This document shows positions 1-41,269 of a stretch of 41,269 bases of DNA, piece by piece (the first letter of the stretch is position 1; every line of letters starts with the position of its first letter). This DNA is from a virus. The stretch spans positions 1-41,269 of IMG/VR virus record IMGVR_UViG_3300042372_000619; one strand, written 5' to 3'. Under the pieces are notes generated by a model, which did not search any database, was not told the origin of the DNA, and saw only the letters and a list, made by a program, of their open reading frames with translations. The position numbers and the translations under genes are program-made.

Positions 1-127
1 TGCCCGGCCTGCTTCATCATTTCGGCGTTTTCCGCCATGGCGCGGGCCTGCTCGTCGCGGGCGCGCATCTCCGCCACCTGGGTGCGGCTGCGCATCGTCT
101 CCGGCGGCAGCGCCAGCGCCTCACCGG
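1..127. repeat. Terminal direct repeat, left copy (assembly join of a circular or terminally redundant genome)
   Basis: Bases 1-127 are identical to 41143-41269 at the other end. The repeat lies inside the portal gene, and joining the two ends keeps the portal reading frame open. A 127-base overlap inside a gene is what a k-mer assembler leaves when it closes a circular or circularly permuted molecule. It is therefore most likely an assembly overlap and not a biological terminal repeat. The unique genome length is 41,142 bp. Confidence 0.95.
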
Positions 128-1616
128 CGGCGCGCAGGCCTTCCTCGATCGCGTACACATAGACGCTGGACGGGTCGATATCGCGGGCGACCATCGCCAT
201 CTGGTGGGCGCGCTGGATGCTTTCCACCTGCCCCGCCTGCTGGGCGATGGCCAGCGGGCCGTTATAGTCCCAGTCCACGTCCACCCCGCCCAGTTGCGGC
301 GGCGGGCGCTTCAGCATGCCTTCCTCGGCCATCACTTCCAGCGTCCGGTCGGCCACCGGCCCCATCCAGTCGCGGTCGATCCCCGGCACAAAGCTCGACA
401 TGGCCCGGATGCGCAGATCCCGGCGGTCGCGGATCTCCTCGGCCGTCACGTTGGACGCATCGCGCAGGGTCATCCAGTCCGTGAAAAACGCCCGCTCGAT
501 ATTGCCTTCCAGCCGCTCCATGTAGGACGCGGCCACCTCGACGTTGCCGGCAATGTCCAGCTTCTGGATCGCCTGGCTGGCGTTCTGGAAGCCCAGCCCC
601 GCCGCATCATACTGGTTCACCGACCCGGCGCGCCGGTCCAGCGCCTTGCCGAACATGCGCTTGGGCACCATCAGCGGCGGATTGTTTTTCAGCTCGACGG
701 CCGTCTCCACGCCCTGCTGCAGCGAATGCAGCACCAGCGCCTCGGGCAGCACCCACCAGGCCAGGCCCGTCCCGTAGGCGGAGCCATCCTCCACATCCAG
801 CCGCGGCACGGCGTAGGGAAAGCTGTCATAGCCGCGTTCCGCCAGGATCACCTTCTCGTCGCGACAGAAATAGACCTCCGCCCAAGGCTTGGCTTCGGCG
901 AACGCGCCCGCCTCCCCGCCCCGGCGCGGATAGACCGCATGCACGATCGTCACGTTTGCGCGCGCCTTGGCCGTATTGTCGTCGGCCATGTCCCGCGTCC
1001 ACTTGTCGACGCCGTGATCGGGCCAGCGCATGACCGCCTTCCACAGCGGCAGGGTGAACTGGAAGAACAGCGTCTCGACCTTCTGGTCCTCGCCCTCCTC
1101 GATCCAGCAGGCGCGCAGCGGGCGCGTCTGATAGCTGGCCCCGAAACCGCGTTTCCGGCCCACCCACTGGATGGCCGTGCCGAACGCGTACAGCTCCAGC
1201 CACATCCGCGCCGAACTGGACACAAACCCCGACTGGGGCAGCATCATCGCGTCAAACACCGACCATTCGGTGTCGGACAGGTAGGTGATCGCCTCGCTCT
1301 CCAGCTCCGTGCGCCGCCCCGCCGCCACCAGGCCGCGCGCCACATTGGGCTTGATGAACGGGCGGGTGTTGGAGATCGCATAGGCCATGCCCAGCCCGGC
1401 CCCGCGCCGCAGTTGCACCGCCGGCACCGAGCTGGTCAGCCGCCGGCGCCTAAGCTCCGTGGGCTTCTGGGGCAGCATGAAGTCCTTGCGCGGCAGGAAC
1501 ACGTCCGCGATCAGTTGAAACTCGGCATCGCGCCCTGTCGAGATCCGCGTCTGGCGCAGATCATCGAAATGGCGATCCAGGCCCTTGAAGTCGGCCTTCT
1601 CGACCTTGACCGCCAT
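1..1616 (-). CDS. Portal (head-to-tail connector) protein, N-terminal part; gene continues at 41142-41061
   Basis: Forms the dodecameric portal ring through which DNA is packaged and ejected, and to which the tail attaches. The reading frame starts at ATG 1616 (MAVKVEKADFKGLDRHFDDL), runs to base 1 and continues through the circular join to the stop at 41061. The full product is 565 residues, close to the T7 gp8 class (about 535). The stretch YDSFPYAVPRLDVEDGSAYG followed by GLAWWVLPEAL is typical of the bacteriophage head-to-tail connecting protein family. The C-terminal part is a long Ala/Gln/Glu-rich helix. It starts four bases after the stop of the small gene before it and overlaps the next gene by one base (TGATG). 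The family call is from memory of sequence patterns. Function is well supported by position between terminase and scaffold. Confidence 0.93.
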   Translation of the reverse strand, partial: MAVKVEKADFKGLDRHFDDLRQTRISTGRDAEFQLIADVFLPRKDFMLPQKPTELRRRRLTSSVPAVQLRRGAGLGMAYAISNTRPFIKPNVARGLVAAGRRTELESEAITYLSDTEWSVFDAMMLPQSGFVSSSARMWLELYAFGTAIQWVGRKRGFGASYQTRPLRACWIEEGEDQKVETLFFQFTLPLWKAVMRWPDHGVDKWTRDMADDNTAKARANVTIVHAVYPRRGGEAGAFAEAKPWAEVYFCRDEKVILAERGYDSFPYAVPRLDVEDGSAYGTGLAWWVLPEALVLHSLQQGVETAVELKNNPPLMVPKRMFGKALDRRAGSVNQYDAAGLGFQNASQAIQKLDIAGNVEVAASYMERLEGNIERAFFTDWMTLRDASNVTAEEIRDRRDLRIRAMSSFVPGIDRDWMGPVADRTLEVMAEEGMLKRPPPQLGGVDVDWDYNGPLAIAQQAGQVESIQRAHQMAMVARDIDPSSVYVYAIEEGLRAAGEALALPPETMRSRTQVAEMRARDEQARAMAENAEMMKQAG

Positions 1617-1620
1617 GTTC

Positions 1621-1830
1621 TCAGATCCCCGTCGCGCCGGCCGCCCCGGTCAGGCTCCCGCGCGGCGCCGCCAGCGCCGAAGACGCAGCCCCGCCCAGGA
1701 ACGTCGATTGTCGCCCGCCGGTTCGCAGGCGACGCGCGCGCGCATCCGTGGGCTGACTGACCGGCGCAACGACCGGAGCCGGCATCTCAGGCGCCGGCGC
1801 GGGTTTCGGGCTTTTGACCTTGAAGCTCAT
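1621..1830 (-). CDS. Small Pro/Ala-rich virion-region protein
   Basis: A 69-residue protein starting MSFKVKSPKPAPAPEMPAP. It has a Pro/Ala-rich N-terminal half, then a basic stretch (TDARARRLRTGGRQ) and a Gly/Ala-rich end. Short proteins of this make-up (a proline-rich start, then an Arg-rich GR-S-T segment) commonly sit just upstream of the portal gene in podoviruses. No enzymatic function can be assigned. ATG 1830 gives the start that resembles such relatives but lacks a clear ribosome-binding site. GTG 1914, eleven bases after the tailspike stop, would extend it to 97 residues and fill the otherwise empty gap, so the start is uncertain. Its stop is four bases before the portal start. Confidence 0.7.
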   Translation of the reverse strand: MSFKVKSPKPAPAPEMPAPVVAPVSQPTDARARRLRTGGRQSTFLGGAASSALAAPRGSLTGAAGATGI

Positions 1831-1925
1831 GCCAGCATGATCGGGGGCGGTCAGGGGGCGTGGATAAACGGCATGATCGCCGGCCTTGGCCTTTGCGGCG
1901 CGTGGCTCCGTCACCGCAGCCCCGC

Positions 1926-4826
1926 CTACACGTAAGTCCCGGCGATCCTGACCGCTGGCGCGGACAGCGAACCGCGATTGAGCAGACCCGTCGTGTTGTT
2001 GTTCCACGTATCCGCTGTCGAGCCGTCCGCCGCCCCCACCGCGCCATAGAAGCACAGCTTGGGTTGCGCGCCGGTCGGGCCGCTGCCGTCCGCGCCGATC
2101 AGGTCCCGCTGGAACTTGTTGAACAGGGCCTGGCGGGCGGCTTCCGTCGAGACGTCCGGCAGGGTGTAGCCGTCGACGCTTCTCCCCCAGTCCATATAGA
2201 ACATGGATGGCTTCACGTCGCCGATCACAGGCGTCGGGCTGGCGAACAGCCGGAACGGGGTGGCCATCGTGGTGTCGATGTTCACGCTCGCCTGCGCGCC
2301 GTTGATGATGCTGTCCACCGCCGGCAGGGTGTCGTTCAGCATCCAGATCATCCGGTTGTCATCCGTCCGGGTCAGGTCGATCAGCCACACCCAGAGCTGA
2401 TCCACATCCAGCGCTGGCGAGGAGACCAGCCTGCGACGGGCGACGGTGCCGCTGGTGCCGAGCTGGACCGTGGGAACAGTGGCGCTAAACGAACAGATTA
2501 GCGACTGGCTCGCGGTGCCCCCGGTGCCGGTGAAACTGCGGAAGGCGGACACAATCGTGTCGATATCCATGTACGTGGCGACCAGCATACGGTCCACCGC
2601 CAGCCCCCCCTGCGACGGAATGGTGATGTTGGAATAGGCTGCGGACTGGTTGTCGACCTTGGTGTAGCTCAGCAGGCTGGCCGAGGTCACCGACCAGGGG
2701 AAAGTCGCGCTGTCGATCGTCAGGGTCGCCGTGCGATTGGTCAGGCCCGTGGTGATAGGCGCGCAGCGGATCCGCATCCACTTGTCGCGCTTCACGCCGG
2801 TGTAGGTGGTCACCTGGCTGCCAGCCCCGGTCCCGAGATAGTCGTCGGCAATCTGGAACGTCATGCCCGCGCCGGTGATCGACATCGTGCCCGTGCCCAG
2901 GCCGCCGAGAATCCGCGTCCAGGCCGTGAACGACTCCGTGGCCGGGTCCTGGTTGATCACCGCCGGGAACTTCACAAAGGGCGCGACGGCGTCGAGATCA
3001 GGCTCCAGCGTTGTCCAGTTGAACACGCTGCCCGCCTGGGGGCCGTCCGAAGCCGCCACGCCCGTGGTCGCAAAGCTGGAAAGCACCGCAGCGCGCGTCA
3101 GTGGCCGCGCAAGCGGGGCCGCGAAGACGTCTGCATAAGGGATGGTCGCGCCGTTGAAGCCGAGCACACTGTTCGACAGTATGTCGGCACTGGCCGTGCC
3201 TGCCGAAACCGTAATGACCTCGCTCACATTGTCGCGGATACCCACTTGCCCCACGGCATTGACGATCGTCGTGGCGACGATGTTCTGATTGTAGCTGGTT
3301 TCCGACACGTCGAACCGGACGTTGACATTGTTAGCGCACAGGAAGTTGCCGCTCGGGCCGAGGAACACCCCGTTGCCCTGCTGGCGGGTCAGGATGTAGT
3401 TCGCCAGGAAGTAGCCGCTGATGCCGTGCGCCCCCGCGAGCATGTCCGTGGTCAACCAACCGGTCGCCCCGCCGCCGCGCGCGCGCCCGGTGATAGCCAT
3501 GTTGCCTGCGATCATCAGGTCGATCGGGCTGGTGAACGCACCGCTGAAAAACCCCTGCATGAAGTCGGAGTGAGGGTCACAGGGATCGGACCCCAGCGCC
3601 CAGGCCTCCAGAAACACGTTACCCTTCAGAGTAATCCTGCTCGGCCGGGCGGCATCGCTGATCGGCATGATGACGCCATCGGAGTAGAGGCGATCAAAGA
3701 GGTTGCGCGCCACGGTCAGCTCGCCGCCCGTCGTCGGGATGATCCGGATGCCGGTGTAAGCGTTGGCAAACACCACGTCGCTGTATTGCATGTGGCCGGT
3801 GAGCGTGCCCGCGCCGCCATATTTCGTGACGCAGCCGGACGGCATCCACGAAACGAACGTGCGCTTCTTGTCCCACCAGATGTGCCACTGGATGATCGCG
3901 TTGGCCGTGGTGTAGCCGGTCCCGCCGTTGGCCAAGCGCGTCGAGACGATCCGCCCATTGGCCGTCGTCATATAGCCCTCAAAGCCGGTGCCGGTGCTGG
4001 CCGCCCGCGGGTCGAGGATGAGCGGCCATTCGCCGTCCGCGATCATGCCGGTGAGACCGTCCAGCCAGGCGGGAGGGCAATTGTCGCCCACGTACTGGTT
4101 GCGGTGGATGATCGCGCCGCCGTTGTAGGAGCTGCTGTCGATGTTCAGCTCCGTATAGGTGCCGCCGACCAGCACCGCCCTGATATTGGCCGCTTCCGGA
4201 TAGCGGTTTTCATACAGGCCGGGCGAGACCAGCACATCTGTCGGATCGTATTCGTGCGTGTGGTCGCCGCGATAGTTGCCGGTGAACTTGACCCCGATTT
4301 CAAAGTCCGGCGGCACGCCGGTCGTGCCATCCACGCGAAACGCCCCGTTGAGGTTCTGCGAGAAACTCAGCACCTGCCCTGCGGTTGCGCCACTCGCATA
4401 GGCCGGGTCATTGGGCTCCCAGCGCCGCGAGCAGATCCACATATGCCGGAAGCGGACCTTGTTGGTCAGGCCACCATTCCATTTGATGACGTCGATCACG
4501 GGACGGTTGTTTGTGTATTGTCCTGTGAACAGCACGTCCGCGCCATTGGCAGACGCATAGGCCGACGTGATCGTCCACGCCCAAAGCTCGCCGGCGCCGG
4601 TGTCAGGGAAATAATTGCCCGGCGCCAGCGCCACAATCAGGGTCTGCCCCGCGCCTTTGCCGGCCGTCACCGCCACGGCGTCCAGGTCCACCGCCCGCAG
4701 CTCGGCCAGATTGTTGATCAAGTGATCATAGGCAACCGGCAGGACGACCGCGCCCCCGCCACTCCCCAGCAGGCCCATGCGGCGAAACGCGCGCCGCTGT
4801 CCGTTGGCGAGAGATTTACTTGCCAT
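1926..4826 (-). CDS. Tailspike / receptor-binding protein with parallel beta-helix
   Basis: A 966-residue probable tailspike that would bind, and possibly cleave, surface polysaccharide. It begins with a short basic and glycine-rich head (residues 1-27). A long central section follows, of short beta-strand repeats rich in Asn, Gly and Thr with turns such as RITLKGNVFLEAW, CDPHSDFMQG and LMIAGNMAITG, which look like a right-handed parallel beta-helix of the pectate-lyase type. The C-terminal part (about 600-966) has the alternating pattern of a lectin-like or LamG-type beta-sandwich. Depolymerase activity is inference, and catalytic residues cannot be picked out by eye. It lies between terminase and portal, unlike T7 gp17. 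Its start overlaps the preceding gene by 11 bases. The phage carries a second fibre at 22083-24605. Confidence 0.8.
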   Translation of the reverse strand: MASKSLANGQRRAFRRMGLLGSGGGAVVLPVAYDHLINNLAELRAVDLDAVAVTAGKGAGQTLIVALAPGNYFPDTGAGELWAWTITSAYASANGADVLFTGQYTNNRPVIDVIKWNGGLTNKVRFRHMWICSRRWEPNDPAYASGATAGQVLSFSQNLNGAFRVDGTTGVPPDFEIGVKFTGNYRGDHTHEYDPTDVLVSPGLYENRYPEAANIRAVLVGGTYTELNIDSSSYNGGAIIHRNQYVGDNCPPAWLDGLTGMIADGEWPLILDPRAASTGTGFEGYMTTANGRIVSTRLANGGTGYTTANAIIQWHIWWDKKRTFVSWMPSGCVTKYGGAGTLTGHMQYSDVVFANAYTGIRIIPTTGGELTVARNLFDRLYSDGVIMPISDAARPSRITLKGNVFLEAWALGSDPCDPHSDFMQGFFSGAFTSPIDLMIAGNMAITGRARGGGATGWLTTDMLAGAHGISGYFLANYILTRQQGNGVFLGPSGNFLCANNVNVRFDVSETSYNQNIVATTIVNAVGQVGIRDNVSEVITVSAGTASADILSNSVLGFNGATIPYADVFAAPLARPLTRAAVLSSFATTGVAASDGPQAGSVFNWTTLEPDLDAVAPFVKFPAVINQDPATESFTAWTRILGGLGTGTMSITGAGMTFQIADDYLGTGAGSQVTTYTGVKRDKWMRIRCAPITTGLTNRTATLTIDSATFPWSVTSASLLSYTKVDNQSAAYSNITIPSQGGLAVDRMLVATYMDIDTIVSAFRSFTGTGGTASQSLICSFSATVPTVQLGTSGTVARRRLVSSPALDVDQLWVWLIDLTRTDDNRMIWMLNDTLPAVDSIINGAQASVNIDTTMATPFRLFASPTPVIGDVKPSMFYMDWGRSVDGYTLPDVSTEAARQALFNKFQRDLIGADGSGPTGAQPKLCFYGAVGAADGSTADTWNNNTTGLLNRGSLSAPAVRIAGTYV

Positions 4827-5118
4827 AAAAGCTGATATTCAGCTTCGCGCCGGCCACGGCCTCGATGAATTCGATCTTCGACAGGTCGCCGTCGTAGAAG
4901 AACGGCGCGTCGCCGGCCACCAGGATCATGCCGACGCCCGCCGCCGGGTCCGTCGTATCGTCCCGCCAGCGAATGTTCTGGGCTTCCGCCTGCAGGAGTG
5001 CGCCCAGGGCGCCTAGCGGAATGGGCGGGTTCAGCCCGCTGTCCGCCATAGCCTTCTTGGTCCCCAGGCTGGTGATCTGCGCATAGCCGAGCGGGGTTCC
5101 GCGTGAATGCACGTTCAT
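4816..5118 (-). CDS. Small conserved phage virion-type protein, 100 residues
   Basis: The product reads MNVHSRGTPLGYAQITSLGT and later AALIQAE-like (GALLQAEAQNIRWRDD), AAGVGMILVAGD and IEFIEAVAGAKLNISFYG. This is the pattern of a small all-beta protein common in podovirus genomes beside the terminase or tail genes. The repeated hydrophobic strands and the Trp-Arg-Asp-Asp motif suggest a small structural or tail-associated protein. No enzyme motif is present. ATG 5118 is chosen over TTG 5121. Its C-terminus overlaps the tailspike start by 11 bases and it begins six bases after the large terminase stop, so translation is probably coupled. It could be a tail-fibre attachment or chaperone-like protein. 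The sequence does not decide this. Confidence 0.72.
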   Translation of the reverse strand: MNVHSRGTPLGYAQITSLGTKKAMADSGLNPPIPLGALGALLQAEAQNIRWRDDTTDPAAGVGMILVAGDAPFFYDGDLSKIEFIEAVAGAKLNISFYGK

Positions 5119-5124
5119 CAATAC

Positions 5125-6612
5125 CTACTCCTGCAGGATCGTGTTCAGGGTCTCAGACTGCCCCCGCCCGCCGTCCTCGTGGATAAACCCGCCGCCCAGT
5201 CCCAGCCCCTCGATCCCGAGGGCGCCGTATTCGATGGCCTCCGCCGGGTGGCTGTGAATGTTTTTCTCCGGCGTCGGCGACAGCTTGTCGCCGGTGCGCT
5301 TGAACCGGAAACCGCCGGACAGGGCCTCGATCGTGCCCGGGCAGTTGTTGCCGATCAGGAACGCCGGCTCGCCACCCAGCACATTGCGCTGGAACACCTG
5401 GCTCAGCGCCGTGCGCCGCACTTTGGGGTCGTTCGACGGGGCCAGCAGCACTTCCAGCCCGGTATAGTGGCTCAGGATCTGCGCGAACGAGAGCTGCGCG
5501 TTCATCACCGACCGCGCCCGCGCTGACGGGTCCACCACGATCACCACCTCGGCGAGGTTTCCAAACCGGGTTTCGCGCACCCGTTTGATCTCGCCGGCGA
5601 ACTGCACCAGGTCCATCGGCGGCAGGATTTCCGCCAGCACGCGGAGCTGGCCGTTCACCCGCTGAATGAATTGCGCCGCCGGGTTCAGGGTGGCGCCGGC
5701 GTCGGCGCAGACCACGATCTGGTGGCCCGGCTCCGCCAGGATGGCGCGCTTGACCACCATGCGCTCGGCGTCGAAGTGTTCATGCACTGGCTGGCCGTGG
5801 CGGGTGTAGCCGGGCTTGTTCTCGACGAACCGCCGGATCGCCCAGGGCTGTTTCATCCGCTTGGCCAGGGCCTGATAGTAGTCCGGATTGATCTTGCGCA
5901 GGTTGTCGAGATTTTCCGCCAGGGGCGACAGGCCGCTGGGCTGGATGAACACCTCGTCGCCCTCCTCGGGCGTGATGTAAAAGCGCTTGTGGAACCAGGA
6001 CCCGATCACAGGGGCGTTGCTGTCGGCCCAGACGCCCGCATAGGCGGCCGGGCGGCCCGGTACGGGCTCGGGGCGGTCATCCGGCTCCGGATAGCGCCCC
6101 ACGCGGTTCTGGGCGCCCGCCAGGATGTCCACCGTCTCGTGGGTGTCCAGCTCGGGGATGATGAACGCCGTGGCCTCCAGGCCCCGGAAGAAGTCTTCCA
6201 GGTCGCTTTCGCCCACCGCGCGGCCCTTGACCTCGATATAAGCCGTGGTCCCGTCCGGACACGTCATGGTGAAGTTGTGATCCCAGGGGTCGCCCTTGGC
6301 CCCGGTAAAGCCCGATCCGCCGCCAGGCCCCTTCGTGCCCCACTCCTTGTCGATTTCCTTGAAGTAGCTGGGGGTGAACTGGTCCCAGAGGCGGCGGTAG
6401 GTGGTGCAGATCACCACAATTCGACACTTGCGCAGGCCGTCGATCGGGCTACGATCCTGCCATTGCGCAGCGCGGAGAATGCGACGGACCGTCTCGGTCG
6501 TCTTTCCCCCTCCCGTCGGCCCCACGATCAGGGCCAGATCCGCCCGGCTCTGACCATAGGCTTGCGCCTTGGGTCCAGCCGGTTTCCAGGCCGTCGACTT
6601 TTTCACATTCAC
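5125..6612 (-). CDS. terL: Terminase large subunit (packaging ATPase/nuclease)
   Basis: Motor that translocates DNA through the portal and cuts the concatemer. The protein is 495 residues, with a Walker A motif GPTGGGKTTE at 31-40. A likely coupling/ATPase motif CTTYRRLWDQF lies near 70-80, and AFIIPELDTHE near 149-159 sits in the Walker B position. In the C-terminal half, VVCADAGATLNP and EVVIVVDPSARA carry the acidic residues expected of the RNase H-like nuclease domain. The start is GTG 6612, supported by an AGGGGAG ribosome-binding site eight bases upstream. No ATG alternative fits the frame. It follows the small terminase gene after a 192-base gap holding a strong hairpin and G-runs. The T7-like/podovirus type is supported by the rest of the late gene order. 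Confidence 0.93.
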   Translation of the reverse strand: MNVKKSTAWKPAGPKAQAYGQSRADLALIVGPTGGGKTTETVRRILRAAQWQDRSPIDGLRKCRIVVICTTYRRLWDQFTPSYFKEIDKEWGTKGPGGGSGFTGAKGDPWDHNFTMTCPDGTTAYIEVKGRAVGESDLEDFFRGLEATAFIIPELDTHETVDILAGAQNRVGRYPEPDDRPEPVPGRPAAYAGVWADSNAPVIGSWFHKRFYITPEEGDEVFIQPSGLSPLAENLDNLRKINPDYYQALAKRMKQPWAIRRFVENKPGYTRHGQPVHEHFDAERMVVKRAILAEPGHQIVVCADAGATLNPAAQFIQRVNGQLRVLAEILPPMDLVQFAGEIKRVRETRFGNLAEVVIVVDPSARARSVMNAQLSFAQILSHYTGLEVLLAPSNDPKVRRTALSQVFQRNVLGGEPAFLIGNNCPGTIEALSGGFRFKRTGDKLSPTPEKNIHSHPAEAIEYGALGIEGLGLGGGFIHEDGGRGQSETLNTILQE

Positions 6613-6737
6613 CGGCTCACTCCCCTACCCCGACCCTTTTCAGCGCTGAGTTTGTTCCGGGCGACGAACCGTTGCATAAGATCGGCCTGCAGGGTCTTGC
6701 CCGCCGGAAAGGCCCCCCCAGGGGCAAACCGGGCGCG

Positions 6738-6781
6738 GAAATTTCGGGGGTGGGGGTGGGTCGACCCCTAGGGGGGTCGAC
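6738..6781. other. G-run tract plus perfect 9-bp hairpin in the terS-terL gap
   Basis: The 192 bases between the two terminase genes contain several G-runs on the plus strand (around 6746-6760 and 6771-6776), spaced so that a four-tract G-quadruplex is possible. They also contain a perfect inverted repeat, GTCGACCCC (6760-6768) and GGGGTCGAC (6773-6781), around a 4-base loop. No T-run follows on either strand, so it is not a classical terminator. Position beside terS makes a packaging (pac/cos) signal or an mRNA processing site possible. That reading is inference. The rest of the gap shows nothing recognisable. Confidence 0.55.
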
Positions 6782-6804
6782 GGCGCGGACCCCGCCTCTG
6801 ATTT

Positions 6805-7455
6805 TCAATCAGCGGCGCGGGCGTCTGGTTCGTCAACGAATTCAAGGGCCTGTTGCCCTTCGTGCGACTTGGACTGTGCGACTTGCCCCGCGCCCACGCT
6901 GAAAACTTCAATGAATTCAGCGTCGGTCGCCTCGGATGGCATGGCCTGCGCATAGCCCTCGATCTGGACCACGACCGACGGCGCCACGCCTTCGCCCTTG
7001 ACCTCCATGGCCAACGGCTGGCGCTGGTCCGTGTAGGGCAGGAGATCCGCCAGCTCATCGCCGATCATCTTCAGCGCATCCTTCAGCCCAAACCCCGCCG
7101 CCGCCTCACCGATCCGCTTGATCGATCGCTCTATGGCCCGGGCCACATCGTCCGGCAGTTCACCGGCCAGACCGCGCAGCTCCTCGCGCACGATCTGCCT
7201 TAGCCAGTCGTCGCGACCCTCCTGCGCCTTGCGCACGTGCTGGACCAGCTCCAGGGCTTTGTTCACCCGGGCCTTGGCCATCGATCCGCCGGCCGCCTTC
7301 AGCTCCGCCGGCGTCACCATGCACAAGGCCGCCGACTGCTGGGCCGCGCTGGCCCCATACTTCGCCGCGATGAACCCCTGCAGATCCTTCGCCCGTCGGT
7401 TGGTCGACCCCTTGGGCCTGCCCCGCTTCGCCGGAGCCACCGACCCCCCCGACAT
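6805..7455 (-). CDS. Probable terminase small subunit
   Basis: A 216-residue protein that would recognise the packaging site and load the large terminase. The N-terminus is strongly basic (MSGGSVAPAKRGRPKGSTNR, then RRAKDLQGFIAAKYG), with an AT-hook-like RGRPKGS core often found at the start of small terminases and other DNA-binding phage proteins. A helical middle follows, and the tail is acidic (SEATDAEFIEVFSVG and on). The start is ATG 7455, with GGGGAT seven bases upstream. An in-frame ATG 7476 lies in the iteron-like repeat region and has no good ribosome site. It is the first gene of the late operon and is divergent from radC. The call rests mainly on position before terL and the basic N-terminus, since small terminases are poorly conserved. 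Confidence 0.72.
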   Translation of the reverse strand: MSGGSVAPAKRGRPKGSTNRRAKDLQGFIAAKYGASAAQQSAALCMVTPAELKAAGGSMAKARVNKALELVQHVRKAQEGRDDWLRQIVREELRGLAGELPDDVARAIERSIKRIGEAAAGFGLKDALKMIGDELADLLPYTDQRQPLAMEVKGEGVAPSVVVQIEGYAQAMPSEATDAEFIEVFSVGAGQVAQSKSHEGQQALEFVDEPDARAAD

Positions 7456-7838
7456 TAAATCCCCTTGTTTAATCACCTTCCACGCCTTCCAAGCCGGTTT
7501 CTACGATTATCCGAACAATTTCTGATGGGTGGATACCTTGGAAGTTCTGGAAGGCGTGGAAGGTGGGTGTTTCATGTTGCGCGACGTTTTCGGCTCCTGA
7601 TCTCTCACGTGATAGGGCCAAGCGGTTTCCACGCCTTCCACGCCTTCCACGCGGTCAAGCCGTTGATCTTTCGCAACTTCAGATGGAAGGCCGCTGGAAT
7701 GTCTGGAAACCCCAGACCCGACGCGCAGAACGCTGCGCGGCCACCCTGCAGGTTAAGCCGGGAAGGGTCGGGGTTTGCATAAGAGGCGATCAGGAGCGCC
7801 CGCGCGGGTCCGGGTCAGCCCCCGAACCCTCAAGCGGC
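7456..7838. promoter_or_regulatory. Divergent control region between late operon and accessory operon (iteron part)
   Basis: No convincing gene lies between terS and radC (7456-7997, 542 bases). The left part is dominated by repeats of a 9-base unit, TGGAAGGCG, in both orientations. A GATAAT hexamer on the minus strand (7506-7511) lies between the repeats and could be the -10 element of the terS/late promoter, but no good -35 accompanies it. Bases 7710-7838 show no clear structure. Small frames here translate the repeats (FHAFHAFHAV) and are not credible genes. Confidence 0.5.
7474..7709. repeat. Iteron-like 9-bp repeats (TGGAAGGCG family)
   Basis: Four clusters are visible. CACCTTCCACGCCTTCCA at 7474-7491 has its exact inverted copy at 7548-7565 (18 bp, no mismatch, 56 bp apart). 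Three head-to-tail units lie at 7627-7652. A degenerate cluster TGGAAGGCCGC-TGGAATGTC-TGGAAA lies at 7684-7709. An extra half unit, TTGGAAG, lies at 7538-7544. Nine- to eleven-base spacing puts the units on nearly the same helix face. Such arrays are typical of replication origins or of operators for multimeric regulators. The binding protein is unknown; the DnaA-IV-like protein of this phage is one candidate. Confidence 0.75.
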
Positions 7839-7880
7839 GCGAGGCGCGCACCGCGCCCCAAGCGGGGCGCTGCGCCTCGC
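7839..7880. other. Large GC-rich dyad upstream of radC
   Basis: The outer arms GCGAGGCGC (7839-7847) and GCGCCTCGC (7872-7880) are perfect complements. Inside them GCGCCCC (7853-7859) pairs with GGGGCGC (7864-7870). The 42-base element would form a very stable stem-loop. It has no T-run, so it is more likely a transcript-processing, attenuation or insulating structure than an intrinsic terminator. It is followed at once by a second hairpin (7891-7908) and an operator-like dyad (7931-7951). Confidence 0.6.
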
Positions 7881-7890
7881 AGACCATGCC

Positions 7891-7908
7891 GAACGGCTGG
7901 CGCCGTTC
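7891..7908. other. Perfect 7-bp hairpin, GAACGGC/GCCGTTC
   Basis: Arms at 7891-7897 and 7902-7908 enclose the loop TGGC. It is the second of three consecutive dyads between the iteron cluster and radC. It could be a protein-binding site or RNA structure. The sequence does not show which. Confidence 0.5.
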
Positions 7909-7916
7909 GATGAGTG

Positions 7917-7951
7917 TTGACAGCCTCTCAAGTGTCCGCTAATCAGACACT
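7917..7951 (+). promoter_or_regulatory. Putative promoter with overlapping operator for the radC operon
   Basis: TTGACAG at 7917-7923 is followed after 14 bases by GCTAATC at 7938-7944. This agrees well with the Caulobacter housekeeping promoter (TTGACGS, 10-14 bases, GCTANAWC). The -10-like segment sits inside an inverted repeat, AGTGTC (7931-7936) and GACACT (7946-7951), with a 9-base spacer. A protein bound there would block the promoter. The start of radC is 47 bases downstream of the dyad. The operator differs from the repressor operators at 15243 and 16265, so a different regulator is expected, perhaps the small helix-turn-helix protein at 10800-11045. Confidence 0.55.
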
Positions 7952-7997
7952 ACGCACCACGGCAACGGGCCGGGCGCGCCTCGGAAGGGACCGAAAC

Positions 7998-8708
7998 ATG
8001 AGCGATCTTTTCGCCGAAACTCTGACACTCTCCGCCCAGCCGGCGCGCACCGCGCCCGTCTATGGCGTCTCCGGCCTGCAGGAGCGCGCCGCAAAGTTTG
8101 GCTGCGAGACGCTGGCCGATTTCGAGGCGCTGGAATTGCTCCTGTCGCGCGCCGCGCCCAAGTTGGCCGGCAATCATGCGAGGGCGCTCCTGCAGCGCTA
8201 CAACAGCTTGGGCGCCGTGCTGGCCGCGCCGCCGCAGGCTCTGGCCCAAATGGTCGGGACGGGCGCCGCGCTAGATCTGAAACTGGTTCATGAGGCGGCG
8301 CTGCGCGTGGCCGGCGAGAAGATCGCGCGCCGCTGCGTCATCAGCTCTTGGACGTCCGTTCTCGCCTATCTCAAGGTCAGCATGCAGCACAACGGGCGCG
8401 AGGCCTTCCGTGTGCTGTATCTGGACAAGAAAAACCAGTTGATCGCCGATGAGATCATGAACAACGGGACCGTTGACCATGCGCCCGTCTATCCGCGCGA
8501 GGTCGCCAAGCGCGCCCTCGAGCTGGACGCAAGCGCCGTGATTTTCGTTCACAATCACCCCTCAGGAGATCCGACGCCCTCCAGCGCCGACGTCGACATG
8601 ACGCGCCAGCTCGTCGAGGCGCTCAAGCCTCTGCGCGTCGCGGTGCATGATCACCTTGTTGTCGGGCGCGATGGCGTCGCCAGCTTCAAATCTTTGGGCC
8701 TCATGTAG
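7998..8708 (+). CDS. radC: RadC-family JAB/MPN-domain protein
   Basis: A 236-residue member of the RadC family (annotated as DNA repair, real function unsettled). The N-terminal part has the helix-hairpin-helix-like segment usual in RadC (LADFEALELLLSRAAPK and on to LAQMVGTGAALDLKL). The C-terminal JAB/MPN domain is complete, with VIFVHNHPSGDPTPSSADVD carrying the His-x-His...Ser...Asp zinc ligands, and VHDHLVVGRDGVASFKSLGL at the end. ATG 7998 is chosen because GGAAGGGACC lies just upstream, the same ribosome-site context found before the other genes of this cassette. An upstream start at 7914 would cover the operator. RadC proteins are common in plasmid and phage accessory blocks beside antirestriction genes. 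It leads the plus-strand accessory operon. Confidence 0.9.
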   Translation: MSDLFAETLTLSAQPARTAPVYGVSGLQERAAKFGCETLADFEALELLLSRAAPKLAGNHARALLQRYNSLGAVLAAPPQALAQMVGTGAALDLKLVHEAALRVAGEKIARRCVISSWTSVLAYLKVSMQHNGREAFRVLYLDKKNQLIADEIMNNGTVDHAPVYPREVAKRALELDASAVIFVHNHPSGDPTPSSADVDMTRQLVEALKPLRVAVHDHLVVGRDGVASFKSLGLM

Positions 8709-8716
8709 CCGCTGAA

Positions 8717-8809
8717 CCGGAAGCCGGGCGCGCCCGGCTTCCCATTGAGCGACTGGCTCACACGCGCCGGCATCGGGTCGGGGCGATCACTGGAAAGGAC
8801 CGCAAAGTG
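8717..8809 (+). repeat. Intergenic cassette repeat, copy 1
   Basis: A stretch of about 92 bases is shared with 9601-9691 at high identity (two indel bases and a handful of substitutions). It starts with a perfect 20-base palindrome (8721-8740, arms AAGCCGGGCG/CGCCCGGCTT), continues through CCATTGAGCG and CGCGCCGGCATC, and ends with the ribosome site GGAAAGGACC and a GTG start. Each copy thus carries a hairpin and then a ready-made translation start. Confidence 0.85.
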
Positions 8810-9172
8810 ACAAAGCTGCAATTGGTCGGGGCAAGTCAGGATTTCACCTTTTACGATGGCGTCGAGGTTCACCCCTGCGCCGTCTGGATAGATCCCCAGG
8901 ATGGAAGCGAAAACGTCGTCACACTCGATGGCGAGCCGGACGATCCCGCGCCCGCGTTCTGGAGCGTTTATCTCCATTGCCGCACCGGCGGCGTCGAATG
9001 TGTGTGCGACTGCCCGACGCCAGAAGCCGCCGAGCGGATGCGCTCAGCTCTTGACTATCTGGTCGCGGTTGCTGGCGCGGAGTTCACGTGCGCCGCGTGC
9101 GGGCGCGCCGAGCTGGCCTGCAGCGTCGCGCCCTGCTTCGACGTGATCGCAGATCGGGAGGCAGTCCAGTGA
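8807..9172 (+). CDS. Unknown Cys-rich protein, 121 residues
   Basis: Not recognised. The start is GTG 8807, preceded by GGAAAGGACC in the intergenic repeat. The N-terminal half (MTKLQLVGASQDFTFYDGVE and on) looks like a small beta-rich domain. The middle has WSVYLHCRTGGVECVCDCP, and near the C-terminus are TCAACGRAELACSV and PCFDV, giving eight or more cysteines, some as C-x-C and C-x2-C pairs. Zinc binding is a reasonable inference. It overlaps the next gene by four bases (GTGA). As part of the RadC/DUF3560 cassette it may be an early accessory or anti-host protein, but nothing shows that directly. Confidence 0.7.
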   Translation: MTKLQLVGASQDFTFYDGVEVHPCAVWIDPQDGSENVVTLDGEPDDPAPAFWSVYLHCRTGGVECVCDCPTPEAAERMRSALDYLVAVAGAEFTCAACGRAELACSVAPCFDVIADREAVQ

Positions 9173-9351
9173 TCCTGATCAGTCACGCACAATTCGCCCG
9201 CGCCCTCGCCCTGCGCGCGATCTCGACGGCCACTGAATGGGGGATCTATTGGATCTGGCTAGGCGGCGCCCACGCGCCGGCCGCCAGAACCTGCGCCCAT
9301 AACTGCCACATGACCGCGATGCACGTTCTGGCGCTGGAGGCCACGCTGTGA
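9169..9351 (+). CDS. Unknown small protein, 60 residues
   Basis: Not recognised. It starts at GTG 9169, overlapping the previous stop (GTGA), and ends by overlapping the next start in the same way, which is strong evidence for translation in a coupled operon. The product starts VILISHAQFARALALRAIS and contains an aromatic stretch EWGIYWIWLGGAH, then two cysteines and several histidines (CAHNCHMTAMH), possibly a metal site. The hydrophobic stretch is too short for a clear membrane helix. No family can be named. Confidence 0.6.
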   Translation: MILISHAQFARALALRAISTATEWGIYWIWLGGAHAPAARTCAHNCHMTAMHVLALEATL

Positions 9352-9593
9352 GCCTCAACCGCCCCTCACGCGCTCAGGTGAGCCGCTACCTCGCCAGCCA
9401 CGCCATAGACCGCGAGGCGCGCCGACAGGCCGCCCTGCAGGCCATGGCGGACTATCCCGGCGGGCTTCCGCCCATGGCCGCCCTTGGCTGGGATATCGGC
9501 CTGCTGGTCGGTCTGGAAAAGGACGGGCTCGCCATCCGCCTCCCCCGGGATCAGCTCGGAGATCTGCGCTTCGCCATCGCCCCTGCAAGTTGA
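9348..9593 (+). CDS. Unknown small protein, 81 residues
   Basis: Not recognised. The start is GTG 9348, overlapping the previous stop by four bases. The sequence MSLNRPSRAQVSRYLASHAI then DREARRQAALQAMADYPGG suggests an N-terminal helical region. A short beta-rich end follows (LVGLEKDGLAIRLPRDQLG, then DLRFAIAP). It is followed by the second copy of the intergenic repeat. Coupled translation and typical high third-position G+C support it as a real gene. Function is unknown. Confidence 0.62.
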   Translation: MSLNRPSRAQVSRYLASHAIDREARRQAALQAMADYPGGLPPMAALGWDIGLLVGLEKDGLAIRLPRDQLGDLRFAIAPAS

Positions 9594-9600
9594 CCCTCAA

Positions 9601-9691
9601 CCGGAGGCCGGGCGCGCCCGGCTTCCCATTGAGCGCCACGCTCACGCGCCGGCATCCGGTCGGCGCGATCATTGGAAAGGACCACACTGTG
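9601..9691 (+). repeat. Intergenic cassette repeat, copy 2
   Basis: This is the second copy of the element at 8717-8809, again between two genes of the cassette and again ending in GGAAAGGACC plus a GTG start, here of the DUF3560 gene. The palindromic head (9605-9624) has one mismatch relative to copy 1 (GGCCGGGCG against AAGCCGGGCG). The hairpin could end transcription partly or protect RNA 3' ends. Confidence 0.85.
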
Positions 9692-10474
9692 AACCACTAC
9701 GAAGCCAAGCAGGAGGCGCGCCGCGCCCGCCTCGAAGCCCGCGCCGAACGCCTGCAGCGTGAGGGGCAAGGCCGCATTGACCGGGCGCACAAGATGGCCG
9801 AGGCGATCCCGTTCGGTCAGCCGATCCTGATCGGGCATCACTCCGAGCGCCGCGACCGCAACTATCGGGGCAAGATCCATTCCGGGTTTGACGCGGGGTT
9901 CAAGACCCTCAAAGCCGCGGGAGACGTCGCCGCGCGCGCCGCTTCCATCGGATCTGGCGGCATCAGCTCCGACGATCCCGACGCCATCGCCAAGCTGCGC
10001 GACGAGCTGACCGCGATGGAAAAGCGTCAAGACTGGATGAAGCGCGCGAACGAGATCCTGCGCCGCCACAAGGGCGCGGCTGGCGTGCCGCACCTGATCC
10101 AGGCCGGCTATCCGGAAAAACTGGCCCTCTCGCTGATTGAACCCGATTTTGCAGGACACACCGGCTTCGCCAGCTTCCAGCTCACCAACAACAGCGCCAA
10201 CATGCGCCGCGTTCGCGCCCGCATTGCCGAGCTGGAGGCGCGCGCGGGCGCTCAGGACAAGGAAACCGAGGCCAAGGGCGGCCTTCGCATCCTTGAGAAC
10301 GTCGAGGCGAACCGCCTGCAACTGATCTTTCCAGACAAGCCGTCGCCCGAGATCCGCGCCGAGCTGAAGGCCGGCGGGTTCCGCTGGGCGCCCTCCGAAG
10401 GCGCGTGGCAGCGCCAGCTCTCCAACGGCGCACGCTATGCCGCCTCGCGCGTCGTCGCCAAGTGGGAGGCCTGA
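9689..10474 (+). CDS. DUF3560-family protein
   Basis: A 261-residue protein that matches the DUF3560 pattern. The N-terminus is highly charged and helical (VNHYEAKQEARRARLEARAE), then comes AEAIPFGQPILIGHHSERRD, and at the C-terminus LQLIFPDKPSPEIRAELKAG and FRWAPSEGAWQRQLSNGAR. DUF3560 proteins are common in plasmids, integrative elements and phages and have no established biochemical function. Their genes often lie near antirestriction or RadC genes, as here. The GTG 9689 start follows the GGAAAGGACC ribosome site. The much longer open frame upstream (from 9590) would run through the intergenic repeat and is not credible. Confidence 0.85.
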   Translation: MNHYEAKQEARRARLEARAERLQREGQGRIDRAHKMAEAIPFGQPILIGHHSERRDRNYRGKIHSGFDAGFKTLKAAGDVAARAASIGSGGISSDDPDAIAKLRDELTAMEKRQDWMKRANEILRRHKGAAGVPHLIQAGYPEKLALSLIEPDFAGHTGFASFQLTNNSANMRRVRARIAELEARAGAQDKETEAKGGLRILENVEANRLQLIFPDKPSPEIRAELKAGGFRWAPSEGAWQRQLSNGARYAASRVVAKWEA

Positions 10475-10476
10475 TC

Positions 10477-10800
10477 ATGACCGAAGCTGAAACGATCGCT
10501 CTGGCCCTGGAGGCCCACCACGCCGCCGCTCGCGCTCAGTTTGAGCGCGAGGGGTCGCAGGACTTCGGGCAATGCGGCGGCGCCATGCTGGCCTATCGTG
10601 GCAACACCCGGTTTTCCCGGGCGCTGGTCGCGGCGGGACTGGGCCAGCATATGGGCGATGGCGTCTATCTGTGCGCCAAACTTCCCGCCGACGTCCGGAC
10701 GCAAAGCCGAAACGTGACAGAGGACGCCGTGCGCGCCTTTCGTGACACCGCCGAGGCGCATGGCTATAAGGCCAAGCGCTTCTGGACCTATGCGGATTGA
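10477..10800 (+). CDS. Unknown small protein, 107 residues
   Basis: Starts at ATG 10477, two bases after the DUF3560 stop. The product has a helical N-terminus (MTEAETIALALEAHHAAARA) and a middle CGGAMLAYRGNTRFSRALV. The end contains ADVRTQSRNVTEDAVRAFRD and a final FWTYAD. Proteins with a TQSR...A..AF motif and an aromatic-Asp end often follow DUF3560 in plasmid and phage accessory blocks, but I cannot name a family with confidence. It overlaps the next gene by one base (TGATG), so it is coupled to it. Confidence 0.65.
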   Translation: MTEAETIALALEAHHAAARAQFEREGSQDFGQCGGAMLAYRGNTRFSRALVAAGLGQHMGDGVYLCAKLPADVRTQSRNVTEDAVRAFRDTAEAHGYKAKRFWTYAD

Positions 10801-11045
10801 TGAACATGACTGACCGCCCGCCCCACGCCTCCGAGCTGGTCGCCCGCTATGGCGAGGCCCTCGCCGGGTCGGAGTGGGGCGCGGCGCTTGCCCGCCTCAC
10901 CGGGATCAATGAGCGCACCATGAGCCGCATCCGCGCCGCCGCGCGCGAGGGCCGCGAGTATCCCGCCGCGCGCGGGGTGCTGGCGGCCCTGCACGAGGCC
11001 TTGACGGCCGTGCTCGACCAACTGGCCCCCCACGCCCGCCGCTAG
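10800..11045 (+). CDS. Small helix-turn-helix protein (possible regulator)
   Basis: An 81-residue protein starting at ATG 10800, overlapping the previous stop by one base. An in-frame ATG 10806 is a possible alternative. The central part, WGAALARLTGINERTMSRIR, has the spacing of a lambda-repressor-type helix-turn-helix. It is followed by AAAREGREYPAARGVLAALH and a helical tail that could dimerise. It is the last gene of the radC operon and may be its own repressor acting on the AGTGTC/GACACT dyad at 7931-7951; this is inference. It converges on the replication operon: the two stop codons share the four bases CTAG at 11042-11045. Confidence 0.68.
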   Translation: MNMTDRPPHASELVARYGEALAGSEWGAALARLTGINERTMSRIRAAAREGREYPAARGVLAALHEALTAVLDQLAPHARR

Positions 11046-12937
11046 TCGTCCGCGTCGCCCCCGTCGTCCGGGAACGCCGCCGCCAGGCGCACGAAGACGC
11101 CCCAGCGTTTCTTGTCCAGCCCCTTGCCGCAGACGCCCGCCTGGGCGATCTCCGGCGGCGCGCGCTGCAGGGTGGTCGCCCACACGCCCGTCGCGCCAGA
11201 TACCCCGCTCCACGTCGTGCCGGCGTACAGCTTGCGCACCTCCGGATGTGAGCCCGGGAAGAAAAGCCGCGCGTTTTCCCAGTTTTTCAGGGCGCCCTTG
11301 GGCCAGGTCAGGGCCAGCCCCACCGCCGCGCAGGCTTCCTCCGCGTCCACGCTCCCGATGTCGCCATTGGCGCGCAGCGCCGCCAGCACGCCGCCGACGG
11401 TCGTAAACCCGCCCTTGCGATGCTTCAGGGCCTCCGGCGCCACGTCGAGCGGGTGTTTGAGGCAATCGCGCCAGTCCTCCGTGCGGTTGGCCGTCTCCGA
11501 GCGGTCCGACGGCTTCAGCGCGTCGGCCCAGAAGTCCAGCTCCGCCGCCGTCGGGTCGGTGTCCGACAGCGCCATATGTTCCGCCGCGATCAGCGCGCCG
11601 AACTGGTCGGCCCCGCGCGGATCGTGCCCCGCCTTGATCAGGGCGTGACGAAACGCCTTCAGCACGCGCGGCCAGCGTGGCCAGCCGTCGATCATCCGCC
11701 GCAACAGCTCGCCGCCGATCCGCAATAGCGCCGTCGCGTCAAACTCCAGGTCGCGCACCTCCGCGCCCTCCGGGAGATCCGGAAACGGCTGGAGCTGCAG
11801 CACCGCGAACCGGCTCTGATCCTGCCCCCGCATCGGCGGGATATTGATGCTCGAGCAGATGAACGGGCTGCGACACTGATATTCCCGGCTCACCCCGTCC
11901 TGACTGCCCCGGTTGATCGACCCGCCCGAGCTGGCGGTGCGGATCAGCTCGATGATCGCCATCACCTTGTTCGTATTGCCCTCGCTCTGGGCTTCCAGCT
12001 CGTCCACCCAGACCGGCGTGCAATCGTGGCGCAGCTTCTGATAGATGCCCGGCCCCGAGGTATTGACCGACTTCATCAGCGCCCGGCCCAGCACGTGGCC
12101 CAGCACCTCCTGCAGGCGGCTCTTGCCGCTCCCCCGCTCGCCGGTCAGATAGACCGCCGCGCGCCATTCCAGCGCCCCGCTCATCATCGCCATACACAGC
12201 CAGCCGATCAGCAGGCGCGGGTCGGTTTCGGGCCGCCGCCATGTCCAGGTTTCCAGCAGGGTCAGCAGCTCCGCCGCCGGGCCCTGGCTTCCGGCCGGCA
12301 CGCGATCAGGCGCGGGCCTGGGCAGCGGCGGACGCGCCGGAAACACCCATTCGCCGTGCCGCCCCGGCGGCAACCAGCGGCCGTGATACAGCACCCGGTC
12401 GCCCGCGTGATAGATCAGCGCCCCGCGCTCGTCCTGCCAGGCCCCGCGCCCGCGCACCCGGTCGCCGTCATCGAACACGCCCACAAAGGCGCACGCGTCC
12501 TGCAACGCCTGGCGCGCGTCGTCCGCGTCCCAGCCGGTCACCGGCGGCGGCCCGGCCTTGACGCCCTTTCCGAACCGTGGCCAGGCCCATTCCAGATAGC
12601 GCGACCGTCCGGCGAAGATCGAGCCCAGCGGCCCCTTCCCCGATGAATTCGACTTGAACGCCTCGATGGCGCCCAGGGTGTTCAGGAAGAAATAGACGTC
12701 CTCATTCTTGCCCAGCGGCGTTACCGGGCAGTTGGGGGGCAACCGGGTCAGGGGATCGGCGAAACTCAGCCACGCCCCCGGCGCCACCAGATCCAGCACC
12801 CGGCCATAGCCATCGGTCACCGGCATCTCGTCGCCCGGCATCGGGTCGGCCTTCGACGCCTCCAGCAGGCTCTCCAGCTCCTCGCCCTCGATCGCCAGCG
12901 CCCCTGCGATGGGGTCATCTTCTCGTTTACGCGTCAC
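11042..12937 (-). CDS. Primase-helicase-type ATPase (replication)
   Basis: A 631-residue replication ATPase. Walker A is GERGSGKS at 266-273, and Walker B PVWVDELE at about 308-315. Then come NTNKVMAIIELIRTASSGGS, with a sensor-like SSIN (FICSSINIPP), and QDQSRFAVLQL as a likely arginine finger. This is the layout of superfamily-3/P4-alpha-like helicases that unwind the phage origin, here without the primase domain, which is a separate gene at 13192-14157. The start is GTG 12937, directly after the stop of the preceding gene. It is the last gene of the leftward replication operon. Whether it recognises the origin itself or is loaded by the DnaA-IV-like protein cannot be told. Confidence 0.82.
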   Translation of the reverse strand: MTRKREDDPIAGALAIEGEELESLLEASKADPMPGDEMPVTDGYGRVLDLVAPGAWLSFADPLTRLPPNCPVTPLGKNEDVYFFLNTLGAIEAFKSNSSGKGPLGSIFAGRSRYLEWAWPRFGKGVKAGPPPVTGWDADDARQALQDACAFVGVFDDGDRVRGRGAWQDERGALIYHAGDRVLYHGRWLPPGRHGEWVFPARPPLPRPAPDRVPAGSQGPAAELLTLLETWTWRRPETDPRLLIGWLCMAMMSGALEWRAAVYLTGERGSGKSRLQEVLGHVLGRALMKSVNTSGPGIYQKLRHDCTPVWVDELEAQSEGNTNKVMAIIELIRTASSGGSINRGSQDGVSREYQCRSPFICSSINIPPMRGQDQSRFAVLQLQPFPDLPEGAEVRDLEFDATALLRIGGELLRRMIDGWPRWPRVLKAFRHALIKAGHDPRGADQFGALIAAEHMALSDTDPTAAELDFWADALKPSDRSETANRTEDWRDCLKHPLDVAPEALKHRKGGFTTVGGVLAALRANGDIGSVDAEEACAAVGLALTWPKGALKNWENARLFFPGSHPEVRKLYAGTTWSGVSGATGVWATTLQRAPPEIAQAGVCGKGLDKKRWGVFVRLAAAFPDDGGDADD

Positions 12938-13195
12938 TCAGTACCCCGCCCGCCCGTTGATCTGGCGCACCAGGCGGCGCGCCTTGCCGCGCGCGTGCTG
13001 GATGGCCTGATCCGCATCGCGTGGCGTCCCGGCGATCATCAGCCGCCACACCCCGCCGCGCGGGCCAGTCACCTTCAGGCACATGTGCGGCCCCTCGTTC
13101 ACCAACTGCGACGCCAGCCCCCAGGGCGCCAGCACCTCGCGGATGGCCTCGACCTGCAGGCGCGCGGCCTTGGTCAGGTGGATGGCGCTACTCAT
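12938..13195 (-). CDS. Small replication-operon protein, 85 residues
   Basis: A small basic protein (MSSAIHLTKAARLQVEAIRE, then TGPRGGVWRLMIAGTPRDAD and ARGKARRLVRQINGRAGY). The pattern of an N-terminal helix, a two-stranded section and a basic C-terminal helix resembles small nucleic-acid-binding proteins seen between primase and helicase genes in alphaproteobacterial phages. The start overlaps the Prim-Pol stop by four bases (ATGA), and the next gene starts right after its stop. A role as a replication accessory or single-strand-binding factor is inference. Confidence 0.68.
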   Translation of the reverse strand: MSSAIHLTKAARLQVEAIREVLAPWGLASQLVNEGPHMCLKVTGPRGGVWRLMIAGTPRDADQAIQHARGKARRLVRQINGRAGY

Positions 13196-14157
13196 GATCT
13201 TCCCCCCTCCGGCGCCCGTTTCGGGTCGCCCTGCGCGCGCTGGAACGCGCGTTCCACCACGTCGCTCACGTCGCGTTCGGTCCAGGGGCGGCGCGGATCG
13301 CCCGTCGCCATCGACAGCCCCGCCGAGACCAGCCCGCGCAGGGCCTCGCCACGGTCCAGCTCACCGCCGGCCACCAGCCGCCCGATCCCGTAGGCGTTGC
13401 GATGCAGCGTCTCGTTCTGCTTGCCAGGCGGTGCGGCGCCCACCTCGGCGCGGGCCGCGTCCAGCGCGCCGCGCTCATAGCCGTAGCCAGCAGGATGGCG
13501 CGGCCCGTCGCGATACACCGCCGGCGCCGGCGGCCGTTCCACCGGCGGCGCCACGATCCTGAGCAGCCACCAGGGCGCGGGCGCGGGCTCGATCTCCCAC
13601 GGCGCGCACCCCTCGGCCCACTCATACCGCCGCCCGCTCGGATGCAGCGACGGCGGCAGCACCACGTAGCCGCCCGCCCCGCGCACATCCAGGTGCGCCG
13701 CAAACTTGCTGGCCCCGTTGCGGATCTCCACGCCCCAGGGCAGCGTGCCCGGCCAGCGATAGAACAACTGCCCCCCGCCGCCGCCGGTATGCTGGCGCAC
13801 CGTCGCGGGCAGTCGTCCGTTCGCCGCCGCCAGCGCCAGCAGGCTCTCGATCCCCTCCGGCCCGTCCACGTCCAGCACCCAGCACCGGCTGGCCGCCCCC
13901 GTCGCCATGCCGATGTTGGACGCCGGCTGCGCCACCACCCCGCGCGGCATCCGCTCGTCCGGCGACTTCTTGTCCCGCATCGGCAGCGAGGCGCGCCCCG
14001 CCCACCGCGCCGCCGCCAGCGCCGGATCGTCGCTCGCCGCCTTCAGGCCGGTCGTGAAGCCATAGGGTTTCTTCTGCCCCGGCTGCAGCGGAAACACCGC
14101 CCAGCCCAGGGCGGCGTAGTCATGGGCCTCGCGGGCGAGGTCGAGGGCGCCGCTCAC
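13192..14157 (-). CDS. Bifunctional DNA primase/polymerase (Prim-Pol domain)
   Basis: A 321-residue primase of the archaeo-eukaryotic Prim-Pol type. The N-terminal domain has GWAVFPLQPGQKKPYGF (residues 18-34), NIGMATG (81-87) and the catalytic DxD in WVLDVDGPEG (93-102). HTGGGGGQLFYRW and GGYVVLPPSLHPSGRRYEW follow, which are the other conserved blocks of the family. The C-terminal part (RGALDAARAEVGAAPPGKQN and on) is the helical PriCT-like tail. An extra basic loop (RASLPMRDKKSPDERM) sits before the NIG motif. The start is GTG 14157, overlapping the upstream stop by four bases. A longer frame to 14400 is rejected because it runs through the preceding gene. It acts with the ATPase at 11042-12937. 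Confidence 0.88.
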   Translation of the reverse strand: MSGALDLAREAHDYAALGWAVFPLQPGQKKPYGFTTGLKAASDDPALAAARWAGRASLPMRDKKSPDERMPRGVVAQPASNIGMATGAASRCWVLDVDGPEGIESLLALAAANGRLPATVRQHTGGGGGQLFYRWPGTLPWGVEIRNGASKFAAHLDVRGAGGYVVLPPSLHPSGRRYEWAEGCAPWEIEPAPAPWWLLRIVAPPVERPPAPAVYRDGPRHPAGYGYERGALDAARAEVGAAPPGKQNETLHRNAYGIGRLVAGGELDRGEALRGLVSAGLSMATGDPRRPWTERDVSDVVERAFQRAQGDPKRAPEGGRS

Positions 14158-14579
14158 GCCGCCACCCCATCCGCGCCCGTCACCCCCAGCCGGGCCAGCA
14201 CCACCCGGGCGCACATCAGCACCAGGGCCATTTCCAGCCGCTCGATCTGGGCGTCGAACGCGCCGCCATCGTCGCGGCGGTCTTCCACCCAGGCGGCGTG
14301 CTTGTGGATCGTCGAGCGGTTCAGCCCCGTCGCCTCCGCCACCCGTTCGGGCGAGGCGTTGGCCACCACGGTCACCAGATAGCAGGCCACCTTGCGGCAC
14401 CGCGCCGTCAGGTCGTCCACCGTGCGCCCGCGCCGGCCGTTGCCCTGCAGCACCTTGCGCACGTCGCCGCCGAATTCCGTGGCCGCCAGATCGCAGGCCA
14501 TCAGCCAGGCCGCGCGCGCCTGCGCCGCATCGGTGTTCAGCCGCCGCTGGGCATATCCGGGCCTCAGGATCTCGCCCAT
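14154..14579 (-). CDS. DnaA domain IV-like DNA-binding protein
   Basis: A 141-residue protein whose middle (about 57-106) reads LTARCRKVACYLVTVVANAS, PERVAEATGLNRSTIHKHAAW and VEDRRDDGGAFD. This strongly resembles the C-terminal domain of DnaA: the Ar-x-x-A-Y-L helix, the helix-turn-helix with (R)-D/N-R-S/T-T-(V/I)-x-H, then V-E-D-R-R-D-D as in alphaproteobacterial DnaA-like proteins. There is no AAA+ domain, so this would be a stand-alone origin- or operator-binding module. ATG 14579 is used. An upstream extension overlaps the next gene and is rejected. It lies between the Cro-like protein and the primase, a natural place for an origin-recognition protein. Confidence 0.78.
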   Translation of the reverse strand: MGEILRPGYAQRRLNTDAAQARAAWLMACDLAATEFGGDVRKVLQGNGRRGRTVDDLTARCRKVACYLVTVVANASPERVAEATGLNRSTIHKHAAWVEDRRDDGGAFDAQIERLEMALVLMCARVVLARLGVTGADGVAA

Positions 14580-14581
14580 GC

Positions 14582-14959
14582 TCAATCCTCGTCCAGATAC
14601 CAGGGGCGCAACGGCCCGGGCGATGGAGGCCCTGACGATGCAGAGGGCGGCCGCGCCGCGCGGGTCGGCGGGTCGCTCAGCGAGGCATGGGCCTGCGCCC
14701 GGGCCAGCGCCGCCTCCAGCTCGCCCGCCAGATCCGACCGCACCAGCGCCGTCTCGCCGGCAAAGCGCGTCGCCAGCTTCAGGCAGGCCAGCCAGGGATT
14801 GGCCGCGCTGTAGGGTTCGCACGGCATCACCGCCTTGTGAGCGCGCGCGCAGGCCCGCTCCAGCGGGTGCATCGGGCGGGTCGGGGTGCGGATGGCCAGC
14901 GCCACCTGCGTGGCCAGCTCGACCCAGCGGGCGACGTCTGCGGCGGTGCGGCGGGTCAT
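14582..14959 (-). CDS. Unknown replication-operon protein, 125 residues
   Basis: Not recognised. It is a mostly helical protein (MTRRTAADVARWVELATQVA, then ERACARAHKAVMPCEPYSAA and LACLKLATRFAGETALVRSD) with a proline-rich disordered tail ending WYLDED. It starts at ATG 14959, overlapping the Cro-like gene by four bases (ATGA), and its stop is two bases before the DnaA-IV-like gene start. That supports expression as part of the early leftward operon. No catalytic motif is seen. Confidence 0.62.
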   Translation of the reverse strand: MTRRTAADVARWVELATQVALAIRTPTRPMHPLERACARAHKAVMPCEPYSAANPWLACLKLATRFAGETALVRSDLAGELEAALARAQAHASLSDPPTRAARPPSASSGPPSPGPLRPWYLDED

Positions 14960-15222
14960 GCCAGCACCCGTTCGCCGGGTTGCGGCGCGAAGTCCGCAAA
15001 GCTCAGTGACTGGCCCAGATGCGCGGCGTTATTCACCATGCGCCTCTGCGCCGGCAGGGGGATCAACCCGCCGCCGCCGCCCTTGCTCATCGGCTGCAGC
15101 CAGCGATAGACGCTCTTTGGCGACGCCTCGGCGATCTCGGCGGTAGCGCCGACGCCGCCCAGACGGGCGACCACCCGATGCGCCGGTGTGGCGAAGGCCT
15201 CTGCGCTTGCAATGTCGACCAT
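14956..15222 (-). CDS. Cro-like regulator
   Basis: An 88-residue protein, first in the leftward early operon and divergent from the repressor, which is the position of Cro. The stretch IAEASPKSVYRWLQPMSKGG then GGGLIPLPAQRRMV is the pattern of small Cro-like proteins in alphaproteobacterial phages: a helix-turn-helix with S-V-Y-R-W, then a basic Gly-rich loop and LIP. The start is ATG 15222, three bases from the nearest TCCCGA half-site, so the repressor operators lie directly over its promoter and leader. Competition with the repressor for the same operators is expected by analogy to lambda. DNA binding has not been shown. Confidence 0.75.
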   Translation of the reverse strand: MVDIASAEAFATPAHRVVARLGGVGATAEIAEASPKSVYRWLQPMSKGGGGGLIPLPAQRRMVNNAAHLGQSLSFADFAPQPGERVLA

Positions 15223-15224
15223 TT

Positions 15225-15259
15225 TCCCGATAAGTCCCGATTGTCCCGGTTTTCGGGAC
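15225..15259. promoter_or_regulatory. Repressor operator region (left), with one full 17-bp operator and two half-sites
   Basis: A palindrome GTCCCG-GTTTT-CGGGAC lies at 15243-15259. Two further half-sites, TCCCGA at 15225-15230 and GTCCCGA at 15234-15240, are in tandem at 9-10 base spacing. The same 17-base palindrome with another spacer occurs at 16265-16281 on the far side of the repressor gene. The location between the Cro-like gene and cI, and the match of two sites, make this the likely repressor target. A TTGACG on the minus strand (15296-15301) could be the -35 of the leftward promoter. Confidence 0.75.
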
Positions 15260-15301
15260 TATTGGCTCCGGTGATTTGCCTGATAACGCAACAGCCTTCC
15301 G

Positions 15302-15314
15302 TCAAATATTTTGA
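15302..15314. promoter_or_regulatory. AT-rich dyad upstream of cI
   Basis: TCAAA-TAT-TTTGA is a 13-base dyad in one of the few AT-rich spots of the genome, about 45 bases before the repressor start. It overlaps the end of the TTGACG hexamer read on the minus strand. It may be a promoter element or a second regulator site. No further support. Confidence 0.35.
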
Positions 15315-15357
15315 GACTGTCCCCGCGCACCTGACAGGAAGCGGGGGGCGAAATCCT

Positions 15358-15927
15358 ATGTCTGCAGTGAATTGGCGCGCCAGGTTGCAGGCCGCCGGAC
15401 GATCAGAGACCGAGCTGGCGCGACGGCTTGGCAAGTCCAAGAGCGCTGTCAGCCGCATCATGACTGGCGAACGCAAGGATCTGCGCCAGACTGAAACCCA
15501 GGCGATCGAGCAGGCGCTGGCCGAAATGGAAGGCCGCTCAAGCCGCCCCGCCGGCATGATCCCGCTACTGGGCTATGCCGCCGCCGGTGGAACCGACCTG
15601 ATCGTCTGGAACGCCGATGATCCGGTGCAATGGGTCGAGGCCCCGCCGATGCTGGACGGATCTTCCGACATCCTGGCGATCCGGGTCTCCGGCGACAGCA
15701 TGGAACCGCGCCTGTTTGCCGGTGAGGTTATCTATGTCGGGCGCAAGCTGGCCCCGTCCCGCAATGGCGACGCGGTGATCGAGTTCAATGACGGCACGGC
15801 GGTCGTGAAGTCTTACGGCGGCACTCGTCAGGGCTATGTTTTCGCCCGCCAGTACAACCCCGACAGTGAACTGCGGTTCGACGCTTCAACCGTCAAGGCT
15901 GTTCACGCTGTGCTCTGGCGGCGCTAG
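15358..15927 (+). CDS. CI/LexA-type phage repressor
   Basis: A 189-residue lysogeny repressor. Residues 6-45 form an XRE-type helix-turn-helix (TELARRLGKSKSAVSRIMTG). Residues 68-189 are a peptidase S24/LexA domain with the self-cleavage dipeptide Ala76-Gly77 in LLGYAAAGGTD, catalytic Ser114 in VSGDSMEP and Lys151 in TAVVKSYGG. It should therefore be cleaved upon RecA activation, making the prophage SOS-inducible. ATG 15358 is used. The frame open from 15019 overlaps the divergent Cro-like gene and is not real. Matching operators on both sides (15243 and 16265) suggest control of both the leftward and rightward operons. It converges on the lipoprotein gene, sharing stop bases CTAG. Confidence 0.93.
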   Translation: MSAVNWRARLQAAGRSETELARRLGKSKSAVSRIMTGERKDLRQTETQAIEQALAEMEGRSSRPAGMIPLLGYAAAGGTDLIVWNADDPVQWVEAPPMLDGSSDILAIRVSGDSMEPRLFAGEVIYVGRKLAPSRNGDAVIEFNDGTAVVKSYGGTRQGYVFARQYNPDSELRFDASTVKAVHAVLWRR

Positions 15928-16211
15928 CCGAACGCGTCGCACGCCCCACGCTGGCCGACGAAAGAGCTGGCGACAATCTTCGACGCTCCATCGACTTCCG
16001 TGACCAGCTCGCACTCAAGGCGCGATCCCTCCCAGGCCACGGCCCGCTTCCACACGATATAGCGATGACCCGCAATTGTGCGCTCCTCGTGAGGCGGACC
16101 ATACTTTGCGATCATGTTTTCGATGGGCTGACCCGCCATTTGCGGCACTGTCGCGCAACTCGTCAGAGCCAGCGCAATCGCGCTTAACGCAACCCAAGAC
16201 TTCAGCGTCAT
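15924..16211 (-). CDS. Small lipoprotein, BamE/SmpA-like; possible superinfection-exclusion factor
   Basis: A 95-residue lipoprotein. The signal peptide MTLKSWVALSAIALALTSC ends in a clear lipobox L-T-S-C (Cys19). Ala at +2 predicts outer-membrane sorting. The mature part, GQPIENMIAKYGPPHEERTI then AGHRYIVWKRAVAW and a pair of cysteines (CELVTE and GQRGAC), looks like the small BamE/SmpA-like lipoproteins frequent in proteobacteria. ATG 16211 has GGGAGTG just upstream. Its position beside the repressor and opposite in strand to the lytic genes is that of lysogenic-conversion or superinfection-exclusion genes. That role is inference. The right-hand operator lies in its upstream region, so the repressor may also affect its transcription. 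Confidence 0.78.
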   Translation of the reverse strand: MTLKSWVALSAIALALTSCATVPQMAGQPIENMIAKYGPPHEERTIAGHRYIVWKRAVAWEGSRLECELVTEVDGASKIVASSFVGQRGACDAFG

Positions 16212-16264
16212 CCCACTCACTCCCAGCATGCAGGGCAGGTATCTCACAAAATAGTGTTTGCGCG

Positions 16265-16293
16265 GTCCCGAAAATCGGGACACACATTCCCGA
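16265..16293. promoter_or_regulatory. Repressor operator (right), palindrome plus half-site
   Basis: GTCCCG-AAAAT-CGGGAC occupies 16265-16281, and a further half-site TCCCGA lies at 16288-16293. The arms are identical to those of the 17-base operator at 15243-15259. The site sits between the divergent lipoprotein gene and the first gene of the rightward small-gene operon, so it is the natural control point for that operon. Confidence 0.75.
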
Positions 16294-16295
16294 CT

Positions 16296-16311
16296 TGTTT
16301 CACATGAAACA
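16296..16311. promoter_or_regulatory. parS-like palindrome (15/16 match to the bacterial ParB site)
   Basis: TGTTTCACATGAAACA has perfect 7-base arms TGTTTCA/TGAAACA. It differs from the widely conserved chromosomal parS sequence TGTTTCACGTGAAACA only at position 9. It lies three bases after the repressor half-site and 18 bases before the start of the 51-residue gene at 16330. No ParA gene and no chromosomal-type ParB gene is seen in the phage, so a host ParB would be the binder, if any. It could instead be an operator of another regulator. Confidence 0.65.
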
Positions 16312-16329
16312 CCGTTTCGGGAGACGCCC

Positions 16330-16485
16330 ATGCCACCCAACACCCAGCGCACCGTCGATCCCGGCGGTGTTTTTGCCCCGGTCCAGCCGGATCGACGCAC
16401 CGCCTCCGCCCTGCGCGGCCTGATCTGGGCCGCCATCTTCCTCGCCACGGTCGTCATCGTCCTGGCCAAGGCGGGGGCGGTCTGA
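16330..16485 (+). CDS. Small single-pass membrane protein, 51 residues
   Basis: Starts at ATG 16330, with GGGAG nine bases upstream. The product has a polar N-terminus (MPPNTQRTVDPGGVFAPVQP) and one membrane helix, LRGLIWAAIFLATVVIVLAK. It is the first gene of the rightward operon behind the right operator and the parS-like site. The stop and the next start overlap by one base (TGATG). The function is unknown. Small membrane proteins in this position can act in host takeover, exclusion or lysis control, but nothing here decides among these. Confidence 0.68.
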   Translation: MPPNTQRTVDPGGVFAPVQPDRRTASALRGLIWAAIFLATVVIVLAKAGAV

Positions 16486-16784
16486 TGCAGCATCCCTGCA
16501 AACTCTACCTCAACGTCTGGGACCCGCCGCGCGACTTCGCCGCCGTGGCCTTCCTCGCCGATCACATCCACACCCTGCGCGCCGGGCGGCCCATCGAGAT
16601 CGTCCCGGCCGTCATCGCCTCGGAGGCCTTCTCCGGTCAGGCCATGATCGTGCGCTACGCCGACGAGGCCGCCGGAACCCTGGGCTACGCCGTGATCGGT
16701 GCGCCCGAATACGTCCGCGCCCGCCAGCTCGAACTGCTGGACGGCGCGCTCTACCGGCTCGATCCGGTCCGGACGGCCGCCTGA
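16485..16784 (+). CDS. Unknown protein, 99 residues
   Basis: Not recognised. It is a compact mixed alpha/beta protein (MQHPCKLYLNVWDPPRDFAA, then VAFLADHIHTLRAGRPIEIV and GTLGYAVIGAPEYVRARQLE). Both ends overlap neighbouring genes by one base (TGATG), so translation is coupled. The G+C-rich third positions are like those of the surrounding phage genes. No catalytic motif. Confidence 0.65.
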   Translation: MQHPCKLYLNVWDPPRDFAAVAFLADHIHTLRAGRPIEIVPAVIASEAFSGQAMIVRYADEAAGTLGYAVIGAPEYVRARQLELLDGALYRLDPVRTAA

Positions 16785-16894
16785 TGCGCCGCCTCTGCGA
16801 AGTCATCATCCTCATCGCCCTGTCGGCCTTCACCGTGGGCGCCATCGGCTACGGCTGGGTCCTGCTGATCCTGCAATCCGGGAGGCCCTTCTGA
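16784..16894 (+). CDS. Very small membrane protein, 36 residues
   Basis: A reading frame from ATG 16784 to TGA 16894 overlaps the stop before it and the start after it by one base each (TGATG at both ends). The product starts MRRLCEVIILIALSAFTVGA and continues IGYGWVLLILQSGRPF: one membrane-spanning segment with a positively charged N-terminus and almost nothing else. The tight coupling on both sides is the main evidence that it is translated. Function unknown. Confidence 0.6.
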   Translation: MRRLCEVIILIALSAFTVGAIGYGWVLLILQSGRPF

Positions 16895-17235
16895 TGGACC
16901 AGCCCGACATTCTCGACACCCACGCCGCCGCCGCCGAGGCCGGCGTCTGCTATGACACCTTCCGCAAACAGTGGCGGGCATGGTCCGATCCGGCCCACCC
17001 CGCCTTCTGCCAGTTTCCCGCGCCCTGCCGCTATCCGCCGCCGGGCCAGCGCGGAACCTATGGCTGGCGGCGCAGCGCCGTGGCCGAGTGGAAGCTGCAT
17101 CGCGAGCGGGCGTTCGGCGCCGCCCACATCCAGCCGCGCGGCGTCCACGTCAGCCGCCAGAAGGCCGCCAGCGCCCTCACACCCGCCGTTCTGCGCCAGC
17201 GCGCCGAGCTGGCCCGCATCATGGAGCGCCGCTGA
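16894..17235 (+). CDS. Helix-turn-helix DNA-binding protein, AlpA/excisionase-like
   Basis: A 113-residue protein from ATG 16894. The N-terminal part, DTHAAAAEAGVCYDTFRKQW, has the form of a MerR/AlpA-type helix-turn-helix (x-x-A-A-x-x-A-G-V-x-x-x-T-F/L-R). A short wing segment follows (GTYGWRRSAVAEWKLHRER), and the tail is basic and helical (LRQRAELARIMERR). Proteins of this kind are excisionases or activators. With the integrase about 1.5 kb downstream in the same operon, an excisionase role is a fair inference. The longer frame beginning at 16699 overlaps two other genes and is rejected. Confidence 0.65.
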   Translation: MDQPDILDTHAAAAEAGVCYDTFRKQWRAWSDPAHPAFCQFPAPCRYPPPGQRGTYGWRRSAVAEWKLHRERAFGAAHIQPRGVHVSRQKAASALTPAVLRQRAELARIMERR

Positions 17236-17237
17236 TC

Positions 17238-17438
17238 ATGCCCATTCCTACGACAGACGCCCTGGAACTCCAGTACGGCGAGATCGTCTGGCAAATCTCC
17301 GCCGACCCCGCTTTGCCGCTCACCGTCATCGAGAACGACGGCGGCGGGATGGTGCTGGTGGAATGGACCACCCCCGACGGCCCCAGCCGCACCTTCGTGG
17401 GCGCGGACAGCCTCACCCTCGTCAACCCCAACGGCTAA
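17238..17438 (+). CDS. Unknown small beta-rich protein, 66 residues
   Basis: Not recognised. It starts at ATG 17238, two bases after the preceding stop. The product, MPIPTTDALELQYGEIVWQI and on to GMVLVEWTTPDGPSRTFVGA, has alternating hydrophobic residues of a small beta-barrel or SH3-like fold. It ends in TLVNPNG, 13 bases before the ASCH-like gene, whose ribosome site AAGGAGTAG overlaps its stop. The operon context suggests an early small phage protein. Confidence 0.6.
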   Translation: MPIPTTDALELQYGEIVWQISADPALPLTVIENDGGGMVLVEWTTPDGPSRTFVGADSLTLVNPNG

Positions 17439-17451
17439 GGAGTAGCCCGCA

Positions 17452-17910
17452 ATGGTCGCCTACCAGTTTGAAACCCGCCATCACGACGCCATCCTTGACG
17501 GCTCCAAACCCTTCACCCTGCGCGCCTCCCAGAAGAAGCGCCACGCCAAGGTCGGCGAGGAGATCCAGTTCCTGCCCGGCCGGGCCAAGCCGAAGTTTGC
17601 GATTGGCGAATGCGTCTATCGCGCCACGGTCACCTTCTCCGAGCGCGGCCTGATGAACATCGCCGACGTCAAGACCCTGGGCGTGGCCGGCGCGGACATC
17701 GACCGCATGTTCCAGTGCGCCCGCTGCGGCGCGCCCCAGGCCCGGGCCTACGTTGAGATCCTCGCCGCCGCCGACGGCTTCACCACCTGGGCCGATCTGG
17801 TCCGCTGGCATGCCGAACAGGGGGAGCCAGACGCGGGCGGCCTGATCGTCCGCGAGGTGATCGGCTGGACCTACGCCACTTCGGTGCCGATCAGGGCGGA
17901 GGACGCGTGA
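17452..17910 (+). CDS. ASCH/PUA-like domain protein, 152 residues
   Basis: The product begins MVAYQFETRHHDAILDGSKP, then FTLRASQKKRHAKVGEEIQF and LPGRAKPKFAIGECVYRATV. This is the typical course of an ASCH domain (a small beta-barrel related to PUA that binds RNA or nucleotides): substrate-side T-x-R, a basic loop, G-E-x-I-x-F and a later V-x-F strand. The central FQCARCGAPQARAY includes a C-x2-C pair. The domain call is by eye and moderately sure. The start is ATG 17452 with an AAGGAG ribosome site. It overlaps the next gene start by one base (TGATG). Confidence 0.68.
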   Translation: MVAYQFETRHHDAILDGSKPFTLRASQKKRHAKVGEEIQFLPGRAKPKFAIGECVYRATVTFSERGLMNIADVKTLGVAGADIDRMFQCARCGAPQARAYVEILAAADGFTTWADLVRWHAEQGEPDAGGLIVREVIGWTYATSVPIRAEDA

Positions 17911-18365
17911 TGACTGACCTCACCCAAATGCGAAAAGTGGCGGAGGATTTCGCAAAACACCCCAACCACCAAGTGGCGTGGCACGAGTTCAAATTGACGT
18001 TCGATGCGCCTGCTATCCTGTCCCTCTTGGACGAAATAGACCGGCTGACCGAGGCTCTTGCAACGCTCCGCGACGACGGAGGCTCGATGGCGATCCGCGC
18101 GTTCGCCGACGCCACCCTCCTTACTGGAAGATTCGCCCACGGCCAGCCCAGGATATCGATAGAAGTGGCTTGGTTGATCGAGGAATGGGACAGCAAATCG
18201 AGCGCGTTCAAAGCCCGATGGTGGACCTTGAATGGTGAGAACGGCGAATGGACCAAAGACAGCCTTCGCGCCCTTCGGTTTGCACGGAAGATCGACGCTC
18301 AAGCCTACATCGACGACCTCGGCTGGACCGAAGCTATCCCGACAGAGCATAGGTGGGGCCGTTGA
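17910..18365 (+). CDS. Unknown phage protein, 151 residues, of lower G+C
   Basis: Starts at ATG 17910, overlapping the previous stop by one base. The N-terminal half has a helix pair, PAILSLLDEIDRLTEALATL. The C-terminal half, WWTLNGENGEWTKDSLRALR then FARKIDAQAYIDD, is a small motif seen at the end of various phage proteins of unknown function (W-x(4-8)-W-T-x-D-x(3)-A-L-R/K-F-A-x(3)-D-A). By hand count, bases 18001-18300 are 59.7% G+C, while the flanks counted are 67-70%. That points to a more recent origin than its neighbours. No enzymatic motif. Confidence 0.65.
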   Translation: MTDLTQMRKVAEDFAKHPNHQVAWHEFKLTFDAPAILSLLDEIDRLTEALATLRDDGGSMAIRAFADATLLTGRFAHGQPRISIEVAWLIEEWDSKSSAFKARWWTLNGENGEWTKDSLRALRFARKIDAQAYIDDLGWTEAIPTEHRWGR

Positions 18366-18369
18366 AGCC

Positions 18370-18660
18370 ATGAGCGCCATCGACGACGCCATCCTCGCCC
18401 TGCGCGGTCGCCTGCAGGCCGCGCTCTACGATCAGCCGCTGATCCGCGACAAGCTGGGCATGGCCGACATCGCCACCGTCGCCGACGCCGCGATCACCAG
18501 CGCCAATGTGCGCACCCTGCTGGAGGGGATCGTCGCCGCCCAGGCGGTAAAGACCGCCATCGCCGCCGATATCCCGGCCCCGCCGTCCAGCGTCACCGGA
18601 GCGCTGGGCGACTACAACCCCATCGCCGTCGAGATCGGCGATATCTACGGCCTGTTCTAG
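18370..18660 (+). CDS. Unknown phage protein, 96 residues
   Basis: Not recognised. It starts at ATG 18370, four bases after the previous stop. The product is mostly helical (MSAIDDAILALRGRLQAALY, then MADIATVADAAITSANVRTL) with an end DYNPIAVEIGDIYGLF. Its G+C content returns to the phage average. It is the last gene of the small-gene run and is followed by a strong hairpin before int. Confidence 0.6.
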   Translation: MSAIDDAILALRGRLQAALYDQPLIRDKLGMADIATVADAAITSANVRTLLEGIVAAQAVKTAIAADIPAPPSSVTGALGDYNPIAVEIGDIYGLF

Positions 18661-18687
18661 CGCCGCAGGCTCCGTTAAAACCCGTCA

Positions 18688-18728
18688 CCCCGGTCCAAGC
18701 TGCGCCCCGCGCAGCGCCCGAACCGGGG
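18688..18728. terminator. Nested hairpin between the small-gene run and int
   Basis: The outer arms CCCCGGT (18688-18694) and ACCGGGG (18722-18728) enclose inner arms GCTGCGC (18699-18705) and GCGCAGC (18709-18715). It has the position of a terminator for the rightward operon, but no T-run follows, so it may act as a partial or factor-dependent terminator. The integrase start lies 45 bases further on and has its own AAGGAG ribosome site. Confidence 0.5.
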
Positions 18729-18773
18729 CCGGCCGCCACAACAACCCCCCTCTCTTTGGAAGGAGAACGGTTC

Positions 18774-20111
18774 ATGGCCAATCAGAGATCCGGCGTGCCC
18801 GCCGGCTGGCATTGGCGCGACGGCCACCCGCGCTGGATACCCTCGCCCACCCTGCGCCGTGCCGGCTGGAAGGGTCGCGACCTCAAGGACGCCGCCGGCC
18901 GCTGGCTGGCGCGCGGGGCCAGCATTGACGCGGCTCAGGCCCTCGTGGCCGCCGTGGCGGCGTGGAAGGCCGGCGGGCTGGTGCCGCCCGCCCTGGCCGC
19001 CAGCGCCCCGCCCGGGGCGGGCCAGACGCCCGGCGCGGGCCTTCCCGTCGCCGCCGAGGATCGCCGCAGCCTGGGCGCCCTGCTCGACGCCTATCTGGGC
19101 GCGCCGGAACGGGCCATCGCCCCCAGCCGCGAATTCGAGGCCATCCGCAACAAGCCGGATCGCCGCTCCAAGCTCTCGCGCCTGCTGGACGTGCTGGCGG
19201 GCTATCCGCTGAAGCCCACGGCCGCCGCCGATCTGCCCCGCTACCAGGCCGCCCGCGCCCGCGTGCGCAGCTTCTCCATCGACGTGCTGGAGCCGCCGGC
19301 CTTCGAGGACACGCCGGATCTGTCCCAGGCTCAGGGGCCGCTCTATGACGCCTACTGGACCCTGCATGAGAAGGTCGGGCGCAACATGGCCCACGGCGTG
19401 CTGGGCGATACCTCCGCCTTCCTCGAATGGTGCGTCAAGCGCCGGGCGCTGCGCCAGAACTGGGCCAAGCTGGTCGACCGCGAAACCCCGCCCGGCCGCA
19501 TCCGCGTGGGCACATGGCCCGAGCTGCGCGCCCTGATCAGTGCGGCCGAGGCCATGGGCCTGCCCTCGATCGCCGACAGCATCATCCTGGGCGTCGATCT
19601 GTCGTGGTCCCAGACCGACCGTCTCAAGCTCACCTGGGGCCAGATCAGCGCCGACAACACCGTCAAGGGCACGCGCCAGAAGACCGGGCGCAAGGGCGAG
19701 ACGCCGCTGCTGGCCACCCTGGGCGTCCCGCGCCTCCAGCAGATCCGCGCGCGCCAGGCCGAACGCTTCGGCCCCAACGTCACGCCCACCCACGTGATCC
19801 TCTGCGACCTGACCGGCAAGCCGTGGTCGGCCCGCTACTACCGCCAGAAGTTCGACGAGGTGCGCACCCAGGCCGCCAAAGCGGTCCCCAGCGTCGCCAC
19901 CCTGCTGGACCTCGACCTCCGCGACACCGCCATTACCGTCGGCAAGGCCGCCGGCCTCTCCAACGAGGAGATCGCCACGCGCTCGCTTCACTCCATGAAG
20001 CGCATCGCCGACGTGCTGGACAAACACTACACCGAGCTGGGCCAGGACATCGCCAACGCCGGCGCCAAAAAGCTCAACGACTATCTGGCGGCGGGAGGGA
20101 TCAGGCTGTGA
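18774..20111 (+). CDS. int: Tyrosine-recombinase integrase
   Basis: A 445-residue site-specific recombinase. The N-terminal part has a Pro/Arg-rich GWHWRDGHPRWIPSPTLRRA segment (arm-type DNA binding), a core-binding region (about 95-230), and the catalytic domain after 245. Present are Lys in the RQKTGRKGETPL hairpin (301-312), Arg383 in LDLRDTAIT, His406 in RSLHSMKR and Tyr419 in LDKHYTEL. The first catalytic Arg is not in the usual place (GVDLSWSQTDRLKLTW, 273-288), and the His of the H-x-x-R box is Leu380. The latter change is known in related phage integrases with a DLRDTA motif. ATG 18774 follows AAGGAG. attP lies directly downstream, and the stop codon itself is inside the first arm-type repeat. 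Confidence 0.88.
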   Translation: MANQRSGVPAGWHWRDGHPRWIPSPTLRRAGWKGRDLKDAAGRWLARGASIDAAQALVAAVAAWKAGGLVPPALAASAPPGAGQTPGAGLPVAAEDRRSLGALLDAYLGAPERAIAPSREFEAIRNKPDRRSKLSRLLDVLAGYPLKPTAAADLPRYQAARARVRSFSIDVLEPPAFEDTPDLSQAQGPLYDAYWTLHEKVGRNMAHGVLGDTSAFLEWCVKRRALRQNWAKLVDRETPPGRIRVGTWPELRALISAAEAMGLPSIADSIILGVDLSWSQTDRLKLTWGQISADNTVKGTRQKTGRKGETPLLATLGVPRLQQIRARQAERFGPNVTPTHVILCDLTGKPWSARYYRQKFDEVRTQAAKAVPSVATLLDLDLRDTAITVGKAAGLSNEEIATRSLHSMKRIADVLDKHYTELGQDIANAGAKKLNDYLAAGGIRL

Positions 20112-20167
20112 GACTTGAACGTCTTTTCACGTCCGCCAAGGCCCGTTCCCGCCCGGTCGCGGCGCGC

Positions 20168-20180
20168 TAACTGATTGATA
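20168..20180 (-). promoter_or_regulatory. IHF-binding site in attP
   Basis: Read on the minus strand, TATCAATCAGTTA fits the IHF consensus WATCAANNNNTTR at every defined base. It lies between the left arm-type repeat and the core, where DNA bending is needed for the intasome. Confidence 0.7.
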
Positions 20181-20209
20181 TTGTTGGGACCGCCCACACC
20201 GCGTTCTTA

Positions 20210-20248
<39 letters not shown>

Positions 20249-20371
20249 AAACCTGCGAAGGTGTTGATCTACAACCGTTTCCTGAGAAGTCCAGTGGAAC
20301 AATTGTGGAACCGTGAGACTTGAATTCAAGTCTCACGTGCGACTTGGACCTACGCTGCCCCCGCGTGGCGG

Positions 20372-20677
20372 TCAACCCACGGCGCCCTTGAGGATACGCC
20401 CGATGAACTCGCCGACCTCCGGCGCCGCTCCGCCGACCACGCTGGCGATCACCGGAACACTGGCCAGCGCCCACGGTCCCCACTTCTTCAGCCAGGCGCA
20501 CAGCACGTCCAGTCTGTGACCGAAGCCCACGATCGTGTCCGCCGCCGGCCCCAGCCGGTCGGTGGCGCGGTTGATCGCCTTGGCCAGGGCGAAGGCGGCC
20601 ACCGCCTCCGGGTCCTGCTTCACCCGCGCGCGGCGCGCGGGCCTTGCATCGTCCAGCATGCGCACCTGCCCCGCCAT
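20372..20677 (-). CDS. Small membrane protein of the lysis cassette, 101 residues
   Basis: Last gene of the late operon, three bases after the lysozyme stop. The N-terminus is charged (MAGQVRMLDDARPARRARVK), followed by AVAAFALAKAINRATDRLGP. One membrane segment lies in WALASVPVIASVVGGAAPEV, near 70-90. A second holin, antiholin or spanin-like partner in lysis is possible from the position. No lipobox or proline-rich spanin pattern is seen. Its stop is only 24 bases from the last arm-type repeat of attP. Confidence 0.62.
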   Translation of the reverse strand: MAGQVRMLDDARPARRARVKQDPEAVAAFALAKAINRATDRLGPAADTIVGFGHRLDVLCAWLKKWGPWALASVPVIASVVGGAAPEVGEFIGRILKGAVG

Positions 20678-20680
20678 CGC

Positions 20681-21262
20681 CTACCCCTGCAACAGTTTCA
20701 GAAGCTCGGCGCGCACATCGCCGCCGCCCTTCAGGATCTCGTCCACCCGGCCGCGAAAGGCCGCCTCGTCGTTCATCGCCGGGTCCGGCCGGCGCGCCTC
20801 GCCCTGGGGCATGGCGCTCAGGATCATCCGCGCCTCCGCCGCCCGGCGCTTCACCAGCCCGGGCAACCGCCGGCCGCCGCCATGCACCCACTTGCCCAGC
20901 TCGTGCGCCACCGCGCCCCAGTTCTCGTCCGCCACCCGTTTGCGCAGGGTCGAGGCCTTGTAACGGGTCACCCCCAGATTGAACGCGAAGTCCGCCAGCG
21001 AGGCCAGCACCTCCGGCTGACACTTCGCCAGGTTCGGCGACAGGGCCAGCACGCCGCGCGCATAGACCGCCATGTCGGCCGCCAGCCGCGCCTCGCCCGC
21101 CTCCAGGCTCCAGGGTCCGTTGCGCATCGAGACGCCCTTGCCCGTCGCCCCGTAACCCTGCGTCGGCACGCCGGCCGGGCAGAGATAGGGCCGCGCGCGC
21201 CACCCCTCGAACAGGCGCGCCAGCGGCAAGGCCAGCGCGATCGCCGCGTCCATCACACTCAC
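20681..21262 (-). CDS. Endolysin, GH24 lysozyme (T4/P1 type)
   Basis: A 193-residue muramidase cleaving peptidoglycan. The catalytic signature Glu-x8-Cys-x5-Thr is seen in LFEGWRARPYLCPAGVPTQG, the E-C-T form known from P1 Lyz in place of T4's E-D-T. The rest has GYGATGKGV, LADFAFNLGVTRYKASTLRK and GLVKRRAAEARMIL, as usual for the family. The N-terminus (MDAAIALALPLARL) is only weakly hydrophobic, so a signal-anchor export is not evident and the separate holin is likely needed. The start is GTG 21262, overlapping the holin stop (GTGA). GTG 21256 or ATG 21253 are alternatives. The C-terminal tail (about 150-193) is longer than in minimal lysozymes. Confidence 0.9.
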   Translation of the reverse strand: MSVMDAAIALALPLARLFEGWRARPYLCPAGVPTQGYGATGKGVSMRNGPWSLEAGEARLAADMAVYARGVLALSPNLAKCQPEVLASLADFAFNLGVTRYKASTLRKRVADENWGAVAHELGKWVHGGGRRLPGLVKRRAAEARMILSAMPQGEARRPDPAMNDEAAFRGRVDEILKGGGDVRAELLKLLQG

Positions 21263-21747
21263 GTGCCCAGCCCGCGCATCTTCAGCGTGCGGTCGGCAAA
21301 CCAGAACGCGATCATCCCGGCCACGATGGTCTTTTCTTCCGGGCCCCAGAGCTGCAGCACCGCCGCCGTGGCCGTGACGCCGCCGCGCGTCAGGATGTCA
21401 AACTGCGCCCACAGCGCCCAGGTGTAGAGCCCGATACACCAGTAGATCGTCAGCACCGGGCGGATGATCTGGCTCAGCGCGTCGATCCAGCCGATGCCGG
21501 TCTTCACCGCCATCGAGGCGTAGGCCGCCAGCAGCTTGTCGGTGTCGCCGGTCTCGCGCGCCTGTTCGGCCTGCGCCTTCGCCAGCGCCAGGCCCTGCTC
21601 CGCATGCAGCTTGTCGAGCTGGTAGCTCTTGTCGAGCATGGCCAACTCGTGGCCGCGCTCGTTCTTGCGGTCGAAGAACTTCAGCACTTCCGGCGCCAAC
21701 CGGGCGGCATAGCCGCCCAGCCCGCCGAGGACGGTTTCGAGGATCAT
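21259..21747 (-). CDS. Holin, GTA_holin_3TM-like
   Basis: A 162-residue protein directly upstream of the lysozyme and overlapping it by four bases. A charged helical section (FDRKNERGHELAMLDKSYQL, then a Lys/Glu/Ala-rich helix) is followed by membrane segments IGWIDALSQIIRPVLTIYWC-IGLYTWALWA and TIVAGMIAFWFADRTLK. The phrase IRPVLTIYW and the end FWFADRTLK are typical of the holin family found in gene transfer agents and many alphaproteobacterial phages. It would open the inner membrane for the endolysin. The start ATG 21747 overlaps the stop of the gene before it (ATGA). Confidence 0.82.
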   Translation of the reverse strand: MILETVLGGLGGYAARLAPEVLKFFDRKNERGHELAMLDKSYQLDKLHAEQGLALAKAQAEQARETGDTDKLLAAYASMAVKTGIGWIDALSQIIRPVLTIYWCIGLYTWALWAQFDILTRGGVTATAAVLQLWGPEEKTIVAGMIAFWFADRTLKMRGLGT

Positions 21748-22055
21748 TTCGGCGTTTTCCGGAATTTGGGTCCACCAAGGTCATCGGCAACAGGAAAACG
21801 CGCCTTCAGAGCTTCGACCTCGTTCAGAGCCTGCAGGTAGTTGGCGTTGAGATCCTTCACGACCTCCTCGATCTCGCCCACCCGCTCACCCAGCGCCGCC
21901 GCCCGGCCCTGCGCCATCTCGCCCCGGATCTGCGCGGCCGTGGCGTCCAGCAGGGCGCGGCCAAGCTGTTGCGCCAGCCGCCCTTCCAACTGCGTCGCGA
22001 AGTGTTCCTCGCTGTCGTACCAGGGTTGTGCTGTATTGCCCGATTGATCATTCAT
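21744..22055 (-). CDS. Coiled-coil protein of the lysis region, 103 residues
   Basis: Not recognised by name. ATG 22055 follows GGAAGGAC at the spacing seen for other genes of this phage, so it is preferred over the in-frame ATG 22073. The product has EEHFATQLEGRLAQQLGRAL and a predicted coiled coil GERVGEIEEVVKDLNANYLQ-ALNEVEALK. No membrane segment or signal peptide is present, so it is not a classical spanin. It overlaps the holin start by four bases. It may be a regulator of lysis or a structural accessory factor. Confidence 0.65.
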   Translation of the reverse strand: MNDQSGNTAQPWYDSEEHFATQLEGRLAQQLGRALLDATAAQIRGEMAQGRAAALGERVGEIEEVVKDLNANYLQALNEVEALKARFPVADDLGGPKFRKTPK

Positions 22056-22082
22056 CGTTTTCAGTCCTTCCATTGAAAATCG

Positions 22083-24605
22083 TCAGACCAGGGTGACGTA
22101 GCTGCCGCCGTTATCCTTGGTCACCTTCACCACGCTGCCGTCGTAGATCAGCCACACGCCGACCCCGAGGATCAGTTGCTTGCCCGCCAGGATGCTGATG
22201 CTTTCCGAGGACGAGAACGCCCCGGTCATGGCAAAGCCGTTCGGCGCATAGAGCTGGGCCGATCCGTTCTGGCGCAGGCGGAAGCGGGTGTAGTCCGGCA
22301 GGCTGGCGCCGCTCACCGTGCCCAGCGCGCCGTTCTTGACGCACCGCATCGAGAGGTAGCGGCCCGATCCATCGGACCCGCTCTCCATGAGGAATTCGCC
22401 GTGAACGTTTCCGTAAAAGGCCGGATAGACCCCGGTGTCGTCGCCGCTCCGCCCGCTGGTGTTCGACGTCGAGCCGAACACGATCTTCTGATAGTCCGCC
22501 ATGTTCAGCACCGCGCCGCCGCGCGGGAAGCTGACCAGCGTGCCCGCCGGGATCGAGGTAACCGGCAGGGCCGGCGTCACATTGATCACCTGGCTGTCCG
22601 ACCCCGGTATGCCGTCGATTGTCCCGGAGTAGAGCAGCGCCCCCGGTTCGCCGATGGTCACAGGCTCGCCCAGCCAGAACGAGTTGCGCAGAGATCCCAC
22701 CACCTTGATCGAGCTGCCGCCCGAGACGGTCGGGTCCTGCAGGGTTTCGGTCTCGATCAGGCTGGCCTTCACCGTGTCCATGCCGTTGCGGTGATAGCCG
22801 ATCACCACATGCGCCACGTCGGTCGGGCGGCTGCCCTCCTGCTTGAACAGGGTGCCGAACCACATCCGGCCGCCCTTCAGGCTCAGATCCTTGTTGCGCA
22901 CCTGGCTGTGCACAAAGCCGATGGCCGCCACGTCATAGGATGACCCCGGGGTGTCCGACTGCAGGCTTTCCCAGCCGGTCATATAGACGCCATCGGCGCC
23001 GCAATACTGATCGCCGCCGATCTGGCCCGTCGTGGCGGTCATGAAGGTGTGATATTCGGTGGCCTTGGGCACATAGTTGTTGGTCGTGCGCCAGATCGCG
23101 CCATAGACGTCGCCGCCGCCCAGCGGGCCGGCCTTGATCTTGCGATACTCCCAGCCGCTCCAGCTCCGCTTGCCGAAGAAGATGCAGGGCGTCAGCCCGC
23201 CCGCCGGGTTCCAGACATAGGCATTGGTCAGGGCCGGGGTCACGTCAATGTTGTTGCCGCCGGTGTTGACGGCCGTGACCGTCCGCGTCTCAAGCTGCGT
23301 GCCGTCCGCCGTGTTGGCGAAGGCGACCGTCTTGCCCACCCAGCTTGCGTCCGCCGCGCCGCGCAGGGTGATCCGCGTGGCCCCGGAGGCCGCGCCGGCC
23401 GCCGTCATATAGGCCTGCACGCCCGAGTTGCCGCCCTCCGCGTCGAACCAGGCATGGTCCGGGATGGTGTTGCTCTCGAAGTAGCGGGTGGCCAGGTCCC
23501 AGGTCTTCACCGCCGGGCCGATGATCTTGTACGCCCCGCCCGTGGTGAACCGTTGATCCCCCCGGAACCAGCCGGTCAGCCCCTGCGTCCCCCAGGTCGA
23601 GGGCTTGGTCGCCATGTAGGAGAACGCCGCCGGCAGGGCCGTGGTCCCCTCCAGCCAGATGCCGCGCCCGCGATAGGCCTTGGTCAGGTTCGAGCCAAAC
23701 GGCGTCGCCGCCGACTTGGCATAGACCCCGTCCTTCAGATAGACCGCGCTGTCGGAGGCCGCCTCCGCCGCCGTGATCGCCGCATTGTTGGCCGTGGTGT
23801 TGACGCCGCCGCCGTCGACCGCGCCATAGTCCGAGAGTTGCCGCGGCTCCATGCTGCCGCCGCCGCCGCCGACGGGAATGTCCACAAACACCCCGGCGCT
23901 GGAGCTGGTCCACTTGAAGATCTTGTCCGCTGCGGGCGCGCCGCCCGCCGCGATGGCCGCCAGGTTGGCGTGATAGGCCTGCACATCCGTCCCGATCGCC
24001 AGCCCCAGGGCCGTGCGCGCCGTCGCCGCCGTCGAGGCTCCGGTCCCGCCATTGGCCACCGACAGGTCGGTTCCGGTCCAGTCGGCGTTGTTCACTGCAT
24101 CCTTGGCCGCCAGCGCCCCCAGCGTCGGCAGGCCGGTCAGGCTGGAATAGGCATGGGTGTGGGCGCTGGGTGGAAAGGTCGAGGGCTTGTCCGGAATGTC
24201 TGCCCACAGGGTCACGCCCCCGCCGCCGCCGCCGCCGCCGCCCGCGCCCACGTCGCGGCCCAGCTCCTGGATCATCCGCGTGACGCGATCAAACGCCGCG
24301 CCCACCTGCGCCGGGGTCAACTGCCCGGCGTTGCCGTAGGTATAGGGCTGGTCCTTGGGCGTCGCCCGCGTGATCAGCACCGCCACGCCCGCGCCCGGCG
24401 CCAGGCCGCCGACCGGGTTGATCAGCGCGCCGCCCGCCAGCCGGTCGCCCGTCACCAGATAGTCAACGCCCGCCGTCTTGGAGACCCCGGCGTAGCTCAC
24501 CCGCAGTTCGCTGTCGCTGGCGAACGAGAACCCCGCCGCAAACGTCTCGCCCGGCCCGCCGGTCGCGGTATAGGCGGTGCTCGGATATTCGACGACGAGG
24601 GTCAT
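22083..24605 (-). CDS. Second tail fibre / tailspike protein
   Basis: An 840-residue fibre. The N-terminus ([70 protein letters not shown]) follows the T7-gp17-like pattern of a virion-attachment domain. A run of nine glycines follows at 122-130, then [20 protein letters not shown] (a fibre motif) and a second glycine linker. After it comes [20 protein letters not shown], the start of a pectate-lyase-like beta-helix, and a long beta-rich body. It may bind a different receptor from the tailspike at 1926-4826. ATG 24605 matches other gp17-like starts; GTG 24620 is an alternative. Neither has a good ribosome site. A tandem REP-like repeat lies directly upstream. Confidence 0.83.
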
Positions 24606-24650
24606 AGGCCCATAGTCCACGCGCGCAGCCGCGCGTGGATATGGGCCGTT

Positions 24651-24740
24651 CCTCCCCCCGCTGGGGGAGGTGGCGCGCAGCGCCGGAGGGGGTTGCCTCC
24701 CCCCGCTGGGGGAGGTGGCGCGCAGCGCCGGAGGGGGTTG
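24651..24740. repeat. REP-like element, two perfect tandem 45-bp copies
   Basis: Units at 24651-24695 and 24696-24740 are identical. Each contains the complementary pair CCTCCCCC/GGGGGAGG and the pair GGCGC/GCGCC, followed by GGAGGGGG. This layout is a common dispersed palindromic element of GC-rich proteobacterial chromosomes. It lies between gapR and the tail-fibre gene on the late strand. Related elements occur at 36649 and 40745. Confidence 0.85.
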
Positions 24741-24762
24741 CAGCCCCCGGCGCCATCAAGGG

Positions 24763-25032
24763 TCAGATCTCGCCGATGGCTGACAGATAGAGGTCGGTGA
24801 TCGCCTCCTCCTCCTGGCGCTTGGCGCGGTCCTGCTTACGGATGCGGATCACCTTGCGGATCACCTTCACGTCGAAGCCGTTACCCTTGGCCTCGGCGAA
24901 CACCTCGGAGATCTGCTCGGCGATCTCGGCCTTTTCCTGCTCCAGCCGCTCGATGCGCTCGATGACGCTTTTGAGCTGGGACTGGGCGGTCTGGTTCAGC
25001 ACATCGGGATGCGCGGTTGCGTCGTCTGTCAT
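24763..25032 (-). CDS. gapR: GapR-like nucleoid-associated protein (DUF2312)
   Basis: An 89-residue protein, the standard GapR length. In GapR of Caulobacter, an essential protein encircles overtwisted, often AT-rich DNA ahead of forks and RNA polymerase. Here the coiled-coil N-terminal helix QLKSVIERIERLEQEKAEIA is followed by EVFAEAKGNGFDVKVIRKVI, then RIRKQDRAKRQEEEAITDLY and LSAIGEI, so all family blocks are present. ATG 25032 has GGAAGGA upstream; TTG 25047 is rejected. It lies in the late operon between the 892-residue core protein and the tail fibre, so it is expected to be made late. It may organise phage DNA, or compete with host GapR. Confidence 0.92.
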   Translation of the reverse strand: MTDDATAHPDVLNQTAQSQLKSVIERIERLEQEKAEIAEQISEVFAEAKGNGFDVKVIRKVIRIRKQDRAKRQEEEAITDLYLSAIGEI

Positions 25033-25110
25033 GGGTGGTCCTTCCAATACCGGCCTGCTTGCCGGTCCTGAGAGGATCGATCATCCGCAGCCCGCGCGGA
25101 TAAATTCCCC

Positions 25111-27789
25111 CTACTGCACCGCGTCCGTCGGCGAGATCAGGAAATCACTCCCCTCGCGCTCGCGCACATTGGCCTCATACCGCGCCAGATACCCCGGCGA
25201 GATCGCCTCCTGCAGCCGCCACAGCACCAGATAGTCCAGCGCCAGCCGGGTGTAGAAGATGTTGGCGAACGGGGTGTTGTCCTTGATGAACCGGAACCCC
25301 TGTTGCTCCAGCACCTGCTTCGAGGCGTCGCGCTTCTCGTCCGTGGTCAGCGGGTTGAGCGTCCCGGCCGCCGCGCCCACCACCAGGCGCAGCCGCTCCA
25401 GCTCGCTCACCGACGGGCCGGCGAAACTGCTGATCGTCGCCGGCATGCCGCTGCGCGCATACTCACCGAACAGGAAGTCGCCATAGATCCCCATGCCGCC
25501 GCCCTGCAGCAACGCCGCCAGCCAGGTTTCCGGCCGGTCCAGCGGGCGCGGCGTGCGGCCCTTGACCAGTTGCTTGGCCTGTAGCGACGCCGCCCCCAGC
25601 AGGGTCGTGGCCACGATCAGATGCGCCAGCAGGGCGACCGGCTGGCGACCCGCGAACCCCCGCGCCGCCGGCGCCACATGCCGCCCCAGGATCGCCGCCG
25701 AAAAGCTCCAGAACTGGGTGAAGCTGCGCACCGCCTCGCCCCACACGGTGCCCGCCTTCAGGCCCTGAACCAGCGCCACCCGCTCCCGCGCCCGGGCCTC
25801 TGTCAGCGCATCGTCGAGGATGCCGCCGGTCATGGTCTGGAACCTGAGCTTGATGTCGTCACGCAACCGCGCCGCCGCCGCCGCCGTGGCCTGCTTGCCC
25901 TTCAGGCCCGCCCAGCCATGCACCTGCGCATCCGACAGGCCGTCGATGGCTTCCAGGCTGAAATAGGTCCGCCCGTCCTCCAGCGGCGTGGTCCCGGTCC
26001 GCGCCAGATCCCACAGACCCCGGTCGATCCCGTACCGCTCGAACGTCTCGCGCGTGCCGGCCTGCAATCCAGCCCACTCAAATTGCGCTTCCGCGCCCCA
26101 ATGAGCGGACAGCATTTCACCGACGCCCCGGCGCAGGCCGTCCGACCAGGCTTCAAAACCGTTCACCCGATAGAACACCCGCTGCGCCCAGGCCGACCAG
26201 CCCAGCGGCCCGTCCGTGGCCGTGAAGCGGCCCATCAGATGCGCCGCCGCCGACCGCGACCCCACGTCCAGCAAATCTGCAGCGCGCTTGCCCTCGGCGT
26301 CCTGAAGCCGCGCGATGCCTTTCAGCGCCGCGCCATAGCCGCCCGCGAAATTGCCGCCCGCCCGGGTCATGGCCTGACTGGCCAGCGCCGTGTCCGACAG
26401 CGCCGACAGCACCATGCCGCCCAGCTTGCTCAACACCTGCGAGGTCCGGATCGTGCGCCCGATCAGCGCCAGCCGCAGGTTGTCGGGCCGGTTGGTTTCC
26501 CCGGTCAGCTCGTCAAACTCCGCCTGTCGCAAGCGGCTCTGCAGGGCGTTGGCCGCCCCCGCATCGCCGCGCGCCCGCGCCGCCGATCCCAGCGTCTCCA
26601 TCGTGCGCCCGAAGGCGGCTTCCGGCGACGGTCCCCAGCGCGCCATCAGGGCCGCGTTCTTGCCGCCGCGCTCCAGCTCGCCCATCACCACGCCATAGAG
26701 CGACCCCCGCCCATACTCCGCGTGATAGTCCATCCAGGCGTCCGGGTCCCTGAAGTGCAGCACCCGGTGCTTGCTGACCGCGCGGGCCTTGCCGGCCGGC
26801 GGCCGGAATTCCGCCAGATCCTGCGCGCCCCCCAGCACCTCGTGGGCGCCCGAGACGATGTTCCACCAGGCGCGGTACAGGAACCGCTCCTCCAGATCCG
26901 CCGCGTCGTCGATCACCCCGGCCTTCGCCAGCGCCTCGGCCTCGTCCGCCAGCGCCCCGTCGGCCGCGTCGATCCCGTCGAAGGTCGCCGGGTCCAGCCG
27001 TGGCCGGATATAGTCCCGCCATTGCCGGAACGCCTTGCGCGACGCCTGCAGGCGCGCCTCGCCCCACCTGGCCGGCGCACCGATCCCCGCCTCGCGAAAC
27101 TCCCGCCAGAACCCGCCCGACACCTTCAGCCGGTCGTGCGACTGCGCCGCGATCCGCCCCTTCAGCTTGCCCACGAACGCGCCCTGGGCGTTCAGACCCT
27201 GACGGTTTTTCTCCAGCGCGGCGGCGAACACCCGCGCCGCCGCCAGCGCGTCGGCATCCCCCGTCGCCTCGATATCGGCCCCGTTCAGCCGCGCCATCTC
27301 GCGCGCGACGTCGCGGTCGAACGCATCGTCTCCGCCGCCCCAGAAGTTCACCAGCCGGTCGCTCAGGCCCTCGTGCGCCGCCAGACCGCGCTCGACGTCG
27401 CCCCACGCCGCCACGGCGCGCGCCCGGCCCTCGGCGTCCACGCTGGCGCTGGAGAACCCGGCCTGCTTGTCGGAGCCCACATTGTAGGCCTTCAGGGCCT
27501 GCGCCTCGTCCAGCCCGCCCGCCGTCATGGCGGCCATCCGGGTTTCACGTGCAACCCTGGCGGCCTTGGCGAAATGCTCCAGCCGGCGCGCCTGCAGGGC
27601 GGTTTCCACCTCCTCCCGCGTCAGGTCCGCGGCCGCCTGTTGCCAGGCCTGTTCATCACTGGCCGTCGGGGCCTTGCCCTTGGCGCGTTTGTGCTTGCGC
27701 GCCAGCCGGTCGAGGATGTCGTCGATCTCGGCGTCGGTGAAGGCGTCGCCGGTGGCGGCGCGGATGGGGGCGTGGCAGGCGCGGGTCAT
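25111..27789 (-). CDS. Large internal virion (ejection/core) protein, 892 residues
   Basis: Probable counterpart of T7 gp16, the largest inner-core protein ejected to form the DNA channel across the envelope. The N-terminal half is highly charged and helical (FTDAEIDDILDRLARKHKRA and on). The second half has Ala/Gly-rich amphipathic segments (GGMVLSALSDTALASQAMT), then hydrophobic stretches near FAGRQPVALLAHLIVATTLLG-AASLQAK. The call rests on position after the SLT-containing protein, size and composition; sequence motifs are not decisive. It overlaps the XF1762-type gene by four bases (ATGA). An imperfect parS-like sequence near 27541 lies inside it and is probably chance. Confidence 0.75.
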   Translation of the reverse strand: MTRACHAPIRAATGDAFTDAEIDDILDRLARKHKRAKGKAPTASDEQAWQQAAADLTREEVETALQARRLEHFAKAARVARETRMAAMTAGGLDEAQALKAYNVGSDKQAGFSSASVDAEGRARAVAAWGDVERGLAAHEGLSDRLVNFWGGGDDAFDRDVAREMARLNGADIEATGDADALAAARVFAAALEKNRQGLNAQGAFVGKLKGRIAAQSHDRLKVSGGFWREFREAGIGAPARWGEARLQASRKAFRQWRDYIRPRLDPATFDGIDAADGALADEAEALAKAGVIDDAADLEERFLYRAWWNIVSGAHEVLGGAQDLAEFRPPAGKARAVSKHRVLHFRDPDAWMDYHAEYGRGSLYGVVMGELERGGKNAALMARWGPSPEAAFGRTMETLGSAARARGDAGAANALQSRLRQAEFDELTGETNRPDNLRLALIGRTIRTSQVLSKLGGMVLSALSDTALASQAMTRAGGNFAGGYGAALKGIARLQDAEGKRAADLLDVGSRSAAAHLMGRFTATDGPLGWSAWAQRVFYRVNGFEAWSDGLRRGVGEMLSAHWGAEAQFEWAGLQAGTRETFERYGIDRGLWDLARTGTTPLEDGRTYFSLEAIDGLSDAQVHGWAGLKGKQATAAAAARLRDDIKLRFQTMTGGILDDALTEARARERVALVQGLKAGTVWGEAVRSFTQFWSFSAAILGRHVAPAARGFAGRQPVALLAHLIVATTLLGAASLQAKQLVKGRTPRPLDRPETWLAALLQGGGMGIYGDFLFGEYARSGMPATISSFAGPSVSELERLRLVVGAAAGTLNPLTTDEKRDASKQVLEQQGFRFIKDNTPFANIFYTRLALDYLVLWRLQEAISPGYLARYEANVREREGSDFLISPTDAVQ

Positions 27790-28247
27790 GCGGCAATCTC
27801 CCAGCGGAACTTGTTCTGGCCGTAGATCGGCTGCCAGTCTCTTTCCCTGCTGGCCCTACTCCAGCCGTCGTCACGCCCCGCGACTTCGCCAGCAATCTTC
27901 CATCCAGCGCCGCGCAAGCTGTAGCCGCCCTCGGCCTGCAGGGTATAGGTCACAAGGCGGCGGCCACCCATCTGCTGCCATATTCGCCAGCATCGGCCGT
28001 ACAGAAACGAACACGTCCCCTTGGGCGCTTCGGGACTTGCGCACACCCGAAGAACTTCGGCGGTGTAACTGTCCTGGAGAAGCCGGGCGACCGGGCGACC
28101 GACGATGGCGACGCCGAACATGCCGTCATCCGTCGCCGCGCCAATCGCGAACTTGCCGCCGTCGCGCGTCGTGCGCCCGGAGTGGCGATGGAACTGCGTC
28201 ACGAAATCGTTGGCCTCGCGCAGGCTTAGGGGGATGGGCCGGATCAT
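27786..28247 (-). CDS. XF1762-family (GNAT-like) protein
   Basis: A 153-residue protein matching the small phage family XF1762: MIRPIPLSLREANDFVTQFH, R(H)SGRTTRDGGKFAIGA, MFGVAIVGRPVARLLQDSYT, VLRVCASPEAPKGTCSFLYG, GGRRLVTYTLQAEGGYSLRG. The fold is expected to be GNAT-like, but neither a substrate nor catalysis has been shown for the family. ATG 28247 overlaps the previous stop by one base and has GGGAGGGG just before. It lies between two ejection-type proteins, which is odd for an enzyme. It could modify a virion or host protein, or belong to a moron-like insertion. Confidence 0.82.
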   Translation of the reverse strand: MIRPIPLSLREANDFVTQFHRHSGRTTRDGGKFAIGAATDDGMFGVAIVGRPVARLLQDSYTAEVLRVCASPEAPKGTCSFLYGRCWRIWQQMGGRRLVTYTLQAEGGYSLRGAGWKIAGEVAGRDDGWSRASRERDWQPIYGQNKFRWEIAA

Positions 28248-30592
28248 CACCCCTCCCTTAAACAAAACGCCGCCGCCCGGATCGCCTCGGCGATCACAGC
28301 GGGGTCATCGCGCGGGGCCAGCGCCGGCGCATCGGCCAGCACCTCGTCGGCCAGCGCCTTCAGTTCCGGATCAATCAGGGTCGTGGGGTCGGGGCGTCCG
28401 CCCTCGCCTACCCCTCCCGCAGCGCCTTCGCCAGGTCCGCGTTGTACGCCTTCTCCGCCCCCTCCGCCGGCATCCGGGCGAAGGTCGACGCCAGCAGGGT
28501 CCGGGCGCTCTTTGGGGGCGAGGTCGAGGAGGTCGGCTTCGGCGGGGAACCGCTCGTCTCCGGCGAATTTCCGGTTGAGGCCGTCGAGAATGAGGCGGGC
28601 TTCGCCATCGGGCGTATCTCCAAACAGGTTCGGGCCGGGGGCCACGTCGCCCGCCTGTCGCGCATAGTCCTTCAGCGCCCAGGCGATCTTATCCGCAGAA
28701 CGGTGCCGACGGAAAGTGTCATCCCGGAAAAACAGCCGCAGGAAGGCTTCGGTTTCCACATCCACCGAATTCCCGCCGAACAACTCCTGCTGATCCAGCC
28801 GCTGGGCGATCCATTCATCCACAGGAATTCTATGGTCGCGGGCGTGGCGGATCATGTCCACCGCCGCCCGGAGCTGCGCCGTCACATCAAGGTCAGCCGG
28901 GATCTCGCCCCGCGCCGCCAGCGATCGCATCTTCGCCCAGCCGGGCGCGGCGTCCGACAGCGCCGCCCCCAGGGTGCGGATATTCGGGTCCGCCGTCTCG
29001 AAGACGGCTTCCACCAGGCGCGGATCGTCATAGGCCCTCGCCACCAGCGCCGCCGCCGCCCGCTGGCGACCCTGCTGGCTGAGCGCGCCGTCCGCCGCCG
29101 CAAAGGCGTTCTGCTGGTCCGGCGCCACCTTGGCCACGAAGGCCTGCATGAAGGCGCGCTCGCCCGCCGCCGTGCCGTCGATCCGGCTCAGCACCGCATC
29201 GTCCAGCGCCGCCGCGTCGGCCATCGCCTGTTCAGACGGTCCCATGGTTTCCGTGGGCGCCGCGTTCATTTCCCGGGCCAGCGCCGCCCGCGCCTCCCCG
29301 TCCATCCGGCCTGTGCGGATGCGCACCAGCACCGGGTTGGTCATGCCGTCGGTGTCAAACCCCTGCGCGGCCAGCTCCTGACGATAGCGGCCATAGGCCT
29401 CCGAGCCCGTCCGCGCCGACCGACGCAGCGCAATCGTCCGCCCGTTCCCGCTTTCCACCGTGCCGTCGGGCGCCACCAGCGGCGCGCCCGTCTCCGCGCC
29501 GGCCTCGCGCATCAGCCGCTTGGGGTTCAGTTCCGCTTCCAGCCGGAAGTTGCCCGCCTGGCTCCCCGCCCGCGTCCGGTCGCGCGGCTGCAGGGCTTCC
29601 GGGAACGCCGCATTGCGCTCCAGGTCATCGGTGTGGCTGGTCACCAGATCGTCCAGTTCCACCAGGGCGTACTTCACCGGGATCTCGCGGCCGCGCGACG
29701 TCACCGCCACATCGGCCTCCAGCTCGCGCGCCGTGATCCGTGGCCCGCCGCCGCCCTCGTCCAGCGCCGCCAGCCGTTCGGGCGTGGGCGCGGCCCTCGG
29801 GGGCGCTTCCTTCTCGATGATCGCGGCCACGCTCACCGGCCGGTCGGCGGACACATCGTCCAGCGCGCTCATCACCGCCCCCAGCCGGGCGTCCTCGTCC
29901 AGCCGCGCCAGCGCCGCCGGCTGGCCCCGCCCGCCGAACACGCCGCCCAGCACCCCGCCGATCCCGCCGCCCAGCACCGTGCCCAGCAGCACGTTGTTCA
30001 GCGCATCGCCCGCCGTGTAGTCCGGATCATCGGCATTGCTCAGGGCGAACGCCCCGGCCTCATAGACCACGCCGCCCGCCGCGCCCTCGATCCCGCCGAT
30101 CACCGCCCCGCGCCCGACATTGGCCACCCGCCCGGCCTTGCCCAGCACGCTGCCCGCCCGGAACACCGCCCCGCCTTCCAGCGTCCCGCGCAGGCCCAGC
30201 AGTTCGGGGGCGAACATCAGCGGCAGGCCCACCGGATCGAACAGCGCCCCGGTCAGGGCCGCGCCGATCTTGCCCAACGGCCCCAGTTCGGAACGGCTCA
30301 TCACATCGTCGCGGAACGCCCGGCGCTGCGCCGAATGTTGCTTGCGCGCCGCATCGTTCTCATAGGTCGGGCGCTCGAAGGTCAGTTGCCCCTCGACGCC
30401 ATAGTCCCGGTTGGCCGTTTCCGGGTCCAGCAGTTCGCCGCGCCCGCGCCCGAAGCCGCGCGCCACATCGCCGGCCGCCGCCGTCAACTGGCCCATCTGG
30501 CTTTCAAACGTCAGCAGACCCGACGACGACCCGCTCAGGGCTTCGGCGGCATCCGCCTCATCGACGTCTGGATCAATCAGCAGGCTTGGCAT
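28247..30592 (-). CDS. Internal virion protein with ddrB-like ParB-superfamily domain
   Basis: A 781-residue protein in the ejection-protein block. The first third (1-220) has Gly/Ala-rich hydrophobic stretches (LLGTVLGGGIGGVLGGVFGG) suiting membrane insertion. Residues about 290-470 (PRITARELEADVAVTSRGRE, VKYALVELDDLVTSH, PLVAPDGTVESGNGRTIALR, TNPVLVRIRTGRMD, REMNAAPTETMGPSEQAMAD) match the ddrB-like ParB-superfamily domain, with GNGR (382-385) in place of the nucleotide-binding GxRR box of ParB. A helical tail follows. A Gly-rich stretch near 28410-28480 has a coding-like alternate frame (see findings). It ends one base into the XF1762 gene. CTPase or DNA-binding activity is not shown. Confidence 0.8.
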   Translation of the reverse strand: MPSLLIDPDVDEADAAEALSGSSSGLLTFESQMGQLTAAAGDVARGFGRGRGELLDPETANRDYGVEGQLTFERPTYENDAARKQHSAQRRAFRDDVMSRSELGPLGKIGAALTGALFDPVGLPLMFAPELLGLRGTLEGGAVFRAGSVLGKAGRVANVGRGAVIGGIEGAAGGVVYEAGAFALSNADDPDYTAGDALNNVLLGTVLGGGIGGVLGGVFGGRGQPAALARLDEDARLGAVMSALDDVSADRPVSVAAIIEKEAPPRAAPTPERLAALDEGGGGPRITARELEADVAVTSRGREIPVKYALVELDDLVTSHTDDLERNAAFPEALQPRDRTRAGSQAGNFRLEAELNPKRLMREAGAETGAPLVAPDGTVESGNGRTIALRRSARTGSEAYGRYRQELAAQGFDTDGMTNPVLVRIRTGRMDGEARAALAREMNAAPTETMGPSEQAMADAAALDDAVLSRIDGTAAGERAFMQAFVAKVAPDQQNAFAAADGALSQQGRQRAAAALVARAYDDPRLVEAVFETADPNIRTLGAALSDAAPGWAKMRSLAARGEIPADLDVTAQLRAAVDMIRHARDHRIPVDEWIAQRLDQQELFGGNSVDVETEAFLRLFFRDDTFRRHRSADKIAWALKDYARQAGDVAPGPNLFGDTPDGEARLILDGLNRKFAGDERFPAEADLLDLAPKERPDPAGVDLRPDAGGGGGEGVQRGPGEGAAGGVGEGGRPDPTTLIDPELKALADEVLADAPALAPRDDPAVIAEAIRAAAFCLREG

Positions 30593-30629
30593 GCGCTCAC
30601 TTTCGCCCGGGCGACGTTTCGTTGCATAT

Positions 30630-33509
30630 TCAGCTTCGCTGAAGGTTGCTCAATGCGCGCGGCAAGACCCCGCGCACATAGTTCCGGGTTTCCTTGTACG
30701 GGATGTCGGCCACCCACTCGTCCAGGCTCACCCGGCCCCGGCGCGGATCGCCATAGGTTTTCAGCCAGCCGTCCACCGCGCCCGGCCCGGCGTTGTAGGC
30801 CGCCGCCATCAGACCCACGTTGCCGTCGTAGCGTTTCGATAGATACTCAATGTGATTGTCGCTCAGTCGCCGGTTCAGCACCGGGTTGCTCAGCAGCAGG
30901 GTGCGGATCTCCGCATCGCTACGGCCGTCGAACACCTTGTTGCCATCCATGCGGGCCTGCCACTTGGCCGTGTCGATCATCAATTGCCGCGCGCCCAGCG
31001 CACCCTTCGGGCTCACCGCCTGCGGATTGCCCCGGCTCTCCTGATGCTCGATCGCCGCCGTAAACGCCGCCCGCGCCCTGGGCAGGGGCACGGTGCGCGG
31101 CGCTGTCGCCGCCGGCGCCGGCGCCATCCAGTCGCCCGCCTTGCCCGACGGTCCCCGCCGGCCGATCTGTTCGAGCTGGTCCCAGCTCAGCCGCACCGCC
31201 CGGCCATGCAGGTCCGGGGCGGGCGTCCAGCCGCGCTGCGTCGGGATCATCAGCGTCAGGCCGCTGTCGTCCTCGCTCGTCACCCAGCGGCCCTTGTTCT
31301 CGACAATATCGGCCGACTTGCGCCGCCGGGCGGGGTCGGTCATGCCAACGCCCGGCGCCGTCGCCAGCAGTTGCCCGTCCCGGCCGATCAGGTCCGCCAG
31401 GGCGATGGCCGCGCCGCGACGCACCACACTGGGCGGATTGGCCGACGTCCGCGCCACCGGCATCCGCCAGGTGTCGACGAACCGGTAGTCATCCACGAGA
31501 TCCGCGGTGGCTTCTTTCGCCGCCTCCGCCAGGGTGAGGCCCTTCACCAGCACCAGTTGCCGGGCCATGATCTGGGCGCGCGCCACCCGTCCGGCGTTTT
31601 GCTCGCCCGCCCCCGGCGCGGCATTGGCCGTGGCGAAGTACGGCGCCAGCCGCGCCGCCACCTGCCCGTCCAGCGTCGCCTCCTGCCCCTTGGCCGTCAG
31701 CTTGGTCAGGGCCGCCGGATTGCCCGTCGCCTCGGCATAGAGCGCCAGCTTGCCGGGATTGTCCGCCAGGTCCGCCAGCGCCGAAATGTCCGCCCCGCCC
31801 AGTCCGGCCGCGCGCAGCTCCCGCGCCGCCATCGCCCGGGGCGACACCACCCGGCCGTCCTGCATCGGGGTCCGCGACGGCAGGGCCGCCCACACCGCCG
31901 CCAGCGAGGCCAGCGCCTTCGGGCGCTCCGCCGCCGGCGCCCGCGCATAGGCGCTCACCATGTCCGCCGCCTGATCCTTCGGCAGCACCCGCTGCGCGGC
32001 CGGCGCGATCCCGGCCTGTTGCTGCATCCCCAGGGTGAACCGCGCATAGACCCCGGCCGCCTTCGTCAGGGCTTCCGGCGTATCGGCTTCCAGATACCCC
32101 TTCAGCGCCGCCTGGATCGTGGCGCCCGCATCGCCGGGCTTCTCCGACGTCATCGCCCAGCTTGCCGGGTCTTTCTCCCGCGCCGCCAGCTCCCCGGCGG
32201 CGGCCTTGCGCCCCAGCTCCCAGGCCTGTTGCTTCTGGCCATAGTCCGGCGCGGTCGGGTCCGGCGGCGGCGCACTGGCCCGCGCGCGCAGATCCGCCGT
32301 CGACTGGCTGCGCAGATTGCCCGTCGCCGCAAATACCCGGTCGGCCTCCTGCAGCTTCCGCTCCGCCGAAGCCAGCTCGCGCGGCGAGAACGCCCCGGCG
32401 ATGCTCTGCAGACTAAAGCCGGTCGTCGATCCGGACGCCCGGGCCGCGACCTCACTGTCCAGCGCGTCCTCCGCCTCATAGGCCGCGCGCCAGTCCTCAA
32501 GGCTCTTGGGGCCGCCCCGCTCGGCCGCATCGGCCCGCGCCATCAGCGCCGACTTCTTGCCGGGGTCCAGCACCGCGTCATAGCGCCCGTCGGCCAATTC
32601 CGCCTTGGCCGTGGCGCTGTCGTCCTTCAGGATCAAACCTTCCAGCCGCGCGGCCGCAATCTCGCCCTTTGCGCTGCGAATGAAGTCCGCGCGCAAGGCC
32701 TTGGGCACGCCGGCCGCCGCCGTGTCCAGATCCGCCAGCGTGGTGTCATAGGCCGCCGGATTGGTCAGCACATTGTTGGCCAGCGCCCCCAGGGTGCGCT
32801 CCGCATTCTTGGCCACGAACCCGTCGTGGGCCTTGTCCTGCGCCTCCATCGCCGCCGCATGCACCTGTACGCGCCGGGCGTTCAGCCGCGACTGCAGGGG
32901 GGTCTTCAGATCGTCCGGCACAGCGGCCAGCGCAGCCTCGGCTTCGGCGTCATAGTCCGCCAGCACGCCCGCCGCGAATTGCGGGTCAGACCCGTCGAAG
33001 CTGTCCACCCGCGCCTGATACTTCGCCGAAAACGCGGTGTTGAAGCCGATGGCGACATCGCCCAGCCGCGCTTCTTCCTTGACCTTCACCTGTTCGGCCA
33101 CGATCCCGGCCCGGCGCTGGCTTTCCACCCCGATGGCGCGGCGTCCGAAATCCGCCCGGTAGTCGTCCAGCCGGCGGCGCACGGCCGAACGCACCCCCTC
33201 CGAATAGCTGGTGTCCTCGGTCACCGCCGTGAAATGATTTTCAAAGCTGGCCAGCGCCTTGTTGGCGAACCCGCTCTCGCGGCCGTCATAGCCCGCCGCC
33301 AGCTCCGCGAACCGCGTCTCGACCGGCCCCTGCGCATTGCGGATGATCTTTTCCGCATCCCGGTCGTCGCGCGTGGCCAGCGCCTGGCCCACCTGTTCCA
33401 CCGCGCCCGCCACATCGCCCAGGCCAAAGTCGGTCGGGCGCACGGTGTCGCCGCTCAGCCGCGCCCCGCGCGGCGCGCCCACATCAAGGCTGTCCGGAAG
33501 TCTGGCCAT
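30630..33509 (-). CDS. Internal virion protein with C-terminal lytic transglycosylase (SLT) domain
   Basis: A 959-residue ejection protein. Most of it is alpha-helical and charged. The last ~150 residues form an SLT-type transglycosylase: AAIEHQESRGNPQAVSPKGA with the catalytic Glu in EHQES, LGARQLMIDTAKW, GLMAAAYNAGPGAVDGWLK and DEWVADIPYKETRNYVRGVL. It would locally open peptidoglycan during DNA entry. In T7 the SLT domain is at the N-terminus of gp16, so here it is at the opposite end and on another core protein, as is common in other podoviruses. ATG 33509 is chosen since AGGGG lies eight bases upstream; ATG 33533 would overlap the previous gene. Confidence 0.88.
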   Translation of the reverse strand: MARLPDSLDVGAPRGARLSGDTVRPTDFGLGDVAGAVEQVGQALATRDDRDAEKIIRNAQGPVETRFAELAAGYDGRESGFANKALASFENHFTAVTEDTSYSEGVRSAVRRRLDDYRADFGRRAIGVESQRRAGIVAEQVKVKEEARLGDVAIGFNTAFSAKYQARVDSFDGSDPQFAAGVLADYDAEAEAALAAVPDDLKTPLQSRLNARRVQVHAAAMEAQDKAHDGFVAKNAERTLGALANNVLTNPAAYDTTLADLDTAAAGVPKALRADFIRSAKGEIAAARLEGLILKDDSATAKAELADGRYDAVLDPGKKSALMARADAAERGGPKSLEDWRAAYEAEDALDSEVAARASGSTTGFSLQSIAGAFSPRELASAERKLQEADRVFAATGNLRSQSTADLRARASAPPPDPTAPDYGQKQQAWELGRKAAAGELAAREKDPASWAMTSEKPGDAGATIQAALKGYLEADTPEALTKAAGVYARFTLGMQQQAGIAPAAQRVLPKDQAADMVSAYARAPAAERPKALASLAAVWAALPSRTPMQDGRVVSPRAMAARELRAAGLGGADISALADLADNPGKLALYAEATGNPAALTKLTAKGQEATLDGQVAARLAPYFATANAAPGAGEQNAGRVARAQIMARQLVLVKGLTLAEAAKEATADLVDDYRFVDTWRMPVARTSANPPSVVRRGAAIALADLIGRDGQLLATAPGVGMTDPARRRKSADIVENKGRWVTSEDDSGLTLMIPTQRGWTPAPDLHGRAVRLSWDQLEQIGRRGPSGKAGDWMAPAPAATAPRTVPLPRARAAFTAAIEHQESRGNPQAVSPKGALGARQLMIDTAKWQARMDGNKVFDGRSDAEIRTLLLSNPVLNRRLSDNHIEYLSKRYDGNVGLMAAAYNAGPGAVDGWLKTYGDPRRGRVSLDEWVADIPYKETRNYVRGVLPRALSNLQRS

Positions 33510-33513
33510 CTCG

Positions 33514-33969
33514 CTACCCCTGTCCAGCCGCATAGGCCTTGGCCGCCCCGCCGATCAGCGATGCGCCGGCCCCGAAGACCGCCCCGGTCAGGGCGTTGCG
33601 ACCCTCCGCGCGCGTCACCTGAGCGTCATTGCGCCGCGACCAGGCCGCCGTCTGACCGCCATAGACGGTGTTTTTGGCCTTCTGCAGGCTCTGCCGCCCC
33701 AGATCGTTCAGCACCCGCAGGGACGATCCCCGCAGGCCGCCCCCGCCGCCGGCCGCCGCCTGCGTCGCCAGACTGGCCGCCACCCGCTCGTCCTGCTCCA
33801 GCCCCATCTGCGCGGCCAGGCCGCTTTCCGCCAGGTCCATCCCGGCGTTGGTTTCCAGCGCCCGCGCGCGGGCCTTGGCGGCCGACTTCGATCCGATCCC
33901 GCCCAGGATCTTCCCCACGGCCGACAGGCCCGCGCCGGCGATTGCAGCGGCGACTAGCGGCAACACCAT
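33514..33969 (-). CDS. Small internal virion protein, T7 gp14-like
   Basis: A 151-residue protein with a hydrophobic N-terminus, MVLPLVAAAIAGAGLSAVGK-ILGG, a helical middle (KARARALETNAGMDLAESGL) and a Gly/Ala-rich hydrophobic end (GAVFGAGASLIGGAAKAYAA). This is typical of the small core/ejection protein (T7 gp14) that forms the outer-membrane pore. Start ATG 33969 overlaps the preceding stop by one base (TAATG). The next gene starts within five bases of its stop. Confidence 0.78.
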   Translation of the reverse strand: MVLPLVAAAIAGAGLSAVGKILGGIGSKSAAKARARALETNAGMDLAESGLAAQMGLEQDERVAASLATQAAAGGGGGLRGSSLRVLNDLGRQSLQKAKNTVYGGQTAAWSRRNDAQVTRAEGRNALTGAVFGAGASLIGGAAKAYAAGQG

Positions 33970-34370
33970 TACGCGGCCCCCTCAAATTTCCAGATACCTG
34001 CGTCGTCCACACTGGGCCGGAACCCTATGCTGGCCAGCAGGCGTTGCGCCGCATCGGTGTCCGCCGGGGTCGCATAGATGCTGCAGCCCCCGTCCAGCAG
34101 GCCCGTCGCGCCGATGATCGCCAGCCGCGCCCGCCGGGCCGCACGCACCCACTGGCGCGGCGCCATCTCCGCCAGATAGGCCCAGGCTCCCCACTGGCGC
34201 GGCGCGATCCGGCTGAAGCCCGCCACCCCCAGCACCGCCCCGGTGTCGTCCAGCAGGCTGACTTTCGGCCCGTCCGGCAACATGCCGCCCGCCGCGCGAT
34301 AGTCCGCCACGAAATCCGCCCGGGCGTTGACCCGCGCCTCATCGCCCATGAGGTAGCCGCGCAACCGCAT
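33969..34370 (-). CDS. GNAT-like protein, T7 gp13 position
   Basis: A 133-residue protein that appears to have a GNAT acetyltransferase-like fold: GPKVSLLDDTGAVLGVAGFS then APRQWGAWAYLAEMAPRQWV, and a C-terminal DAAQRLLASIGFRPS, the last being the usual closing motif. T7 gp13, in the same place before the small core protein, is also GNAT-like, so a role in internal-core assembly is inferred and enzymatic activity need not exist. ATG 34370 overlaps the stop of the nozzle gene by one base (TGATG). Confidence 0.75.
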   Translation of the reverse strand: MRLRGYLMGDEARVNARADFVADYRAAGGMLPDGPKVSLLDDTGAVLGVAGFSRIAPRQWGAWAYLAEMAPRQWVRAARRARLAIIGATGLLDGGCSIYATPADTDAAQRLLASIGFRPSVDDAGIWKFEGAA

Positions 34371-36583
34371 CACGCCGCCTCATACAGCGGGCGGATCGCG
34401 TAGATCGACAGGTCGTAGGGCTTGTCCGTCTCGATGATCACCCGGACGTCGCGGTCCGCGCCGCCACCCAGAAACACCTTGGCGCGCTTGCGGCGCACGA
34501 CCGGCACGGTGTCTTCCGAACGGCGCTGGATCACATCCTCCGTCGGCACATAGCGCTCGTCCGGCTCGTCCTGCGACTGGCTCTGGATCTTCGCCTCGAC
34601 GCACCCCAGCACCACATAGACGTGGCTGGGGCGGCTTTTCTTGGCCAGCGGGTTGCCCTGCCGGTCAGGATCGAACGGCAACGTCTTGAACCGCCGCAGC
34701 ATGGCCAGCCCGACGAACACCTCCGACGCCGCCGCCGGCAGGGTGATGGTGCCGCCGGTCACGATCAAGCCACCCACAAATGCCCCGTCGGCCAGCACGC
34801 TGACCGTCTCGCCTTCCAGATGCGCCAGGCCCGAGATCACCGTCGCGGGCGCGCCCTCATAGAAATCGGCGCAATCCAGGAACATGCCGTCCCGGCGCGG
34901 GGCCAGGGTGAAGTGCGCCCGCTGCGGCGCACCGCCCTTGAAGCGCACCGCCGCCACATGCAGCACATCCTGCCCGTCCGGATCGCTGGCGGTCGCCAGG
35001 CTTTCCACTGCGAACCCGCCCGCGATCGGCTGGCGGCGCACGCCCAGCACGCCATGCTCCGCATGATAGGTCAGGCAGGCCAGACCGCCGTCGCGGAGCT
35101 GCATCCAGATATTGTTGTCGGGCCGCGACCAGGCCCAGCCCGCCACGCCCCGCCCATAGACATGCTGGCCCAGCACCGACAGGTCGCGCCCGGCCGACGC
35201 CTGATCCCCGCCGCCGCCCAGCGTCAGCTCGCGCACCACAGTGCCGCCCTTGGCCACATGAAGAATAAGAGACGGCGGGCCTTGCACCACCAGCGGCATC
35301 ACATCCGCCGATCCGTGGCTCGACACCCGGCGCGCCTTCACCGACGCCGGGCTGATCGGGTCATCAATCGTGGCGCCCGCCACCACCCATTCGGCGTCGG
35401 TCGTGCCCACCGCGAAGACGATCCCCTCGATCATCCACACGATCCGCGCCCGGTTATCCCCGAGCTGCACCCGGCAGGCGTCGTCGTCCACCGTCAGGCC
35501 GGTGCCCAGCCCCGGCTTGAAGTCGGCGAAGGCCGGGGTAAATCCCGCCGTCCTGGAAAACTCGATCACGTCCGGGCGCTTGAGGGTCGCCGCCAGCGCC
35601 AGCCGCTCCTCGCGCACTGCCACCAGCGCCGTGGGATAGCCCTCGGCGTCGCTGATCGCCTGATCGCTCCAGTTGGGGGTCGCCGTCCCGGTGACGAACG
35701 GCGGCACGCCCAGGGCCGTGGCGATCACCTGTGTCGGACTGGTGAAGGCCGTGATCTGGAACGCCGTCGCCCCGTCGTGCTGGAAGTCCCACAGCACCAC
35801 CCCGTCCGACACCTCGCCCGCCTCATGGCTGGGGGGCGTGTTGCCCGTCGTCCCGCCGGCCGTGGTCGCGTAGATCCGGCCCACGCTGATGATGTTCTCG
35901 CCGGCCACATAGGCCGTGTTGGGCGCCCAGGTCTTCAGACCCGGCCCGCCGCCCGGCGGCCGCGCCAGGATCTGCGCCCCGATATGCGCCACCGACCAGT
36001 GCGTCCAGCTCGCGCCCGTACAGTCGATCTGCCAGCTCCCGCCGCCCAGACTGGTGAAGGTCAGGGTCTGCGTCTCGTCGCTGTTCTCCGCCAGCCAGGG
36101 GCCGTTCTTCAGGGCCTGCACCGCCGCCGTCCAGTCGTTGTCGGCGCGGCGCTGGATCTGGGTGGCCAACAGGCCGTAGCGGCTGGTGATGAACCCGATG
36201 TCGCCCACCTGCTTGATCCGCAGGCCCGCCAGGTCCGACGCCGAATAGCCGTGGGCGAACTCATAGGGCGTGCCCGATCCCGGCGTCGTCTCGATCACCG
36301 CCCCGCGCGCCGTCCAGACGCGGGCGTAAAGCTCGCCGAACTCCAGCACCAGCCCCTCGCCGTCCGGCCGGTTCCACGAGAACAACGCCTGCTGGCTGGC
36401 CTGAAACTTCGGCGCCCCGCGCCGGTAGAACCCGCCGCGGCTCACGTTGGGGCCGGTGATCGCCCCGATCATGTTCGAGGCTTCCTCGCAGCCGGTCGCC
36501 ACCTGCTCCAGGTCCGACCGCTCCCACGCCTCCTCGGAGATCTCCCCCGACACAAAGCTGTTGTTGTAGCCTGACACCTGCAT
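34370..36583 (-). CDS. Tail tubular protein B (nozzle), T7 gp12-like
   Basis: A 737-residue nozzle protein. The N-terminal part (NNSFVSGEISEEAWERSDLE, VATGCEEASNMIGAITGPN, RRGAPKF) is the typical start of this family. Later come GLAHLEGETVSVLADGAFVG and TLPAAASEVFVGLAMLRRFK, the characteristic hub segment. The C-terminus is DVRVIIETDKPYDLSIYAIR. Forms the distal tube to which fibres attach. Start ATG 36583. The gene is separated from tail tubular protein A by 269 bases with a strong terminator and two REP-like repeats, unusual in this densely packed operon. Confidence 0.9.
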   Translation of the reverse strand: MQVSGYNNSFVSGEISEEAWERSDLEQVATGCEEASNMIGAITGPNVSRGGFYRRGAPKFQASQQALFSWNRPDGEGLVLEFGELYARVWTARGAVIETTPGSGTPYEFAHGYSASDLAGLRIKQVGDIGFITSRYGLLATQIQRRADNDWTAAVQALKNGPWLAENSDETQTLTFTSLGGGSWQIDCTGASWTHWSVAHIGAQILARPPGGGPGLKTWAPNTAYVAGENIISVGRIYATTAGGTTGNTPPSHEAGEVSDGVVLWDFQHDGATAFQITAFTSPTQVIATALGVPPFVTGTATPNWSDQAISDAEGYPTALVAVREERLALAATLKRPDVIEFSRTAGFTPAFADFKPGLGTGLTVDDDACRVQLGDNRARIVWMIEGIVFAVGTTDAEWVVAGATIDDPISPASVKARRVSSHGSADVMPLVVQGPPSLILHVAKGGTVVRELTLGGGGDQASAGRDLSVLGQHVYGRGVAGWAWSRPDNNIWMQLRDGGLACLTYHAEHGVLGVRRQPIAGGFAVESLATASDPDGQDVLHVAAVRFKGGAPQRAHFTLAPRRDGMFLDCADFYEGAPATVISGLAHLEGETVSVLADGAFVGGLIVTGGTITLPAAASEVFVGLAMLRRFKTLPFDPDRQGNPLAKKSRPSHVYVVLGCVEAKIQSQSQDEPDERYVPTEDVIQRRSEDTVPVVRRKRAKVFLGGGADRDVRVIIETDKPYDLSIYAIRPLYEAA

Positions 36584-36648
36584 TCCAGCAGGATGCCGCC
36601 CAGCCCGCGCACGTGGATAAACCGCGCCTGCCCAGATCCTCCCCAGAT

Positions 36649-36737
36649 CCTCCCCCCGGTGGGGGAGGGGGACCGCGCGAAGCGGGGTGGAGGGGGCCTT
36701 GGGGGAGGTGGCTCGCGCAGCGAGACGGAGGGGGCTG
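36649..36737. repeat. Two REP-like elements upstream of the nozzle gene
   Basis: An element at 36649-36696 (CCTCCCCCCGG/TGGGGGAGG, then GACCGCGCGAAGCGGGGTGG) is followed by a second of another subtype at 36697-36737 (GGGGGAGGTGGCTCGCGCAG and on). They belong to the same family as the elements at 24651 and 40745. The short piece CCCAGATCCT is also repeated just before. No gene is seen from 36584 to 36852. Confidence 0.8.
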
Positions 36738-36752
36738 CCGCCGCACAGCCCA

Positions 36753-36781
36753 CAAAAAAGGCCCCGGCGCGAACCGGGGCC
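36753..36781 (-). terminator. Intrinsic terminator between the two tail tubular genes
   Basis: Read on the minus strand, arms GGCCCCGG and CCGGGGCC (8 bp, loop TTCGCG) are followed directly by six T (complement of 36754-36759). It is the best intrinsic terminator in the window. It lies in the middle of the late operon, just after tail tubular protein A and upstream of the nozzle gene. Confidence 0.85.
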
Positions 36782-36852
36782 AGTCAGGGAGGAAACGCCA
36801 CCAAGGGCGGCGAGATCAGGATCAGCGCGCCGGGCAGGCCGTGGATAAACCC

Positions 36853-37467
36853 CTACGCCGCTTGCGCCCGCAACGCCGCAAACCCACTGGCGAACATGAC
36901 CTCCGGCTCCAGATACTGCCCGGCCTCCCCGCCCATGGCCATCTGCAGGGCCTCATCGGCCTGCCGCGTCAGTCGCGCCGCGCCGTCATAGTCGTTCTTC
37001 AGCGGCCCGGCCGTCCGCGCCGCCAGCAGCAGGGCCATGTAGTTGCACAGGTCCGGCGAATAGGCCTCCCAGGCCTTGCGCTCGCTGAAGGCGATGTTCA
37101 GGGCCGCCTCGTCGCAGCGCACCACCTTCTTGACCGCGCTGGAGATCACCTCCGTGCCCACCTCGAACGGCACGTCATCGCCGTCCACAACCCACATCTT
37201 CACGAAGGTGTCGGGCAGGATGAACAGGTTTTTCCACTTCCAGTTGGTCGGCGGCGACACCGCCGGCGCCAGGGTCGTGTAGCTCAGGGCGCACAGCCAG
37301 GGATGCCGCGACAGGGCGAATTGCTCGACGCCCGCCCGCCCGTCCAGTTGCCCCAGCACCTTGGCCAGCGCCGCCCCCGGCGGATCGGTGTCAATCGCCG
37401 AAAACCCGGGCTCGCCCAGGTGCGCCATCGCGGTGTTGATCACTTCGTTTTTGGCGGTCAGCGTCAA
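36853..37467 (-). CDS. Tail tubular protein A (adaptor), T7 gp11-like
   Basis: A 204-residue adaptor between portal and nozzle. The product begins LTAKNEVINTAMAHLGEPG and has VLGQLDGRAGVEQFALSRHP, then WLCALSYTTLAP. FAKKLFLP-like WKWKNLFILPDTFVKMWVVD follows, and a helical C-terminus (AYSPDLCNYMALLLAARTAG). These are the usual blocks of the tail tubular A family (N-A-x-x-x-I/L-G, HPW at the helix end). I choose TTG 37467 because GGAGGT lies five bases upstream and no ATG fits. The frame further upstream runs into a terminator. It is followed by an intrinsic terminator and REP-like repeats before the nozzle gene. Confidence 0.86.
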   Translation of the reverse strand: MTLTAKNEVINTAMAHLGEPGFSAIDTDPPGAALAKVLGQLDGRAGVEQFALSRHPWLCALSYTTLAPAVSPPTNWKWKNLFILPDTFVKMWVVDGDDVPFEVGTEVISSAVKKVVRCDEAALNIAFSERKAWEAYSPDLCNYMALLLAARTAGPLKNDYDGAARLTRQADEALQMAMGGEAGQYLEPEVMFASGFAALRAQAA

Positions 37468-37527
37468 GGTGCACCTCCAGGGCGCGTCGGGTCGGGAGAT
37501 CCCGAAGGGTCGACGACCGCGCCCAAG

Positions 37528-37582
37528 CAAAAATTGCAAACGGCGCGGGGGTTGGAAGGACCATTGGTCACACCCCCGCGCC
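37528..37582 (-). terminator. Probable terminator between the head gene at 37672 and tail tubular protein A
   Basis: On the minus strand, GGCGCGGGGGT (37582-37572) pairs with ACCCCCGCGCC (37552-37542), 11 bp with a 19-base loop. TTTGCAATTTTT follows. It has the form of an intrinsic terminator with an interrupted T-run. Its position after the capsid genes suggests it lowers expression of the tail genes relative to capsid. Confidence 0.65.
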
Positions 37583-37671
37583 GCGCTTCCGGCTTGCTAT
37601 CGAAAACCCGCCGGAGATCCAGCCGCCTGACACGCGATGTTGCGCAGCGCGGGCGGGGCGGCTGAAGCCTA

Positions 37672-38160
37672 TCAGGCCAGACGCCGCTGACCGACAACCT
37701 GCCAGGTGATCGTGCCCGTACCGGGGTCGCCGCCTTCGAGCTTGGCGAAGATCGCGATCGTGCCGCCGGGGTCAGCGCCAAGGCCTAGCACCTGCCACAG
37801 CGGCTTCCAGTAGTTGGCCACATCGACGTTCTTGTAGAAGCCGCACGAACCGGCCGCCGTGGCCACATCCTGCGCCGCCACCAGGGCGTTCTCGGTCGCC
37901 GTCGATCCCACGTCCATGGTGATCGAGGTCCCCATATCATCGAAGTAGATCTGGCTCTGCAGCGGGTTGATGATCACATCCGAGGGGAAGTCCCCCAGTT
38001 TCACGCGATCATTTTGCGCAAAGGCGGTCACAACCTCGATCGTGTCGCGGATCAGCACCACGTCCGTGCCGCCCTTCAGGGCGTTCGGGACGTTGTAGGG
38101 GTTGGCGCCGGCAGCGGCCGCCAGCGGGGTTCCAACCAGGTCGCCGTTGAAATCAGGCAT
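37672..38160 (-). CDS. Small head-associated protein, 162 residues
   Basis: Directly downstream of the major capsid gene. The product, MPDFNGDLVGTPLAAAAGAN, then GTDVVLIRDTIEVVTAFAQN and TSITMDVGSTATENALVAAQ, has a repeating beta-strand pattern and ends TGTITWQVVGQRRLA. Position and composition suit a head decoration or head-completion protein; the sequence alone does not settle it. ATG 38160 has only a weak ribosome site (GAAAGAC). A 107-base gap with a hairpin separates it from the capsid gene. Confidence 0.7.
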   Translation of the reverse strand: MPDFNGDLVGTPLAAAAGANPYNVPNALKGGTDVVLIRDTIEVVTAFAQNDRVKLGDFPSDVIINPLQSQIYFDDMGTSITMDVGSTATENALVAAQDVATAAGSCGFYKNVDVANYWKPLWQVLGLGADPGGTIAIFAKLEGGDPGTGTITWQVVGQRRLA

Positions 38161-38227
38161 CGTCTTGGGTCTTTCGGAGTTCCCGGCGCTTGCGGCGGCG
38201 GGGGGCCTGTTGGCCCGACAAGAATGT

Positions 38228-38251
38228 GGGTCGCCCCCTCAGGAGCGACCC
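38228..38251 (-). terminator. Stem-loop after the major capsid gene
   Basis: The arms GGGTCGC (38228-38234) and GCGACCC (38245-38251) enclose a 10-base loop. It lies 18 bases after the capsid stop. Without a T-run it is more probably an RNA-stabilising or partial terminator structure. Confidence 0.5.
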
Positions 38252-38268
38252 GGTTCCGGATGGCTGGC

Positions 38269-39186
38269 CTAGAAGACCACCTCGCTGCACAGCACCTGCA
38301 CCACGCCTTCGTCGTAGCGGCGCAGGCAACCGCGCTCGACCTCGTAGTAGGCCTGCCAGCGATAGGATTTATCCGCCCGCTGGGTGAGCTGGGCATTGGT
38401 GATCGGGCGCTCCTTGTACTGGATCGCCGGCTTCACCCACGCCGCGCACCGGCGGATGTTGGTGGCCACGGTCAGCCGCTCGCTGCGGATGAACTTGAAG
38501 CCCATGAAGTCGTTGGTCTTGCCCGACGCCAGGGCGCCGATGGTGTTGTAGTCGGCGCTGGTCACAGGCGTGGACGACAGCAGGTTGCCGAGCTGGATGG
38601 AGCTGGCGGCAAAGTACCGCTCGCCCTCGATCTCGGACTGATCCAGCATGATCTTGGCCTTGATCAGCTTGCCCACCGTCAGCGGCAGGTTGCCGGAGCC
38701 CGGCAGCACTTCGCTGTCATGGATGAAGTCGCGGTTGTCCACGGCGATGATCTGGGCGGCCGGGAAGGCCGTCGAGGTTTCGCCGTTCTGGCCATTGCGG
38801 CTGTTCTCGAACAGACCCTGGATAATCCGGTCGTCGGACCCCCGGTTCTTTTCGGCCATCATGCTTTCCATGATCGGATTGGTCGGGTCCACCAGCATGC
38901 GGACCTTTTCCAGCGTCTCGATCCAGCGCTGGTTTTGCTTGGCCTCGAAAAAGCCAACGCGGCGCTTGTGGTCGGCGAAGCCTTCCGGGGTCGGCGGCGC
39001 ACGGCCAGTGACCGTCACCTCGTTGCCGTTGGCCACGCCGATGTCGTCGGCGTTGAACAGGGTTCCGGGGGCGGTGTGGCTCAGGTCGGCATCAACCGCG
39101 CCGATGAACCGCTTTTCCATCTGTTGCGGCGACAGGCGCAGATTGGCCATGAAACCGGGAACGTATTGGGTCGCTTCGTTGGACAT
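38269..39186 (-). CDS. Major capsid protein
   Basis: A 305-residue capsid protein of the podovirus/N4-like HK97-fold type. It starts MSNEATQYVPGFMANLRLSP, continues QQMEKRFIGAVDADLSH and HKRRVGFFEAKQNQRWIETL, then MESMMAEKNRGSDDRIIQGL. The C-terminal part includes DFMGFKFIRSERLTV and a string typical of the P-domain (YRWQAYYEVERGCLRRYDEG). ATG 39186 has GAGG six bases upstream. It follows the scaffold gene, with a 216-base gap that ends in a strong hairpin. The family assignment by eye is sure as to capsid. The precise Pfam family is less sure. Confidence 0.9.
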   Translation of the reverse strand: MSNEATQYVPGFMANLRLSPQQMEKRFIGAVDADLSHTAPGTLFNADDIGVANGNEVTVTGRAPPTPEGFADHKRRVGFFEAKQNQRWIETLEKVRMLVDPTNPIMESMMAEKNRGSDDRIIQGLFENSRNGQNGETSTAFPAAQIIAVDNRDFIHDSEVLPGSGNLPLTVGKLIKAKIMLDQSEIEGERYFAASSIQLGNLLSSTPVTSADYNTIGALASGKTNDFMGFKFIRSERLTVATNIRRCAAWVKPAIQYKERPITNAQLTQRADKSYRWQAYYEVERGCLRRYDEGVVQVLCSEVVF

Positions 39187-39358
39187 GAAATCCTCGCTGC
39201 GAGCGGTCGCGGGTCACGCGCACGCGCTCTCGATCAAAATTGGGATTGATCGGCAGCGACCCCCGGCTTCAAAGTCCGGACGCAAGCCTGGAGTTTACGC
39301 CCCCCGGCGTCGCCCTCTGTCCGGACCGTTCAGGACGGGTTCCCGGTTCAGGCGATGC

Positions 39359-39389
39359 ACGGAAGGCGCAACTGATTTGCGCCTTCCGT
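39359..39389 (-). terminator. Perfect 13-bp stem-loop between scaffold and capsid genes
   Basis: The arms ACGGAAGGCGCAA (39359-39371) and TTGCGCCTTCCGT (39377-39389) form an uninterrupted 13-bp stem with a 5-base loop, 13 bases after the scaffold stop. No T-run follows. It could be an RNase processing site that separates scaffold and capsid messages and lets capsid be made in excess. The remaining gap (39187-39358) shows no recognisable element. Confidence 0.6.
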
Positions 39390-39402
39390 CAAGTCATTGC
39401 TA

Positions 39403-40311
39403 TCAAGCGCGCGCGGCGGCCGCCACGTTCGGGTTTTCAAACTGCAGATAGCGGTTGCGCTCCTCCACCACAGCGGCGTGCTGCGGATGGGATTTGTTCA
39501 TCAGGGCCGCGCCCTTCACCGGGTCGCCTTCCAGGGCCGCGCGCGCGGCGTAGGCCTGGCTCGGCGTCAGGGCCTTCGACCCCACATCCGCCCGCTGGCC
39601 ATCCGCCGTCGGGCCGCCCTCCGCCTGCTTGTCCAGCACCTTCTTGAGGAACCGGGCCAGTTCGGGCGAGGACCCCACCTTGCTGTCCAGATCCAGCTCC
39701 TGCCGCAGCTTCTCGCCGCCCAGGTCGGTGATCAGCTTGCCGATCTCCTTCAGCGTCGTGTCATAGGCCGCGCCCCATTCGGTGCGCAGTTCGGTTTCGG
39801 CCGTCTTGGTCAGCGCCGCATCTTCCGCCGCCTGCGCTTCCGCCGCCTTGGCCGTCTCGGCGCGATACCAGTTCGCCGCCGCCTGCAGGAAGGCCGGCGG
39901 GAACGGACCCGCCTCATGCATCGCCTTGGTGAATTCCGTCACCGTGGCCACGTCATCTTCGCTGGCGCCGGTCAGGTCCAGCTTGTAGCCGTCCGCCGCG
40001 TCGGGCGCGCCCAGGGCCTTGTAGATCGCCCCGTAGGCCTCCTTGTCGTCCGGCTTGGTCGGCAACCGCAGCAACTGATCCGCCGGCACGCCCAGCCGCT
40101 TCTCCGCCGCGATCCCGGCCTGAATGGCGTCCGCCATGGTCGCGTGCCGCAGCACCCCCGGCTGGCTTTTCAGATCGTCCGGCAGGCTCGCGTGCCAGGG
40201 GGCATCCTCGCCGCCGCCGCCGGCTGGCGCGGGCGTGGGGTTGGGTGCGGCTTCAGTCCCCGAGTTCGGGGTCGGGTTCGGCGTCTCCACCGGGTTGGGC
40301 GCTTCGCTCAT
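39403..40311 (-). CDS. Scaffolding protein
   Basis: A 302-residue acidic, mainly helical protein. The N-terminus is Pro/Asn-rich and disordered (MSEAPNPVETPNPTPNSGTE). It is followed by DAIQAGIAAEKRLGVPADQLL, ALGAPDAADGYKLDLTGASE and AETELRTEWGAAYDTTLKEI, the pattern of podovirus scaffold proteins that guide procapsid assembly. ATG 40311 has GGAAGGAC upstream. The preceding gene overlaps it by 59 bases. Directly upstream of the capsid gene, as expected. Confidence 0.88.
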   Translation of the reverse strand: MSEAPNPVETPNPTPNSGTEAAPNPTPAPAGGGGEDAPWHASLPDDLKSQPGVLRHATMADAIQAGIAAEKRLGVPADQLLRLPTKPDDKEAYGAIYKALGAPDAADGYKLDLTGASEDDVATVTEFTKAMHEAGPFPPAFLQAAANWYRAETAKAAEAQAAEDAALTKTAETELRTEWGAAYDTTLKEIGKLITDLGGEKLRQELDLDSKVGSSPELARFLKKVLDKQAEGGPTADGQRADVGSKALTPSQAYAARAALEGDPVKGAALMNKSHPQHAAVVEERNRYLQFENPNVAAAARA

Positions 40312-40609
40312 GTTCAGGTCCTTCCAATCGACCAGTCATCACCATCGGGATCACGCTGGCCTGGTCGAAACCCGCGCGATTGATCACGTCCAGCGCCAGG
40401 TCATGGCCGCCCATGTGGAAGCCCAGCGACCACAGGTCCGGCGCCCCGCCGTATTTCATGCCGACACCCGCCAGCCCGGCGATATCCGCCAGCACCAGCC
40501 GCCCCAGCTCGTTGCCAAACGTGCGCAGATACGCCTCATCCAGCGCCGCCGGATCGCGAGCCCTGATCCGCGCAATCAGCGCCGGACCGTCAAACTCACT
40601 GGCGCTCAT
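40253..40609 (-). CDS. Bbp19-like small phage protein, 118 residues
   Basis: The product has a helical start (FDGPALIARIRARDPAALDE, AYLRTFGNELGRLVLADIAG) and a segment DLWSLGFHMGGHDLALDVIN. These resemble Bbp19-type small proteins placed upstream of scaffold genes in podoviruses (a helix F-x-T-x-x-G-R/x-x-V-L, then F-x-x-G-x(2-3)-L/V). The end (GPEHERSAQPGGDAEPDPEL) is read from the start of the scaffold gene in another frame; the 59-base overlap is large for this phage. Starts at ATG 40609, overlapping the previous stop (ATGA). Function unknown. Confidence 0.72.
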   Translation of the reverse strand: MSASEFDGPALIARIRARDPAALDEAYLRTFGNELGRLVLADIAGLAGVGMKYGGAPDLWSLGFHMGGHDLALDVINRAGFDQASVIPMVMTGRLEGPEHERSAQPGGDAEPDPELGD

Positions 40610-41061
40610 GCGGCCTTGCCCTGGCGCTGCTCTGCATCATACGCCCGCTTCCGCGCACGGCGCTCCGAACAACTTGCTTTGCAGGCCTGCGGTAGTACCG
40701 CCCCACAGCCGGGGCAGCTTTTCAGCACCGACTCCTCCTCAGATCCTCCCCCCGTTGGGGGAGGGGGACCGCGCGTAGCGGGGTGGAGGGGGTCAGCCGG
40801 AAGCTCAGGACCGCCAATTGCAACATAAGGCGTCTCATTGGCAGCTTCAGCCACCAACTCGCCGCTAATGGTTACCGCCCGCGCCGGATGCTCCCCGCAC
40901 CAGTCGTGCGAATTCACCAGCGGCCAGACACTCGAAAATCCTATGCCGGCATAGGGGGGCAGCCGGCGGCACTGACCGCGCGAGGAGACCTCGCCGCCCT
41001 GCCCCAGCGCAGCCGCCCAATACGGGCACGTGCCGCAAAATCCCTGCGTCCCGATATCCAT
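40606..41061 (-). CDS. Cys-rich, probably zinc-binding protein interrupted by a REP-like element
   Basis: A 151-residue protein starting at ATG 41061, overlapping the portal stop by one base. The N-terminal part has the phage-common pattern FCGTCPYW, RGQCRRLPP, VWPLVNSHDWCGEH. The C-terminal part has SCPGCGAVLPQACKASCSER, where the four Cys could bind a second zinc, and a basic end. The stretch between, DPLHPATRGPPPPTGGGSEE, is encoded by a 48-bp REP-like element (40745-40792) inserted without breaking the frame. The function is unknown. C-rich proteins of this type accompany portal genes in several podoviruses. Confidence 0.75.
   Translation of the reverse strand: MDIGTQGFCGTCPYWAAALGQGGEVSSRGQCRRLPPYAGIGFSSVWPLVNSHDWCGEHPARAVTISGELVAEAANETPYVAIGGPELPADPLHPATRGPPPPTGGGSEEESVLKSCPGCGAVLPQACKASCSERRARKRAYDAEQRQGKAA
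40745..40792. repeat. REP-like element inside a coding sequence
   Basis: CCTCCCCCCGTTGGGGGAGG then GACCGCGCGTAGCGGGGTGG-AGGGGG is nearly identical to 36649-36696 (two substitutions). It lies wholly within the Cys-rich gene and adds about 16 residues. Confidence 0.85.
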
Positions 41062-41269
41062 CACGCCGCCATCCTTCCGCCCTGCTGGATCTGGTCCGCC
41101 GTGGCCAGGTTCGCCGCGCCCTGCCCGGAGGCCTGCAACGCTTGCCCGGCCTGCTTCATCATTTCGGCGTTTTCCGCCATGGCGCGGGCCTGCTCGTCGC
41201 GGGCGCGCATCTCCGCCACCTGGGTGCGGCTGCGCATCGTCTCCGGCGGCAGCGCCAGCGCCTCACCGG
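41061..41269 (-). CDS. Portal protein, C-terminal part (rest at 1-1616)
   Basis: Final part of the portal gene, ending in TGA 41063-41061. Bases 41143-41269 repeat 1-127, so the unique part is 41061-41142. The encoded end is a Gln/Ala-rich helix (MMKQAGQALQASGQGAANLA) and QQGGRMAA, as is common for portal C-termini, which form the barrel. The stop overlaps the ATG of the Cys-rich gene. Confidence 0.92.
   Translation of the reverse strand, partial: GEALALPPETMRSRTQVAEMRARDEQARAMAENAEMMKQAGQALQASGQGAANLATADQIQQGGRMAA

Follow-up and report, generated by a model that had tools for sequence, protein, structure and literature searches.

A chromosomal-type parS site in the lysis-lysogeny region of a temperate phage suggests recruitment of host ParB

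What is a near-perfect copy of a bacterial centromere site doing beside a repressor operator in a phage genome in which no partition genes are detected? The window, i.e., the whole stretch of 41,269 bases analysed here, carries at 16296-16311 the parS-type 16-mer TGTTTCACATGAAACA, which differs from the consensus TGTTTCACGTGAAACA at a single base, with A in place of G at position 9. The first-pass annotation had described a near-perfect parS with one central base changed, and its sequence and coordinates are exact. Its chance figure of 0.0005 is correct under uniform base use; a first-order Markov model of the window gives 5.6e-5 expected sites at one mismatch or fewer and 0.0016 at two or fewer. 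With its one mismatch, the site falls within chromosomal-type parS as defined here (at most two mismatches of the consensus), and it is the sole such place in the window. Allowing three mismatches adds one further place, at about 27541-27556 within a structural gene. When TGTTTCACATGAAACA itself is the query, the window holds no other copy at up to three mismatches (the two matches are the two strands of the same site; shuffles average 0.09).

The site is placed between a putative operator and the first gene of the right operon. This right repressor operator, GTCCCGAAAATCGGGAC at 16265-16281, is predicted from an inverted repeat pair, and a left operator, GTCCCGGTTTTCGGGAC at 15243-15259, is likewise putative. 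The CI-type repressor (15358-15927, plus strand) combines HTH_3 with Peptidase_S24, and a small lipoprotein-like gene (15924-16211, minus strand), assigned from its sequence and a weak match to phrog_3716 (E 0.0013; family searches used 15924-16202), runs in the direction away from the right operon. The parS-type site is bracketed by TCCCGA and its mirror image TCGGGA. The former, a probable operator half-site at 16288-16293, ends two bases to the left, not three as first annotated, and the latter (16317-16322) overlaps GGGAG, the apparent ribosome-binding site of the next gene. This first right-operon gene (16330-16485, plus strand; 51 aa, membrane protein-like by sequence, no family match) begins with an ATG at 16330, which confirms the reported distance of 18 bases from the site. 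The CI operator repeats, GTCCCG-N5-CGGGAC, are unrelated to TGTTTCA-N2-TGAAACA, and the parS-type site does not match the operators of the adjacent repressor. The first left-operon gene (14956-15222, minus strand; 88 aa) is 36% identical to a gene of the relative L255, and that counterpart is 40% identical to a gene of L253 with sub-threshold matches to YdaS and P22 Cro.

The phage is temperate, as indicated by its integrase (18756-20111, plus strand; phrog_1, E 2.5e-7). GC content is 0.65-0.73 in 2-kb steps, and the leftward genes comprise a replication set (Prim-Pol, primase) and a structural set that includes a capsid (phrog_3437) and a virion protein (phrog_684). No family named terminase appears among the matches of the window proteins scanned. 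Among the matches listed, the capsid is distant from those of named phages (about 32-36%, mostly Pelagibacter phages), and the repressor shares 23-34% identity with those of rhizobial phages, Rhizobium phage 16-3 among them. A RadC-like JAB protein and a DUF3560 protein (7914-8708 and 9590-10474) are oriented opposite to the replication genes, and neither of two long ORFs of 518 and 966 aa (204-1760 and 1926-4826) matches Pfam or PHROG at E 0.001.

The first-pass annotation had also stated that neither parA nor a chromosomal-type parB is present, and this holds: PF02195 (ParB_N), PF13614 (ParA-type ATPase) and TIGR00180 gave nothing above curated cut-offs in the window or its nine relatives (10 of 10 records, several of the relatives being fragments), while the Caulobacter vibrioides control was positive in each search. 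TIGR00180 leaves a single trace in the window, at 11.2 bits, which comes from the helix-turn-helix of the repressor itself, and the L253 record shows sub-threshold partition-family traces of 13.5 and 10.7 bits. Phage-plasmids with their own ParABS are already known (PMC7156551), and P1, N15 and cyanophage Mic1 are described as carrying parS on the phage genome too. However, these encode their own ParA and ParB (PMC7156551), whereas the window phage lacks that pairing, neither protein being detected, and has an integrase.

The form with A at position 9 also occurs in alphaproteobacterial chromosomes. The pattern TGTTTCACRTGAAACA is found in 106 of 142 alphaproteobacterial genomes, and its reversed control in none of the 142. 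A contig-level pattern with R, which admits the consensus, returned 117 stretches, 113 of them with the consensus. Among the matches listed, the exact A variant lies at seven chromosomal places in six genomes (G103, whose two copies 80 bases apart count as one place, G073, G051, two in G015, G013 and G012); some of these come from 10 genomes picked for holding parS, a biased set, and the survey of 142 genomes is the fairer one. Three of the seven places, in three of the six genomes, are at rsmG-parA-parB with the families confirmed, and at two of them consensus parS is also present, 66 bases or 2 kb away. At the remaining four places listed, no parA, parB or rsmG occurs in the surrounding 8-12 kb. 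Since three of the seven lie at rsmG-parA-parB, the A form is one used by chromosomal centromere regions. The window site thus has the same sequence as parS of chromosomal ParABS, but unlike it stands on a phage without detected parA or parB and in a lysis-lysogeny region. In Pseudomonas aeruginosa, ParB is reported to bind all ten parS sites in vitro, including parS5 TGTTCTACATGGAACA and parS10 TGTTCCACAGGGAACA, which have A at position 9; parS5 is among the more weakly bound sites, and the two-mismatch sites (parS5-parS10) have a weak effect in vivo (PMC4368675). The sites parS2 and parS3 of that series are identical to a site in the relative L253, TGTTCCACGTGGAACA, although parS1-parS10 are chromosomal, unlike the phage sites (PMC4368675).

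Relatives were found through the primase-type protein of the window (11042-12937, minus strand), which retrieved L252-L255 directly and L256-L260 by primase alignment, with pairwise primase identities of 33-83%. A parS within two mismatches occurs in 5 of the 10 whole records, at six sites that all fall within the corresponding control region, and none of the 10 holds the reversed pattern; about 0.009 matches are expected by chance over the 186,332 bases of loci compared. The first-pass annotation had proposed looking for the motif at the same place in related phages, and the outcome is divided. Clear sites are present in L253, L256, L258 and L259, so that five of the nine records that cover the control region, the window included, carry one (the L260 contig stops short); L254, L255 and L257 have the control region and no parS site. 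L259 holds TGTTTCCCGTGAAACA, with one mismatch, and L253 holds TGTTCCACGTGGAACA plus TGTTTCGCGTGAAACG, in both cases between the right operon and the repressor module. A perfect TGTTTCACGTGAAACA lies ahead of the right operon in L256, where three repressor queries detected no repressor on the other side of the site. In L258, another perfect copy, 14 bases away from the end of the contig, precedes a small membrane gene and the repressor, with the right operon falling outside. L252 has degenerate copies only (3 and 4 mismatches), at two equivalent positions. The perfect parS of L256 sits in a long intergenic region (5304-5570), and an integrase-like gene is nearby.

The nearest relative, L255 (74% in primase), is without parS; its repressor is 34% identical to that of the window and its flanking sequence differs, L255 also being the nearest relative that covers the region. 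In an unrooted FastTree of the primase, the window groups with L255, L252, L253, L258 and L259 (support 1.0), and within these six the site is clear in four, degenerate in L252 and absent in L255. Outside this group it is found in L256 and not in L254 or L257. The distribution on the tree is patchy, and therefore gains or losses have occurred. The shared location could stem from common descent alone.

The repressors and their putative operators have changed around the site. Repressor identities are 36-60% among the window, L252 and L253 and 58% over 118 aa between L258 and L259, and the two sets show no similarity at E < 0.1. The putative operators adjoining the site differ as well, being GTCCCGAAAATCGGGAC in the window, GTCTAGACGTCAAGTCTA in L252 and L253, and GGCACATTAATGTGCC in L259. 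Because parS persists through such exchange of the repressor module, it is unlikely to serve that repressor as operator. Binding of the site by CI itself was considered and rejected, as the repressors and putative operators differ among the phages that share parS.

The palindrome might instead be an operator for some other phage or host regulator whose sequence coincides with parS, and we regard this as unlikely, though it is the best of the alternatives. The site does sit amid repressor operators, and in L252 and L253 a second, weaker copy lies 17-18 bases ahead of a start codon, as in the window, giving a copy at this distance from the first right-operon start codon in the window, L252 (degenerate) and L253 (2 mismatches). 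However, parS is retained across phages with unrelated repressors and differing putative operators, and in L256 the three queries detected no repressor beside it. Its sequence variation also tracks known parS forms, including TGTTCCACGTGGAACA, and its place relative to the operator varies: parS follows the operator in the window and precedes the operator or the likely promoter in L253, L256 and L259 (promoters judged by eye).

Other viral contigs hold the motif as well. We collected at least 145 consensus sites in 119 loci (120 stretches) and at least 122 sites of the A variant in 120 loci; the site counts that follow are among the matches listed. Most consensus sites (88 of 145) are within some ORF, but 57 of 145 are outside every ORF of at least 60 aa, about five times the expected between-gene share; the figure is 7.6% for 16-mers matched in GC, and for other perfect palindromes 6 of 52. 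When similar flanks are grouped, 109 groups remain with a weighted 39.6 outside ORFs. For the A variant, 43 of 122 sites are outside ORFs (83 groups, weighted 26.1), against 12.3% of GC-matched 16-mers and 14 of 35 other palindromes. As other palindromes are outside ORFs as often as the A variant, its enrichment does not single out parS, whereas that of the consensus does. A cruder gene call places the consensus sites as coding 72, tandem 48, divergent 9, convergent 7 and edge 9 (random expectation 125.9, 11.6, 2.6, 2.6 and 2.3), and the A-variant sites as coding 57, tandem 44, divergent 3, convergent 12 and edge 6 (expectation 103.9, 11.2, 2.8, 2.0 and 2.0). Convergent gaps, which are without promoters of the flanking genes, are thus also enriched. 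Among the first 50 site-bearing records, ParB_N is above cut-off in one and at E < 0.001 in two, and tblastn with two ParB queries finds a chromosomal-type parB in 1 of 119 consensus loci and 2 of 120 A-variant loci among the matches listed; the absence of ParB here is a weak statement because many records are fragments. A link of parS in other phages to S24 repressors was rejected, with S24 in 0 of 50 records.

That parS is carried without detected partition genes in this phage and in several distant relatives suggests that host ParB may be recruited to phage DNA. In our judgement the site is probably a genuine parS, kept by a temperate alphaproteobacterial phage lineage to recruit the chromosomal ParB of its host, and host ParB likely binds the window site. 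The first-pass annotation had suggested that host ParB could load on the phage, and the comparison supports this, as the site is a variant used at chromosomal partition loci and parS recurs while repressors and putative operators change. ParB loads at parS in a CTP-dependent manner and then slides (PMC8367383; PMC12704722). On the phage, host ParB would bind parS, close as a CTP clamp and slide over the neighbouring DNA, and the phage genome, whether incoming, excised or pre-integration, would be handled by host ParA and the polar machinery like a second origin. If binding occurs, a role in DNA positioning or partition has a little under an even chance, control of transcription is possible and less probable than that, and ParB titration or other effects would make up the rest. 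Handling by the partition machinery is favoured because the position of the site with respect to the operator varies and the motif occurs in gaps of every orientation in other viral contigs. An effect confined to the adjacent right operon would be possible and secondary; the further suggestion that spreading silences this operon finds nothing beyond location in its favour, as the site can lie before or after the operator and, in other viral contigs, the consensus is enriched in tandem, divergent and convergent gaps alike.

Recruited ParB could also serve a decoy, in which replicated copies of the site titrate ParB and stall segregation or division of the host, and this we hold to be quite unlikely. 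The genomic island SGI1 offers a parallel, as its parS copies are reported to stabilise SGI1 and help to expel the helper plasmid (PMC10954446), and consensus parS in viral records of which so few (1 of 50, many being fragments) have ParB_N above cut-off would also suit a decoy. Yet the phages have one or two sites per genome only.

Very unlikely is a role in RNA, where a leader hairpin would mask the ribosome-binding site from which the first gene of the right operon is translated. The window leader does fold, at -13.4 kcal/mol (z -2.35; 3 of 200 shuffles equal or better), and the outer arms TCCCGA and TCGGGA (16288-16322) lengthen the stem across GGGA. However, L256 and L259 have the site a long way ahead of the start of the right operon and upstream of the likely promoter (by eye), and 15150-16500 is without any Rfam family. 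Chance resemblance in this phage, to which the one mismatch from consensus and the lack of a site in the nearest relative L255 might point, is strongly disfavoured, given 5.6e-5 sites expected in the window and sites in 5 of 10 records in one region with none in the control.

For recruitment of host ParB, the closest precedent by analogy is the mimicry of IncC plasmid parS by SGI1. The parS mimics of SGI1 bind the ParB of the IncC plasmid, stabilise SGI1 and destabilise the plasmid, so that a mobile element with parS mimics uses the system of another replicon (PMC10954446). The window phage likewise has a copy of another replicon's parS and no detected ParB of its own, assuming that the parS of its host matches. 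The ParB used by SGI1 comes from a plasmid, with binding and stabilisation measured (PMC10954446), whereas the presumed partner of the window phage is the chromosomal ParB of its host, on evidence from sequence comparison. What would be new is the same trick with the host chromosome instead of a plasmid as presumed partner. A literature search, with preprints outside its scope and subscription papers thinly covered, found no paper describing phages that use host chromosomal parS. More tentatively, centromere mimicry may be a general strategy, whereby host-type parS, carried without ParB by many phages from several lineages, would draw in host ParB with its partners (ParA, polar anchors, perhaps SMC) so that the phage genomes are placed, retained or protected; in the present lineage the site would be built into the lysis-lysogeny region, tying the decision to host chromosome segregation. 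If host ParB loads on phage DNA, such phages would be exploiting the bacterial centromere or reporting on it, and a mutable element of 16 bp would give entry to the positioning of pre-integration genomes and to a segregation input into lysis-lysogeny.

Three fragment records of near-identical relatives (L122-L124; capsid 94-97%) have nothing that matches the immunity region, protein scans of the viral contigs with the repressor and integrase gave no relatives, and a DNA search of INPHARED phages with 15200-19000 gave no match. In class-wide searches, 10 of 289 genomes gave structural relatives and 11 of 385 gave primase relatives, all distant. No site within three mismatches was present in eight loci of alphaproteobacterial genomes picked by more distant primases, in about 8 kb around the repressor of phages 16-3, RHph_TM3_3_14B, Rivra and RHph_I3_18, in a similar span around the GapR-like gene of phages DMCA and Jess A, or in the stretches examined of two faecal phage records and L122-L124. 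A scan with the operator pattern returned six stretches, all six without parS within three mismatches and without a similar repressor; in L412-L415 the pattern stands amid many similar GGGAC repeats.

Two observations concern other phages. The right operon opens with the nucleoid protein GapR (DUF2312) in L252 (1183-1446) and L253 (2483-2752, minus strand), with PF10073 at E 1e-32 and 5.8e-32, respectively. DNA matches of the gapR gene are found in five Caulobacter phage records, DMCA and Jess A included, and in two Microcystis phage records, and the protein matches in plasmids are all alphaproteobacterial among those listed. GapR hints at Caulobacter-like hosts for L252 and L253, and at phages that may work with host chromosome factors. 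Phage DMCA also has an annotated GcrA cell cycle regulator gene. In addition, six AT-rich viral contigs (L007, L008, L013, L041, L046 and L085) carry the exact A variant beside a shared GTGCGCCCGAAAA-type context, and they probably represent a single phage family whose site is fixed.
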